A DNA stretch of 64,000 bases, taken from positions 682,001 to 746,000 of the forward strand of contig CM042088.1 in the NCBI GenBank assembly GCA_023512835.1. The letters run 5' to 3'. Below are positions 1-64,000 of the stretch, in pieces. Source of the stretch: Taxillus chinensis. Its lineage: Eukaryota > Streptophyta > Magnoliopsida > Santalales > Loranthaceae. The notes under the pieces were generated by a model. It saw only the letters and a program-made list of their open reading frames with translations, did not search any database and had not been told where the DNA came from. Position numbers and translations under genes: made by a program. Numbering within the stretch: the first letter of the stretch is position 1; each line of letters starts with the position of its first letter.

Positions 1-1184
1 TGCGTATTTGGAATGCAGTCGATCTTGGCCGTTCATCCATGGATGGTAGTTGGCAATAATTAATGCGTCATTAATGCGCTCAACTGCTCGGGACAACGCA
101 GTCTTGCTGTACAAACCCTAGCTGACAATATCGCTAATATCGCTAAGTTGTTGTGTTTAGGGTTGTAAGTTTGCCTCGGAGGTAGATGCCTCGTAGGTTC
201 GGTGACTCGAAGATTTCAGTTAGAACCTGTTGAAAGTGGCGAAAGTTTGCTTCAGGCTTTACCACGTTTCTGCGAGTCTATGACTCATATCTTCAAGTCT
301 TCGAGGCTAGAGTTTAGGTTAGATTAGTCTTTTGTGTTAGTCTATTAACTGAAGTCTACGACTCTGTGAGTCTACGACTCTACGAGTCTGTGACTCTTCG
401 GGTCTCTCAGTTTACTATATTTGACTAAGTGGTCTGAAAATCTTCGACTCTACGAGTCTTCAACTTCGCTTTTCTTCCTTAGTATTTCAGAGGCTCATAA
501 ACTAAGTTCCTGTATAGCTACGACCCTTTAGCTACAACTCTCCGTCATCGATCTCCGAGTCTGGAAGTGTTGGCAATTTCTCTATAGTGACTGTCCCTTG
601 AGTCTACGAGTCTACGACTCTACGACCCTTGAGTTATAGCTTCATTTGTTTGCCAGTCTTTATAGCATCGACTCTTTGACCTTCAACCTACGAGTCTACA
701 AGTCCAGTTTTCTTTACACTGTTTGAAGGCTTCGACTCTGCGACTTTCGATCTACGAGTCTACGAGTCCTATTTTCTTAACAGTGTTCGAAGGTTTCGAC
801 CCTACGACTCTACAAGTCTTCGAGTCTAGTGACAATTGAAGTTCTGTTAATTGACTTAAGTATTTATGGGGACTCTACGACTCTACGAGTCATTTAGCTT
901 TGGTTACTGTTCTTAACACTTCTTCGACTCTACGAGTCTCCGAGCTTATTGATACTTACAGTAACACTCTCTTTTCCGTACTATGACTCTACAACCTTCG
1001 ACCCTGGATCTACGAGTCGCAATGTTCTGTCACTGTTTCGCCTCGAGTCTCCAGACTCTACAGGTCTACGAGTCTCATGTCAATACGTCCTATGATAGTT
1101 TCACTTCTACGAATTTTGACTCTTCGACCCTACGACCTTCGGTTCTTCGAGTCTCCAGACTTAGACTATATTTTGGCAGCTTCA
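1..1184. repeat. Degenerate array of the 8-bp unit TCTACGA(C/G)
   Basis: This stretch is dominated by words such as CTACGAGTC, CTACGACTC and CTTCGAGTC. The clearest runs (about 368-395, 600-630, 750-770, 868-892) fit a tandem octamer TCTACGAS, with S alternating between C and G so that GACTC and GAGTC face each other. Between runs the repeat is heavily mutated and mixed with T-rich sequence. It lies just downstream, in minus-strand sense, of the copia gag remnant, where pol would be expected. I see no pol motif in it. Related words occur in the LTR at 4201-4400. Confidence 0.7.
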
Positions 1185-2812
1185 TCAAATCCTATATTTC
1201 CAACAGGAACCAAAGCCAGGTTTAACTCGGATGTCATCCGGCTCAGTCCTAAAGGTAAAGGCTATTTCTCTGGATTTTAGCCACTTGCGATTTATTTCCT
1301 TTTCCTTTTCAAGTTCATTCTCGAGTCTTTTTAAAATAACTTTTAGGCCAGTTAGGTTGGTATTTAGCAGATGATTTTCTGCTCTTAAGTCATGATACCA
1401 AGCCTCTTTACTTCTAAAGTCAGCTATGTCTTTTTCAAGTCTAGCAACAGTAAATTCAAGACGTTTATTCTGACTTTCCATATCTTTGTACATTTGAGTA
1501 ATTATTAGTCTCTCATTCTCTTCATGATCACGTTCAGTAGTAAGAGATTCTAATTTTCTCATGAGCTCAGAGATAGAAGGTACCTCAATATTAGCTATGA
1601 GGCAGATGTTCGGCTTTGGGGTTGGCTCATCGTCAGAGTATTCCTCCTCTTCTTCCAAGCCACTGTCATACTTTGTGACGAACACCTTCCTCTTGTTCTT
1701 GCTGTTGTCTGAGGTGGAGCGTCGGGGAGTAACCTTGTCACTCTTCTCGGCCGTCTTAGATTTGGATTTACAATCCTTGGCCCAGTGACTGGGTTTCCCA
1801 CAGTTGTAGCATTCTTGGGAACTTGACTCCGATCGCTCCTTCCTTCTGGATGATGACGAACCTCTTCTGAATCCTTTTCTGCTTTTCCGTAGGAATCGCT
1901 CGAAGGATTTGACCAAAAGAGCTATTTCTTCTTCAATGTTTAAGTCATAGTTCTTTGACTCTTCCGTATCATCATTTCATTGTATGCTGAAGCACTCTGT
2001 AGCTTTGAAAGTTACCCCCTTTTCTTTCTTGGCTATTTTCTTATCCCGGCCAAATTTTGAACCCGACCTCATGAGTCTGTAGCTCTCCGTATAATTCTTC
2101 AAGGGGAACATACTGCCAGTTCTTGTTGGCTTGCATCTAGAGCTGCTTGGAGTAGTAGCGATCTGGCAAGGAGCGAAAAAACTTATCATTGATTTGGGAT
2201 TGAGAGTAATGCTCATTGATAGTTTTTAGCTCAAGGATGAGCTTGCCGAATCTCCGATAGATGCTTTCGAGGGATTCACCAGGTTTGTGATTAAAGCTCT
2301 TGAAGTTCTGCCTGAGAGCACAGATGATGTTCTGCCTGACTTCCCTCATAGAGGATTGTCAACTTATCCCAAACAGCTCTTGCTTTTGTGCAGCCCTGGA
2401 CGTCCATGAAGGCTTCGGAGTACAAAGACGATGTTACATATGCCAGAGCCTTTTCGCTAGCACACTGCCAGGCTCTTTCATCATGGGTAAGTTTAGCATC
2501 AATCTTTGGCCTTCTTACTTCGTGTTCTCCGATAGTTGTTGGAATCGATATCTCCTGATGAAGACACGGCCACATGAAATGATCATGATAGACCATGAAC
2601 ATCCTTATGCGAGCTTTCTACTGGGAGAGAAGCTCAGGTGTGAACTTGGGAGGTTTAGTCAGAGTGAAACTGGAACTCCGTTGTGGTGGAGCAGCGGCAG
2701 CAGCAGGTTGAGGTGGATTGACATTTTCACTGCTGTTTCGATTTGGGATGGGCTCTTTAGCTCCTCCAGAGTTGAGTCGAGTATTGAACAGCATGCTGCT
2801 TTCTTCGGCCAT
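1185..2812 (-). pseudogene. Ty1/copia gag pseudogene (UBN2-type capsid, zinc knuckle, coiled coil)
   Basis: The minus strand encodes the start of a copia gag, the structural protein that packages element RNA. It begins MAEESSMLF at 2812, has a proline-rich leader, then a capsid-like part (about 2137-2602, with SLPDRYYS near its end), a CX2CX4HX4C zinc knuckle (1770-1811), an acidic stretch (EEEEEYSDDE) and a coiled-coil tail ending in KPGFG near 1215. The frame is interrupted by a TAG after PELLSQ (about 2617), by frame changes near 2300-2350 and 2137, and by a stop after CFSIQ (about 1978). It is a dead copy. A PBS and LTR remnant lie directly upstream, as expected. No protease, integrase or RT follows. 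The family call is from motif order, not a search. Confidence 0.75.
1770..1811 (-). other. CCHC zinc knuckle of the copia gag
   Basis: The codons read CYNCGKPSHWAKDC, a complete CX2CX4HX4C nucleic-acid-binding knuckle. It is followed by a lysine/serine-rich stretch. All four metal ligands are intact although the surrounding frame is broken. Confidence 0.85.
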
Positions 2813-2861
2813 TTCTGAGAGAGAGAAAGAGTGGGATCTCTACTTTGAGCAGGTAGAACTT

Positions 2862-2873
2862 GCTTTGATACCA
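2862..2873 (-). promoter_or_regulatory. Primer binding site (initiator Met tRNA type) of the copia element
   Basis: On the minus strand this reads TGGTATCAAAGC, close to the complement of the 3' end of plant initiator tRNA-Met used to prime reverse transcription. It sits two bases inside the LTR edge at 2876 and about 50 bp upstream of the gag start, the normal order LTR, PBS, leader, gag. Confidence 0.75.
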
Positions 2874-2875
2874 CT

Positions 2876-3232
2876 TGTTGGTCCCTAGGAGCCTAGAGGG
2901 GGGTGAATAGGCTCTTATCGAAAACTCTTTTCTCACTCTTTGGCACTACACTTATCTTGTTAAGAGATATAATCAATGCAAAAGATAAACCAGATAGTGG
3001 AAGTATTTTATTTTATTATTGAAGGATAAGTACAACAAAATAGAAGCAGATTAAAGCTTGAAAAGCCTTTAGATCTACTGCAAAACTCTCTTACACTGTG
3101 TTTTCGAAATGATTCCCACACTAGCCTTTTTAGATCTCAATGAGCTCTTGTACACTTAACTCACGAACGATCTTGTTCTTTTTTTTAATATGTACAAGTG
3201 TTACAATATATATAGAAATATCCTTTAGAGAT
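2876..3232 (-). mobile_element. Partial 5' LTR of the copia element
   Basis: The LTR edge next to the PBS reads TGTTGGTCCCTAGG on the plus strand, so on the minus strand the LTR ends in CCAACA. Sequence to 3232 is A/T-rich, without frames, and is cut by the plus-strand LTR at 3233. The distal end cannot be placed, and no second copia LTR is in the window. Confidence 0.5.
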
Positions 3233-5633
3233 TGTAAAGACTCATATTTGGGTAGTTTTAAGAGATAGTCTTTTTTATGGGAATGCAACTATCTGGACGG
3301 TAGTGTAGTCGTCGATGTGAGCATTTTGACTTTACTTGGGCCCGATTCCAAGTCGGGGCCCCATTTTACCCGATTGTTGACTTTTCGGGGTTTATTGGTT
3401 GACTTTGCGTTTGGTCGGTCATTTGGGTGTAATAATATCTGTTTAGTGTTGTGCTCGTCATTTCGAGCATTTTGACTGTAATTTGACTCAATTTGGAGTT
3501 CGGGACCTTGGAGGTCAATTATTGACTAGGTCAATGATTAACTAGGTCAGTTATTGGTCAATGACTGGCAGAAATATAAATAGTAGGAAAAGAAAGAGCT
3601 TTCACTTTACGCTATCACATTTGTGCGTTTGAGAGAGAGAGAGAGAGCTTGGAAGCTTGAAGCCTTGGCGCGATTTGGGTTCGTGGAGTTCAAAGAATCA
3701 CTCTAGGTAGGTGTCCTTAAACTCCTTATCTTGATTCTGTTTTGGATCTGCACGAATTTATGATGATTTATGAAACTGAGCATGAACCCTAGATTTTGGG
3801 GGAAATCTAATTCTGGGTTAGATCTAATGGTTTAGCATAAGATCTATGGTTAAGAACTGATTTAGATCATTGTAGAGATGTGTTTCTGTGATTTTGGTGG
3901 TGTATAACGATGTATTCCAGGATGTTTGAGAAGTCAACCACGGAAATCTGGGTATAGATCTAGATTTATCGAATCTGCAATTATATGTGCGTATTTCTGT
4001 TGTTACTGTGCGATTTAGAGGCATTCTGGATGCATTTTTAGGTAGATATAGTCGTCTATTGCGTAAAACGTGTGTTTGGGAGCGTCTGGGGGTTGCTGGG
4101 TTTGGTTCCAGACGAAGAATAGGCAAAAACGATGATGAACAGTACCCTGGGCGCGTTACTGGGTCGAACTGACGAAAATCCGAAGTTCTGCGTCGTAGGG
4201 TCGTAGTTCGTAGACTCGTAGTTCGTAGACCCGTAGTTCATAGACTCATAGTTCGTAGACTCGTAGTTCGAAGGTTCGTAGTTTGAAGGTTCATAGTTCG
4301 TAGTTCATAGTCCGAAGGTCGAAGATCCAAGACCGGCTTCGAGTCTTCGAGGCGCGCTACGTAGCTACGAGTCGCAGCTCCAGCTACGAGTCTCCGAAGC
4401 TCACAGCAGTTCCGCGTTACGAGTCGCAGCACCAACAGTGTAATTGGACACTGGATTGCACTAGACTGGACTATTTACATTGTAACCCATAAAGTATTAC
4501 TTAAGTTACAATGTAAATAATGAAATACCCCCTTTTGGATTCAAAGAAAAATACTAGAAAAATTAATTCCCACTCCTTCAAAATGTGAAAATTGGGATTT
4601 AGTGTAAAATCTCGGAAAAATCCAATTTTTCGTAGAGGTGAATTTTTGGAAAGTGGGGTTAGACATCTCAGAAAAATCCCCAAAAATTAGATTATCTTAG
4701 TTATGCTATGGGAACCCAATGCCAGGACTTTTTATTTCAACAAAATAGCTGATATGGGTATCTCCTTCCTTAGTTAAGGAATGAGGATCTACTTGTGAAG
4801 ACTGGCTACAGTTCTAAAGGGAGTGTTGTACACCTTAAGACCATATTGGTGTTGGTATGTTGGGTTGCGAATTTGGGACTTGGGTTCCATGACTTGTTGG
4901 GTTCTCACCGTGATGCACCGATGGTGCTATGTGGTTGATGTGGCAGGCATATACGCCGATGGCAGGCCTGTGTGGCGACTGTGGCTGGGCATATTGCGCT
5001 GTGGACAAGCTAAGGCCTCAGTTGAGCCGTTGAGCTCGTGGAGCTAGGGCTGAGTGCCCTGAGCTGGGATCCCGTGGAGGATTGTGGACAAACTGTCCTG
5101 TGTGGGCAGGTTGGGTCCTGATGTTTGTTTGCAGGCTGAGTCTTGATGATTGTGCACACTACATAGTGCACGAGTACACAGAGCATGTAGTATAGACTTG
5201 TATGTTTGTATGATGTGGAGTGTTGGGGTCACCTACTGAGCTTGTCGCTCACCCCTACTTGTTGTTTAGCTTTTTTAGGTGTGACCCGAGACTAGTGGAG
5301 GACTTTCTTCCAGGAGGACGCCATTACTCTGATGTATGATACAGTATTATATTCTATATTGTTTTATGTGATATCCCGGACATGGGTCCGTGGACAGTTG
5401 TATTTGCATACTGTTTGTGATGTGATGTCTATATGTTTGTTTGACTCATTGTATGCATGATGATATATGGGAAAGTACAGGATTACCCTTGATGTATGGC
5501 TGTACAGGGTTGCATATTTGAGACAGCACCCGCAGTCCATTGGTGCTAGTCACCAACCCCTTGACCTATCGGGTGCGGGCAAGGGGAAGTCATGTACCCG
5601 GTTCCGGGTTCCCTGGAATTCGGGGGCGTGACA
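3233..5633 (+). mobile_element. Solo LTR of the OUT chromovirus family, plus orientation
   Basis: It starts TGTAAAGACTC and ends GGGGGCGTGACA, the reverse complement of the OUT LTR ends (TGTCACGCCCCC and GAGTCTTTACA). Homology covers the full length, including the spacer CGAAATGAC region, a TATA-like ATATAAATAG near 3577 and a short GA run near 3630. No PBS follows it and no purine tract precedes it, so it appears solo. The five flanking bases differ (GAGAT left, GCCAT right), so it may be old, or the product of recombination between elements. Its internal minisatellite differs from those of the other copies. Confidence 0.75.
4201..4275 (+). repeat. 15-bp minisatellite inside the solo LTR
   Basis: Five adjacent 15-bp units match TCGTAGTTCGTAGAC with zero to four changes each (4201, 4216, 4231, 4246, 4261). 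Degenerate copies continue to about 4320. The homologous place in the OUT LTRs instead holds repeats built on ATCCGGACTA, so this LTR position turns over repeat sequence. Confidence 0.85.
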
Positions 5634-6476
5634 GCCATATATCATCATGCAACCATGTCACGCCCCCAAATTTCAGGGAACCCGAAACTAGGAACATGAC
5701 TTCCCCTTGCCCGCACCCGAAAGGTCAAGGGGTTGGTGACTAGCACCAATGGAGACTACACCGCAGGTGCTATCTCAAATATGCAACCCTGTACAGTCAT
5801 ACATTAAGGGTAATCCTGTACTTTCTCATATATTATCATGCATACAATGAGTCGAACAGTCATACAGACACCACATCACAAATAGTATGCAAATACAACT
5901 GTCCACGGACCCATGTTCGGGATATCACACAAAATAATACAGAAAGAGATAAGCAACAAGTAGGGGTCACACCTAAAAAGTCCATACATCAGAACAGTGG
6001 GCGTCCTCCTGGAAGAAAGTCCTCCACTAGTCTCGGGTCACACCTAAAAAGAGATAAGCAACAAGTAGGGGTGAGCGACAAGCTCAGTAGGTGACCCCAA
6101 CACTCCACATCATGCAAATATACAAGTCTATACTACATGCTCTGTGTACTCGTGCACTGTGTAGTGTGCACAATCATCAGGACTCAGCCTGCAAACAAAC
6201 ATCAGGACCTAGCCTGCCCACACAGGACAGCTTGTCCATAATCCTCCATGGGATCCCAGCTCAGGGCACTCAGCCCTAGCTCCACGAGCTCAACGGCTTA
6301 ACTCAGGCCTTAGCCTATCCACAGCGCAATATGCCCGGCCACAGTCGCCACACAGGCCTACCATCAGTGCATATGCCTGCCACGTCAACCACATAGCACC
6401 ATCGGTGCACCACGGTGAGAACCTAAACAAGTCACAGAGTCCATGCCCCAATACCTCACACCAATATACTAACATT
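4830..6476. repeat. Large inverted repeat formed by two head-to-head LTR ends
   Basis: The left arm (about 4830-5633) is the end of the plus-strand solo LTR. The right arm (5656-6476) is the start of the minus-strand OUT 3' LTR. They face each other across only 22 bp (5634-5655). The arms are similar but not identical, so they look like two separate insertions rather than a recent palindromic duplication. Confidence 0.8.
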
Positions 6477-6713
6477 GGTATTGTCACGCCCCAATTTCCT
6501 TCCACTTGGAAATGAGTAGTGACTGCCCATGCCCGCACCCGAAGGGACAAGGGGTTGGTGCAAGCACCTTAAAAGGACTTCTAGCACGGGTGCTGTCCCA
6601 AACCTGCACAATCAGGCTAACATGCCAAGGGGCATGCTCCTGCTCCCAAACCATGCACACAAACACAAATTGAATAACAACATCTCATTTTATTTCATTT
6701 CAAAGACTAACTG

Positions 6714-6719
6714 TTTATT
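6714..6719 (-). terminator. Putative polyadenylation signal of the IN LTR
   Basis: AATAAA on the minus strand, about 1.27 kb downstream of the TATA box. The same motif sits at the equivalent place in the 17132-18951 LTR (17299-17304) and in the CHIM LTR (29382-29387), in each case within about 170-240 bp of the LTR end. Conservation of position supports it. Confidence 0.5.
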
Positions 6720-7496
6720 ACAACCCAGTCGGGGAAAAACCCCTATGAAGCCATCAATAAAACCAAACCAAAATCCAAACACATAAAACCAAACTACAAC
6801 AAAGGAAATAATATAAAACTTTCAGCCTCAGGGGCCTAGCTCCTCAGCCTTCACCTACGGCCTGCTAAACCCTGCAAAAGAACAGTTTATAGGAGGGGTG
6901 AGCAAACCACGGCTCGGTAGGGATCCGGTCTCCCCGGACCCGTCCCGCTCTACAACATGCATGATATGTGTATGCTTGTGCTCGTGTCGTGCCTAAGGCT
7001 AACGCGATAAAACATCACCCAGGAAACACTCTTTACCTGAACCCGCACCGAAGGGCAGAGGACACCCCGCCACCACGGCGACATGACATACCACATTCAG
7101 GCGAATGTTGCATGGACACCAATGCAACATTTTCCACCCGAGTCGATATGGTCAACCACCTCCTCGGGCGCCATACCTACCCTCAGGAATGGGTGTAGAC
7201 TTAGCCCACCGTCGTGAGTGCTACACCGAGACTCAGGACCACGTCCTGGCCAAATCTCAAAGGGGTCCGGCTATTGTGCATGGCCCATATCTCGGCTCAA
7301 TCTCAAACAGATCAACGAAACGATAACATTACATCTCAACATGTAAACTCGGCACATCATTTACACTTTATCTCGAAAGGACCAACATGGTCGGATACAA
7401 GCCACACATATCAGCCTCATAGGCTTAAAATCAAATACAAATCAAACACAAGACACACCAATCACACGGGTATATCATCAAACACCCATATACAAG

Positions 7497-7645
7497 GTCT
7501 CACAGGCACTATATTGAATACATGGCATGCGGGCCTCACGGACATTTCATCAAACACATAGTGTGCGAGGCCTCACGACATTTCATCAAACACATGGTGT
7601 GCAGGCCTCACAGATATTTCATCAAACACATGGTGGGCATAAACA
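7497..7645 (-). repeat. 36-bp minisatellite in the IN 3' LTR
   Basis: About four units of roughly 36 bp, each containing CCTCACGGACATTTCATC followed by AAACACATGGTGTG with small variation. The same array is at 14985-15128 in the 5' LTR and 42357-42500 in copy B. Confidence 0.85.
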
Positions 7646-7710
7646 AACCCAAGAAAATCCTCAGGCCAAATTAACATCAGAATCAACAAAACATGCCACT
7701 GAAGGCCAAC

Positions 7711-7740
7711 ATCCATATAGGAGATCACACCTATATGGAT
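7711..7740 (-). promoter_or_regulatory. 11-bp-stem hairpin conserved in the chromovirus LTRs
   Basis: ATCCATATAGG and CCTATATGGAT form a perfect 11-bp stem around the 8-base loop AGATCACA. It lies downstream of the predicted transcription start, so it would be in the RNA leader. The same hairpin is found in five other LTR contexts in the window. Confidence 0.85.
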
Positions 7741-7743
7741 TTA

Positions 7744-7765
7744 TATATATATATATATATATATA
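7744..7765. repeat. (AT)n microsatellite at the left edge of the duplicated block
   Basis: A pure TA run directly after the hairpin. Copy B of the 27.4-kb block begins within this run, so the duplication breakpoint is inside it. Confidence 0.9.
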
Positions 7766-7884
7766 GGTGAATATCCTAAAACAGAGGAGAGTTAGGAGAA
7801 CATGAACCCCTACCTCAGGCTTTTGTCCTAACCTCCACGCTAGACAGCTCCCAACGACGCGAACCACCACGGCAAATCGCCCAG

Positions 7885-7887
<3 letters not shown>

Positions 7888-7922
<35 letters not shown>
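7888..7922. repeat. (CT)n microsatellite of the IN 3' LTR leader
   Basis: Pure CT run, GA in element sense, about 60-95 bp downstream of the TATA box. Equivalent runs are at 15373-15425, 18248-18290, 28252-28282, 35294-35332, 42750-42805, 45630-45671, 55625-55653 and 63822-63890. Confidence 0.95.
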
Positions 7923-7924
<2 letters not shown>

Positions 7925-7982
7925 GGCGGCCAAGAGCAGCAAAAGGGACACAAGAACCCTAAACTCAAACTCAAGCCCTCAT

Positions 7983-7988
7983 TATATA
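7983..7988 (-). promoter_or_regulatory. TATA box of the IN LTR promoter
   Basis: On the minus strand the context is TCTATATAATGAG. It is just downstream of two ACGT-core palindromes and upstream of the GA run. The same order occurs in the 17132 LTR (18347-18352), the CHIM LTR (about 28182) and the LTR at 63 kb. Confidence 0.65.
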
Positions 7989-8000
7989 GACACTACCCAC

Positions 8001-8058
8001 ATCAAAACGACGTAGTTTTGATTAAGTAAACCCAGGATCAAAACGACGTAGTTTTGAT
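8001..8058 (-). promoter_or_regulatory. Two ACGT-core palindromes upstream of the TATA box
   Basis: Two 22-bp near-palindromes (8001-8022, 8037-8058), each with arms ATCAAAAC and GTTTTGAT around GACGTA. ACGT is the core of plant bZIP sites. Placement right upstream of TATA suggests a promoter element; binding is inferred. Confidence 0.7.
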
Positions 8059-8189
8059 CACACAAGTTAGCACCTTTCCGCACCCATATAGGCCAAAATA
8101 CTCAGAATTTCAACATGGTCCTTTGGAGAAAGATCATTAGAATGTCAAAACCAAGGGAACCATGCAAAAATATGGCTGCACGCCAATTT

Positions 8190-8214
8190 GCACGTGAATT
8201 CCCAATTCACGTGC
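8190..8214. promoter_or_regulatory. Perfect inverted repeat with G-box cores in the IN LTR
   Basis: Arms GCACGTGAATT and AATTCACGTGC separated by CCC. Each arm contains CACGTG. A second pair with 8-bp arms is at 8290-8317. In the 17132 and CHIM LTRs the equivalent repeat has arms ACGCCAATT and AATTGGCGT instead. Confidence 0.75.
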
Positions 8215-8500
8215 AACTCCAAATGGACTCCAAATGCTCTCAAACTTCACCCCTAGCCTCCTTGCATCATTTAGAAGACAATCACACTTGCACGTGAATT
8301 GGACCCATATCACGTGCACCTCACATACACGTCTGTTTGGCCTGAAACTTCTGTGGTAGATAGAGGACATCATTCTAAGCATCTTTCCTTTTGCACGTGA
8401 ATTCATTTGAGCCCATTCACTAGGTGAAAATCTAGAAAAACTCTACTCAGAAGGCAAAACTATGACTAACTGTGACTAACTCAAGGTACGGGTCCTTACA

Positions 8501-8516
8501 TCCTCTCCCCCTTAAG
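8501..8516 (-). promoter_or_regulatory. Polypurine tract of IN
   Basis: On the minus strand CTTAAGGGGGAGAGGA directly precedes the 3' LTR, the position of the plus-strand primer. A related sequence with the same TTCGAGGACGAA neighbour occurs again at the pol stop near 8700-8735. Confidence 0.8.
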
Positions 8517-8715
8517 ACTTTTCGTCCTCGAAAAGAAAAGGTGGAATGAAAGAAAACAATCACAACCAAAGCATAGGCCTCTAACACCCACTAGCACAAA
8601 TTAATACACAACAAAGCACAAATTATTTCACACATTTATACACTCTACATGGTCATAACTAGTTGGGCAAGTACCTGATTATGTTGAAGTTTGATGCTTG
8701 CCCTCCTCCCCTCCT

Positions 8716-8982
8716 TCAGAGTTGTTCGTCCTCGAACAAATCAGGATAATGAGCACGCATCTCAGTCTCACATTCCCAGGTCTCTTCCTCCAGCCCTCGG
8801 TGTTGCCACAACACCCGAACCAACGGAATAGTCTTACCTCGCAGCTGCTTCTCGCGCCTATCTACAATACGGATGGGGGCCTCGACAACCGACACATCCT
8901 CTCCAAGATCCAGGGTACCCCAATCTAGCACGTGTGCGGGATCCGGATGATATTTCCGCAATCGGGGATACATGGAAAACAT
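8716..8982 (-). pseudogene. IN chromodomain-like C-terminus
   Basis: Continuous 88-codon frame. After the integrase it reads LRKYHPDPAHVLDW, a linker, IRIVDRREKQLRGK, then IPLVRVLWQHRGLEEETWE and YPDLFEDEQL with a stop. This is the Tekay/Del type tail, thought to steer integration to chromatin. The upstream join (VFHV to MYPRLRKYHP) is broken by a frameshift near 8985. Confidence 0.8.
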
Positions 8983-9996
8983 TATGAACTCTGCTCAAAC
9001 TAGGTGGTAACGCCAACCGATAAGCAACAGGTCCAACTCTGCTCAAAATCTCGAACGGTCCAATGTACCGAGGGGACAACTTGGACCCAGTCCCAAATCT
9101 CTTATGCCCTCTCCGTGGAGAAACACGAAGGAATACGTGGTATCCCACCAAAAACTCCAACGGTCGGCGTCGGCGATCTGCATAAGACTTCGTGCGCTTG
9201 AGTATAAGAAGGCGTTGCCGAATCAGTGAACTTTTGCCGTAGCCTCCTGGACCAATTGAGGTCCTAACATAGCTGCCTCTCCAGCTCGCCCAACATAATG
9301 GAGACCGGCACGGTCGGCCATACAATGCCTCAAATGGGGCCATCCCAATCGAAGACCGGTAACGTTATTATAGGCAAACTCCACCAAGAGGAAGGTGGGA
9401 AGCCCATGATCCTCCAAAATCAAGTACACAAGCCCTCAACAAGTCTTCCAATGTTTGAATGGTCCTCTCGGACTGACCATCGGTCTCGGGATGGAATGCG
9501 GTACTCAAATTAAGTTGGGTTCCCAATGCTTCCTGCAGACCTCCCCAAAACCGGGATGTAAACCGCGCATCCCTGTCCGAAACAATAGACAAGGGCACTC
9601 CGTGCAAGCGGACAATCTCATCAACATACAACTGGCTTAACGTGCCGATAGAGTCGCGCTCTCGAATTGCCAAGAAATGGGCTGACTTAGTTAAGCGGTC
9701 CACTATGACCCAAATCATGTCCTTTCTCCCGAAGTGGTAGGAAGTCCCGTCACGAAGTCCATGGTAATATGCTCCCACTTCCACTCGGCTACAGGTAAAG
9801 GCTGCAATTGACCGGCGGGTCGTTGGTGTTCTGCCTTCACTTGCCGACGGGTAAGGCACCTGGAAACAAATTCTGCTACGCTCCGTTTCAGCCCCGGCCA
9901 CCAGAACTGTGCGCGAACGGCATGATACATCTTAGTTCCTCCTGGATGTACAGCCAAACGGGAATGATGAAATTCCCTCAGCACATCCTCACGCAA
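8983..9996 (-). pseudogene. IN integrase (zinc, catalytic core, C-terminal parts)
   Basis: 9715-9996 holds the HHCC domain (HHSRLAVHPGG, FWWPGLK), with the last CXXC reading CLTR, so one zinc ligand is lost here. The core follows in another frame: [35 protein letters not shown] and [18 protein letters not shown], giving the D, D and E catalytic residues. 8983-9343 continues FEALYGRPCRSPLCW, KSYADRRRRPLEF, FLRVSPRRGHKRFG, GPFEILSRVGPVAY. At least three frame changes occur. Confidence 0.82.
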
Positions 9997-10153
9997 GGGA
10001 GGTGGTACTATCGACGCCCTCGAAATTTCAGCTCATGCTCAACTCCTTCGTCCGGTCCTCGACGGCTCTCCGGCCTCTATCTCGGGCCCGGATCACCTCA
10101 CGATCCACGTCGCCTAACTGTCCCTCACGGACACGCTGATACAACTCCTGGTA

Positions 10154-10819
10154 TCACGGTGAGAGGACACAGGATAGCTCCCTCATCGCTGAAAGCAAGT
10201 TGCACTGAAGCACCGCTAACTGCTCCATCATTTTCCATTCTCTCATGGAAACCTCAGCTTTCCCTTTTCTACTTAGCGCGTCGGCCACTAAATTTCCTTT
10301 CCCAGGCGTGTAGGAGAGCGTGAAGTCAAACATTTGCAGGTACTCGACCCACCTCCGTTGTCGCAAATTTAGGTCTCGCTGGGTGAAGATATACTGTAGG
10401 CTTTTGTGGTCAGTATATACCACAAATTTCTCTCCCAACAGGTAATGTCGCCAAGACTTCAGGGCAAAAATAACTGCTGCTAACTCCAGGTCGTGTGTTG
10501 GGTAGTTTTGCTCATGGGACTTCAGCTGTCGCGAGCCATACGCTATGACTTGGCGCTCTTGCATCAGAACACACCCTAGTCCAACGCGAGACGCATCACA
10601 ATACACCTCGAATGGCACTCCCTCCTGCGGTAGACTCAACACCGGTGCGGTAGTCGGGCGAGTCTTCAACTCCTCGAATGCTGCCGGCACTTGTCCGTCC
10701 ACTCGAAGTTGGCTCCCTTCCGTGTAAGAGCTGTCATAGGTGCCGCCAACCGAGAAAACCCTTCCACAAAACGCCGATAATACCCTCCGGACCCAAGAAA
10801 CTCCGGATCTCAAAAACAT
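10154..10819 (-). pseudogene. IN RT thumb and RNase H
   Basis: A 221-codon frame. After a garbled thumb region it reads [69 protein letters not shown] and [15 protein letters not shown]. The RNase H residues (D in YCDAS, E in LELAA, D in YTDHKSL, D in VADALSR) are all present. This is the best preserved part of IN in copy A. Confidence 0.85.
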
Positions 10820-10889
10820 TTGTGGGCCTCTTCCAAGATGCTACGGACTCAATCTTGGTTGGGTCCACTCTAACTCCTTCGGCGAGATA

Positions 10890-11577
10890 CTACATGCCCA
10901 AGAAAATGCACCTCTCGCATCCGAAGTCACACTTGCTAAATTTAGCATACAAGTGATGATCTCGTAGTGCCTGCGGCACCACGACCAAGTGCTCCTCATG
11001 CTCGGCTTGGGTTTTGGAGTACACAAGGATGTCGTCAATAAATACCACCATGAAGGAATCCAGGTATGGGGCAAATACCTGATTCATTAGATGTATGAAC
11101 ACAAGAGGTGCGTTTGTGAGCCCAAAAGGCATCACTAACCACTCATAGTGTCCGTATCCGCACCTGAACGCCGTCTTAGGGATGTCTTCGCTCCCGACCC
11201 TCAATTGGTGATATCCCGAACGCAGATCGATTTTTGAGAACCACCGTGCTCCACTCACCGTGGTCGAATAAGTCATCAATCCGCGGCAAAGGGTACTTGT
11301 TCTTTACCGTTACTTGATTCAACTTCCGATAATCAATGCAAAGTCGCAACGAACCATCCGCCTTCTTAGCAAACAAGACCGGTGCACCCCAAGGTGAGGT
11401 ACTAGGACGGATAAAACCTTTATCTCCCGGTTCCTTTATCTCGCTTCGAAGCTCCCGCAACTCAGCGGGTCCCATCCGGTATGCTACTTGTGAGATGGGT
11501 CCCACCCCTGGCAACAGTTCAATCGTGAACTCGACACTTCGTGTGGAGGCAACTCCAACAACTCCCAGGAAAGACAT
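10890..11577 (-). pseudogene. IN reverse transcriptase palm and fingers
   Basis: Upstream frame: [57 protein letters not shown]. Next frame: [27 protein letters not shown] and [12 protein letters not shown]. The catalytic D in KIDLRSGY and the DD of FIDD are intact. The frame changes near 11250-11280, where copies A and B also differ (CACCGTGG against CACTGG). Confidence 0.85.
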
Positions 11578-11655
11578 CCTGGAAATTCTCGACTACATCC
11601 TGGCCACACCCTTTTCTCTAAGTTACCTTCCTCCTCAAAGGTTAGGGTGGCAAGC

Positions 11656-12180
11656 CTATGGGTAATATTGCCCCATAGCTCCCTCGTCGGTCCGGCTCTC
11701 CCAAGCATCCCTATCCCATTCACCCACTAGGGTACGGGAAGATCCTGTGGGTGTAGTAAACGATACTCGTCGCCTATAACGATCAATCTTAGCCTGAAAG
11801 GCCATCAACCATCCATCCCCCAGAATCAAACTAAAGGTCCTCATGGGCATTACGTACAAATCAAATGAGAGGTCAACCTCTCCTATCGTAGCGCACACTC
11901 TCGACACATTTGGTGGATCAACTCCACACCTCCCATTGGGGACTCGACCCTCAGAGGTCTATCGGCCTCCACACAATCAAGTCCAAGGCTCTCCACCAAG
12001 GACTTAGCAATCGGGGAGCACGAAGCTCCAGGTATCAAACAATGCGGCAACAACGGTGCGAGATATTAGAATAGTACCTCGAACCACCGAAGGTCCAGCT
12101 CCACCTTCCTCGGGGGTGATGGTAGATCCTCCATTCCAGTGGTCTTGAGGTAAGCGCGAACACTCTGCCTTGGCCTGCCC
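11656..12180 (-). pseudogene. IN aspartic protease region
   Basis: The minus strand reads GPSVVRGTILISRTVV, then ALFDTW where the active site DTGAS is expected. Copy B reads ALFDLGASCSPIAK here, so the motif is damaged differently in each copy. Downstream: GEVDLSFDLYVMPM, FSLILGDGWL and AKIDRYRRRVSF, matching the protease C-terminal half. It should cut the polyprotein into mature parts. Confidence 0.7.
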
Positions 12181-12320
12181 CACCACTAGCTTCACTTGCC
12201 TTCCCTTTTGCTCCTGCTGCAGTCCACCGGGACGCCCCTCCGATCCTCCTTGTGGTTGCCTCTCCCCCTGTGGCCTAGTGTGACCGGAACCGGCGACCGG
12301 CCTGCCACGAATGTGCTGGC

Positions 12321-13496
12321 TTAGGGGCCGGGGCCTGAAATTGGGTTCCACCCCTGCTCCCTTGTGCTAAGCTTCCAGCTCCCCCGGCTGTTCCCCTTGC
12401 TGAAACACACCTTGCTGATGTGTCCCACCTTCCCACGGCTATGACACGTCAAGTGCTTGCTTGGGGCACTCACGTTTGACGTGCCCCGATAGGCCACAAC
12501 AGGTACACCCGCTTGGGAAGTTCCCAGGCGCACTCCCTGTCCTCCAAAGTAACGGGATCCGGGCGGAGCCATTGAAGCTTGGCCCCTATCCTTGGGAAAA
12601 GTCCCACTCCCGGGCTCAACCTTCGCCTCTTGTTTTCACCGTGCTTGTCGCGCGCGCCTGCCCCATCCGCTCCTGGTGAGCCTGTCTTCCCCTCCTCTAA
12701 TCCTCTCTCAACAATCTTGGCGGTGTCCACGACTTCAAAGATAGGTCTTCGGTCGCAAGCATCTCCACCCTTTGCTTAAGGGCAGGTTTGAGACCCATGG
12801 TAAACTTATGGGCCTCCAGGTCCTCCCTTGATATTGCTTCGGAGCAAACCGACTCAGCCCCGGAAATCTCGCTCATACTCGCTGCCGAGCGCGATCCCTG
12901 CTTCAAGCCGCCGAACTCCTCCCACTTCGCCACCGCAATGACTCTGGAAAGAACTCCTCATGGAACAGTGGAGGAACTCATTCCAGGCCATGGTCTCCAT
13001 GTCCCGGCTTCCTGAGATGCTAAGCCACCATTCCAAGGCTTCCTCCTCCAACTGCCGGACTGCTAGTCTCACTTTGTCTTCCTCTCGGGGTCGAAGAAAG
13101 GAGAACACATGCTCGATCCGCGCGCACCGGTGCTCTGCTCCCTAGAGGTTCGGCTCCTCCCTTGAACCTCGGTGGATGTTCCTTTCGGAACTGCGTCAAC
13201 ACGTCTCCCTCTTCCCGCCTCACCGACACTTCCCGCCCACACGGAGGTTACGCCTCACGGGGTGGAGGGGGTGGCACCGCCTGTCGTGCCATCATCTCCT
13301 GACGCACCTCGTTTAGGATCTCTCCCCTGAGGTCCTCACGCATGCCTTGCACGTTCTCACTTAGGGCCCGGACTTGGGCCATGATCCGCTCCAGGGGATC
13401 ATCGCCCTCTACACGCTGTCCTCTTCCCTCTCCAGCACGAGGCGAAGATTCATCTTCTACGGTTGGAGTAGCTCGGGTTACTCTCCTAGGAGGCAT
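12321..13496 (-). pseudogene. IN gag with zinc knuckle
   Basis: Starts MPPRRVTRATPT with a short charged leader and RIMAQVRALSENVQGM, then EHPPRFKGGAEP, KVRLAVRQLEEEALEWWLSI, ESVCSEAISREDLEAHKFTM, GLKPALKQRVE and KIVERGLEE, typical of chromovirus gag. The knuckle is CHSRGKVGHISKVC, with the second Cys read as Arg. At least five frame changes. Not functional as written. Confidence 0.78.
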
Positions 13497-13951
13497 AGTC
13501 TACATAATTTAAACCAAACTAGGATCAGCTTCTCTCAAGCTCTACACACCCTCATCCCCATGGGCCATGAGGTACTCAAGCAACATTTTACATTTAAACA
13601 CACAGGTAAATCACAGAAGTACACAGCAGCTATTCATAGCAACAAGCTTCACAGAAAATCACCGAATTTCACAGCAACAACATTTTGTTTTTTTTTAGCA
13701 ACAAGTTTCAGCAATATAGCATGTCTAATCACAATACTTATACTGAAATTAAACTAGTGCCCTAATGCCAATGCATGTATGCACCCTCAACCCAAATACA
13801 AATGCCCTACTCCTTGGTCTAACTACCCCCGAGTACACCCCGAAAAACCAAATAGGACCACGTTGATCAGGCGTGTCCTATACCGCCTCCTAAGAGTCTC
13901 GAAGCGCCCAGGCCTCCCCACTATCCTAGGTCCACTAGACCATGAACTATC
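13497..13951 (-). other. IN untranslated leader between PBS and gag
   Basis: 455 bp with A/C-rich plus-strand sequence and no credible frame. It contains an A/T run near 13681-13698. Nothing else is recognisable. Confidence 0.6.
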
Positions 13952-13963
13952 GCTCTGATACCA
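13952..13963 (-). promoter_or_regulatory. Primer binding site of IN (initiator Met tRNA)
   Basis: TGGTATCAGAGC on the minus strand, three bases from the 5' LTR edge at 13967. It is the standard complement of the plant initiator tRNA-Met 3' end. Confidence 0.9.
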
Positions 13964-15196
13964 TATTGTCACGCCCCAATTTCCTTCCACTTGGAAATGA
14001 GTAGTGACTGCCCATGCCCGCACCCGAAGGGACAAGGGGTTGGTGCAAGCACCTTAAAAGGACTTCTAGCACGGGTGCTGTCCCAAACCTGCACAATCAG
14101 GCTAACATGCCAAGGGGCATGCTCCTGCTCCCAAACCATGCACACAAACACAAATTGAATAACAACATCTCATTTTATTTCATTTCAAAGACTAACTGTT
14201 TATTACAACCCGATCGGGGAAAAACCCCTATGAAGCCATCAATAAAACCAAACCAAAATCCAAACACATAAAACCAAAATACAACAAAGGAAATAATATA
14301 AAACTTTCAGCCTCGGGGGCCTAGCTCCTCGGCCTTCACCTACCGCCGCTAAACCCTGCAAAAGAACAATTTATAGGAGGGGTGAGCAAACCACACTCGG
14401 TAGGGATCCGGTCTCCCCGCACCCATCCCGCTCTACAACATGCATGATATGTGTATGCTTGTGCTCGTGTCGTGCCTAAGGCTAACGCAGAAAACATCAC
14501 CCAAGAAACACTCTTTACCCGAACCCGCACCGAAGGGTAGAGGACACCCCGCCACCACGGCGACATGACATACCACATTCAGGCGAATGTTGCATGGACA
14601 CCAATGCAACATTTTCCACCCGAGTCGAGATATGGTCAACCACCTCCTCGGGCGCCATACCTACCCTCAGGAATGGGTGTAGACTTAGCCCACCGTTGTG
14701 AGTGCTACACCGAGACTCAGGACCACGTCCTGGCCAAATCTCAAAGGGGTCCAGCTATTGTGCCTGGCCCATATCTCAGCTCAATCTCAAACAGATCAAC
14801 GAAACGAGCATAACATTACATCTCAACATGTAAACTCGGCACATCATTTACACTTTATCTCGGAAGGACCAACATGGTCGGATACAAGCCACACACATCA
14901 GCCTCATAGGCTTAAAATCAAATACAAATCAAACACAAGTACACACCAGTCACACAGGTATATCATCAAACACCCATATACAAGGTCTCACAGGCATTAT
15001 ATTGAATACATGGCATGCAGGCCTCACGGACATTTCATCAAACACATAGTGTGCGGGCCTCACGGACATTTCATCAAACACATGGTGTGCAGGCCTCACG
15101 GACATTTCATCAAACACATGGTGGGCATAAACAAACCCAGAAAATCCTCAGGCCAAATTAACATCGAATCAACAAAACATGCCACCGAAGGCCAAC

Positions 15197-15226
15197 ATCC
15201 ATATAGGAGATCACACCTATATGGAT
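15197..15226 (-). promoter_or_regulatory. Conserved LTR hairpin (IN 5' LTR)
   Basis: Same perfect stem ATCCATATAGG / CCTATATGGAT and loop AGATCACA as in the 3' LTR. Confidence 0.85.
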
Positions 15227-15369
15227 TTACATATATATATATATATAGGTGAATATCCTAAAACGAGAGGAGAGTTAGGAGAACATGAACCCCTACCTCA
15301 GGCTTTTGTCCTAACCTCCACACTAGACGGCTCCCAACGACGCGAACCACCACGACAACCGCCCAGGAG

Positions 15370-15428
<59 letters not shown>

Positions 15429-15500
15429 AAGAACAGCAAAGAAAGGGACACAAGAACCCTAAACTCAAACTCAAGCCCTCATTATATAGACACTACCCAC

Positions 15501-15559
15501 ATCAAAACGACGTAGTTTTGATTAAGTAAACCCCAGGATCAAAACGACGTAGTTTTGAT
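15501..15559 (-). promoter_or_regulatory. ACGT-core palindrome pair (IN 5' LTR)
   Basis: Two 22-bp copies (15501-15522, 15538-15559) with a TATATA motif on their downstream side, as in the 3' LTR. As the 5' LTR this is the copy that would drive IN transcription. Confidence 0.7.
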
Positions 15560-16376
15560 CACACAAGTTAGCACCTTTCCGCACCCATATAGGCCAAAAT
15601 ACTCAGAATTTCAACATGGTCCTTTGGAGAAAGATCATTAGAATGTCAAAACCAAGGGAACCATGCAAAAATATGGCTGCACGCCAATTTGCACGTGAAT
15701 TCCCAATTCACGTGCAACTCCAAATGGACTCCAAATGCTCTCAAACTTCACCCCTAGCCTCCTTGCATCATTTAGAAGACAATCACACTTGCACGTGAAT
15801 TGGACCCATATCACGTGCACCTCACATACACGTCTGTTTGGCCTGAAACTTCTGTGGTAGATAGAGGACATCATTCTAAGCATCTTTCCTTTTGCACGTG
15901 AATTCATTTGAGCCCATTCACTAGGTGAAAATCTAGAAAAACTCTACTTAGAAGGCAAAACTGTGACTAACTCAAGGTACGGGTCCTTACAGGTATGACA
16001 TGTCATTCTCAATATTTCCTTTAAAACTATAGCCAGTCTTCACAAGTAAATCCTCAAGCCTTGATTTATGAATGAAGTACCTATAGCAGCTATTTTCTTG
16101 AAATCAAAAGTCCCGGCATTGGGTTCTCATATCATAAATAAGATAATCTGATTTTTTGGGGATTTTTCTGAGATGTCTAACCCCACTTTCCAAAAAGTCA
16201 CCACTACGAACTTTTCGGTTTTTTCGAGATTTTACACTAAAACCTAATTTTCACATTTTGAAATAGTGAGAATTAATTTTTCTAGTATTTTTCTTTGAAT
16301 CCAAATGGGGGCTATTTCGTTATTTACATTGTAACGTATAATACTTGGCATAATGGTTTACAATGTAAATGTCCAG

Positions 16377-16500
16377 TGCAGTGCACTACTGCGGAACACT
16401 ACTGCGGATCACTGCTGCGGAATGGATTCTACAGAAACAATGCTGCAGCGATGCTACGGATCACTGCTGCTGATCCGGACTACTGATCCGGACTAACGAA
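16377..16500. repeat. Minisatellite region of the OUT 3' LTR
   Basis: Imperfect repeats of CACTACTGCGGA-like and CTGATCCGGACTA-like words. The 5' LTR has a longer array of ATCCGGACTAACTACTCC words at 25848-25938, and the LTR at 3233-5633 has a different 15-bp repeat at the same place. Confidence 0.7.
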
Positions 16501-17649
16501 GCTGCTGACTCCACAGCTGCTGACTACGAACTTCGACCCTACAGACACGCGTTTTACTAAACAGAGTACAAAATTACGTACCCAAACTGATATAAATCCG
16601 TTCTTAACTACAGATTTTATGCTAAATCATCATATCTATCCCCAAAATTGGGTTTTCCCCAAAACCTAGGGTTCATGCTCAAATTCATAAATCATGATAA
16701 ATTCACGCATATTCCAAGACAATATCGAGATAAGAGGTTCAAGGACACCTACCTGGAAGATTATTTGCGATCCACGAGCTCCAATCGCCCCAAAATCGCC
16801 AAGTGAAGCTCTTCACCTTCTCTCTTTCTCTCTCTTGCTCAAACACGCATGCACCAAGCAAAATAAAGGGACAATGCAGTTTCTTAATTATTTATACTGC
16901 TGCCAATAATTGGCCTCCCAGCAATAATTGACCCAAACGCAATAATTGACCTCCCGAGGTCATGAACTCTAAATTGAGCCCAATTACTGTCAAAACGCTC
17001 GAAATGACGAGCACAACACTGTTTAGATATTATCACACTCAAATGACCGCCCAAACACAAAGTCAACCAATTAACCCTGAAAAGTCAACAATCGGGTCAA
17101 ACGGGGCCCTAACTCGGAATCGGGCCCAAGTTGTCACGCCCCGGATTTCCAACCCGAGGAAACCGGTACGTGACTCCCCTTGTACCCACACGGAGGGCAA
17201 AGGGGTTAGGATGCAAACCCCGAATTTAACATTTTAAACGTCCACAACACATTCAAGAAAGTAATGTTCATAAAAGCAATCCACAATCCAAACCAGCCTT
17301 TATTACAACAAAATCCTCTTTCCAATCCATCCCCACTGGGGTTACATCAATTCCTATAAAAAAAATAACATAAATGGAAGAGAGTAAAATAAATAAGGTC
17401 TTCCACCTTGGTGTATCCACCTAACGCCTGTAAGTCCCTGGAAAACAAGCAAACACAGTAGGAGGGGTGAGCAACCACAGCTCAGTAGGGATCAAGTCTC
17501 CTCAACCCTTCCCATGCTCCTAGCGGCTACATGCATGTGCACAGGTGTAGTGACGTGACAATATTAGGAAAAAGAAAATAAAACATTCCACACAAGCGGC
17601 GTAACCCCAGCCCCGGCCACGGTGGCTAACAAACCACATCTCAAGCAAG

Positions 17650-17774
17650 TAATTTAACCGCCTCTTCAGGCCCACGATTTAACCGCCTCTCAGGCAAAGT
17701 AGTTTAACCGCCTCTTCAGGCCCTTTGGTTTAACCGCCTCTCGAGCAAAGTAGTTTAACCGCCTCTTCAGGCCG
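17650..17774. repeat. Minisatellite TTTAACCGCCTCT in the solo LTR
   Basis: Five units of about 22-25 bp containing GTTTAACCGCCTCTTCAGG or its shorter form CTCTCAGGCAAA. The array is in the same LTR position as the unrelated 36-bp array of IN and the 37-bp array of CHIM. Confidence 0.85.
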
Positions 17775-18045
17775 GATACCACGATCATGCACACAACACA
17801 CACCACGGTCACTCAAGCATAAAACCAAACACTTGGTGTGCACCCATTCACAAGTGCACAAACCCGACCATTCAGGCAATAGAACAAACACCCAGGCATG
17901 CATACACCAAATCACAAGTCCAGCCACACGGACATATTACCAAACACGTAATGGGCATATACACACAGCTATATTCACACAGGCATTTCATCGAACATAT
18001 AGCATGTAACAACAGAATCACACCAAAATGCCACTAAAGGCCAAC

Positions 18046-18075
18046 ATCCATATAGGAGATCACACCTATATGGAT
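18046..18075 (-). promoter_or_regulatory. Conserved LTR hairpin (solo LTR)
   Basis: Identical 11-bp stem and 8-base loop to the IN LTRs, although the surrounding LTR sequence is clearly different. Confidence 0.85.
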
Positions 18076-18245
18076 TACATATATATATATAAACAGATAT
18101 AATCCATAATCTGCCCTAGAACCCTAGGACAGAGGAGGATTTAGAAAAAATAGAACCCCTACCTTGTATGTTCTCCTACTCCCGCTTCCACGCAAGACTC
18201 CGACCACCCACGCAAGACGCTCCGGCAGCCACCAGAAGCTCTCCT

Positions 18246-18292
<47 letters not shown>

Positions 18293-18363
18293 GACGGCTG
18301 GCGGAGCAACAAACCCTAAACCTAAAACAGAGGGGCTTCTCCTCCTTATATAGACAACACAAC

Positions 18364-18385
18364 ATCAAAACGACGTAGTTTTGAT
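18364..18385 (-). promoter_or_regulatory. ACGT-core palindrome (solo LTR)
   Basis: A single copy of the 22-bp near-palindrome, next to a TATA box at 18347-18352. Confidence 0.65.
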
Positions 18386-18518
18386 GGAACAAGCTATGAC
18401 CTTCCCACATCCATGCACACCAAAATATTCACAATTCCAACATGGTCCTTTGGGAAAAGATGATTAGAACGACGAAACCAAGGTAACCATGCAAAAACAT
18501 GCCTGCACACCAATTTGA

Positions 18519-18540
18519 ACGCCAATTCCCCAATTGGCGT
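18519..18540. promoter_or_regulatory. Inverted repeat with CCAAT arms (solo LTR)
   Basis: Arms ACGCCAATT and AATTGGCGT around CCCC. It occupies the place of the CACGTG inverted repeat of IN. A second pair, GCACATGAA / TTCACGTGC, is at 18619-18645. Confidence 0.7.
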
Positions 18541-19056
18541 GCAGCTCTCAAACGCACTCAAACTTCACCCCAAGCCTCCTTGCATCTTGTAGAGGTCTCG
18601 AGAAGCAAAAATATGCTTGCACATGAAATGGGTGAATTCACGTGCAGCTCCAAATGCCCTGAAATTTATGTGGTAGATAGAGGACCTCATTCTAAGAAAC
18701 TTTTGTTCTTGCACGCCAATTGTTTGAGGCCATCTACTATACCAAAAGTGAGATCCAAAATCTGCCAAAATAGCTTAAAACCGCATGTATATGCATAGCA
18801 TCTTCCTAGGGCATAAATGCACGTTATCACTTGTCAAATGCACCTCCGAAAAGTCCCCTCTTGGGCTCATCTCTTACCTCAAACTTGTGCACCAACATCC
18901 AAGGTGTTTGTGGTTAACTTCTTACACACGGGTTACACACGGGCCATTACACAAGTACAGTCAAAATGCTCACATCGACGACTACACTACCGTCTAGATA
19001 GTTGCATTCCCATAGAATGGCTATCTCTCAAAACTACCCAAATACGAGTCTTTACA

Positions 19057-19072
19057 TCCTCCCCACCTTAGG
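19057..19072 (-). promoter_or_regulatory. Polypurine tract of OUT (copy A)
   Basis: CCTAAGGTGGGGAGGA on the minus strand, flush with the 3' LTR edge at 19056. A near copy (CCTGAGGTGGGGAGGA) is at the pol stop, 19331-19346. Confidence 0.8.
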
Positions 19073-19330
19073 ACTTTTCGTCCTCGAAAATAAAACACAT
19101 GCCCAAAGGACATTGCAAAATTCAAGCTCAAGCTCCGCACAACTACAAGACACAAACACATGATCATCAACATGATCACCAACCACACATGTGCAATGCA
19201 ACTCACAACAAGCCAAAAAGGCTCACACGATGCCAGGATGCCAACAATCAACAAGCTACACAATATCTCAAACAACATATGCAAAATAAATGCATAAAAC
19301 ATAACTCATACCTCAGGGAAGGTCCTCACA
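19073..19330 (-). other. OUT 3' spacer between pol and polypurine tract
   Basis: In element sense this is T/G-rich. It gives a hydrophobic frame of 93 codons (19302-19021) that runs into the LTR. It is identical in copy B at 46680-46399. I do not call it a gene: T-rich sequence yields hydrophobic codons by composition. Confidence 0.55.
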
Positions 19331-19341
19331 TCCTCCCCACC

Positions 19342-19605
19342 TCAGGACTGATCGTCCTCGAACAGCTCAGGATGAAGAACCCGCATCTGGCTCTCTTTCT
19401 CCCAAGTCTGCTCCTCCATGCCTCGGTGTCGGCATAACACCCGAACTAGTGGGATCATCTTGCCCCGCAAGACCTGGTCCCTCCTGTCCAAAATCTGTGC
19501 CGACATCTCAACAATGGCACCATCATCAGCCAAGTCTATCTCGCGATAGTCCAACACATGAGAAGGATCTAGGTGATATCGTCTCAACTGAGACACATGA
19601 AACAC
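19342..19605 (-). pseudogene. OUT chromodomain-like C-terminus (copy A)
   Basis: Intact frame: FHVSQLRRYHLDPSHVLDY, IVEMSAQILDRRDQVLRGK, IPLVRVLCRHRGMEEQTWE and LHPELFEDDQS, then TGA. A frameshift just upstream (near 19600) separates it from the integrase. In copy B the stop is lost through CAG/CTG changes. Confidence 0.82.
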
Positions 19606-20729
19606 ATCATGTACTCTGGTGGCAAAGCTAATTGGTAAGCCACTGCGCCCACGGTGGCAACAATCTCAAATGGCCCCACAAAACGAGGGGAAAGTTTGGA
19701 TCCACGCCCAAACCTCCGATGCCCTCGACGCGGTGAAACCCGCAAAAATACACAGTCACCCACCTCAAACTGCAAAGGTCGATGCCTCTGGTCTGCGTAG
19801 GACTTCTGCCTACTCTGTGCTGTCAACATCCGCTGTCGAATCAGCTGCACTATCTCCGTGGTTTCTCGAACCATATCGGGACCGAGAACTGCTGTTTCTC
19901 CCGTCTGTGCCCAACACAAGGGTAATCTACAAGGCCGCCCATACAGCGCCTCATACGGAGCCATCCCAATCATGGCCTGATAACTGTTGTTGTAAGAGAA
20001 CTCTACCAAAGGAAGGTGAGTCTCCCAACAACCTCCAAAATCTAGGACACAGACACGCAACATATCCTCAAGTGTCTGAATCGTCCGCTCCGACTGACCA
20101 TCCATCTACGGATGAAAGGCTGTACTGAGGTTCACCCTAGTACCCAAGGCTCGCTGCAACTGTCTCCAAAACTGAGAGGTGAACCTCGCGTCCCGATCAG
20201 ATACAATAGACAAGGAGACTCCATGCAACCGCACAATGACATCAAGATACCTCTGTCCCAAAGTCCTCACTGGGTCTGTCTCCCGAATCGGGATAAAATG
20301 AGCTGATTTGGTCAACCGGTCCACAATAACCCATATAGTGTCGTGTCCCCTGGAACGAGGAAGTCCAGTGACAAAATCCATAGTTACGTGGTCCCATTTC
20401 CACTCTGGCACTGGCAATGACTGCAACTCACCAGCTGATCTCAGGTGCTCTGCCTTGACCTGCTGACAGGTCAAACACCTCCTCACAAAATCAGCACTAG
20501 CCTTCTTCAGGCCTGGCCACCAATACTGCCTCCTCAAGGCATAGTACATCTTGGTCCCACCAGGATGTACAGCTAACCTCGACTGGTGAAATTCCCGAAG
20601 AACTTCCTTCTGAAGAGAAGTGGTAACTATCAGTCTACCCCTATACCTCAATATATGCTCTGCATCTTCAGTCAAATCAAAAGATGCCAGCACTAGTCTG
20701 AATCCTGTCCCTGATGACCTCACAGTCAA
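19584..20729 (-). pseudogene. OUT integrase (copy A)
   Basis: Zinc domain HQSRLAVHPGG ... WWPGLKKASADF ... CLTCQQVK is complete. Core: [41 protein letters not shown], then AFHP, a TAG in place of the usual Gln, and [13 protein letters not shown], giving D, D and E. The C-terminal part has FLRVSPRRGHRRFG and GPFEIVATVGAVAY. Apart from the TAG and the 3' frameshift it is well preserved. Confidence 0.87.
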
Positions 20730-21567
20730 CGTCCCCCAGCTGATCCTCTATGATCCTACGTTGCAACTCAGGGACTGGGACAATAACACTAAGGGTCCCC
20801 CGTCCCCCACTGGTCACCATCTGCAACCTCATCGCTGCCAACTGGCCCATCATTTCCCATTCCTTAATGGCACAATGGGCAACCACGGCCCTGCTCTTCC
20901 TACTCAGAGCATCTGCCACCACATTACCCTTCCCAGGGGTATACATCATATCAAACTGAAACTGCTGCAGGTACTCCACTTACCGTCTCTGCTTAAGGTT
21001 CAGGTCTCCCTGAGAAAAGATATATCGCAAGCTCTTGTGGTTCGTATACACCACAAACTTCTCCCCAAGGAGATAATACGCCGCTCTTAAGTGCAAAGAT
21101 CACTGCAGCCAACTCCAAATCATGCGTGGGATAGTTCTGCTCATGTGGCCTCAACTGTCTAGATCCATAAGCAATCACCTGCCGAGCCTGCATCAACACA
21201 CAACCCAGTCCCACCCTGGAAGCATCACAATACACCTCGAAAGGCACACCCTCCTGTGGGAGAATCAAGATAGGTGCTTAGGGTCAATTGTGCCTTCACT
21301 CCATGAAAGCACTCTCACACGCATCGACCAAACAAAAGAAACTCCCTTCCTAGTCAAGTGTGTCATAGGAGCTGCCAACCGGCAAAAATCCTCCACAAAC
21401 CTCCGATAGTAGCCTGCCAAACCAAGGAAGCTATGAATCTCAAACACATTTGTGGGCCTTTTCCATGACATAACCGCCTCGATCTTCTCAGGATCCACTG
21501 TGATACCCTCCGAAGATACCACATGCCCCAAGAAGTGCACCTGTTGCAACCAAAAGTCATATTTCAT
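20677..21567 (-). pseudogene. OUT RT thumb and RNase H (copy A)
   Basis: [31 protein letters not shown], then frameshifts near 21290 and 21080 absent from copy B. RNase H reads [30 protein letters not shown] and, beyond the breaks, [15 protein letters not shown]. The third catalytic Asp is replaced in copy B (YTNHKSL) and the codon here also encodes Asn. A TAA replaces Trp before VEYLQQ. Confidence 0.82.
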
Positions 21568-21576
21568 GAACTTTGC

Positions 21577-22060
21577 TTACAATCGGTGCTCCCGCAAGGT
21601 CTGCAACACAACCTGCAAATGCTCCTCATGCTCCCTCTTGGTCGCTGAATAGACCAAAATATCGTCGATGAACACCACAATGAACATATCTAAATACGGA
21701 GTAAATACCTGGTTCATCAATCCCATAAATACTGCTGGAGCATTCGTGAGCCCAAACGGCATGACAAGCCACTCATAGTGCCCATAACGACAACTGAACG
21801 CGGTCTTAGGGATGTTTGTCTCCCTAACCCTCAACTGATGGTATCCAGACCTCAAGTCTATCTTGGAAAACCACCTCGCACCGCGAAACTGATCAAACAG
21901 GTCATCGATCCTTGGCAATGGGTACCTGTTCTTCACAGTCACCTGGTTCAGCTTCCGGTAGTCGATACATAGCCGAAGCGAACCATCCGCCTTCTTGGCG
22001 AACAACACTGGAGCACCCCACGGTGAGCTACTCCGTCTAATAAAGCCTCATGCCAATAGA
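21577..22060 (-). pseudogene. OUT reverse transcriptase (copy A)
   Basis: [66 protein letters not shown] and [13 protein letters not shown] are continuous. The catalytic Asp in KIDLR and the FIDD pair are intact. A TAA replaces a Tyr codon just before AKFMKYDFW, closing the frame at 21577. Confidence 0.88.
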
Positions 22061-22068
22061 TCATCTAT

Positions 22069-22872
22069 CTATCTCTTGGGCTCTCCAAGCTTTATCGGTG
22101 CCATCCTGTAGGCCGCTAACCTGATCAGTGTTGTCCCTGGCAACAACTCAATCGAAAACTCTACCTCCCTCACGGGTGGCAAACTAACCAAGTCCTCGGG
22201 AAACACATCCGGGAACTGATCTACAATGGGTGGCAAAACAGCCTTCTCCTCTCTCCTCCAGTCAACCAACGTCAAGCTGGCTAACTGGTGGGTCACATCA
22301 CCCCACCCATGCCTTAAAGGTCCCAACCTACATGCCTCCTCAGTCCATTCACCCACAAAGACACCCCGTGTGCCCTCTGGCGTGAGGAACGTCATGCGCC
22401 GTCGAAAACAATCAATCTTGGCCTTCATGGAGACCAACCAATCCATACCCAAGATAACATCAAAATCATCTAACTCCATGATATACAAATCACACAATAG
22501 GTTAACACCCCCAAGTGTTACCTGACAAGCACGACAGATACTCTCAAGTATCATAATTCCACCCAAAGGTGAAGCAACCATCAGAGACTGACTAAATGTC
22601 TACTGGTCTAACTCCAATCCAACCACCGTAGCATACGAAATAAAAGAATGGGTAGCACCAGTATCAATCAAAACTGAACAAAAAGTATGAGAAATGATGA
22701 TGGTACCTCTCACCACTGAAGGCCCTGCTCCTGCCTCGTCGGGCGATGGAACCTCTGCCTCTCTCCCGGTAAGGGCAAAAGTCCTCCCTCGTGGCCCACT
22801 GCCACTAGCCTGGCCCATTGGGGCCTTGCCCCGCCGATCAACATGACCCTGCGCCTCCCGTGGAGGCTGCAT
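22069..22872 (-). pseudogene. OUT aspartic protease and linker (copy A)
   Basis: TIIISHTFCSVLIDTGATHSF carries an intact DTGAT active site. After the stop following LELDQ it continues LMVASPLGG, LYIMELDDFDVILGMDWL and AKIDCFRRRMTFL, the C-terminal half and linker to RT. Stops then occur before IDDLLA and in place of Trp. Confidence 0.82.
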
Positions 22873-22881
22873 GACCCGCAG

Positions 22882-24054
22882 TCACGTCTGCGTGCATGTC
22901 CCACCTCGGAGGTGGAGCCCCACTCCTCTGCCCTCGCTCTCGGACGAGGGCCTACACCGCCTGGTCGAGCTAAGGGTAACACATTCCCTAGCTCCATGTC
23001 CCACCTTCCCGTATCGGAAGCATGTCATCTTTTTCCTCGGACAGTCTCTCGATACATGCCCGGTTAAACCACAACTCCAACAAGTACCTGGCCTCCTACT
23101 GGCTGAACTCTCCCGGGGTCCCACCGCCTAGCTGGAAACCTTTTGCACCTGCCTCCTCTCAGGCTGAACTACACTGCTCTCCCCACTCTGTCTCTTCTTG
23201 CTTGGACCTACCGAACCTCCCGATCTATAAGCTCTCGACTGATCCTGACCTCGCTCAATAATGAGTGCCTTGTCGACCACCTCCCGGTAACTGGTCAACT
23301 GCATCGGTTCTAGCTGTCTTTTCAGAGATGGCCTCAAGCTCTGAATAAAATCCTGTGTCTTACGGGCTTCCTTTTCCCAAGCCTCAAGAGCAAACCGCCC
23401 TAAATCTGTGAAGGCTTGCACATACTCACCCATAGTCTGGCTACCCTGCTGAAGCTCATAATACTCTCTCCGTCGTGCATACTGCAACAAGCTGGGAAAA
23501 GATTCCCCAAAGAAGCGCTCCACAAACTCTCTCCAGCTCATTTGACTGTCGTGGACAGCTCTAGTGGCTTCCCACCACCTGCGTGGGATACCCAACAAAT
23601 AGTGTGTCGCCACACGCACTCTCTCCTCATCAGGCACCCCGATCATCTCAAAGATGTCCTCTGTCCACCTAATCTAGTCCTTGGCTGCCTCTGGCCGTGA
23701 ACCATCCTCAAAAGTCCTGGGTGCATGTTTCAAAAACTGTGTAGCCTAGTCCACTCCTCGTCGTGCTGGTTCTATCACGACCTCCTGCTGGTGCACATCC
23801 TGCACCACCCTCGCCTCCTGCTGCTGAGGCTGCTGTTGCCTCTTCAGCTCATCCACCTCTCTAGCCATAACCCTCATCGAGCCCTGCATACCTTGCATGG
23901 CCTCCTGCAACTGAATCAACGCCTGAGCCAAATTAGGTCCCACAATGGGAGCCGATGATCTCTCGCTGCAGCTCTCTGCGCCCTTGGTGCCCCGACTCTA
24001 TCGTGGGCTCCTCCGCCGAGCCCTGGCCTCGGGCAACCCTCCTCGGTGGTGCCA
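22882..24054 (-). pseudogene. OUT gag with zinc knuckles (copy A)
   Basis: Leader MAPPRRVARGQG, a Q-rich segment (RQQQPQQQEAR), then MIGVPDEERVRVATHYLLG, WWEATRAVHDSQMSWREFV, FFGESFPSLLQYARRREYY, MGEYVQAFTDLGRFALEAWE and KRQLEPMQLTSYREVV. One full knuckle, CWSCGLTGHVSRDC, is followed by a second of form CFRYGKVGHGAREC. Stops interrupt it after ARRGVD and VSS, again at Trp or Gln codons. Confidence 0.85.
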
Positions 24055-24537
24055 TCACACCTGGTCATAACAACAAACAAGAAATAATCAATACTAGCAT
24101 CGCTAAGACCAACGACCATCAAAGGCACAACTAACTTGTAAGTTCTCACCACACGACCCGTAGGTCCATACCATGCATAGAGCATCGTGTCCCCCATCAG
24201 GGTACACCACATGACCCGTAGGTCCACAACCATACATATAGCATCGTGTCACCCCATAGGGTACACCACAATCCGATCTTGGCTCTCACGGCCACGTGCC
24301 CTTCAGCACCAAATGCAATCACATCACACACAAAGACAAATCTAGTACCCTAACTGCACACAATCATACCACTAGGAAAGCATCCATGCCTACATATGCT
24401 CCTAGGATGATCTAACTAACACCAACATAACCTAGAATACATGTAAGGACTGCGTTGATCAGGCGCCCTCCCTACAGTTTTCCAAGTCACATAGAATCAA
24501 TTAACCACCCCTCACTAACCTAGGTCCGCTAGACCAT
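24055..24537 (-). other. OUT untranslated leader (copy A)
   Basis: About 480 bp between gag start and PBS. It contains two similar stretches, each with CATAGAGCATCGTGTC- or CATATAGCATCGTGTC-like words and GGGTACACCACA (about 24170-24270), a short internal direct duplication. No frame is credible. Confidence 0.55.
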
Positions 24538-24549
24538 GCTCTGATACCA
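24538..24549 (-). promoter_or_regulatory. Primer binding site of OUT (initiator Met tRNA, copy A)
   Basis: TGGTATCAGAGC on the minus strand, three bases from the 5' LTR edge at 24553. Confidence 0.9.
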
Positions 24550-25847
24550 ACGTGTCACGCCCCCAAATTCCAGGGAACCCGGAACTAGGAACATGAGTTC
24601 CCCTTGCCCGCGCCCGAAAGGTCAAGGGGTTGGTGACTAGCACCAATGGAGACTACAACGCGGGTACTGTCTCAAATATACAACCCTGTACAGTCATACA
24701 TCAAGGGTAATCCTGTACTTTCTCATATATTATCATGCATACAATGAGTCGAACAGTCATACAGACATCACATCACAAACAGTACGCAAATATAACTATC
24801 CATGGACCCATGTCCGGGATATCACACAAAATAATACAAAATCTAATACTGTATGATACATCAGAGTAGTGGGCGTCCTCCTGGAAGAAAGTCCTCCACT
24901 AGTCTCGGGTCACACCTAGAAAGAGATAAGCAACAAGTAGGGGTGAGCGACAAGCTCGATAGGTGACCCCAATACTCCACATCATGCAAATATACAAGTC
25001 TATACTACATGCTCTGTGTACTCGTGCACTGTGTAGTGTGCACAATCATCACGACTCAGCCTGCAAACAAACATCAGGACCTAGCCTGCCCACACAGGAC
25101 AGCTTGTCCACAATCCTCCATGGGATCCCAGCTCAGGGCACTCAGCCCTAGCTCCATGAGCTCAACGGCTCAACTCAGGCCTTAGCCTGTCCACAGCGCA
25201 ATATGCCCGGCCACAATCACCACACAGGCCTGCCATCGGCGCATATGCTTGCCACGTCAACCACATAGCACCATCGGTGCACCACGGTGAGAACCTAAAC
25301 AAGTCACGGAGTCCATGCCCCAATACCTCACACCAACATACTAACATTAGTATGACATGTCATTCTCAATATTTCGTTTAGAACTATAGCCAGTCTTCAC
25401 AAGTAAATCCTCAAGCCTTGATTTATGAAGGAAGTACCCATAGTAGCTATTTTCTTGAAATCAAAAGTACCGGCATTGGGTTCCCATATCATAAATAAGA
25501 TAATCTGATTTTTGGGGATTTTTCTGAGATGTCTAACCCCACTTTCCAAAAAGTCACCACTATGAACTTTTGGATTTTTCCGAGATTTTACACTAAAACC
25601 CAATTTTCACATTTTGAAATAGTGGGAATTAATTTTTCTAGTATTTTTCTTTGAATCCAAATGGGGGGTATTTCGTTATTTACATTATAACTTAAGTATA
25701 ATACTTGGCATAATGGTTTACAATGTAAATGTCTAGTGCGATGCCTTCTTTGCGGAACATCTGCTGTGAGATCATCACTTGGAAAACAGTCATGGAACGG
25801 ATGCTACGGAAACAACTTCAGCGGAGCGATGCTACGGATCATCGCCC

Positions 25848-25938
25848 GATCCGGACTGCGATCCGGACTAACTACTCCGGACTAATCGCTCCGGACTCTG
25901 GATCCGGACTAACTACTCCGGACTACGATCCGGACTAA
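25848..25938. repeat. ATCCGGACTA minisatellite in the OUT 5' LTR (copy A)
   Basis: Repeats of ATCCGGACTAACTACTCCGG. Copy B (53225-53318) has CTGATCCGG where copy A has CGATCCGG, one of the CTG losses. Confidence 0.8.
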
Positions 25939-26488
25939 CGAAGCTGCTGACTCCACGGCTGCTGACTACGAACTTCGACCCTACAGTCCGCCCAGGGTAC
26001 TGTTCATCATCGTTTTTGGCCTGATTTTCATCTGGGATCAGCCCAGCAACCCCTAGGCACTCACAAACACGCGTTTTACTAAATAGAGTACAAAATTACG
26101 TAACCAAACTGATATAAATCCGTTCTTAACCATAGATTTTATGCTAAATCATCATATCTAACCCCAAAATTGGGTTTTCCCCAAAACCTAGGTTTCATGA
26201 TCAAATTCATAAATCATGATAAATTCACGCATATTCCAAGACAGAATCGAGATAAGAGGTTCAAGGACACCTACCTAGAAGATTATTTGTGATCCACGAG
26301 CTCCAATCGCTCCAAAATCGCCAAGTAAAGCTCTTTACCTTCTCTCTTTCTCTCTCTTGCTCAAACACGCACGCACCAAGCAAAATAAAGGGATAATGCA
26401 GTTTCTTAATTATTTATATTGCTGCCAATAATTGGCCTCCCAGGAATAATTGACCCGAACGTAATAATTGACCTCCCGAGGTCACGAA

Positions 26489-26953
26489 TGTAACGACCCA
26501 TGAGTGGGTGTTAGTCCCACATTGCTTGGTGAGGAGAACAAAGTCCGCCTTATAGGAGGGGACGGATACCTCACCTCACAGGGACGCGTTTTGGGCAAGG
26601 CCCAAAGACAAAACCGTGCGGAGCGGGCCATGAGGGCGAGGCCCAAGACTGGTTGGCCAAAGCGGACAAAATTCTTGTGACGGGTATGGGCTGGGCTATC
26701 TCGGATGGTATCAGAGCGAGACCCGAAGCGGTGTGCCATGGTCCCATGGGGACGTGGGCCTCCTAAGGGGGGTGGATTGTAACGACCCATGAGTGGGTGT
26801 TAGTCTCACATTGCTTGGTGAGGGAGAACAAAGTCCGCCTTATAGGAGGGGACGGATACCTCACCTCACGGGGGACGCGTTTTGGGCGAGGCCCAAAGAC
26901 AAAACCGTGCGGAGCGAGCCATGAGGTCGAGGCCCAAGACCGGTTGGCCAAAG
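26489..26953 (+). mobile_element. TRIM-like miniature LTR element inside CHIM (copy A)
   Basis: First LTR from TGTAACGACCC at 26489 to about 26705, containing AGTCCCACATTGCTTGGTGAG. The PBS TGGTATCAGAGC follows at 26706-26717. A body of about 60 bp ends in CCTAAGGGGGGTGGAT, and the second LTR starts at 26778. This second LTR stops at TTGGCCAAAG near 26953, missing its last 40-50 bp. No coding capacity. Non-autonomous; TRIM class inferred from size and order. Confidence 0.75.
26706..26717 (+). promoter_or_regulatory. Primer binding site of the TRIM (copy A)
   Basis: TGGTATCAGAGC, the same initiator tRNA-Met site used by IN and OUT, here on the plus strand. Confidence 0.8.
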
Positions 26954-27134
26954 GGTTGTTTGTGAGATTCGAATATGTGTTTCCCTATCATGCTTGTGTT
27001 GTATTGGGTCACGTGGGTACGTGCCTTCATGTGTGTTATGGTGTGATATCTTCAATCGCGGGTATGTGAATGGTTGTGGGCGATGTGCATCAGCATGTGC
27101 GTTTTGGAAGGTGTGTTGTCTTTTAGAAGCCGAC

Positions 27135-27215
27135 ACGTCCTGCAGAGGAGACATGGAATGTGAGTCCATGATGCGTGAACAACACCCAGCATTGTTCGAG
27201 GACGAACAATCTTAA
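27135..27215 (+). pseudogene. Chromovirus pol C-terminal remnant in CHIM (copy A)
   Basis: The last codons read DMECESMMREQHPALFEDEQS then TAA, aligning with the IN tail (ETWECETEMRAHYPDLFEDEQL). Upstream sequence to 26954 does not resemble the rest of the polyprotein. The pol gene is thus 5' truncated to about its last 25 codons. Confidence 0.7.
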
Positions 27216-27561
27216 ACGTGGGAGGTGGCTGTTGGTGGCTGTTGGCCAAGGGATAGTGATGTGTTTTCTTGTATTAGTTGTGTATGATTTGGTGTATTTG
27301 TTTTGTCTTTTAGACATGTGTTCATATTTGTGATGTGTTTTGAGATGTGTATTTGTGACATGCGGATATGTGTTATATGCATTATTGTGATGCATGTGGT
27401 TATGGATAATGGTGGTACTTTGTTATTTGCCGTTATGTACTATGCGCGGTGTATGACCCATTTGGGTGTTGTGGCTCACCGTGTGGCAAATGGGTAGCTT
27501 GTGTTTATTTTCCTCGTATGTCATTTCTTTTCGAGGACGAAAAGTCTTAAGGGGGAGAGGA
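27216..27561 (+). other. CHIM 3' spacer and polypurine tract (copy A)
   Basis: T/G-rich spacer ending in TTCGAGGACGAAAAGTC and the polypurine tract TTAAGGGGGAGAGGA, flush with the LTR at 27562. TTCGAGGACGAA also occurs at the pol stop (about 27195-27206). Confidence 0.7.
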
Positions 27562-28115
27562 TGTAATGACCCGTGTGTAAGAAGTTAACCACAAACACCT
27601 TGGATGTTGGTGCACAAGTTTGAGGTAGGAGATGAGCCCAAGAGGGGACTTTTGGGAGGTGCATGTGACAAGTGATAACGTACCTTTATGCCCTAGGAAG
27701 ATGCTATGCGTATACATGCGGTTTTAAGGCTTGTTTTGGCTGATCTTGGAGCTCACTTTTGATAGGGTAGATGGCCTCAAACAATTGGCGTGCAAGAACA
27801 AAAGTTTCTTAGAATGAGGTCCTCTACCTACCACAGAAATTTCAGAGCATTTGGAGTTGCACGTGAATTCACCCATTTCACGTGCAAGCATATTTTTGCT
27901 TCTCGGCCTCTACAAGATGCAAAGAGGCTTGGGGTAAAGTTTGAGTGCATTTGGAGCTACACGCCAATTGGGGAATTGGCGTTCAAATTGGCGTGCAGGC
28001 ATATTTTTGCATGGTTACCTTAGTTTTGTTATTCTAATCATCTTTTCCCAAAGGACCAGGTTGGAATAGTGAGTATTTTGGTGTGTATGGATGCGAGAAG
28101 GTGGTAGCTTGTGTA

Positions 28116-28174
28116 ATCAAAACTACGTCGTTTTGATCCTGGGTTTCACTTAATCAAAACTACGTCGTTTTGAT
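28116..28174 (+). promoter_or_regulatory. ACGT-core palindrome pair (CHIM LTR, copy A)
   Basis: Two 22-bp copies directly upstream of AGTCTATATAAGG. Same spacing logic as in the IN LTR on the other strand. Confidence 0.7.
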
Positions 28175-28463
28175 AGTGGGAAGTCTATATAAGGATGAGG
28201 AGACTCCTTGTTTTAGGTTTAGGGTTCTCTTCGAGTGCTGCGGCCCGTCGTGGAGAGAGAGAGAGCTAGAGAGAGAGAGAGGAAGGGGAGTTGCTGGGTT
28301 CTTGCCGGAGCATCTTGCGTGGGGAGGACGGCATTTAGCGAGGGAGCAAGGAAGATCTGCTTTAAGGTAAGGGTTCTATCTCACCTGATCCGTTGCGGGG
28401 GTTAGGCCCTGTGTAGAGGATTTATAGAGCTTCTCTTGTTATTGTTATAATATTTATATGTAA

Positions 28464-28493
28464 ATTCAAATAGGTGTGACCTCCTATATGAAT
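28464..28493 (+). promoter_or_regulatory. Conserved LTR hairpin (CHIM LTR, copy A)
   Basis: ATTCAAATAGG pairs with CCTATATGAAT with one mismatch around an 8-base loop. Relative to IN both arms changed C to T/A together at the third pair (ATCC/GGAT to ATTC/GAAT), so pairing is kept there. Confidence 0.75.
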
Positions 28494-28848
28494 GTTGGCC
28501 TTCAATGGCGATTTTTGATGTTTTCCGGTGTTGGATGGTGAGTGCATATTAAGTGTTCGATAAAATGCCTGTGTGAATATGTCTGTGTGAATATGCCTAG
28601 TAGGTGTTTGATAATATGCCTGTGTGGCTGGGTTTGTGGGTTTGTGAATGTATGCATGTCAAGCGTTAGGGTAAAATACCTGTGAGACTACGTATGCCAG
28701 GTGTTTGATTTTATGCCTGATTAGTTGTGCGAACTAAGTGTTTGGTATTATGCCTGTGAAAGTGTGTATGCTACGTGTTTGGTTTAATGCCTGTGTGACC
28801 TTGTATCTTTGTGTTTGTGGAACCCGGTGGCTGTGGAAGCCCGGGACT

Positions 28849-29090
28849 AGAACTGTTAGCCCGTTTGGCTAAGCCTGAGTGGCCGTGGATATGTTAGCCC
28901 GTGTGGCTAAGCCTATATGGCCGTGGAACCTGTTAGCCCATGTGGCTAAGCCTATATGGCCGTGGATATGTTAGCCCGTGTGGCTAAGCCTTGAGAGGCC
29001 GTGGAGCTGTTAGCCCGTGTGGCTAAGCCTTAGAGGTCAGTGGATATGTTAGCCTATATGGCTAGCTTTGTATGGCCGTGGATATGTGTG
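28849..29090 (+). repeat. 37-bp minisatellite in the CHIM LTR (copy A)
   Basis: About six units containing TGTTAGCCCGTGTGGCTAAG followed by CCTATATGGCCGTGGATA or a variant. Confidence 0.85.
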
Positions 29091-29829
29091 TGCCTGTGTG
29101 ATTGTGGAACACAACCTATTTATATCTTATTGTCACTACACTTTTTACACACCCTCATGTAGACGCTAGGAGCATGGGATGGCTTGGGGAGACATGATCC
29201 ATACTTGAGTCGTGGTTGCTCACCCCTCCCTCTATGTTGTGTTTTCTTTCAGGAACATACAGGCGTTAGGTGGGACCCCAAGGTGGAAGACCTTATTTAC
29301 TTTATTGTCTTCCATTTATGTTATTTTTATGGGAATTGATGTAACCCAAGTGGGGATGGATTGAAAAGAGGATTTTGTTGTAATAAAGACTGGTTTGGAT
29401 TGTGGATCGCTTTATGAACATTACTTTCTTGAATGTGTTGTGGATGTTTAAAATGTTATATTCGGGGTTTGCACCCTAACCCCTTTGCCCTCCGTGTGGG
29501 TAAAGGGAGTCACGTACCGGTTTCCTCGGGTTGGAAATCCGGGGCGTGACAACGAACTCCAAATTGAGCCCAATTACTGTCAAAACGCTCGAAATGACGA
29601 GCACAACAGTATTCAGATATTATCACACTCAAATGACTGCCCAAAGATAAAGTCAACCAATAAACCCTAAAAAGTCAATAATCGGGTCAAACGGGGCCCC
29701 GACTCGGAATCGGGCCCAAGTACAGTCAAAATGCTCACATCGACGACTACACTACCGTCTAGATAGTTGCATTCCCATAGAATGGCTATCTCTCAAAACT
29801 ACCCCAATACGAGTCTTTACAAACCATAT

Positions 29830-31443
29830 ATCATCACTCTTCACCGTCGTATAGTAATCAACACAGGTCAGGTCCAATAAAGAGTGCTTCATAGGCACAA
29901 GTCCGCACGGTGGTGTCCCTAACAATATAGCTATTGAAAGCAGAAAGTTCAACTGAGCTGGCTCCTGTAGTCATAGTGCGCAGTGGTACCATTAGTGTGG
30001 TGGTGGTAGTAGCGGCTGGTTTAGTAGGGGAAGCGGGCATGGTATACTCAGCCATACTTGGATGGGTTATTGAGGGACCATGTTGAGTGGAGGATGAGGT
30101 TTGGCCTGGAGTAGCCAGATGTGTCTTCATGTGGGTTCCGATGGGCACATCATCATCATCAGAATCAGTGTGCACACTTTCGCCCACAAGTATAGGTAGC
30201 TTCATGTCGCGGTTGTGGAGAAGGAGAAGGTTGAGGTGAAGTAGTATGAGGTGCCGTAGGGCCGGGAGCAGGGCTGGTTGAGGTTATAGGTTCATCAATG
30301 GGAACCGGCTCAGGTCTGTCCTTAGAAATCTTTTGAGGTGGCTTCATGGTGAGAGTGATCTCTCCACGATCCGATCGGCCGCGAGGCTTCGAAGATAGGA
30401 CCCATAGTTTTAAGAAATCCCTCATGATGATTCTTGTACGCCTCCTTTATGTCTTCACTGTGGTTCTCAATGTGTTTAAACCCTTCGGTGCTTACTCGAT
30501 GAGGGATTCCGGTTCGAGTCTTGACCCTTTCTAACTCAAAGTTAGAAAGTTCAACTTCATTTACGAGCTTCTCCATTCCCTCCTCCACCGCAAAAAACCG
30601 TCCCTCGGTTGCTTGAATGGTAGGTGTGAAATTTAACAGTCCAGACGTGGTCAGTTTTTCCAATACCTTGTCAGCAATACAGTCCACTTCCTCAGCAGTA
30701 AAGGAGCGCAAGTGAGAGGTGGAAGCTAATGGAATGGTTGATGGGATATGGGAGGTTAAGTCCTCACTCCTCTGAGTGACCACTTGATGAGTCTCCGATT
30801 CAAGTGGCGTGGTCATCTCAGGCACCTCTACATGCTCAGAAGCAGGTGGTACTTCCTCTGCATCAGAGTCACTTTCGGCTTCAACAATAGGTGCCTCCTC
30901 CTCTTCCTCAGCATTCTTAGCCATCTCAGCATCATGGGGAGTTAATATGTCAGGAGTTTCGCCCATGATAGGAGATGGGGCAACCATCGAGATAGCTTCC
31001 ACTGGGTCTCTCCTCACAAGACCCTGCTCTACCAACCAACCGATTAGATGGTCTCTATCTACCATCTCGCTTGCCAAAGGTTATCCATACCTTCCTCAAC
31101 TTAGTGGGGGTCATGTGAGCTTTGTCATACTCAACATAAGAGTCCTCTAGCTCGGACTGTCCAAGAGAACTTAGCGAGACAGGTAATGTACCCCTAACCT
31201 CGGGGTTTTCGGTCTGGTGGTGGCCTCCGGTTGTAGGCTCTCTTATCTCTGCATTATTACTGGGCCTATCAACAGGATGAGCTTCCTCTGGTATAGGATC
31301 AGTGCGGAAACAAGTTCGGACAATGTTCTCCATCACTTCAGCTATATGGACCGTTGCAGTAGACACAGAGGATGCTCAAGAAGTCTGAGGACCAGGTGCT
31401 GCTCGACTTGGTCTAGGAGCTGGTGCTCTTACATAACTTGCAG
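29830..31443 (-). pseudogene. Unrecognised acidic, coiled-coil frame trapped between insertions (copy A)
   Basis: I do not recognise this product. In minus sense, after the Athila LTR edge at 31443, sequence reads SYVRAPAPRPSRAAPGPQTS, a TGA, then VSTATVHIAEVMENIV. The copy B version shows a long frame with an acidic stretch (EEEEEAPIVEAESDSDAEE), a coiled-coil segment (about FTAEEVDCIADKVLEKL to IKEAYKNHHEGFLK) and a Pro/Ser-rich tail. It then shifts frame into KLPILVGESVHTDSDDDD and a Ser/Thr-rich end near 29858. Copy A adds frameshifts at CAG/CTG sites. The frame is cut at its 5' side by Athila and lies 31 bp from OUT. It may be part of an older element. Confidence 0.5.
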
Positions 31444-32765
31444 TGTTGATAGGATTGCATCCTATCTATATTTTGCATGAGTTTTAATATTTATTTCCCC
31501 TATTTTATCCTTTATTTGCATGGTTTGGGAACTTTGTTTCCCGTTTTACCCCTAGTCTTGTTTTGGAGTTTTTGTAGTGTTTTCTCTATTTTTGGCGGGA
31601 ATCGAGATCAATGTAGGGGAAGTTGGATTTTATGGTCAATATTTGAATGGAGTTTTGGAAAGCGAAGAGAGAAGATCGATATATAGTCGATGTATGATCA
31701 ATGTGTAAAGTTCTTTACTGTGCGGTTGGCGCGCTATGGAAGATCGATGTGGCTCAATGTAGATCGATGCCAACATTTAATGTAACCGGCCGACACGAGA
31801 ATGCGGTTGATGTGGCTCGATGTGGTTCGCTTTGGATCGATGTGAAGGCTGGTCGACCTGAGATAATGATCAACATAGTCAATGTGCTTTGGTAAATGAT
31901 CAACGTGGGTTATTTGTGTTCGATTTGGGCTCTAATGTTTTAAACCCTATTATTTAATTACAACAACTTGTGTTTTTGGTAGAGGGGGGACGGGACGATT
32001 TCTCTTGGTTGTTTTACTGTATCTTTGATAGAAGAACATTCATTGATTGTAAAACAGTTTATGTTAATTGAACTTTGTGCTTTGATTTGTCAACCCTTTT
32101 AATGGAATTTATATTTATTTTGATTGTTGTTATGACAAGCATGATAGGCTAAGTTTCCATTCTAGGGAGGAAGTCTTAGGGCTGGATTACTCCTGTCATG
32201 ATTTTAATGGCTTAATATCTTCTAAATGGTTATAACATTGGATTTGCTTTGGTTGGGTGCATAATGCTCTCATCTTACAAAGGTTGATGGAGAGAATTGA
32301 TTTTAGTGTGATTAGCTGAAATACAACTAAAGCTTGATAAAGAAGAGTGAGGAATGAACAAACCCATTTAACTTTATTATATCAACCTAAAGGTGTGTAT
32401 CACGGGAAAAGGGTATTACATTTAAAGGAAGATTAATCTTAATGTGACCAGATAGGAAGAATAAATTATTGGTAAAACATAGAGAAATTCAGCTCTATTG
32501 GCTTCATCCCTAGACTCTCATATCGTCGTCATTACATTGTTATATTTCTCCATTTGTCAAATTGTTAGTTTGAATAACTTTGTTTAATTCATATAAGTAT
32601 TTGAACAAAATACATGATTTCCCAAACATATTTAGAGTTTGCCAATCTTAGTGCTTATTAATTAATATAATTAATCCTCGAGGGATCAATACACTGAGGT
32701 CGAGATATACCTCTCTTTATTACTTGACCTGTGCACTGCAGTAAGCCGTAAAATTTCTTCGATCA
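31444..32765 (+). repeat. 5' LTR of an Athila-like element (copy A)
   Basis: About 1.3 kb, proposed ends TGTTGATAGG and TTCGATCA. The right edge is fixed by the PBS seven bases later; the left edge is inferred from the end of the trapped frame. It contains loose repeats of GATCGATGTGG (31675-31850). Confidence 0.65.
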
Positions 32766-32771
32766 AGTTTT

Positions 32772-32789
32772 TGGTGCCATTGCCAGGGA
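32772..32789 (+). promoter_or_regulatory. Primer binding site of the Athila-like element (Asp tRNA type, copy A)
   Basis: TGGTGCCATTGCCAGGGA resembles the TGGCGCCGTTGCCGGGGA site typical of Athila/Tat elements, with several C-to-T and G-to-A changes that suit old methylated DNA. Confidence 0.75.
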
Positions 32790-32974
32790 TTAATTGTGTT
32801 AAGTCTGAAGAACATTAAGACTAAGAATAATATTTGTGCTTTGGGTTGTTTGTATTGTGTTTTTCGCAATTTAATTTCTTTTACTTCTTTGTTGAGCAAT
32901 ATCACCGGGTTTCTTTTCTTTTCTTTGTTACTTTTTGCGATTACTTTCATTCACTTCAGGTGTTTCCTTCGTGT

Positions 32975-35171
32975 ATGCATCGATCTCGATTGCGAGAATT
33001 AATGCCATTTGATTTAAAACATGAAAGGACATTGAGAGCCGGGTTAAGACGAAGCGGTGTGATCAAACAGAAGTTAACCATACTAGCATCTTTGTTCTAG
33101 ATAGTATGGCGAAGGGTAGGTTCATAATGGAGAGACTCACAATGGAGATACTCGACCAAGGACTTTGATGGATTTTGCTAGACCATCTATCTCTGATCAT
33201 TATTCGGGCATTCATAGGCAGCCGATGCAAGCGGCTAATTTTGAGTGAAGCCCGCTCTAATTCATATGGTTAGTCGGCGACAATATGGAGGCATGGGCAG
33301 TTGAGGATCCGCATGGTCATTTACACCATTTTACGGAAATATGTGATACCTTAAAGATGAATGGTGTTTACGAAGATGCTCCAAGGCTTAAACTCTTTCC
33401 TTTTTCTCTTAAGGATAGAGCTAAGCAATGGCTTCATTCACTACAACCAGGCAGCATTCACACATGGGCTGATCTTGCGGACAAATTCTTATCTAAGTTC
33501 TTTCCCCGAGTTAAGTTGATACGGTTGAGAGGAGGGATTGGGGTTTTTCAACAAAAAGATACTGAATCTCTTTATGAAGCGTGGGAAAGATTCAAGGATC
33601 TAGTACGCCGATGCCCACTAGATGGGTTCCCCGAATGGTTTTGGATTCGGTCTTTGTTTGTGGGTTTAACACCTCAAATGAAGGGAAATGTTGATGCGGC
33701 GACGGAGGGGCTTTTATGTTAAAAGAACTAGGCTGAAGCAAGGGAGCTATTAGAGAGAATGGCTCTTAATAATTATCAATGGCCAAATGAGCGAGGTCTG
33801 TTCCTAGCAAGAGTATAGCTGCAATGACTGATAATCGGTTGGGTGAACTCACAAATTAAGTGGATCTTCTTACACAACACATGACGGCTATGGTAGTGAG
33901 AATGGGAGGTCCTATTGATAACACGGTTTTGGAGACAAATTCTTCTACCATGATTCCGGTGGAGGAGGCTTTGTATGTGGGAGGCAAGGGGTATTATCGA
34001 AGTAGAATATTCATGGTGGCCCACCTCCCCGGACTTATCATCCAAGCAACGGGAATCATGAGAATTTTTCATGGTCAAATCGAAGAATACTTTAAACCCT
34101 CATCCATTTCCTTCCACACCACTAGGGATTGTCCAACGACCATCTCGACCTCAACGATTTCGATCCACGGCGACAATACCAACAACGGCCTGGAAAGGAG
34201 AAGGCTACGATGATGAGATGAAGCAATTTTTTCATAAATTTGCACAGCAAACCCACTCCCAACTTGAGAGCACAGATGTTAAGCTCAATGAAATGAAAGT
34301 CGGGATGAATGATTTAGATGCTATGAAAAGGGTTGGAGTAACAAATGGGGCAACTTGCCAATATAGTTAATGCACGGCAAAAAGGATCTTTCCCCAATAA
34401 TACTAAAGTGAATCCAAAGGAATATTGCAAGGCGAGTTACATTAAGAAGTGGAAAAGAGTTGTCATCCCAAGTTAATAAGGAATTACCACGACCGATTCT
34501 TGAGCAGCTCGAACACGAAGTAGAGGAAGGATCGGGGCAGAATACAAGAGAAATAATACCGGAAGATGAAATAGTAGAGGAGACTTCCAAGCTTATTGAA
34601 GAGAGGTTTGAGGATTATCAACCGGGTATTCGATTTGTAGACAAACCTCTTTGTTGAAGACACCTCTACCATTTCCACAAAGAGTTAAAGAAACAAATGG
34701 TGGATGCGGGTTTAGCTAAGTTTTGGAACTTTTCAAGAAAGCGGAGATTAATATCCCTCTTGTATATGTCTTCTGAGTATTCCTAAAGCGACAAAGTATT
34801 AAAAGACTTTGTATCTCAAAAAGGAGGCTAGAAAGATTGTGAGCTTGATCACTCTAACCAGGGAAACTAGTCCTATTGTCCAACATGTCTTGCCTCCAAA
34901 GTTGAAAGACCACAGGAGTTTTACTCTTCCTTGTACTATTGGAGAATCACGATTCCCGAGGACTTTATGTAATCTTGGAGCAAGCATAAATTTAATGCCA
35001 CTTGCGGTCTATCAGCTGTTGGGTTTAAGCTGGGATGAAACCTACTTCTATTTCATTATAGTTAGCGGACAAATCAGCAAGCTTTGAAGGAATTATTGAA
35101 GATGTACTAGTCAAGGTGGATAAATTCATATTTCGGCAGATTTTGTGATTCTTGATATGGAGAATGATAAA
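32975..35171 (+). pseudogene. Athila-like gag-protease, truncated and frameshifted (copy A)
   Basis: Starts MHRSRLRELMPFDL. The gag core is in 33285-33722: AVEDPHGHLHHFTEICDTLK, LKLFPFSLKDRAKQWLHSL, FLSKFFPRVKLIRLRGGIG and TESLYEAWERFKDLVRRCP. The protease site reads LCNLGASINLMPLAVY (about 34970-35010), Asn replacing the catalytic Asp of DLGAS. Compared with copy B it carries many extra frameshifts at CAG/CTG sites. It ends at the duplication junction, so no RT or integrase is present. Confidence 0.82.
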
Positions 35172-35291
35172 TATATAGGTGAATATCCTAAAAACAGGAG
35201 AGTTAGAGAACATGAACCCCTACCTCGGGCTTTTGTCCTAACCTCCACGCTAGATAGCTCCCAACGACGCGAACCAACACGTGCCCGCCCG

Positions 35292-35334
<43 letters not shown>

Positions 35335-35410
35335 GGCAAGAATTGCAGAAGAAAGGGACACAATAACCCTAAACTCAAACTCAAGCCCTCATTATATAGA
35401 CACTACCCAC

Positions 35411-35468
35411 ATCAAAACGACGTAGTTTTGATTAAGTAAACCCAGGATCAAAACGACGTAGTTTTGAT
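35411..35468 (-). promoter_or_regulatory. ACGT-core palindrome pair (IN 3' LTR, copy B)
   Basis: Copies at 35411-35432 and 35447-35468, unchanged from copy A because they contain no CAG or CTG. Confidence 0.65.
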
Positions 35469-36111
35469 CACACAAGTAACACCTTTCCACCCATATGGGC
35501 CAAAATACTCAATTTCAACATGGTCCTTTGGAGAAAGATCATTAGAATGTCAAAACCAAGGAACCATGCAAAAATATGGCTGCACGCCAATTTGCACGTG
35601 AATTCCCAATTCGCACCAACTCAAATGGACTCAAATGCTCTCAAACTTCACCCTAGCCTCCTTGCATCATTTAGAAGACAATCACACTTGCACGTGAATT
35701 GGACCCATATCACGTGCACCTCACATACACGTCTGTTTGGCCTGAAACTTCGTGGTGAATGTAGGACATCATTCTAAGCATCTTTCCTTTTGCACGGAAT
35801 TCATTTGAGCCCATTCACTAGGTGAAAATCTAGAAAAACTCTACTCGAAGGCAAAACTATGACTAACCGTGACTAACTCAAGGTACGGGTCCTTACATCC
35901 TCTCCCCTTTAAGACTTTTCGTCCTCGAAAAGAAAAGGTGGAATGAAAGAAAACAATCACAACCAAAGCATAGGCCTCTAACACCCACTAGCACAAATTA
36001 ATACACAACAAAGCACAAATTATTTCACACATTTATACACTCTACATGGTCATAACTAGTTGGGCAAGTACCTGATTATGTTGAAGTTTGATGCTTGCCC
36101 TCCTCCCCTCC

Positions 36112-39100
36112 CTTCGAGTTGTTCGATCTCGAACAAATCGGGATAATGAGCACGCATCTCGCCTCCACATTCCCGGGTCTCTTCCTCCGTTCCTCGGTGT
36201 TGCCACAACACCCGAACCAACGGAATAGTCTTACCTCAAGCAATTGCCGCGCCTATCTACAATACGGATGGGGGCCTCGACAACCGACACATCCTCTCCA
36301 AGATCCAGGGTACCCCAATCTAGCACGTGTGGCGGATCTGGATGATATTTCCGTAATTGGGATACATGGAAAACATTATGAACTCTCTCAAACTAGGTGG
36401 TAACGCCAACCGATAAGCAACAGTCCAACTTCGCTCAAAATCTCGAACGGTCCAATGTACCGAGGGGACAACTTGGACCCGGTCCCAAATCTCTTATGCC
36501 CTCTCCGTGGAGAAACACGAAGGAATACGTGGTATCCCACCAAAAACTCCAACGGTCGGCGTCGCTATCCGCATAAGACTTCCCGCTCCGAGCTATAAAG
36601 GCGTTGCCGAATCTTGAACTTTGCCGTAGCCTCCTGGACCAATTGAGGTCCTAACATAGTCGCTCTCTCCAACCTTGCCCAACATAATGGAGACCGGCAC
36701 GGTCGGGCCATACAATGCCTCAAATGGGGCCATCCCAATCGAAGACCGGTAATCGTTATTATAGGCAAACTCCACCAGAGGAAGGTGGGAAGCCCATGAT
36801 CCTCCAAAATCAAGTACACAAGCCCTCAACAAGTCTTCCAATGTTTGAATGGTCCTCTCGGACTGACCATCGATCTCAGGATGGAATGCGGTACTCAAAT
36901 TAAGTTGGGTTCCCAATGCTTCTGTGAGACCTCCCCAAACCGGGATGTAAACCGCGCAAGATCCGCCCGAAACAATAGACAAGGCACTCCGTGAAGCGGA
37001 CAATCTCATCAACATACAAATCGCTTAACGTGCCGATAGAGTCGCGCTCTCGAATTGCCAAGAAATGGGCTGACTTAGTTAAGCGGTCCACTATGACCCA
37101 AATCATGTCCTTTCTCCCAAGTGGTAGGAAGTCCCACACGAAGTCCATGGTAATATGCTCCCACTTCCACTCACCCACAGTAAAGGCCGCAATCGACCGG
37201 CGGGTCGTTGGTGTTCTGCCTTCACTTGGCGCAGGGTAAGGCACACGGAAACAAATTCGCTACGCTCCGTTTCAGCCCCGGCCACCGGAATCGTGCGCGA
37301 ACGGCATGATACATCTTAGTTCCTCCTGGATGTACAGCCAAACGGGAATGATGAAATTCCTCAAAGACATCCTCACGCAAGGGAGGTGGTACTATCAGAC
37401 GCCCTCGAAATTTCAGCTCATGCTCAACTCCTTCTGGTCGATCCTCGACGGTCTCACTCCGGCCTATCTCGGGCCCGGATCACCCTCACCATCCCACGTC
37501 GCCCTAACCGTCCCTCACGGACACGCTGATACAACTCTGGGTATCACGGTGAGAGGACACAGATAGCTCCCTCACTCGAAAGAAGAGGTTGCACCTAAGC
37601 AACTTGCCAACTGCTCCATCATTTTCCATTCTCTCATGGAAACCTCAGCTTTCCTTTTCTACTTAGCGCGTCGGCCACTAAATTTCCTTTCCCAGGCGTG
37701 TAGAGAGCGTGAAGTCAAACATTTGCGGTACTCGACCCACCTCCGTTGTCGCAAATTTAGGTCTCGTTTGGGTGAAGATATCTTGTAGGCTTTTGTGGTC
37801 AGGTATATACCACAAATTTCTCTCCCCAACAGGTAATGTCGCCAAGACTTCGGGCAAAAATAATCGCTGTTAACTCCAGTGTCGTGTGTTGGGTAGTTTT
37901 GCTCATGGGACTTCGGTATGCCGCGAGCCATATGCTATGACTTGGCGCTCTTGCATCGAACACACACCTAGTCCAACGCGAGACGCATCACAATACACCT
38001 CGAATGGCACTCCCTCCTGCGGTAGACTCAACACCGGTGCGGTAGTCGGGCGAGTCTTCAACTCCCTCGAATGCCTGCCGGCACTTGTCCGTCCACTCGG
38101 TTGGCTCCCTTCCGTGTAAGAGCCGTCATAAGTGCGCCAACCGAGAAAAACCCTTCCACAAAACGCCGATAATACCCCGCGACCCAAGAAACTCCGGGAT
38201 CTCAAAAACATTTGTGGGCCTCTTCCAAGATGCTACGGACTCAATCTTGGTTGGGTCCACTCTAACTCCTTCGGCAGATACTACATGCCCAAGAAAATGC
38301 ACCTCTCGCATCCGTAGTCACACTTGCTAAATTTAGCATACAAGTGATGATCTCGTAGTGCCTGCAGCACTACGCCCAAGTGCTCCTCATGCTCACTTGG
38401 GTTTTGGAGTACACAAGGATGTCGTCAATAAATACCACCATGAAGGAATCCAGGTATGGGGCAAATACCGATTCATTAGATGTATGAACACAAGGAGGTG
38501 CGTTTGTGAGCCCAAAAGGCATCACTAACCACTCATAGTGTCCGTATCCGCACCTGAACGCCGTCTTAGGGATGTCTTCGCTCCCCGACCCTCAATTGGT
38601 GATATCCCGAACGCAGACGATTTTTGAGAACCACCGTGCTCCACTCACTGGTCGAATAAGTCATCAATCCGCGGCAAAGGGTACTTGTTCTTTACCGTTA
38701 CTTGATTCAAACTTCCGATAATCAATGCAAAGTCGCAACGAACCATCCGCCTTCTTAGCAAACAAGACCGGTGCACCCCAAGGTGAGGTACTAGGACGGA
38801 TAAAACCTTTATCTCCCGCCTTTTATCTCGCTTCAAGCTCCCGCAACTCAACGAGGTCCCATCCGGTATGCTACTTGTGAGATGGGTCCCACCCCGGCAA
38901 CAGTTCAATCGTGAACTCGACACTTCGTGTGGAGGCAACTCCAACAACTCCCAGGAAAGACATCCCGGAAATTCTCGACTACATCTGGCCACACCCTTTT
39001 CTCTAAGTTACCTTCCTCCTCAAAGGTTAGGGTGGCAAGCCTATGGGTAATATTGCCCCATAGCTCCCTCGTCGGTCCAGCTCTCCAAAGATCCCTATCC

Positions 39101-40869
39101 CATTCACCCACTATGGCACGGGAAGATCCGTGGGTGTAGTAAACGATACTCGTCGCCTATAATAGTCAATCTTAGCCTTAAAGGCCATCAACCAGCTTCA
39201 TCCCCGTAATCAAACTAAAGGTCCTCATGGGCATTACGTACAAATCAAATGAGAGGTCAACCTCTCCTATCGTAACGCACACTCTCGACACATTTGGTGG
39301 ATCAACTCCACACCTCCCATTGGGGACTCGACCCTCGAGGTCTATCGCCCTCCACACAATCAAGTCCAAGGCTCTCCACCAAGGACTTAGCAATCGGGGA
39401 GCACGAAGCTCCCAGATCAAACAATGCAAGAACAACGGTGCGAGATATTAGAATAGTACCTCGAACCACCGAAGGTCCAGCTCCACCTTCCTCGGGGGTG
39501 ATGGTAGATCCTCCATTCCGGCTGGTCGCGAGGTAAGCGCTGAACACTCGCCTTGGCCTGCCCCACCACTAGCTTCACTTGCCTTCCCTTTGCTCCCGCT
39601 TGAGTCCACTGGGACGCCCCTCCGATCCTCCTTGTGGTTGCCTCTCCCCCGTGGCCTAGTGTGGACCGGAACCAGCCGACCGGCCTGCCACGAATGTGCT
39701 GGCTTGGGCCGGGGCTCGAAATTGGGTTCCACCCCCGCTCCCTTGTGCTAAGCTTCCAGCTCCCCCGCGGTTCCCCTTGTCAAACACACCTTGCTGATGT
39801 GTCCCACCTTCCCACAGCTATGACACGTCAAGATCGCTGCAGCACTCACGTTGACGTGCCCCGATAGGCCACAACAGTACACCCGCTTGGGAAGTTCCCG
39901 GCGAAGACTCCCCGTCCCTCCAAAGTAACGGGATCCAGGGAGCCATTGAAGCTTGGCCCCTATCCTTGGGAAAAGTCCCACTCCCGGGCTCAACCTTCCG
40001 CCTCTTGTTTTCACCGTGCTTGTCGCGCGCGCCTGCCCCATCCGCTCCTGGTGAGCCTGTCTTCCCTCCTCTAATCCTCTCTCAACAATCTTGGCGGTGT
40101 CCACGACTTCAAAGATAGGTCTTGGCTGCAAGATCTCCACCCTTTGCTTAAGGGCAGGTTTGAGACCCATGGTAAACTTATGGGCCTCCGGGTCCTCCCT
40201 TGATATTGCTTCGGAGCAAACCGACTCAGCCCCCTGGAAATCTCGCTCATACTCTGCTATCGAGCGCGATCCCCGTTTCCAAGGCGAACTCCTCCCACTT
40301 CGCCACCGCAATGACTCGGAAAGAACTCCTCATGGAACAGCTGGAGGAACTCATTCCAGGCCATGGTCTCCATGTCCCGGCTTCCGAGATGCTAAGCCAC
40401 CATTCCAAGGCTTCCTCCTCCAACTGCCGGACTGCTAGTCTCACTTTGTCTTCCTCTCGGGGGTCGAAGAAAGGAGAACACATGCTCGATCCGCCGCGAC
40501 GTGCTCGCTCCCCTAGAGGTTCGGCTCCTCCCTTGAACCTCGGTGGATGTTCCTTTCGGAACCGCTGTCCAACACGTCTCCCTCTTCCCGCCTCACCGAC
40601 ACTTCCCCGCCCACACGGAGGTTCCGCCCACGGGGTGGAGGGGGTGGCACCGCCTGTCGTGCCATCATCTCCTGACGCACCTCGTTTAGGATCTCTCCCC
40701 CGAGGTCCTCACGCATGCCTTGCACGTTCTCACTTAGGGCCCGGACTTGGGCCATGATCCGCTCCAGGGGATCATCGCCTCTACACGCTGTCCTCTTCCC
40801 TCTCCGGCACGGGCGTAAGATTCATCTTCTACGCTTGGAGTAGCTCGGGTTACTCTCCTAGGAGGCATA
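36112..40869 (-). pseudogene. IN gag-pol polyprotein, heavily frameshifted (copy B)
   Basis: Same polyprotein as 8716-13496. Gag: 39748-40869, with an intact knuckle CHSCGKVGHISKVC near 39800. Protease: 39178-39547 with ALFDLGASCSPI. RT: about 38400-38992 with KKADG-like and MPFGLTNAP remnants and FIDD near 38425. RNase H: 37659-38211 with [13 protein letters not shown]. Integrase: 36565-37300 with [12 protein letters not shown] and [12 protein letters not shown]. The tail is lost in frames and the stop is altered. Most differences from copy A are at CAG/CTG, so this copy should not be used to judge decay. Confidence 0.8.
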
Positions 40870-41331
40870 GTCTACATAATTTAAACCAAACTAGGATCAG
40901 CTTCTCTCAAGCTCTACACACCCTCATCCCCATGGGCCATGAGGTACTCAAGCAACATTTTACATTTAAACACACAGGTAAATCACAAGTACACAAAGAG
41001 CTTATTCATAAGCAACAAGCTTCACGAGAAAATCACCGAATTTCACAAAGAACAACATTTTGTTTTTTTTTAGCAACAAGTTTCAAAGAATATAAGCATG
41101 TCTAATCACAATACTTATACTGAAATTAAACTAGTGCCCTAATGCCAATGCATGTATGCACCCTCAACCCAAATACAAATGCCCTACTCCTTGGTCTAAC
41201 TACCCCCGAGTACACCCCGAAAACCAAATAGGACCACGTTGATCGGGCGTGTCCTATACCGCCTCCTAAGAGTCTCAGAAGCGACAGTGCCTCCCCACTA
41301 TCCTAGGTCCACTAGACCATGAACTATCGCT

Positions 41332-41339
41332 CGATACCA
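41332..41339 (-). promoter_or_regulatory. Primer binding site remnant of IN (copy B)
   Basis: The plus strand reads GCTCGATACCA where copy A has GCTCTGATACCA. The CTG to CG change deletes one base of the site. An example of the copy-specific errors at a conserved functional motif. Confidence 0.65.
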
Positions 41340-42572
41340 TATTGTCACGCCCCAATTTCCTTCCACTTGGAAATGAGTAGTGGATCGCCCATGCCCGCAC
41401 CCGAAGGGACAAGGGGTTGGTGCAAGCACCTTAAAAGGACTTCTAGCACGGGTGCTGTCCCAAACCCGCACAATCAGCTAACATGCCAAGGGGCATGCTC
41501 CCGCTCCCAAACCATGCACACAAACACAAATTGAATAACAACATCTCATTTTATTTCATTTCAAAGACTAACTGTTTATTACAACCCAGGTGGGGAAAAA
41601 CCCTATGAAGCCATCAATAAAACCAAACCAAAATCCAAACACATAAAACCAAAATACAACAAAGGAAATAATATAAAACTTTCAGCCTCAGGGGCCTAGC
41701 TCCTCAGCCCTTCACCTACCGCTTTCCTAAACCCTGCAAAAGAACAATTTATAGGAGGGGTGAGCAAACCACGGCTTCGCAGGGGATCCGGTCTCCCCAG
41801 ACCCATCCCGCTCTACAACATGCATGATATGTGTATGCTTGTGCTCGTGTCGTGCCTAAGGCTAACGCAGTAAACATCACCCAGGAAACACTCTTTACCC
41901 GAACCCGCACCGAAGGGTAGAGGACACCCCGCCACCACGGCGACATGACATACCACATTCAGGCGAATGTTGCATGGACACCAATGCAACATTTTCCACC
42001 CGAGTCGGATATGGTCAACCACCTCCTCGGGCGCCATACCTACCCTCGGGAATGGGTGTAGACTTAGCCCACCGTTGTGAGTGCTACACCGAGACTCAGG
42101 ACCACGTCCTGGCCAAATCTCAAAGGGGTCCAGCTATTGTGCCTGGCCCATATCTCAGCTCAATCTCAAACAGATCAACGAAACAAGATAACATTACATC
42201 TCAACATGTAAACTCAGCACATCATTTACACTTTATCTCGAAGGACCAACATGGTCAGATACAAGCCACACACATCAGCCTCATAGGCTTAAAATCAAAT
42301 ACAAATCAAACACAAGACACACCAGATCACAGGTATATCATCAAACACCCATATACAAGGTCTCACGGGCATTATATTGAATACATGGCATGCGGGCCTC
42401 ACAGACATTTCATCAAACACATAGTGTGCGGGCCTCACGGACATTTCATCAAACACATGGTGTGCAGGCCTCACAGACATTTCATCAAACACATGGTGGG
42501 CATAAACAAACCCGGAAAATCCTCAGGCCAAATTAACATCGTAATCAACAAAACATGCCACTGAAGGCCAAC

Positions 42573-42602
42573 ATCCATATAGGAGATCACACCTATATGG
42601 AT
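42573..42602 (-). promoter_or_regulatory. Conserved LTR hairpin (IN 5' LTR, copy B)
   Basis: Same perfect 11-bp stem and AGATCACA loop as in copy A. Confidence 0.85.
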
Positions 42603-42746
42603 TTACATATATATATATATATAGGTGAATATCCTAAAACAGAGAGGAGAGTTAGGAGAACATGAACCCCTACCTCAGGCTTTTGTCCTAACCTCCACGC
42701 TAGACGGCCTCCCAACGACGCGAACCACCACGACAATCGCCCGGAG

Positions 42747-42807
<61 letters not shown>

Positions 42808-42879
42808 GGCAGCAGAAAAAGAAGGGACACAAGAACCCTAAACTCAAACTCAAGCCCTCATTATATAGACACTACCCAC

Positions 42880-42937
42880 ATCAAAACGACGTAGTTTTGA
42901 TTAAGTAAACCCAGGATCAAAACGACGTAGTTTTGAT
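42880..42937 (-). promoter_or_regulatory. ACGT-core palindrome pair (IN 5' LTR, copy B)
   Basis: Copies at 42880-42901 and 42916-42937. Confidence 0.65.
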
Positions 42938-44509
42938 CACACAAGTTAGCACCTTTCCGCACCCATATAGGCCAAAATACTCGGAATTTCAACATGGTCC
43001 TTTGGAGAAAGATCATTAGAATGTCAAAACCAAGGGAACCATGCAAAAATATGGTCGCACGCCAATTTGCACGTGAATTCCCAATTCACGTGCAACTCCA
43101 AATGGACTCCAAATGCTCTCAAACTTCACCCCTAGCCTCCTTGCATCATTTAAGACAATCACACTTGCACGTGAATTGGACCCATATCACGTGCACCTCA
43201 CATACACGTCTGTTTGGCCCGAAACTTCGTGTGGTAGATAGAGGACATCATTCTAAGCATCTTTCCTTTTGCACGTGAATTCATTTGAGCCCATTCACTA
43301 GGTGAAAATCTAGAAAAACTCTACTTAGAAGGCAAAACGTGACTAACTCAAGGTACGGGTCCTTACGGTGTATGACATGTCATTCTCAATATTTCCTTTA
43401 AAACTATAGCCGGTCTTCACAAGTAAATCCTCAAGCCTTGATTTATGAATGAAGTACCTATAAGCAGCTATTTTCTTGAAATCAAAAGTCCCAGCATTGG
43501 GTTCTCATATCATAAATAAGATAATCTGATTTTTGGGGATTTTTCTGAGATGTCTAACCCCACTTTCCAAAAAGTCACCACTACGAACTTTTCGGTTTTT
43601 TCGAGATTTTACACTAAAACCTAATTTTCACATTTTGAAATAGTGAGAATTAATTTTTCTAGTATTTTTCTTTGAATCCAAATGGGGGCTATTTCGTTAT
43701 TTACATTGTAACGTATAATACTTGGCATAATGGTTTACAATGTAAATGTCCAGGCAAGGCACTCTTCAGGAACACTCTCGCGGATCATCATTTGGGAATG
43801 GATTCTCAGAAAACAATGCTGCAGAGCGATGCTACGGATCACTGCTGCTGATCCGGACTACTGATCCGGACTAACGAAGCTGCTGACTCCACAGCTGCTG
43901 ACTACGAACTTCGACCCTACAGACACGCGTTTTACTAAACAGAGTACAAAATTACGTACCCAAACTGATATAAATCCGTTCTTAACTACAGATTTTATGC
44001 TAAATCATCATATCTATCCCCAAAATTGGGTTTTCCCCAAAACCTAGGGTTCATGCTCAAATTCATAAATCATGATAAATTCACGCATATTCCAAGACAA
44101 TATCGAGATAAGAGGTTCAAGGACACCTACCTGGAAGATTATTTGCGATCCACGAGCTCCAATCGCCCCAAAATCGCCAAGTGAAGCTCTTCACCTTCTC
44201 TCTTTCTCTCTCTTGCTCAAACACGCATGCACCAAGCAAAATAAAGGGACAATGCAGTTTCTTAATTATTTATACTGCTGCCAATAATTGGCCTCCCAGC
44301 AATAATTGACCCAAACGCAATAATTGACCTCCCGAGGTCATGAACTCTAAATTGAGCCCAATTACTGTCAAAACGCTCGAAATGACGAGCACAACACTGT
44401 TTAGATATTATCACACTCAAATGACCGCCCAAACACAAAGTCAACCATTTAACCCTGAAAAGTCAACAATCAGGTCAAACGGGGCCCTGACTCAGAATCG
44501 GGCCCAAGT

Positions 44510-45627
44510 TGTCATGCCCCGGATTTCCAACCCGAGGAAACCGGTACGTGACTCCCCTTGTACCCACACGGAGGGCAAAGGGGTTAGGATGCAAACCCCG
44601 AATTTAACATTTTAAACGTCCACAACACATTCAAGAAAGTAATGTTCATAAAAGCAATCCACAATCCAAACCAGCCTTTATTACAACAAAATCCTCTTTC
44701 CAATCCATCCCCACTGGGGTTACATCAATTCCTATAAAAAAAAATAACATAAATGGAAGAGAGTAAAATAAATAAGGTCTTCCACCTTGGTGTATCCACC
44801 TAACGCCTGTAAGTCCCTGGAAAACAAGCAAACACAAGGAGGAGGGGAGCAACCACAACTCAGATAGGGATCAAGTCTCCTCAACCCTTCCCATGCTCCT
44901 AGCGGCTACATGCATGTGCACAGGTGTAGTGACGTGACAAGATTTAGGAAAAAAGAAAATAAAACATTCCACACAAGCAAGCGTAACCCCAGCCCCGACC
45001 ACGGTGGCTAACAAACCACATCTCAAGCAAGTAATTTAACCGCCTCTTCAGGCCACCGATTTAACCGCCTCTCAGGCAAAGTAGTTTAACCGCCTCTTCA
45101 AGCCATTGGTTTAACCGCCTCTCAGGCAAAGTAGTTTAACCGCCTCTTCAGGCCAGATACCACAATCATGCACACAACACACACCACGGTCACTCAAGCA
45201 TAAAACCAAACACTTGGTGTGCACCCATTCACAAGTGCACAAACCCACCATTCAAGGCAATAGAACAAACACCCAAAGATGCATACACCAAATCACAAGT
45301 CCAGCCACACGGACATATTACCAAACACGTAATGGGCATATACACACAGCCTATATTCACACAGGCATTTCATCGAACATATAGCATGTAACAACGTAAT
45401 CACACCAAAATGCCACTAAAGGCCAACATCCATATAGGAGATCACACCTATATGGATTACATATATATATATAAACAGATATAATCCATAATCTGCCCTA
45501 GAACCCTAGGACAGAGGAGGATTTAGAAAAAACAGAACCCCTACCTTGTATGTTCTCCTACTCCCGCTTCCACGCAAGACTCCGACCACCCACGCAAGAC
45601 GCTCCGGCAGCCACCAGAAGCTCTCCT

Positions 45628-45673
<46 letters not shown>

Positions 45674-46329
45674 GACGGTCGGGGAGCAACAAACCCTAAA
45701 CCTAAAACAGAGGGGCTTCTCCTCCTTATATAGACAACACAACATCAAAACGACGTAGTTTTGATGGAACAAGCTATGACCTTCCCACATCCATGCACAC
45801 CAAAATATTCACAATTCCAACATGGTCCTTTGGGAAAAGATGATTAGAACGACGAAACCAAGGTAACCATGCAAAAACATGCCTGCACACCAATTTGAAC
45901 GCCAATTCCCCAATTGGCGTGCAGCTCCAAACGCACTCAAACTTCACCCCAAGCCTCCTTGCATCTTGTAGAGGTCTGAGAAGCAAAAATATGCTTGCAC
46001 ATGAAATGGGTGAATTCACGTGCAGCTCCAAATGCCCTGAAATTTATGTGGTAGATAGAGGACCTCATTCTAAGAAACTTTTGTTCTTGCACGCCAATTG
46101 TTTGAGGCCATCTACTATACCAAAAGTGAGATCCAAAATCTGCCAAAATAGCTTAAAACCGCATGTATATGCATAGCATCTTCCTAGGGCATAAATGCAC
46201 GTTATCACTTGTCAAATGCACCTCCGAAAAGTCCCCTCTTGGGCTCATCTCTTACCTCAAACTTGTGCACCAACATCCAAGGTGTTTGTGGTTAACTTCT
46301 TACACACGGGTTACACACGGGCCATTACA
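44510..46329 (-). mobile_element. Solo LTR nested in the OUT 3' LTR (copy B)
   Basis: Counterpart of 17132-18951, TSD CAAGT at 44505-44509 and 46330-46334. Starts TGTCATGCCCC (C to T against copy A). Hairpin at 45428-45457, palindrome at 45744-45765, minisatellite at 45028-45154. Confidence 0.9.
45428..45457 (-). promoter_or_regulatory. Conserved LTR hairpin (solo LTR, copy B)
   Basis: Identical stem and loop to 18046-18075. Confidence 0.85.
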
Positions 46330-46434
46330 CAAGTACAGTCAAAATGCTCACATCGACGACTACACTACCGTCTAGATAGTTGCATTCCCATAGAATGGCT
46401 ATCTCTCAAAACTACCCAAATACGAGTCTTTACA

Positions 46435-46450
46435 TCCTCCCCACCTTAGG
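46435..46450 (-). promoter_or_regulatory. Polypurine tract of OUT (copy B)
   Basis: CCTAAGGTGGGGAGGA on the minus strand, next to the 3' LTR edge at 46434. Confidence 0.8.
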
Positions 46451-46683
46451 ACTTTTCGTCCTCGAAAATAAAACACATGCCCAAAGGACATTGCAAAATT
46501 CAAGCTCAAGCTCCGCACAACTACAAGACACAAACACATGATCATCAACATGATCACCAACCACACATGTGCAATGCAACTCACAACAAGCCAAAAAGGC
46601 TCACACGATGCCAGGATGCCAACAATCAACAAGCTACACAATATCTCAAACAACATATGCAAAATAAATGCATAAAACATAAC

Positions 46684-47483
46684 TCATACCTCAGGGAAGG
46701 TCCTCACATCCTCCCCACCTCGGGATCGATCGTCCTCGAACAGCTCAGGATGAAGAACCCGCATCCGGCTCTCTTTCTCCCAAGTCTGCTCCTCCATGCC
46801 TCGGTGTCGGCATAACACCCGAACTAGTGGGATCATCTTGCCCCGCAAGACCTGGTCCCTCCTGTCCAAAATCTGTGCCGACATCTCAACAATGGCACCA
46901 TCATCAGCCAAGTCTATCTCGCGATAGTCCAACACATGAGAAGGATCTAGGTGATATCGTCTCAACTGAGACACATGAAACACATCATGTACTCTGGTGG
47001 CAAAGCTAATTGGTAAGCCACTGCGCCCACGGTGGCAACAATCTCAAATGGCCCCACAAAACGAGGGGAAAGTTTGGATCCACGCCCAAACCTCCGATGC
47101 CCTCGACGCGGTGAAACCCGCAAAAATACACAGTCACCCACCTCAAACTGCAAAGGTCGATGCCTCTGGTCTGCGTAGGACTTCTGCCTACTCTGTGCTG
47201 TCAACATCCGCTGTCGAATCAGCTGCACTATCTCCGTGGTTTCTCGAACCATATCGGGACCGAGAACTGCTGTTTCTCCCGTCTGTGCCCAACACAAGGG
47301 TAATCTACAAGGCCGCCCATACAGCGCCTCATACGGAGCCATCCCAATCATGGCCTGATAACTGTTGTTGTAAGAGAACTCTACCAAAGGAAGGTGAGTC
47401 TCCCAACAACCTCCAAAATCTAGGACACAGACACGCAACATATCCTCAAGTGTCTGAATCGTCCGCTCCGACTGACCATCCAT
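46684..47483 (-). pseudogene. OUT integrase C-terminus and chromodomain-like tail (copy B)
   Basis: [17 protein letters not shown] (catalytic Glu), EALYGRPCRLPLCW, KSYADQRHRPLQF, FLRVSPRRGHRRFG, VGPFEIVATVGAVAY, then a frameshift near 46980 and FHVSQLRRYHLDPSHVLDY, IPLVRVLCRHRGMEEQTWE and LHPELFEDD. A TAG sits directly before MDGQ. Confidence 0.85.
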
Positions 47484-48353
47484 CTACGGATGAAAGGCTG
47501 TACTGAGGTTCACCCTAGTACCCAAGGCTCGCTGCAACTGTCTCCAAAACTGAGAGGTGAACCTCGCGTCCCGATCAGATACAATAGACAAGGAGACTCC
47601 ATGCAACCGCACAATGACATCAAGATACCTCTGTCCCAAAGTCCTCACTGGTCTGTCTCCCGAATCGGGATAAAATGAGCCGATTTGGTCAACCGGTCCA
47701 CAATAACCCATATAGTGTCGTGTCCCCTGGAACGAGGAAGTCCGGTGACAAAATCCATAGTTACGTGGTCCCATTTCCACTCGCACCGGCAATGATCGCA
47801 ACTCACCAGCTGATCTCGGGTGCTGCGCCTTGACCCGGCGACAGGTCAAACACCTCCTCACAAAATCAGCACTAGCCTTCTTCAGGCCTGGCCACCAATA
47901 CTGCCTCCTCAAGGCATAGTACATCTTGGTCCCACCAGGATGTACAGCTAACCTCGACTGGTGAAATTCCCGAAGAACTTCCTTCTGAAGAGAAGTGGTA
48001 ACTATCAGTCTACCCCTATACCTCAATATATGCTCTGCATCTTCAGTCAAATCAAAAGATGCCTGACTAGTCTGAATCCTGTCCCTGATGACCTCACAGT
48101 CAACGTCCCCCAGCTGATCCTCTATGATCCTACGTTGCAACTCAGGGACTGGGACAATAACACTAAGGGTCCCCCGTCCCCCACTGGTCACCATCTGCAA
48201 CCTCATCGCTGCCAACTGGCCCATCATTTCCCATTCCTTAATGGCACAATGGGCAACCACGGCCCTGCTCTTCCTACTCAGAGCATCTGCCACCACATTA
48301 CCCTTCCCAGGGGTATACATCATATCAAACTGAAACTGCTGCAGGTACTCCAC
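47484..48353 (-). pseudogene. OUT RNase H end and integrase zinc/core domains (copy B)
   Basis: One 289-codon frame: [27 protein letters not shown], the linker with ELQRRIIEDQLGDVD, HQSRLAVHPGG, WWPGLKKASADFVRRC. A dirty patch at 47640-47830 then garbles the core ([17 protein letters not shown] instead of [10 protein letters not shown]), and [15 protein letters not shown] and LSTAFHP follow. The frame stays open only because two shifts cancel. Confidence 0.83.
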
Positions 48354-48944
48354 TTACCGTCTCTGCTTAAGGTTCAGGTCTCCCTGAGAAAAGATATACT
48401 GCAAGCTCTTGTGGTTCGTATACACCACAAACTTCTCCCCAAGGAGATAATACTGCCAGCTCTTAAGTGCAAAGATCACTGCAGCCAACTCCAAATCATG
48501 CGTGGGATAGTTCTGCTCATGTGGCCTCAACTGTCTAGATCCATAAGCAATCACCTGCCGAGCCTGCATCAACACACAACCCAGTCCCACCCTGGAAGCA
48601 TCACAATACACCTCGAAAGGCACACCCTCCTGTGGGAGAATCAAGATAGGTGCTGAGGTCAATTGTGCCTTCAGCTCCATGAAAGCACTCTCACACGCAT
48701 CAGACCAAACAAAAGAAACTCCCTTCCTAGTCAAGTGTGTCATAGGAGCTGCCAACCGGCAAAAATCCTCCACAAACCTCCGATAGTAGCCTGCCAAACC
48801 AAGGAAGCTATGAATCTCAAACACATTTGTGGGCCTTTTCCATGACATAACCGCCTCGATCTTCTCAGGATCCACTGTGATACCCTCCGAAGATACCACA
48901 TGCCCCAAGAAGTGCACCTGTTGCAACCAAAAGTCATATTTCAT
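48354..48944 (-). pseudogene. OUT RT thumb and RNase H (copy B)
   Basis: Continuous: [105 protein letters not shown]. The usual Asp of YTDHKSL is Asn. Closed by TAA in place of Trp after LKQRR. Confidence 0.87.
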
Positions 48945-48953
48945 GAACTTTGC

Positions 48954-49437
48954 TTACAATCGGTGCTCCCGCAAGGTCTGCAACACAACCTGCAAATGCT
49001 CCTCATGCTCCCTCTTGGTCGCTGAATAGACCAAAATATCGTCGATGAACACCACAATGAACATATCTAAATACGGAGTAAATACCTGGTTCATCAATCC
49101 CATAAATACTGCTGGAGCATTCGTGAGCCCAAACGGCATGACAAGCCACTCATAGTGCCCATAACGACAACCGAACGCGGTCTTAGGGATGTTTGTCTCC
49201 CTAACCCTCAACTGATGGTATCCAGACCTCAAGTCTATCTTGGAAAACCACCTCGCACCGCGAAACTGATCAAACAGGTCATCGATCCTTGGCAATGGGT
49301 ACCTGTTCTTCACAGTCACCTGGTTCAGCTTCCGGTAGTCGATACATAGCCGAAGCGAACCATCCGCCTTCTTGGCGAACAACACTGGAGCACCCCACGG
49401 TGAGCTACTCCGTCTAATAAAGCCTCATGCCAATAGA
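48954..49437 (-). pseudogene. OUT reverse transcriptase (copy B)
   Basis: [89 protein letters not shown]. The polymerase catalytic Asp residues are intact. Preceded by TGA in place of Trp and TAG before IDDLLA. Confidence 0.88.
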
Positions 49438-49445
49438 TCATCTAT

Positions 49446-50195
49446 CTATCTCTTGGGCTCTCCAAGCTTTATCGGTGCCATCCTGTAGGCCGCTAACCTG
49501 ATCAGTGTTGTCCCTGGCAACAACTCAATCGAAAACTCTACCTCCCTCACGGGTGGCAAACTAACCAAGTCCTCGGGAAACACATCCGGGAACCGATCTA
49601 CAATGGGTGGCAAAACAGCCTTCTCCTCTCTCCTCCAGCCAACCAACGTCAAGCTGGCTAACTGGTGGGTCACATCACCCCACCCATGCCTTAAAGGTCC
49701 CAACCTACATGCCTCCTCAGTCCATTCACCCACAAAGACACCCCGTGTGCCCTCTGGCGTGAGGAACGTCATGCGCCGTCGAAAACAATCAATCTTGGCC
49801 TTCATGGAGACCAACCAATCCATACCCAAGATAACATCAAAATCATCTAACTCCATGATATACAAATCACACAATAGGTTAACACCCCCAAGTGTTACCT
49901 GACAAGCACGACAGATACTCTCAAGTATCATAATTCCACCCAAAGGTGAAGCAACCATCAGAGACTGACTAAATGTCTACTGGTCTAACTCCAATCCAAC
50001 CACCGTAGCATACGAAATAAAAGAATGGGTAGCACCAGTATCAATCAAAACTGAACAAAAAGTATGAGAAATGATGATGGTACCTCTCACCACTGAAGGC
50101 CCTGCTCCTGCCTCGTCGGCTGATGGAACCTCTGCCTCTCTACTGGTAAGGGCAAAAGTCCTCCCTCGTGGCCCACTGCCACTAGCCTGGCCCAT
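49446..50195 (-). pseudogene. OUT aspartic protease (copy B)
   Basis: FCSVLIDTGATHSFISY (intact active site), TAG after LELDQ, then LYIMELDDFDVILGMDWLV and AKIDCFRRRMTFLTPEG, ending in the RT leader VEFSIELLPGTTLIRLAAYR. Confidence 0.83.
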
Positions 50196-50214
50196 TGGGG
50201 CCTTGCCCCGCTGA

Positions 50215-51432
50215 TCAACATGACCCTGCGCCTCCCGTGGAGGCTGCTGTACCGCAGGTCACGTCTGCGTGCATGTCCCACCTCGGAGGTGGAGCCCCAC
50301 TCCTCTGTCCCTGCTCTCTCGGACGAGGGCCTACACTGCTGGTCGAGCTAAGGGTAACACATTCCCTAGCTCCATGTCCCACCTTCCCGTATCGGAAGCA
50401 TGTCATCTTTTTCCTCGGACAGTCTCTCGATACATGCCCGGTTAAACCACAACTCCAACAAGTACCTGGCCTCCTACTGGCTGAACTCTCCCGGGGTCCC
50501 ACCGCCTAGCTGGAAACCTTTTGCACCTGCCTCCTCTCAGGCTGAACTACACTGCTCTCCCCACTCTGTCTCTTCTTGCTTGGACCTACCGAACCTCCCG
50601 ATCTATAAGCTCTCGACTGATCCTGACCTCGCTCAATAATGAGTGCCTTGTCGACCACCTCCCGGTAACTGGTCAACTGCATCGGTTCTAGCTGTCTTTT
50701 CAGAGATGGCCTCAAGCTCTGAATAAAATCCTGTGTCTTACGGGCTTCCTTTTCCCAAGCCTCAAGAGCAAACCGCCCTAAATCTGTGAAGGCTTGCACA
50801 TACTCACCCATAGTCCGCTACCCTGTTGAAGCTCATAATACTCTCTCCGTCGTGCATACTCGCAACAAGCCGGGAAAAGATTCCCCAAAGAAGCGCTCCA
50901 CAAACTCTCTCCAGCTCATTTGACTGTCGTGGACAGCTCTAGTGGCTTCCCACCACCTGCGTGGGATACCCAACAAATAGTGTGTCGCCACACGCACTCT
51001 CTCCTCATCAGGCACCCCGATCATCTCAAAGATGTCCTCTGTCCACCTAATCTAGTCCTTGGCTGCCTCTGGCCGTGAACCATCCTCAAAAGTCCTGGGT
51101 GCATGTTTCAAAAACTGTGTAGCCTAGTCCACTCCTCGTCGTGCTGGTTCTATCACGACCTCCTGCTGGTGCACATCCTGCACCACCCTCGCCTCCTGCT
51201 GCTGAGGCTGCTGTTGCCTCTTCAGCTCATCCACCTCTCTAGCCATAACCCTCATCGAGCCCTGCATACCTTGCATGGCCTCCTGCAACTGAATCAACGC
51301 CTGAGCCAAATTAGGTCCCACAATGGGAGCTGATGATCTCTGCTGCAGGCTCTACTGCCCCTGGTGCCCCGACTCTATCGTGGGCTCCTCTGCCAGGCCC
51401 TGGCCTCGGGCAACCCTCCTCGGTGGTGCCAT
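50215..51432 (-). pseudogene. OUT gag with zinc knuckles (copy B)
   Basis: As in copy A, with TAGs after GHQGQ and ARRGVD, one before IRWTEDIFEM, and one after VSS. A dirty patch at 50811-50880 splits the frame at the YYELQQG region where copy A is continuous. Knuckle CWSCGLTGHVSRDC intact. Confidence 0.85.
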
Positions 51433-51914
51433 CACACTGGTCATAACAACAAACAACAAATAATCAATACTAGCACTGCTAGCACCAACAGCCATCAAAG
51501 GCACAACTAACTTGTAAGTTCTCACCACACGACCCGTAGGTCCATACCATGCATAGAGCATCGTGTCCCCCATCAGGGTACACCACATGACCCGTAGGTC
51601 CACAACCATACATATAGCATCGTGTCACCCCATAGGGTACACCACAATCCAGTCTTGGCTCTCACGGCCACGTGCCCTTCAGGCACCAAATGCAATCACA
51701 TCACACACAAAGACAAATCTAGTACCCTAACTGCACACAATCATACCACTAGGAAAGCATCCATGCCTACATATGCTCCTAGGATGATCTAACTAACACC
51801 AACATAACCTAGAATACATGTAAGGACTGCGTTGATCAGGCGCCCTCCCTACAGTTTTCCAAGTCACATGGAATCAATTAACCACCCCTCACTAACCTAG
51901 GTCCGCTAGACCAT
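51433..51914 (-). other. OUT untranslated leader (copy B)
   Basis: Counterpart of 24055-24537 with the same short internal duplication (about 51550-51650). No feature beyond that. Confidence 0.5.
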
Positions 51915-51926
51915 GCTCTGATACCA
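51915..51926 (-). promoter_or_regulatory. Primer binding site of OUT (copy B)
   Basis: TGGTATCAGAGC on the minus strand, three bases from the LTR edge at 51930. Confidence 0.9.
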
Positions 51927-54320
51927 ACGTGTCACGCCCCCAAATTCCAGGGAACCCGGAACTAGGAACATGACTTCCCCTTGCCCGCACCCGAAAGGTC
52001 AAGGGGTTGGTGACTAGCACCAATGGAGACTACAACGCGGGTACTGTCTCAAATATACAACCCTGTACAGTCATACATCAAGGGTAATCCTGTACTTTCT
52101 CATATATTATCATGCATACAATGAGTCGAAAAATCATACGGACATCACATCACAAACAGTACGCAAATATAACTATCCATGGACCCATGTCCGGGATATC
52201 ACACAAAATAATACAAAATCTAATACTGTATGATACATCAGAGTAGTGGGCGTCCTCCTGGAAGAAAGTCCTCCACTAGTCTCGGGTCACACCTAGAAAG
52301 AGATAAGCAACAAGTAGGGGTGAGCGACAAGCTCAGTAGGTGACCCCAATACTCCACATCATGCAAATATACAAGTCTATACTACATGCTCTGTGTACTC
52401 GTGCACTGTGTAGTGTGCACAATCATCACGACTCAGCCTGCAAACAAACATCAGGACCTAGCTCCCACACAGACAGCTTGTCCACAATCCTCCATGGGAT
52501 CCCAGCTCGGGCACTCGGCCCTAGCTCCATGAGCTCAACGGCTCAACTCGGGCCTTAGCCTTGTCCACGGCGCAATATGCCCGGCCACAATCACCACACA
52601 GGCCGCCATCGGCGCATATGCCTGCCACGTCAACCACATAGCACCATCGGTGCACCACGGTGAGAACCTAAACAAGTCACGGAGTCCATGCCCCAATACC
52701 TCACACCAACATACTAACATTAGTATGACATGTCATTCTCAATATTTCCTTTAGAACTATAGCCGGTCTTCACAAGTAAATCCTCAAGCCTTGATTTATG
52801 AAGGAAGTACCCATAGTAGTTATTTTCTTGAAATCAAAAGTACCTGGCATTGGGTTCCCATATCATAAATAAGATAATCTGATTTTTGGGGATTTTTCTG
52901 AGATGTCTAACCCCACTTTCCAAAAAGTCACCACTATGAACTTTTGGATTTTTCCGAGATTTTACACTAAAACCCAATTTTCACATTTTGAAATAGTGGG
53001 AATTAATTTTTCTAGTATTTTTCTTTGAATCCAAATGGGGGGGTATTTCGTTATTTACATTATAACTTAAGTATAATACTTGGCATAATGGTTTACAATG
53101 TAAATGTCTAGTGCGATTGCTGTCTTGCGAACACTTCTTGCGAGATCATCACTGCGGAAAGCACAACAAGGAACGGATGCTACGGAAACATCTTTGCGGA
53201 GCGATGCTACGGATCACTGCTTCTGATCCGGACTGCTGATCCGGACTAACTACTCCGGACTAACTGCTCCGGACTACTGATCCGGACTAACTACTCCGGA
53301 CTACTGATCCGGACTAACGAAGCTGCTGACTCCACGGCTGCTGACTACGAACTTCGACCCTACAGTCCGCCCAGGGTACTGTTCATCATCGTTTTTGGCC
53401 TGATTTTCATCTGGGATCAGCCCAGCAACCCCTAGGCACTCACAAACACGCGTTTTACTAAATAGAGTACAAAATTACGTAACCAAACTGATATAAATCC
53501 GTTCTTAACCATAGATTTTATGCTAAATCATCATATCTAACCCCAAAATTGGGTTTTCCCCAAAACCTAGGTTTCATGATCAAATTCATAAATCATGATA
53601 AATTCACGCATATTCCAAGACAGAATCGAGATAAGAGGTTCAAGGACACCTACCTAGAAGATTATTTGTGATCCACGAGCTCCAATCGCTCCAAAATCGC
53701 CAAGTAAAGCTCTTTACCTTCTCTCTTTCTCTCTCTTGCTCAAACACGCACGCACCAAGCAAAATAAAGGGATAATGCAGTTTCTTAATTATTTATATTG
53801 CTGCCAATAATTGGCCTCCCAGGAATAATTGACCCGAACGTAATAATTGACCTCCCGAGGTCACGAATGTAACGACCCATGAGTGGGTGTTAGTCCCACA
53901 TTGCTTGGTGAGGAGAACAAAGTCCGCCTTATAGGAGGGGACGGATACCTCACCTCACAGGGACGCGTTTTGGGCAAGGCCCAAAGACAAAACCGTGCGG
54001 AGCAGGCCATGAGGGCGAGGCCCAAGACTGGTTGGCCAAAGCGGACAAAATTCTTGTGACGGGTATGGGCTGGGCTATCTCGGATGGTATCAGAGCCAGA
54101 CCCGAAGCGGTGTGCCATGGTCCCATGGGGACGTGGGCCTCCTAAGGGGGGTGGATTGTAACGACCCATGAGTGGGTGTTAGTCTCACATTGCTTGGTGA
54201 GGAGAACAAAGTCCGCCTTATAGGAGGGGACGGATACCTCACCTCACAGGGACGCGTTTTGGGCGAGGCCCAAAGACAAAACCGTGCGGAGCAGGCCATG
54301 AGGTCGAGGCCCAAGACTGG

Positions 54321-54590
54321 TTGGCCAAAGGGTTGTTTGTGAGATTCGAATATGTGTTTCCCTATCATGCTGTGTTGTATTGGGTCTGTGGGTACGTGCC
54401 TTCATGTGTGTTATGGTGTGATATCTTCAATCGCGGGTATGTGAATGGTTGTGGGCGATGTGCATCAGCATGTGCGTTTTGGAAGGTGTGTTGTCTTTTA
54501 GAAGCCGACACGTCCTGCAGAGGAGACATGGAATGTGAGTCCATGATGCGTGAACAACACCCAGCATTGTTCGAGGACGAACAATCTTAA
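54321..54590 (+). pseudogene. Chromovirus pol tail remnant in CHIM (copy B)
   Basis: Open frame of 89 codons; only its last 20-25 (ECESMMREQHPALFEDEQS) match chromovirus pol. The earlier codons are not recognisable. Confidence 0.6.
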
Positions 54591-55489
54591 ACGTGGGAGG
54601 TGGTTGTTGGTGGCTGTTGGCCAAGGGATAGTGATGTGTTTTCTTGTATTAGTTGTGTATGATTTGGTGTATTTGTTTTGTCTTTTAGACATGTGTTCAT
54701 ATTTGTGATGTGTTTTGAGATGTGTATTTGTGACATGCGGATATGTGTTATATGCATTATTGTGATGCATGTGGTTATGGATAATGGTGGTACTTTGTTA
54801 TTTGCCGTTATGTACTATGCGCGGTGTATGACCCATTTGGGTGTTGTGGCTCACCGTGTGGCAAATGGGTAGCTTGTGTTTATTTTCCTCGTATGTCATT
54901 TCTTTTCGAGGACGAAAAGTCTTAAGGGGGAGAGGATGTAATGACCCGTGTGTAAGAAGTTAACCACAAACACCTTGGATGTTGGTGCACAAGTTTGAGG
55001 TAGGAGATGAGCCCAAGAGGGGACTTTTGGGAGGTGCATGTGACAAGTGATAACGTACCTTTATGCCCTAGGAAGATGCTATGCGTATACATGCGGTTTT
55101 AAGCTGTTTTGGCTGATCTTGGAGCTCACTTTTGATAGGGTAGATGGCCTCAAACAATTGGCGTGCAAGAACAAAAGTTTCTTAGAATGAGGTCCTCTAC
55201 CTACCACAGAAATTTCAGAGCATTTGGAGTTGCACGTGAATTCACCCATTTCACGTGCAAGCATATTTTTGCTTCTCAGGCCTCTACAAGATGCAAAGAG
55301 GCTTGGGGTAAAGTTTGAGTGCATTTGGAGCTACACGCCAATTGGGGAATTGGCGTTCAAATTGGCGTGCAGGCATATTTTTGCATGGTTACCTTAGTTT
55401 TGTTATTCTAATCATCTTTTCCCAAAGGACCAGGTTGGAATAGTGAGTATTTTGGTGTGTATGGATGCAGAAAGGTGGTAGCTTGTGTA

Positions 55490-55548
55490 ATCAAAACTAC
55501 GTCGTTTTGATCCTGGGTTTCACTTAATCAAAACTACGTCGTTTTGAT
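55490..55548 (+). promoter_or_regulatory. ACGT-core palindrome pair (CHIM LTR, copy B)
   Basis: Copies at 55490-55511 and 55527-55548, followed by the TATA box near 55560. Confidence 0.7.
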
Positions 55549-55835
55549 AGTGGGAAGTCTATATAAGGATGAGGAGACTCCTTGTTTTAGGTTTAGGGTT
55601 CTCTTCAGCTGCTGCAGCCGTCGTGGAGAGAGAGAGAGCTAGAGAGAGAGAGAAGGAAGGGGAGTTGCTGGTTGCTGCCGGAGCATCTTGCGTGGGGAGG
55701 ACGGCATTTAGCGCGGGAGCAAGGAAGATCTGCTTTAAGGTAAGGGTTCTATCTCACCTGATCTGTTCTGGGGTTAGGCCCTGTGTAGAGGATTTATAGA
55801 GCTTCTCTTGTTATTGTTATAATATTTATATGTAA

Positions 55836-55865
55836 ATTCAAATAGGTGTGACCTCCTATATGAAT
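55836..55865 (+). promoter_or_regulatory. Conserved LTR hairpin (CHIM LTR, copy B)
   Basis: ATTCAAATAGG / CCTATATGAAT with one mismatch, as in copy A. Confidence 0.75.
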
Positions 55866-56219
55866 GTTGGCCTTCAATGGCAGTTTTTGATGTTTTCTGG
55901 TGTTGGATGGTGAGTGCATATTAAGTGTTCGATAAAATGCCTGTGTGAATATGTCTGTGTGAATATGCCTAGTAGGTGTTTGATAATATGCCTGTGTGGC
56001 TGGGTTTGTGGGTTTGTGAATGTATGCATGTCAAGCGTTAGGGTAAAATACCTGTGAGACTCTGTATGCCAGGTGTTTGATTTTATGCCTGATTAGCTGT
56101 GCGAACTAAGTGTTTGGTATTATGCCTGTGAAAGTGTGTATGCTACGTGTTTGGTTTAATGCCTGTGTGACCTTGTATGCTGTGTTTGTGGAACCCGGTG
56201 GCTGTGGAAGCCCGGGACT

Positions 56220-56452
56220 AGAACTGTTAGCCCGTTTGGCTAAGCCTGAGTGGCCGTGGATATGTTAGCCCGTGTGGCTAAGCCTATATGGCCGTGGAAC
56301 TGTTAGCCCATGTGGCTAAGCCTATATGGCCGTGGATATGTTAGCCCGTGTGGCTAAGCCTGAGAGGCTGTGGAACTGTTAGCCCGTGTGGCTAAGCCTT
56401 AGAGGCTGTGGATATGTTAGCCTATATGGCTAAGCCTGTATGGCTGTGGATA
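56220..56452 (+). repeat. 37-bp minisatellite in the CHIM LTR (copy B)
   Basis: Six units with TGTTAGCCCGTGTGGCTAAG; cleaner than copy A. Confidence 0.85.
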
Positions 56453-57201
56453 TGTGTGTGCCGTGTGATTGTGGAACACAACCTATTTATATCTTATTGT
56501 CACTACACTGCACCTGTACACACCCTCATGTAGACGCTAGGAGCATGGGATGGCTTGGGGAGACATGATCCATACTGAGCTGTGGTTGCTCACCCCTCCC
56601 TCTATGTTGTGTTTTCTTTCAGGAACATACAGGCGTTAGGTGGGACCCCAAGGTGGAAGACCTTATTTACTTTATTGTCTTCCATTTATGTTATTTTTAT
56701 GGGAATTGATGTAACCCAAGTGGGGATGGATTGAAAAGAGGATTTTGTTGTAATAAAGACTGGTTTGGATTGTGGATCGCTTTATGAACATTACTTTCTT
56801 GAATGTGTTGTGGATGTTTAAAATGTTATATTCGGGGTTTGCACCCTAACCCCTTTGCCCTCCGTGTGGGTAAAAGGGGAGTCACGTACCGGTTTCCTCA
56901 GGTTGGAAATCCGGGGCGTGACAACGAACTCCAAATTGAGCCCAATTACTGTCAAAACGCTCGAAATGACGAGCACAACAGTATTCAGATATTATCACAC
57001 TCAAATGACTGCCCAAAGATAAAGTCAACCAATAAACCCTAAAAAGTCAATAATCGGGTCAAACGGGGCCCCGACTCGGAATCGGGCCCAAGTACAGTCA
57101 AAATGCTCACATCGACGACTACACTACCGTCTAGATAGTTGCATTCCCATAGAATGGCTATCTCTCAAAACTACCCCAATACGAGTCTTTACAAACCATA
57201 T

Positions 57202-58816
57202 ATCATCACTCTTCACCGTCGTATAGTAATCAACACAGGTCAGGTCCAATAAAGAGTGCTTCATAGGCACAAGTCCGCACGGTGGTGTCCCTAACAATAT
57301 AGCTATTGAAAGCAGAAAGTTCAACTGAGCTGGCTCCTGTAGTCATAGTGCGCAGTGGTACCATTAGTGTGGTGGTGGTAGTAGCGGCTGGTTTAGTAGG
57401 GGAAGCGGGCATGGTATACTCAGCCATACTTGGATGGGTTATTGAGGGACCATGTTGAGTGGAGGATGAGGTTTGGCCTGGAGTAGCCAGATGTGTCTTC
57501 ATGTGGGTTCCGATGGGCACATCATCATCATCAGAATCAGTGTGCACACTTTCGCCCACAAGTATAGGTAGCTTCATGTCGCGGTTGTGGAGAAGGAGAA
57601 GGTTGAGGTGAAGTAGTATGAGGTGCCGTAGGACTGGGAGCAGGACTGGTTGAGGTTATAGGTTCATCAATGGGAACCGGCTCAGGTCTGTCCTTAGAAA
57701 TCTTTTGAGGTGGCTTCATGGTGAGAGTGATCTCTCCACGATCCAGTCGGCTGCAGGCTTCGAAGATAGGACCCATAGTTTTAAGAAATCCCTCATGATG
57801 ATTCTTGTACGCCTCCTTTATGTCTTCACTGTGGTTCTCAATGTGTTTAAACCCTTCAGTGCTTACTCTGATGAGGGATTCCAGTTCAGTCTTGACCCTT
57901 TCTAACTCAAAGTTAGAAAGTTCAACTTCATTTCTGAGCTTCTCCATTCCCTCCTCCACTGCAAAAAACCGTCCCTCGACTGCTTGAATGGTAGGTGTGA
58001 AATTTAACAGTCCAGACGTGGTCAGTTTTTCCAATACCTTGTCAGCAATACAGTCCACTTCCTCAGCAGTAAAGGAGCGCAAGTGAGAGGTGGAAGCTAA
58101 TGGAATGGTTGATGGGATATGGGAGGTTAAGTCCTCACTCCTCTGAGTGACCACTTGATGAGTCTCCGATTCAAGTGGCGTGGTCATCTCAGGCACCTCT
58201 ACATGCTCAGAAGCAGGTGGTACTTCCTCTGCATCAGAGTCACTTTCGGCTTCAACAATAGGTGCCTCCTCCTCTTCCTCAGCATTCTTAGCCATCTCAG
58301 CATCATGGGGAGTTAATATGTCAGGAGTTTCGCCCATGATAGGAGATGGGGCAACCATCGAGATAGCTTCCACTGGGTCTCTCCTCACAAGACCCTGCTC
58401 TACCAACCAACTGATTAGATGGTCTCTATCTACCATCTGCTTGCCAAAGGTTATCCATACCTTCCTCAACTTAGTGGGGGTCATGTGAGCTTTGTCATAC
58501 TCAACATAAGAGTCCTCTAGCTCAGACTGTCCAAGAGAACTTAGCAGAACAGGTAATGTACCCCTAACTTCTGGGGTTTCCAGTACAGGTGACTGGCCTC
58601 CAGTTGTAGGCTCTCTTATCTCTGCATTATTACTGGGCCTATCAACAGGATGAGCTTCCTCTGGTATAGGATCAGTGCGGAAACAAGTTCGGACAATGTT
58701 CTCCATCACTTCAGCTATATGGACCGTTGCAGTAGACACAGAGGATGCTCAAGAAGTCTGAGGACCAGGTGCTGCTCGACTTGGTCTAGGAGCTGGTGCT
58801 CTTACATAACTTGCAG
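57202..58816 (-). pseudogene. Unrecognised acidic, coiled-coil protein frame (copy B, cleaner version)
   Basis: Not recognised. A 400-codon frame (58739-57537) without a clear ATG at its start (first codon GTG after an in-frame TGA), so it is probably the 3' part of a longer frame that once continued across 58740-58816 and is cut by the Athila LTR. Features: acidic EEEEEAPIVEAESDSDAEE, helix-rich FTAEEVDCIADKVLEKL, KLRNEVELSNFELERVKTEL and IKEAYKNHHEGFLKTMG, then Pro/Ser-rich PSPTAPHTTSPQPSPSPQP. A one-base shift near 57577 links it to KLPILVGESVHTDSDDDD and a Thr-rich end at 57230. No catalytic motif. It could be an accessory frame of an older retroelement or a captured gene fragment. Confidence 0.5.
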
Positions 58817-60140
58817 TGTTGATAGGATTGCATCCTATCTATATTTTGCATGAGTTTTAATATTTATTTCCCCTATTTTATCCTTTATTTGCATGGTTTG
58901 GGAACTTTGTTTCCCGTTTTACCCCTAGTCTTGTTTTGGAGTTTTTGTAGTGTTTTCTCTATTTTTGGCAGGAATCGAGATCAATGTAGGGGAAGTTGGA
59001 TTTTATGGTCAATATTTGAATGGAGTTTTGGAAAGCAGAAAGAGAAGATCGATATATAGTCGATGTATGATCAATGTGTAAAGTTCTTTCTGTCTGGTTG
59101 ACGCGCTATGGAAGATCGATGTGGCTCAATGTAGATCGATGCCAACATTTAATGTAACTGGCCGACACGAGAATGCGGTTGATGTGGCTCGATGTGGTTC
59201 GCTTTGGATCGATGTGAAGGCTGGTCGACCTGAGATAATGATCAACACAGTCAATGTGCTTTGGTAAATGATCAACGTGGGTTATTTGTGTTCGATTTGG
59301 GCTCTAATGTTTTAAACCCTATTATTTAATTACAACAACTTGTGTTTTTGGTAGAGGGGGTGACGGCAGACGATTTCTCTTGGTTGTTTTCTGTATCTTT
59401 GATAGAAGAACATTCATTGATTGTAAGAACAGTTTATGTTAATTGAACTTTGTGCTTTGATTTGTCAACCCTTTTAATGGAATTTATATTTATTTTGATT
59501 GTTGTTATGACAAGCATGATAGGCTAAGTTTCCATTCTAGGGAGGAAGTCTTAGGGCTGGATTACTCCTGTCATGATTTTAATGGCTTAATATCTTCTAA
59601 ATGGTTATAACATTGGATTTGCTTTGGTTGGGTGCATAATGCTCTCATCTTACAAAGGTTGATGGAGAGAATTGATTTTAGTGTGATTAGCTGAAATACA
59701 ACTAAAGCTTGATAAAGAAGAGTGAGGAATGAACAAACCCATTTAACTTTATTATATCAACCTAAAGGTGTGTATCACGGGAAAAGGGTATTACATTTAA
59801 AGGAAGATTAATCTTAATGTGACCAGATAGGAAGAATAAATTATTGGTAAAACATAGAGAAATTCAGCTCTATTGGCTTCATCCCTAGACTCTCATATCG
59901 TCGTCATTACATTGTTATATTTCTCCATTTGTCAAATTGTTAGTTTGAATAACTTTGTTTAATTCATATAAGTATTTGAACAAAATACATGATTTCCCAA
60001 ACATATTTAGAGTTTGCCAATCTTAGTGCTTATTAATTAATATAATTAATCCTCGAGGGATCAATACACTGAGGTCGAGATATACCTCTCTTTATTACTT
60101 GACCTGTGCACTGCAGTAAGCCGTAAAATTTCTTCGATCA
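58817..60140 (+). repeat. 5' LTR of the Athila-like element (copy B)
   Basis: Counterpart of 31444-32765. The PBS TGGTGCCATTGCCAGGGA follows from 60147. Confidence 0.65.
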
Positions 60141-60146
60141 AGTTTT

Positions 60147-60164
60147 TGGTGCCATTGCCAGGGA
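60147..60164 (+). promoter_or_regulatory. Primer binding site of the Athila-like element (copy B)
   Basis: Asp-tRNA type site as in copy A, seven bases after the LTR edge. Confidence 0.75.
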
Positions 60165-60348
60165 TTAATTGTGTTAAGTCTGAAGAACATTAAGACTAAG
60201 AATAATATTTGTGCTTTGGGTTGTTTGTATTGTGTTTTTGCAATTTAATTTCTTTTACTTCTTTGTTGAGCAATATCACCGGGTTTCTTTTCTTTTCTTT
60301 GTTCTGTTTTGCAGTTACTTTCATTCACTTCAGTGTTTCCTTCAGTGT

Positions 60349-62556
60349 ATGCATCGATCTCGATTGCGAGAATTAATGCCATTTGATTTAAAACCTGAAA
60401 GGACATTGAGAGCCAGGTTAAGACAGAAGCAGTGTGATCAAACAGAAGTTAACCATACTAGCATCTTTGTTCTAGATAGTATGGCAGAAGGGTAGGTTCA
60501 TAATGGAGAGACTCACAATGGAGATACTCAACCAAGGACTTTGATGGATTTTGCTAGACCATCTATCTCTGATCATTATTCAGGCATTCATAGGCAGCCA
60601 GTGCAAGCAGCTAATTTTGAGCTGAAGCCCGCTCTAATTCATATGGTTAGTCAGCAGCAATATGGAGGCATGGCTGTTGAGGATCCGCATGGTCATTTAC
60701 ACCATTTTCTGGAAATATGTGATACCTTAAAGATGAATGGTGTTTCTGAAGATGCTCCAAGGCTTAAACTCTTTCCTTTTTCTCTTAAGGATAGAGCTAA
60801 GCAATGGCTTCATTCACTACAACCAGGCAGCATTCACACATGGGCTGATCTTGCAGACAAATTCTTATCTAAGTTCTTTCCCCCAGTTAAGTTGATACAG
60901 TTGAGAGGAGGGATTGGGGTTTTTCAACAAAAAGATACTGAATCTCTTTATGAAGCGTGGGAAAGATTCAAGGATCTAGTACGCCGATGCCCACTAGATG
61001 GGTTGCCAGAATGGTTTCAGATTCAGTCTTTGTTTGTGGGTTTAACACCTCAAATGAAGGGAAATGTTGATGCAGCAGCAGGAGGGGCTTTTATGTTAAA
61101 AGAACTAGCTGAAGCAAGGGAGCTATTAGAGAGAATGGCTCTTAATAATTATCAATGGCCAAATGAGCGAGGTCCTGTTCCTAGCAAGAGTATAGCTGCA
61201 ATGACTGATAATCAGTTGGGTGAACTCACAAATTAAGTGGATCTTCTTACACAACACATGACAGCTATGGTAGTGAGAATGGGAGGTCCTATTGATAACA
61301 CAGTTTTGGAGACAAATTCTTCTACCATGATTCCAGTGGAGGAGGCTTTGTATGTGGGAGGCAAGGGGTATTATCAGAAGTAGAATATTCATGGTGGCCC
61401 ACCTCCACAGACTTATCATCCAAGCAACAGGAATCATGAGAATTTTTCATGGTCAAATCAGAAGAATACTTTAAACCCTCATCCATTTCCTTCCACACCA
61501 CTAGGGATTGTACAACAGCCATCTCAACCTCAACAGTTTCAGTCACAGCAGCAATACCAACAACAGCCTGGAAAGGAGAAGGCTACTGATGATGAGATGA
61601 AGCAATTTTTCTATAAATTTGCACAGCAAACCCACTCCCAACTTGAGAGCACAGATGTTAAGCTCAATGAAATGAAAGTCGGGATGAATGATTTAGGTAC
61701 TGCAGTAAAAGGGTTGGAGTAACAAATGGGGCAACTTGCCAATATAGTTAATGCACGGCAAAAAGGATCTTTCCCCAATAATACTAAAGTGAATCCAAAG
61801 GAATATTGCAAGGCAGTTACATTAAGAAGTGGAAAAGAGTTGTCATCCCAAGTTAATAAGGAATTACCACAACCAGTTACTGAACAGCTCGAACACGAAG
61901 TAGAGGAAGGATCAGGGCAGAATACAAGAGAAATAATACCTGAAGATGAAATAGTAGAGGAGACTTCCAAGCCTATTGAAGAGAGGTTTGAGGATTATCA
62001 ACCGGGTATTCGATTTGTAGACAAACCTCCTGTTTTGAAGACACCTCTACCATTTCCACAAAGAGTTAAGAAACAAATGGTGGATGCAGGTTTCGCTAAG
62101 TTTTTGGAACTTTTCAAGAAACTGGAGATTAATATCCCTCTTGTATATGTGCTACAGAGTATGCCTAAAGCAGCAAAGTATTTAAAAGACTTTGTATCTC
62201 AAAGAAGGAGGCTAGAAGATTGTGAAACAGTCACTCTAACCAGGGAAACTAGTGCTATTGTCCAACATGTCTTGCCTCCAAAGTTGAAAGACCCTGGGAG
62301 TTTTACTCTTCCTTGTACTATTGGAGAATCACAGTTCACACGGGCTTTATGTAATCTTGGAGCAAGCATAAATTTAATGCCACTTGCAGTCTATCAGCTG
62401 TTGGGTTTAACTGGGATGAAACCTACTTCTATTTCATTATAGTTAGCAGACAAATCAGCAAGAAAGCCTGAAGGAATTATTGAAGATGTACTAGTCAAGG
62501 TGGATAAATTCATATTTCCAGCAGATTTTGTGATTCTTGATATGGAGAATGATAAA
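60349..62556 (+). pseudogene. Athila-like gag-protease, single frame broken by Gln-to-stop changes (copy B)
   Basis: From MHRSRLRELMPFDLKPERTL at 60349 one frame runs to the truncation at 62556. Gag core: ALIHMVSQQQYGG, HLHHFLEICDTLKMNGVSED, LKLFPFSLKDRAKQWLHSL, FLSKFFPPVKLIQLRGGIG, ESLYEAWERFKDLVRRCP, NVDAAAGGAFM. Then a Q-rich linker and the protease with ALCNLGASINLMPLAVY. Stops follow MAEG, ELTN, YYQK, KGLE and TSISL. In nearly all of them Gln is expected, so single C-to-T changes explain them. The protease Asp is Asn. Sequence after DMENDK no longer matches the expected protease continuation. Confidence 0.87.
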
Positions 62557-62807
62557 GGGATACAACTGGAAACCTCAAGGTTTCTCCACATATCCACATA
62601 TTAAATTCACAACCAAAACTCCCCTGGAAACCTCAAGGTTTCTCCACGTGGCCCTACCACAAACTAATCCTAATGAATCCAACTACGAAACGAACAGCGC
62701 AGACGCCCCAACGGCCCCCAGGGTCCTCTGCCCCGAGAACGAACTTGAAATCCCTTGACCCCAGACTCAACATCATATCCAAACGAAATATGCCATTGAA
62801 GGCCAAC

Positions 62808-62837
62808 ATCCATATAGGAGATCACACCTATATGGAT
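62808..62837 (-). promoter_or_regulatory. Conserved LTR hairpin (right-edge LTR)
   Basis: Perfect ATCCATATAGG / CCTATATGGAT stem with loop AGATCACA, followed by the longest AT run in the window. Confidence 0.85.
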
Positions 62838-62838
62838 T

Positions 62839-62839
<1 letters not shown>

Positions 62840-62898
<59 letters not shown>
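62840..62898. repeat. (AT)n microsatellite, about 59 bp
   Basis: Pure TA run next to the hairpin, the same hairpin-plus-AT arrangement in which the left duplication breakpoint lies. Confidence 0.95.
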
Positions 62899-62902
<4 letters not shown>

Positions 62903-63155
62903 AACAATCTACGATTTCGTCTACCATAGGGCCTAATCCTGGAATGGGTACTAGAAGAGACAGAACCCCTACCTCAGGAATATTCTCCTTGCTCTTGCTC
63001 CCACACTAGTCATCGTCCACCCACACGAGTCACCCTAGCAGCGACGATCAAGAACTCTCTCTCTCTCCCTCTCTGCGACGGCTGCGGCGACTGACAACAA
63101 AAACCCTAAACCTAAAACAAAAAGAGCTCCTCCTCCTTATATAGACACCTCACTT

Positions 63156-63249
63156 ATCAAAATGACGTAGTTTTGATAGGTGAAACCCATCATCAAAACG
63201 ACGTAGTTTTGATAAATGAAACCCACCATCAAAACGACGTAGTTTTGAT
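63156..63249 (-). promoter_or_regulatory. Three ACGT-core palindromes upstream of a TATA box
   Basis: Copies at 63156-63177 (one base changed, AATGACGT), 63192-63213 and 63228-63249, at 36-bp intervals, next to TTATATAGAC at 63138. Copy number is one, two or three in different LTRs. Confidence 0.7.
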
Positions 63250-63685
63250 AAATGAAACATGTAATTACCACTCGGCTCCCATACAGGACAAAATACCCAG
63301 AATTCAAACATGGTCCTTTAAGAAAAGATGATCAACATAATAAAACGAAGAAGACGGTGCAAAAACATGGCTGCATGTGACAAAGACCATTATCACGTGC
63401 AAGCTCCAAATGCCCTAGGATTTTGCCACAAGCTTTAGAACTAAGTCTGGAAGGCTCTCATGCAAAAACATCACTGCATGTGACAAAGCCATTGTCACGT
63501 GCATTGTCACGTGCACCCTCTAAATGTGTCCTCTGGGGCTCATCTCTTGCCTCATGCTTGTTCATCAACAAATAAGGTGTTCTAGCTAATGTGTGTGGGA
63601 ATAAAACTCCAAAAAAACCGACAATTGCCACCCAAAAGGCAAAACTGTGACTAACTCCTCACATCCCAAAACACCGGTCATTACA

Positions 63686-63822
63686 TACCACAAGGCCAAA
63701 ACCCTGGGATAGTTTTAAGGAAGAACAGAACCCCTACCTTAGAAGGATCCTCCTCGCACTTGCTTCCACGCTAAATGCCGTCCACCCACGCGAATCACCA
63801 CAATAGCGATCAGGAGAAGGTC

Positions 63823-63864
<42 letters not shown>

Positions 63865-64000
63865 ATCTCTCTCTCTGTCTCTCTCTCTCTCTGCGGCGGC
63901 TGTGATGGATGACAGAATGAAGAACCCTAAACCTAAGAACAAGTGACCTCCACCTCTTTATGTAAACCTTACTTATCAAAACGACGTATTTTTGATAAAT
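63686..64000 (-). mobile_element. Second related LTR fragment, running off the window
   Basis: Begins mid-LTR at the CAGAACCCCTACC leader region, then CT run (63822-63890), AACCCTAAACC, TATA-like TTATGTAAAC and one palindrome (63975-63996). No left LTR edge is visible, so it is truncated against the preceding LTR end. Confidence 0.6.

Follow-up and report, generated by a model that had tools for sequence, protein, structure and literature searches.

Context-dependent consensus errors in a 27.4-kb tandem pair of the Taxillus chinensis assembly and the case for a false duplication

To interpret the 64,000-nucleotide stretch of Taxillus chinensis analysed here (contig CM042088.1, positions 682,001 to 746,000; hereafter the window), it must be asked whether the differences between its two tandem copies arose by evolution or in the making of the consensus, and whether there are two copies at all. 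Self-alignment of the window gave a direct tandem pair with a 27.4-kb unit, copy A at 7755..35171 and copy B at 35167..62556, both on the forward strand. The copies are 96.9% identical, and their alignment contains 867 differing columns that resolve into 523 events. At the junction (35155..35175, forward strand) the end of A, reading GATAAA, is joined to a (TA)n tract in the LTR-like repeat where B begins, with a 1-base overlap and without N. On the right, B extends the coding sequence by 12 bases (62557..62568, forward strand) beyond the break point of A, as do 17 of 28 paralog loci at the place where A ends, and a transposon end was therefore rejected as the cause of this breakpoint. A repeat at 26063..26488 (forward strand), 95% identical to 16541-16966, lies in a stretch where the copies agree; the A bin 26000-26499 has 0 A/B differences and 0/10 CWG (CAG or CTG) sites damaged.

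Sequence context and direction of the differences

The differences are concentrated on one motif. Over A 26500-35166, CAG of B is altered in 70/135 cases and CTG in 47/114, whereas the control contexts CAA and CTT are altered in 3/169 and 1/162, respectively (CWG 117/249 versus CAA plus CTT 4/331, p 4e-46). The usual product over this stretch is a new CpG, the commonest single changes being CGG/CAG and CCG/CTG, and the altered CWG sites carry any flanking base. Two examples quoted in an earlier note on this DNA are present at 28233/28242 and 33051/33056, and its claim that the copies differ chiefly at CAG and CTG was borne out by the count it had proposed, that of mismatches by trinucleotide context along the block. 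CCG, which is also a CHG context, is altered in only 1/42 cases, and this counts against an account based on CHG methylation. When an event was scored as near CWG if C[AT]G occurred within 3 bases in either copy, 118/143 events were near CWG in A 26000-35172 (11.8% by chance), 87/110 in A 16450-26000 (16.9%), and 152/270 in A 7755-16450 (11.0%). The events away from CWG number 25/143 in 26-35.2 kb and 118/270 in 7755-16450, indicating that part of the noise in the latter is of another kind. The effect on composition is large: comparing A 32600-34600 with the matched B 59975-61979, the CpG observed/expected ratio is 0.75 in A versus 0.23 in B, with 62 versus 18 CG and 24 versus 71 CWG.

When the 305 informative events were divided at one position, the best division fell between A 25819 and 25842; B is intact in 107/109 events to its right and in 68/196 to its left. 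The one-sided damaged end of A thus covers 25842..35166 (forward strand), where 123/272 CWG sites of B are damaged in A (bins summed), 57/79 of them in 33000-35166 and 66/193 before it. The damage is clustered, falling into 84 runs where 135.6 would be expected, and its density peaks at 33-35 kb. The final bin ahead of the junction has damage at only 4/9 CWG sites of A, which counts against the explanation favored below. The damaged start of B (35167..43823, forward strand) has A intact in 91 events and B in 36, with 17 changes of CTG to TCG and 7 of CAG to CGA; the 36 events mean that A is damaged in the corresponding 7755-16450 as well. CWG damage in 7755-16450 shows no steady increase as the junction is approached, a further point against that explanation.

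The damage had been described as continuous from 23.9 to 43.85 kb. Its right edge is indeed sharp near B 43.82 kb, the event at A 16447 / B 43823 being followed by none until A 17070, but a single one-sided block is not what the directions show. With counts given as A-intact to B-intact, direction is even in 23940-25842 (13:13), A is the bad copy in 23500-24500 (0:8), and B is the bad copy in 24500-25420 (10:2). Outside those limits, further one-sided patches occur at 19000-20700 (10:0), 20900-21500 (0:6), 22500-23000 (0:6), and 23000-23500 (4:0).

Relatives of the unit identify the wrong copy. Six LTR paralogs from the same genome favor B at 29/30 events, the remaining one favoring A by 1 to 0. 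Likewise, B is favored at 27/28 events by 27 gag paralogs, also of this genome, a set from which L042 was left out as too short; the exception favors A by 16 to 8 and counts against reading the error as lying in A. At the protein level, A and B were polarised with the open gag frame of B (60496..61236, forward strand; PF03732), on which 120/120 of the homologs listed, among 301 found, score higher for B. The copies differ in 24 gag codons, of which 8 are synonymous and 4 are shifted and were left out of polarisation; at the 12 nonsynonymous codons the protein homologs favor B in 11 and A in 0, with 1 tie. A 402-aa open frame at 57540-58745 had no Pfam match and no homolog at E 1e-3 and was thus unusable for this purpose. 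In a three-way comparison with 6479-8471, 15 changes were private to B, 7 to A, and 16 to the third copy, and 18 were different in all; three of the B-private changes run in the opposite direction, with CAG in B and CGG in the two others, so that each copy may carry errors. The earlier advice that frameshifts here should not be read as decay applies to the A/B differences; the minus-strand polyprotein of the unit has an in-frame stop at corresponding positions of A and B (A 20105/20106, B 47483/47484), which may be real decay.

Close pairs elsewhere in the assembly

Pairs on the same chromosome and under 50 kb apart were sought among the 41 gag matches listed, a single C1 match broken into two pieces not being taken as a pair. 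This gave four close pairs, that of the window and three others on C1, C2, and C9, all of which have the error signature. The C9 pair repeats the layout of the window, its junction also being flanked by noise: before 42995000 the intact copy is the first by 70:6, and after that point it is the second by 41:12. C2 is one-sided (60:13), with no switch of sides over the stretch compared. The C1 copies are 94.2% alike and 182/400 of their events lie away from CWG, counting against the explanation favored below. Recurrence of the same damaged sites between loci was not beyond chance in six comparisons (smallest P 0.078).

Origin of the errors and of the second copy

We consider it probable that a nanopore consensus left unpolished, with CpG called at methylated CHG sites, is combined here with a homotype false duplication built from two contig tips. 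The motif, together with the Dcm errors published for bacteria (PMC6591954), points to CHG methylation and nanopore reads as the probable source. Native plant DNA would have been read by a base caller whose knowledge of 5-methylcytosine was largely limited to cytosines followed by G, so that the methylated C of CAG would be decoded as CpG, giving CGG, CGA, or CG, and that of CTG likewise, giving CCG, TCG, ACG, or CG and sometimes a TTG-like product; polishing would then have left the miscalled CpG in the consensus. Two contigs over one locus would have been laid end to end with their overlap unmerged, giving a false tandem duplication, and the block would be the thin, badly polished tips of these contigs, which would explain why the damage straddles the junction. 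Polishing reads may have gone to the locally cleaner copy while the other stayed noisy, and this would account for the alternating one-sided patches.

The strand of the errors bears on the duplication. Changes of CAG>CGA stand to those of CTG>TCG as 28:5 in the A block, whereas the B block has 7:17 (p 2.8e-5); two companion tests point in the same direction, at p 0.04 and 0.07. Opposite bias in the two halves suggests two contig tips placed end to end, and hence a false duplication; together with the noise to either side of the junction, this bias makes suspect a duplication that the earlier note had taken as given. A real, very young tandem duplication, in which the same CHG base-calling errors persist since polishing reads found no unique place between near-identical copies or since raw reads filled a gap at the junction, would have nearly the same appearance. 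The direct join without N fits such an event, as does the near identity of the copies in 26-35.2 kb of A outside the motif (1.42 non-CWG substitution-type events per kb), as if recent, and reads choosing between two real copies would also give alternating patches. The flip at the junction makes a single gap-filling raw read unlikely, although neither C9 (CGA:TCG 9:6 and 10:3 in its two parts) nor C1 (16:17) has a flip; with the noise flanking the junction both here and on C9, we regard a real duplication as rather unlikely.

Two haplotypes set in tandem, a heterotype false duplication of the kind described in PMC8081667, would combine true allelic differences with the same errors, and alleles could be included among the non-CWG events of 7755-16450. 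Some 500-base bins without any difference (16500, 19500, and 26000) and the scarcity of non-CWG events in 26-35.2 kb speak against it, and we judge it improbable.

Real mutation, in which a methylated CpG in one copy decayed to CpA or TpG in the other, can be dismissed almost entirely: CGG/CAG and CCG/CTG are the most frequent single changes and ordinary paralog pairs here do have CpG changes, but deamination needs no third G, yet 24/27 isolated CA/CG changes in A 26500-35166 are at CAG (p 5e-12) and 8/8 isolated TG/CG changes at CTG (p 2e-7), with CG always in A, versus 17/59 comparable changes at CWG in five ordinary pairs (summed over the pairs), and it can yield neither CAG to CGA nor deletions to CG, while paralogs and proteins assign the change to A. 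The proposal of noisy-consensus error rather than mutation is thus supported by the context, the failed deamination test, the paralogs, the protein homologs, and the three other pairs.

Consequences and comparison with known systems

The A/B differences should not be taken as evidence of evolution, and ages estimated for the duplication, pseudogene calls, and CpG measurements from this region would be misleading. The signature on C1, C2, and C9 means that the assembly holds several such places, and one-sided change of CWG to CG between near-identical neighbors provides a test from the assembly alone. More tentatively, and with somewhat less than even confidence, the damaged CWG sites of copies left unpolished in plant assemblies could serve as accidental records of CHG methylation, and the one-sided change could flag false duplications genome-wide; on this reading the damaged CWG sites of A 25842-35166, clustered along the block, would be candidate methylation marks.

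Both kinds of artefact are already known. In Klebsiella pneumoniae, Dcm motifs are reported to make up about 70% of consensus errors with default models (PMC6591954). As proposed here, 5-methylcytosine within C(A/T)G (in that case CCAGG/CCTGG) is misread by untrained models and kept in the consensus, but that case involves a fixed bacterial pentamer, whereas in this plant CWG is affected with any flank and a new CpG is the usual outcome. The errors corrected by Modpolish (PMC10687267) are similarly bound to motifs (GCAGC, GCTGG) and attributed to untrained modification; they differ in coming from Listeria, without duplication, and the modification is not named in the text consulted. Stock nanopore models are less accurate in plants, with plant methylation as the proposed cause (PMC9749173), although CHG, CAG, and CTG are absent from the main text of that report. 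Our search of the open literature, with the terms used, found no description of CHG being miscalled as CpG in a plant nanopore consensus. For the duplication, false tandem copies have been described at contig boundaries, where reads align to the better copy and the other is poorly polished (PMC8081667). The homotype cases in that description share with the proposed reading of the window one locus represented twice in tandem and a poorer copy after polishing; they have a gap between the copies and are often of read length, whereas the unit here is 27.4 kb and joined without N.

Copies and sequence context of their differences

The window (C5:682001–746000) comes from an assembly of 521 Mb in 264 contigs and is rich in retrotransposons, with gag, protease, reverse transcriptase, RNase H and integrase domains identified by domain search. 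Named gag homologs are mostly from plant sources; P0067, a gag protein recorded under Salmonella sp. gx-f9 with 47% identity to the window's gag, is probably plant DNA within a bacterial record. Self-alignment shows a single long direct pair, copy A (7755–35171) and copy B (35167–62556), whose differences group into 523 events. Copy A ends in ..GATAAA and copy B starts within a (TA)n tract of an LTR-like repeat; past the endpoint of A, B extends the coding sequence by 12 bases, like 17/28 paralog loci, and then diverges from them. The LTR retrotransposon-like unit (6479–15972) has 2-kb direct repeats (6479–8471 and 13964–15972, 96%) flanking minus-strand open frames, and copy B, beginning within the left repeat, is missing the first part of it. 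The window also contains a large inverted repeat (4890–6434, 88% across ~1.5 kb) and, in copy B, a 402-amino acid open frame (57537–58748) with no Pfam match and no homolog at E 1e-3; no frame listed for the corresponding part of A exceeds 252 amino acids, the length of the longest one there.

With B as reference, 52% of CAG and 41% of CTG in A 26500–35166 are altered, whereas CAA and CTT, like CCG, are almost unaffected; GCA, AGC and AGT, which can overlap CAG, rank next. With A as reference the most affected triplets are CGG, CGA, GCG, CCG, TCG and ACG. Taken in both directions, these counts indicate that CWG (CAG or CTG) is lost and CG mostly gained, a new CG resulting at 64/70 affected CAG but at only 26/47 affected CTG. 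In A 7755–16400, where general noise is greater, the highest-ranking triplets are CAG and CTG when counted against A, and CAG when counted against B. This enrichment among mismatches counted by trinucleotide context agrees with an earlier note, which had placed the differences at CAG/CTG.

Direction and extent of the damage

Six paralogous loci elsewhere in the genome side with B at 29/30 events between 27.56 and 29.55 kb, as do 27 gag paralogs at 27/28 events (28 were fetched besides the window's own two, and one was left out as too short). B also scores higher in all 120 gag homologs listed of the 301 found. Among the 24 gag codons that differ, 8 are synonymous and 4 shifted, and the remaining 12 favor B in 11 cases and A in none, with one tie. 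Ordinary paralog pairs behave differently: CG/CA or CG/TG changes at CWG account for 17/59 over five pairs, and events with no CWG nearby make up 26/36 and 102/158 in the pairs L003/L005 and L015/L016, respectively. CpG deamination is rejected as the source of the A/B differences: 24/27 isolated single CA/CG substitutions in A 26500–35172 fall at CAG and 8/8 isolated TG/CG substitutions at CTG. The CG lies in A for every one of these changes; in the other two zones such changes go in both directions, yet almost all are at CWG. The paralogs, the protein homologs and the failed deamination test bear out the reading of error rather than mutation. The open frames of the minus-strand polyprotein pieces (RT, RNase H and integrase; 46962–49424 in B, 19584–20747 in A) meet at stops within a single reading frame. 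One of these stops occupies equivalent positions in A and B and may be real decay and not error.

The earlier note had described a one-sided block from 23.9 to 43.85 kb facing a clean copy. Its right edge holds, being sharp at B 43.82 kb. Right of A 25842, B is intact in 107/109 informative events, and to the left one-sided patches of 0.5–1.7 kb alternate in side (A-intact:B-intact across 19000–25420, in order, 10:0, 0:6, 0:6, 4:0, 0:8 and 10:2), so the proposed left edge is ~2 kb early. Nor is A clean opposite the B half, as the ratio in 7755–16450 is 91:36. Damage in A 25842–35166 affects 123/272 CWG sites in clusters, with 0/10 at 26.0–26.5 kb, 53/70 at 33.0–35.0 kb and 4/9 in the last bin before the junction. 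The undamaged 26.0–26.5 kb is mostly a repeat with four copies in the window, consistent with extra polishing reads from that repeat. Per kilobase, the share of damaged CWG sites in the B half shows no steady trend with distance from the junction (4/6 and 12/18 adjoining it; 6/21, 9/15 and 7/13 in the most distant part).

The mirror-image changes CAG-to-CGA and CTG-to-TCG occur at 28:5 in the A block (26000–35172) versus 7:17 in the B block (7755–16450 in A coordinates; p 2.8e-5), with companion tests of strand bias giving p 0.04 and 0.07. Should reads of one strand predominate in a thin tip, these ratios would mean that opposite strands supplied the two tips and that the block does not stem from a single read.

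Other close pairs in the assembly

Among 41 listed gag matches (40 of 395 candidates were scored), and leaving aside a single match split in two on C1, four pairs lie on one chromosome at under 50 kb from each other, the window's and those on C9 (42983523–43020000), C2 (48175157–48198000) and C1 (54980001–55025101). One-sided CWG loss is seen in 4/4; members of the latter three were first spotted by CG gains, yet the pairs are all such pairs in the listed matches. On C9, two successive copies of at least 17.9 kb each, with a period of 18.6 kb, have the same layout as the window's, the first copy being intact 70:6 over its opening portion, and the second copy 41:12 over the remainder. The ratios are 60:13 on C2 and 159:30 on C1 (identity 94.2%). 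The strand flip does not recur on C9 or C1, where CGA:TCG is 9:6 and 10:3 in the two parts of C9 and 16:17 on C1.

Probable methylation cause and likely false duplication

Plant repeats carry CHG methylation, and stock base-calling models are trained mostly on CpG methylation. On the favored account, a model that has met 5mC mainly in CpG called methylated CHG as CpG, and the miscalled sites remained in contig tips placed end to end. The A/B differences are almost certainly error. CHG methylation is very probably its cause, and the tandem pair is likely to be a false duplication, whether homotype or heterotype. The parts of PMC6591954 and PMC8081667 consulted support the two halves of this account separately, the former modification-linked consensus error and the latter false duplication, and the portion of PMC9749173 consulted takes up plant methylation as a source of less accurate base calls, leaving the motif unnamed.
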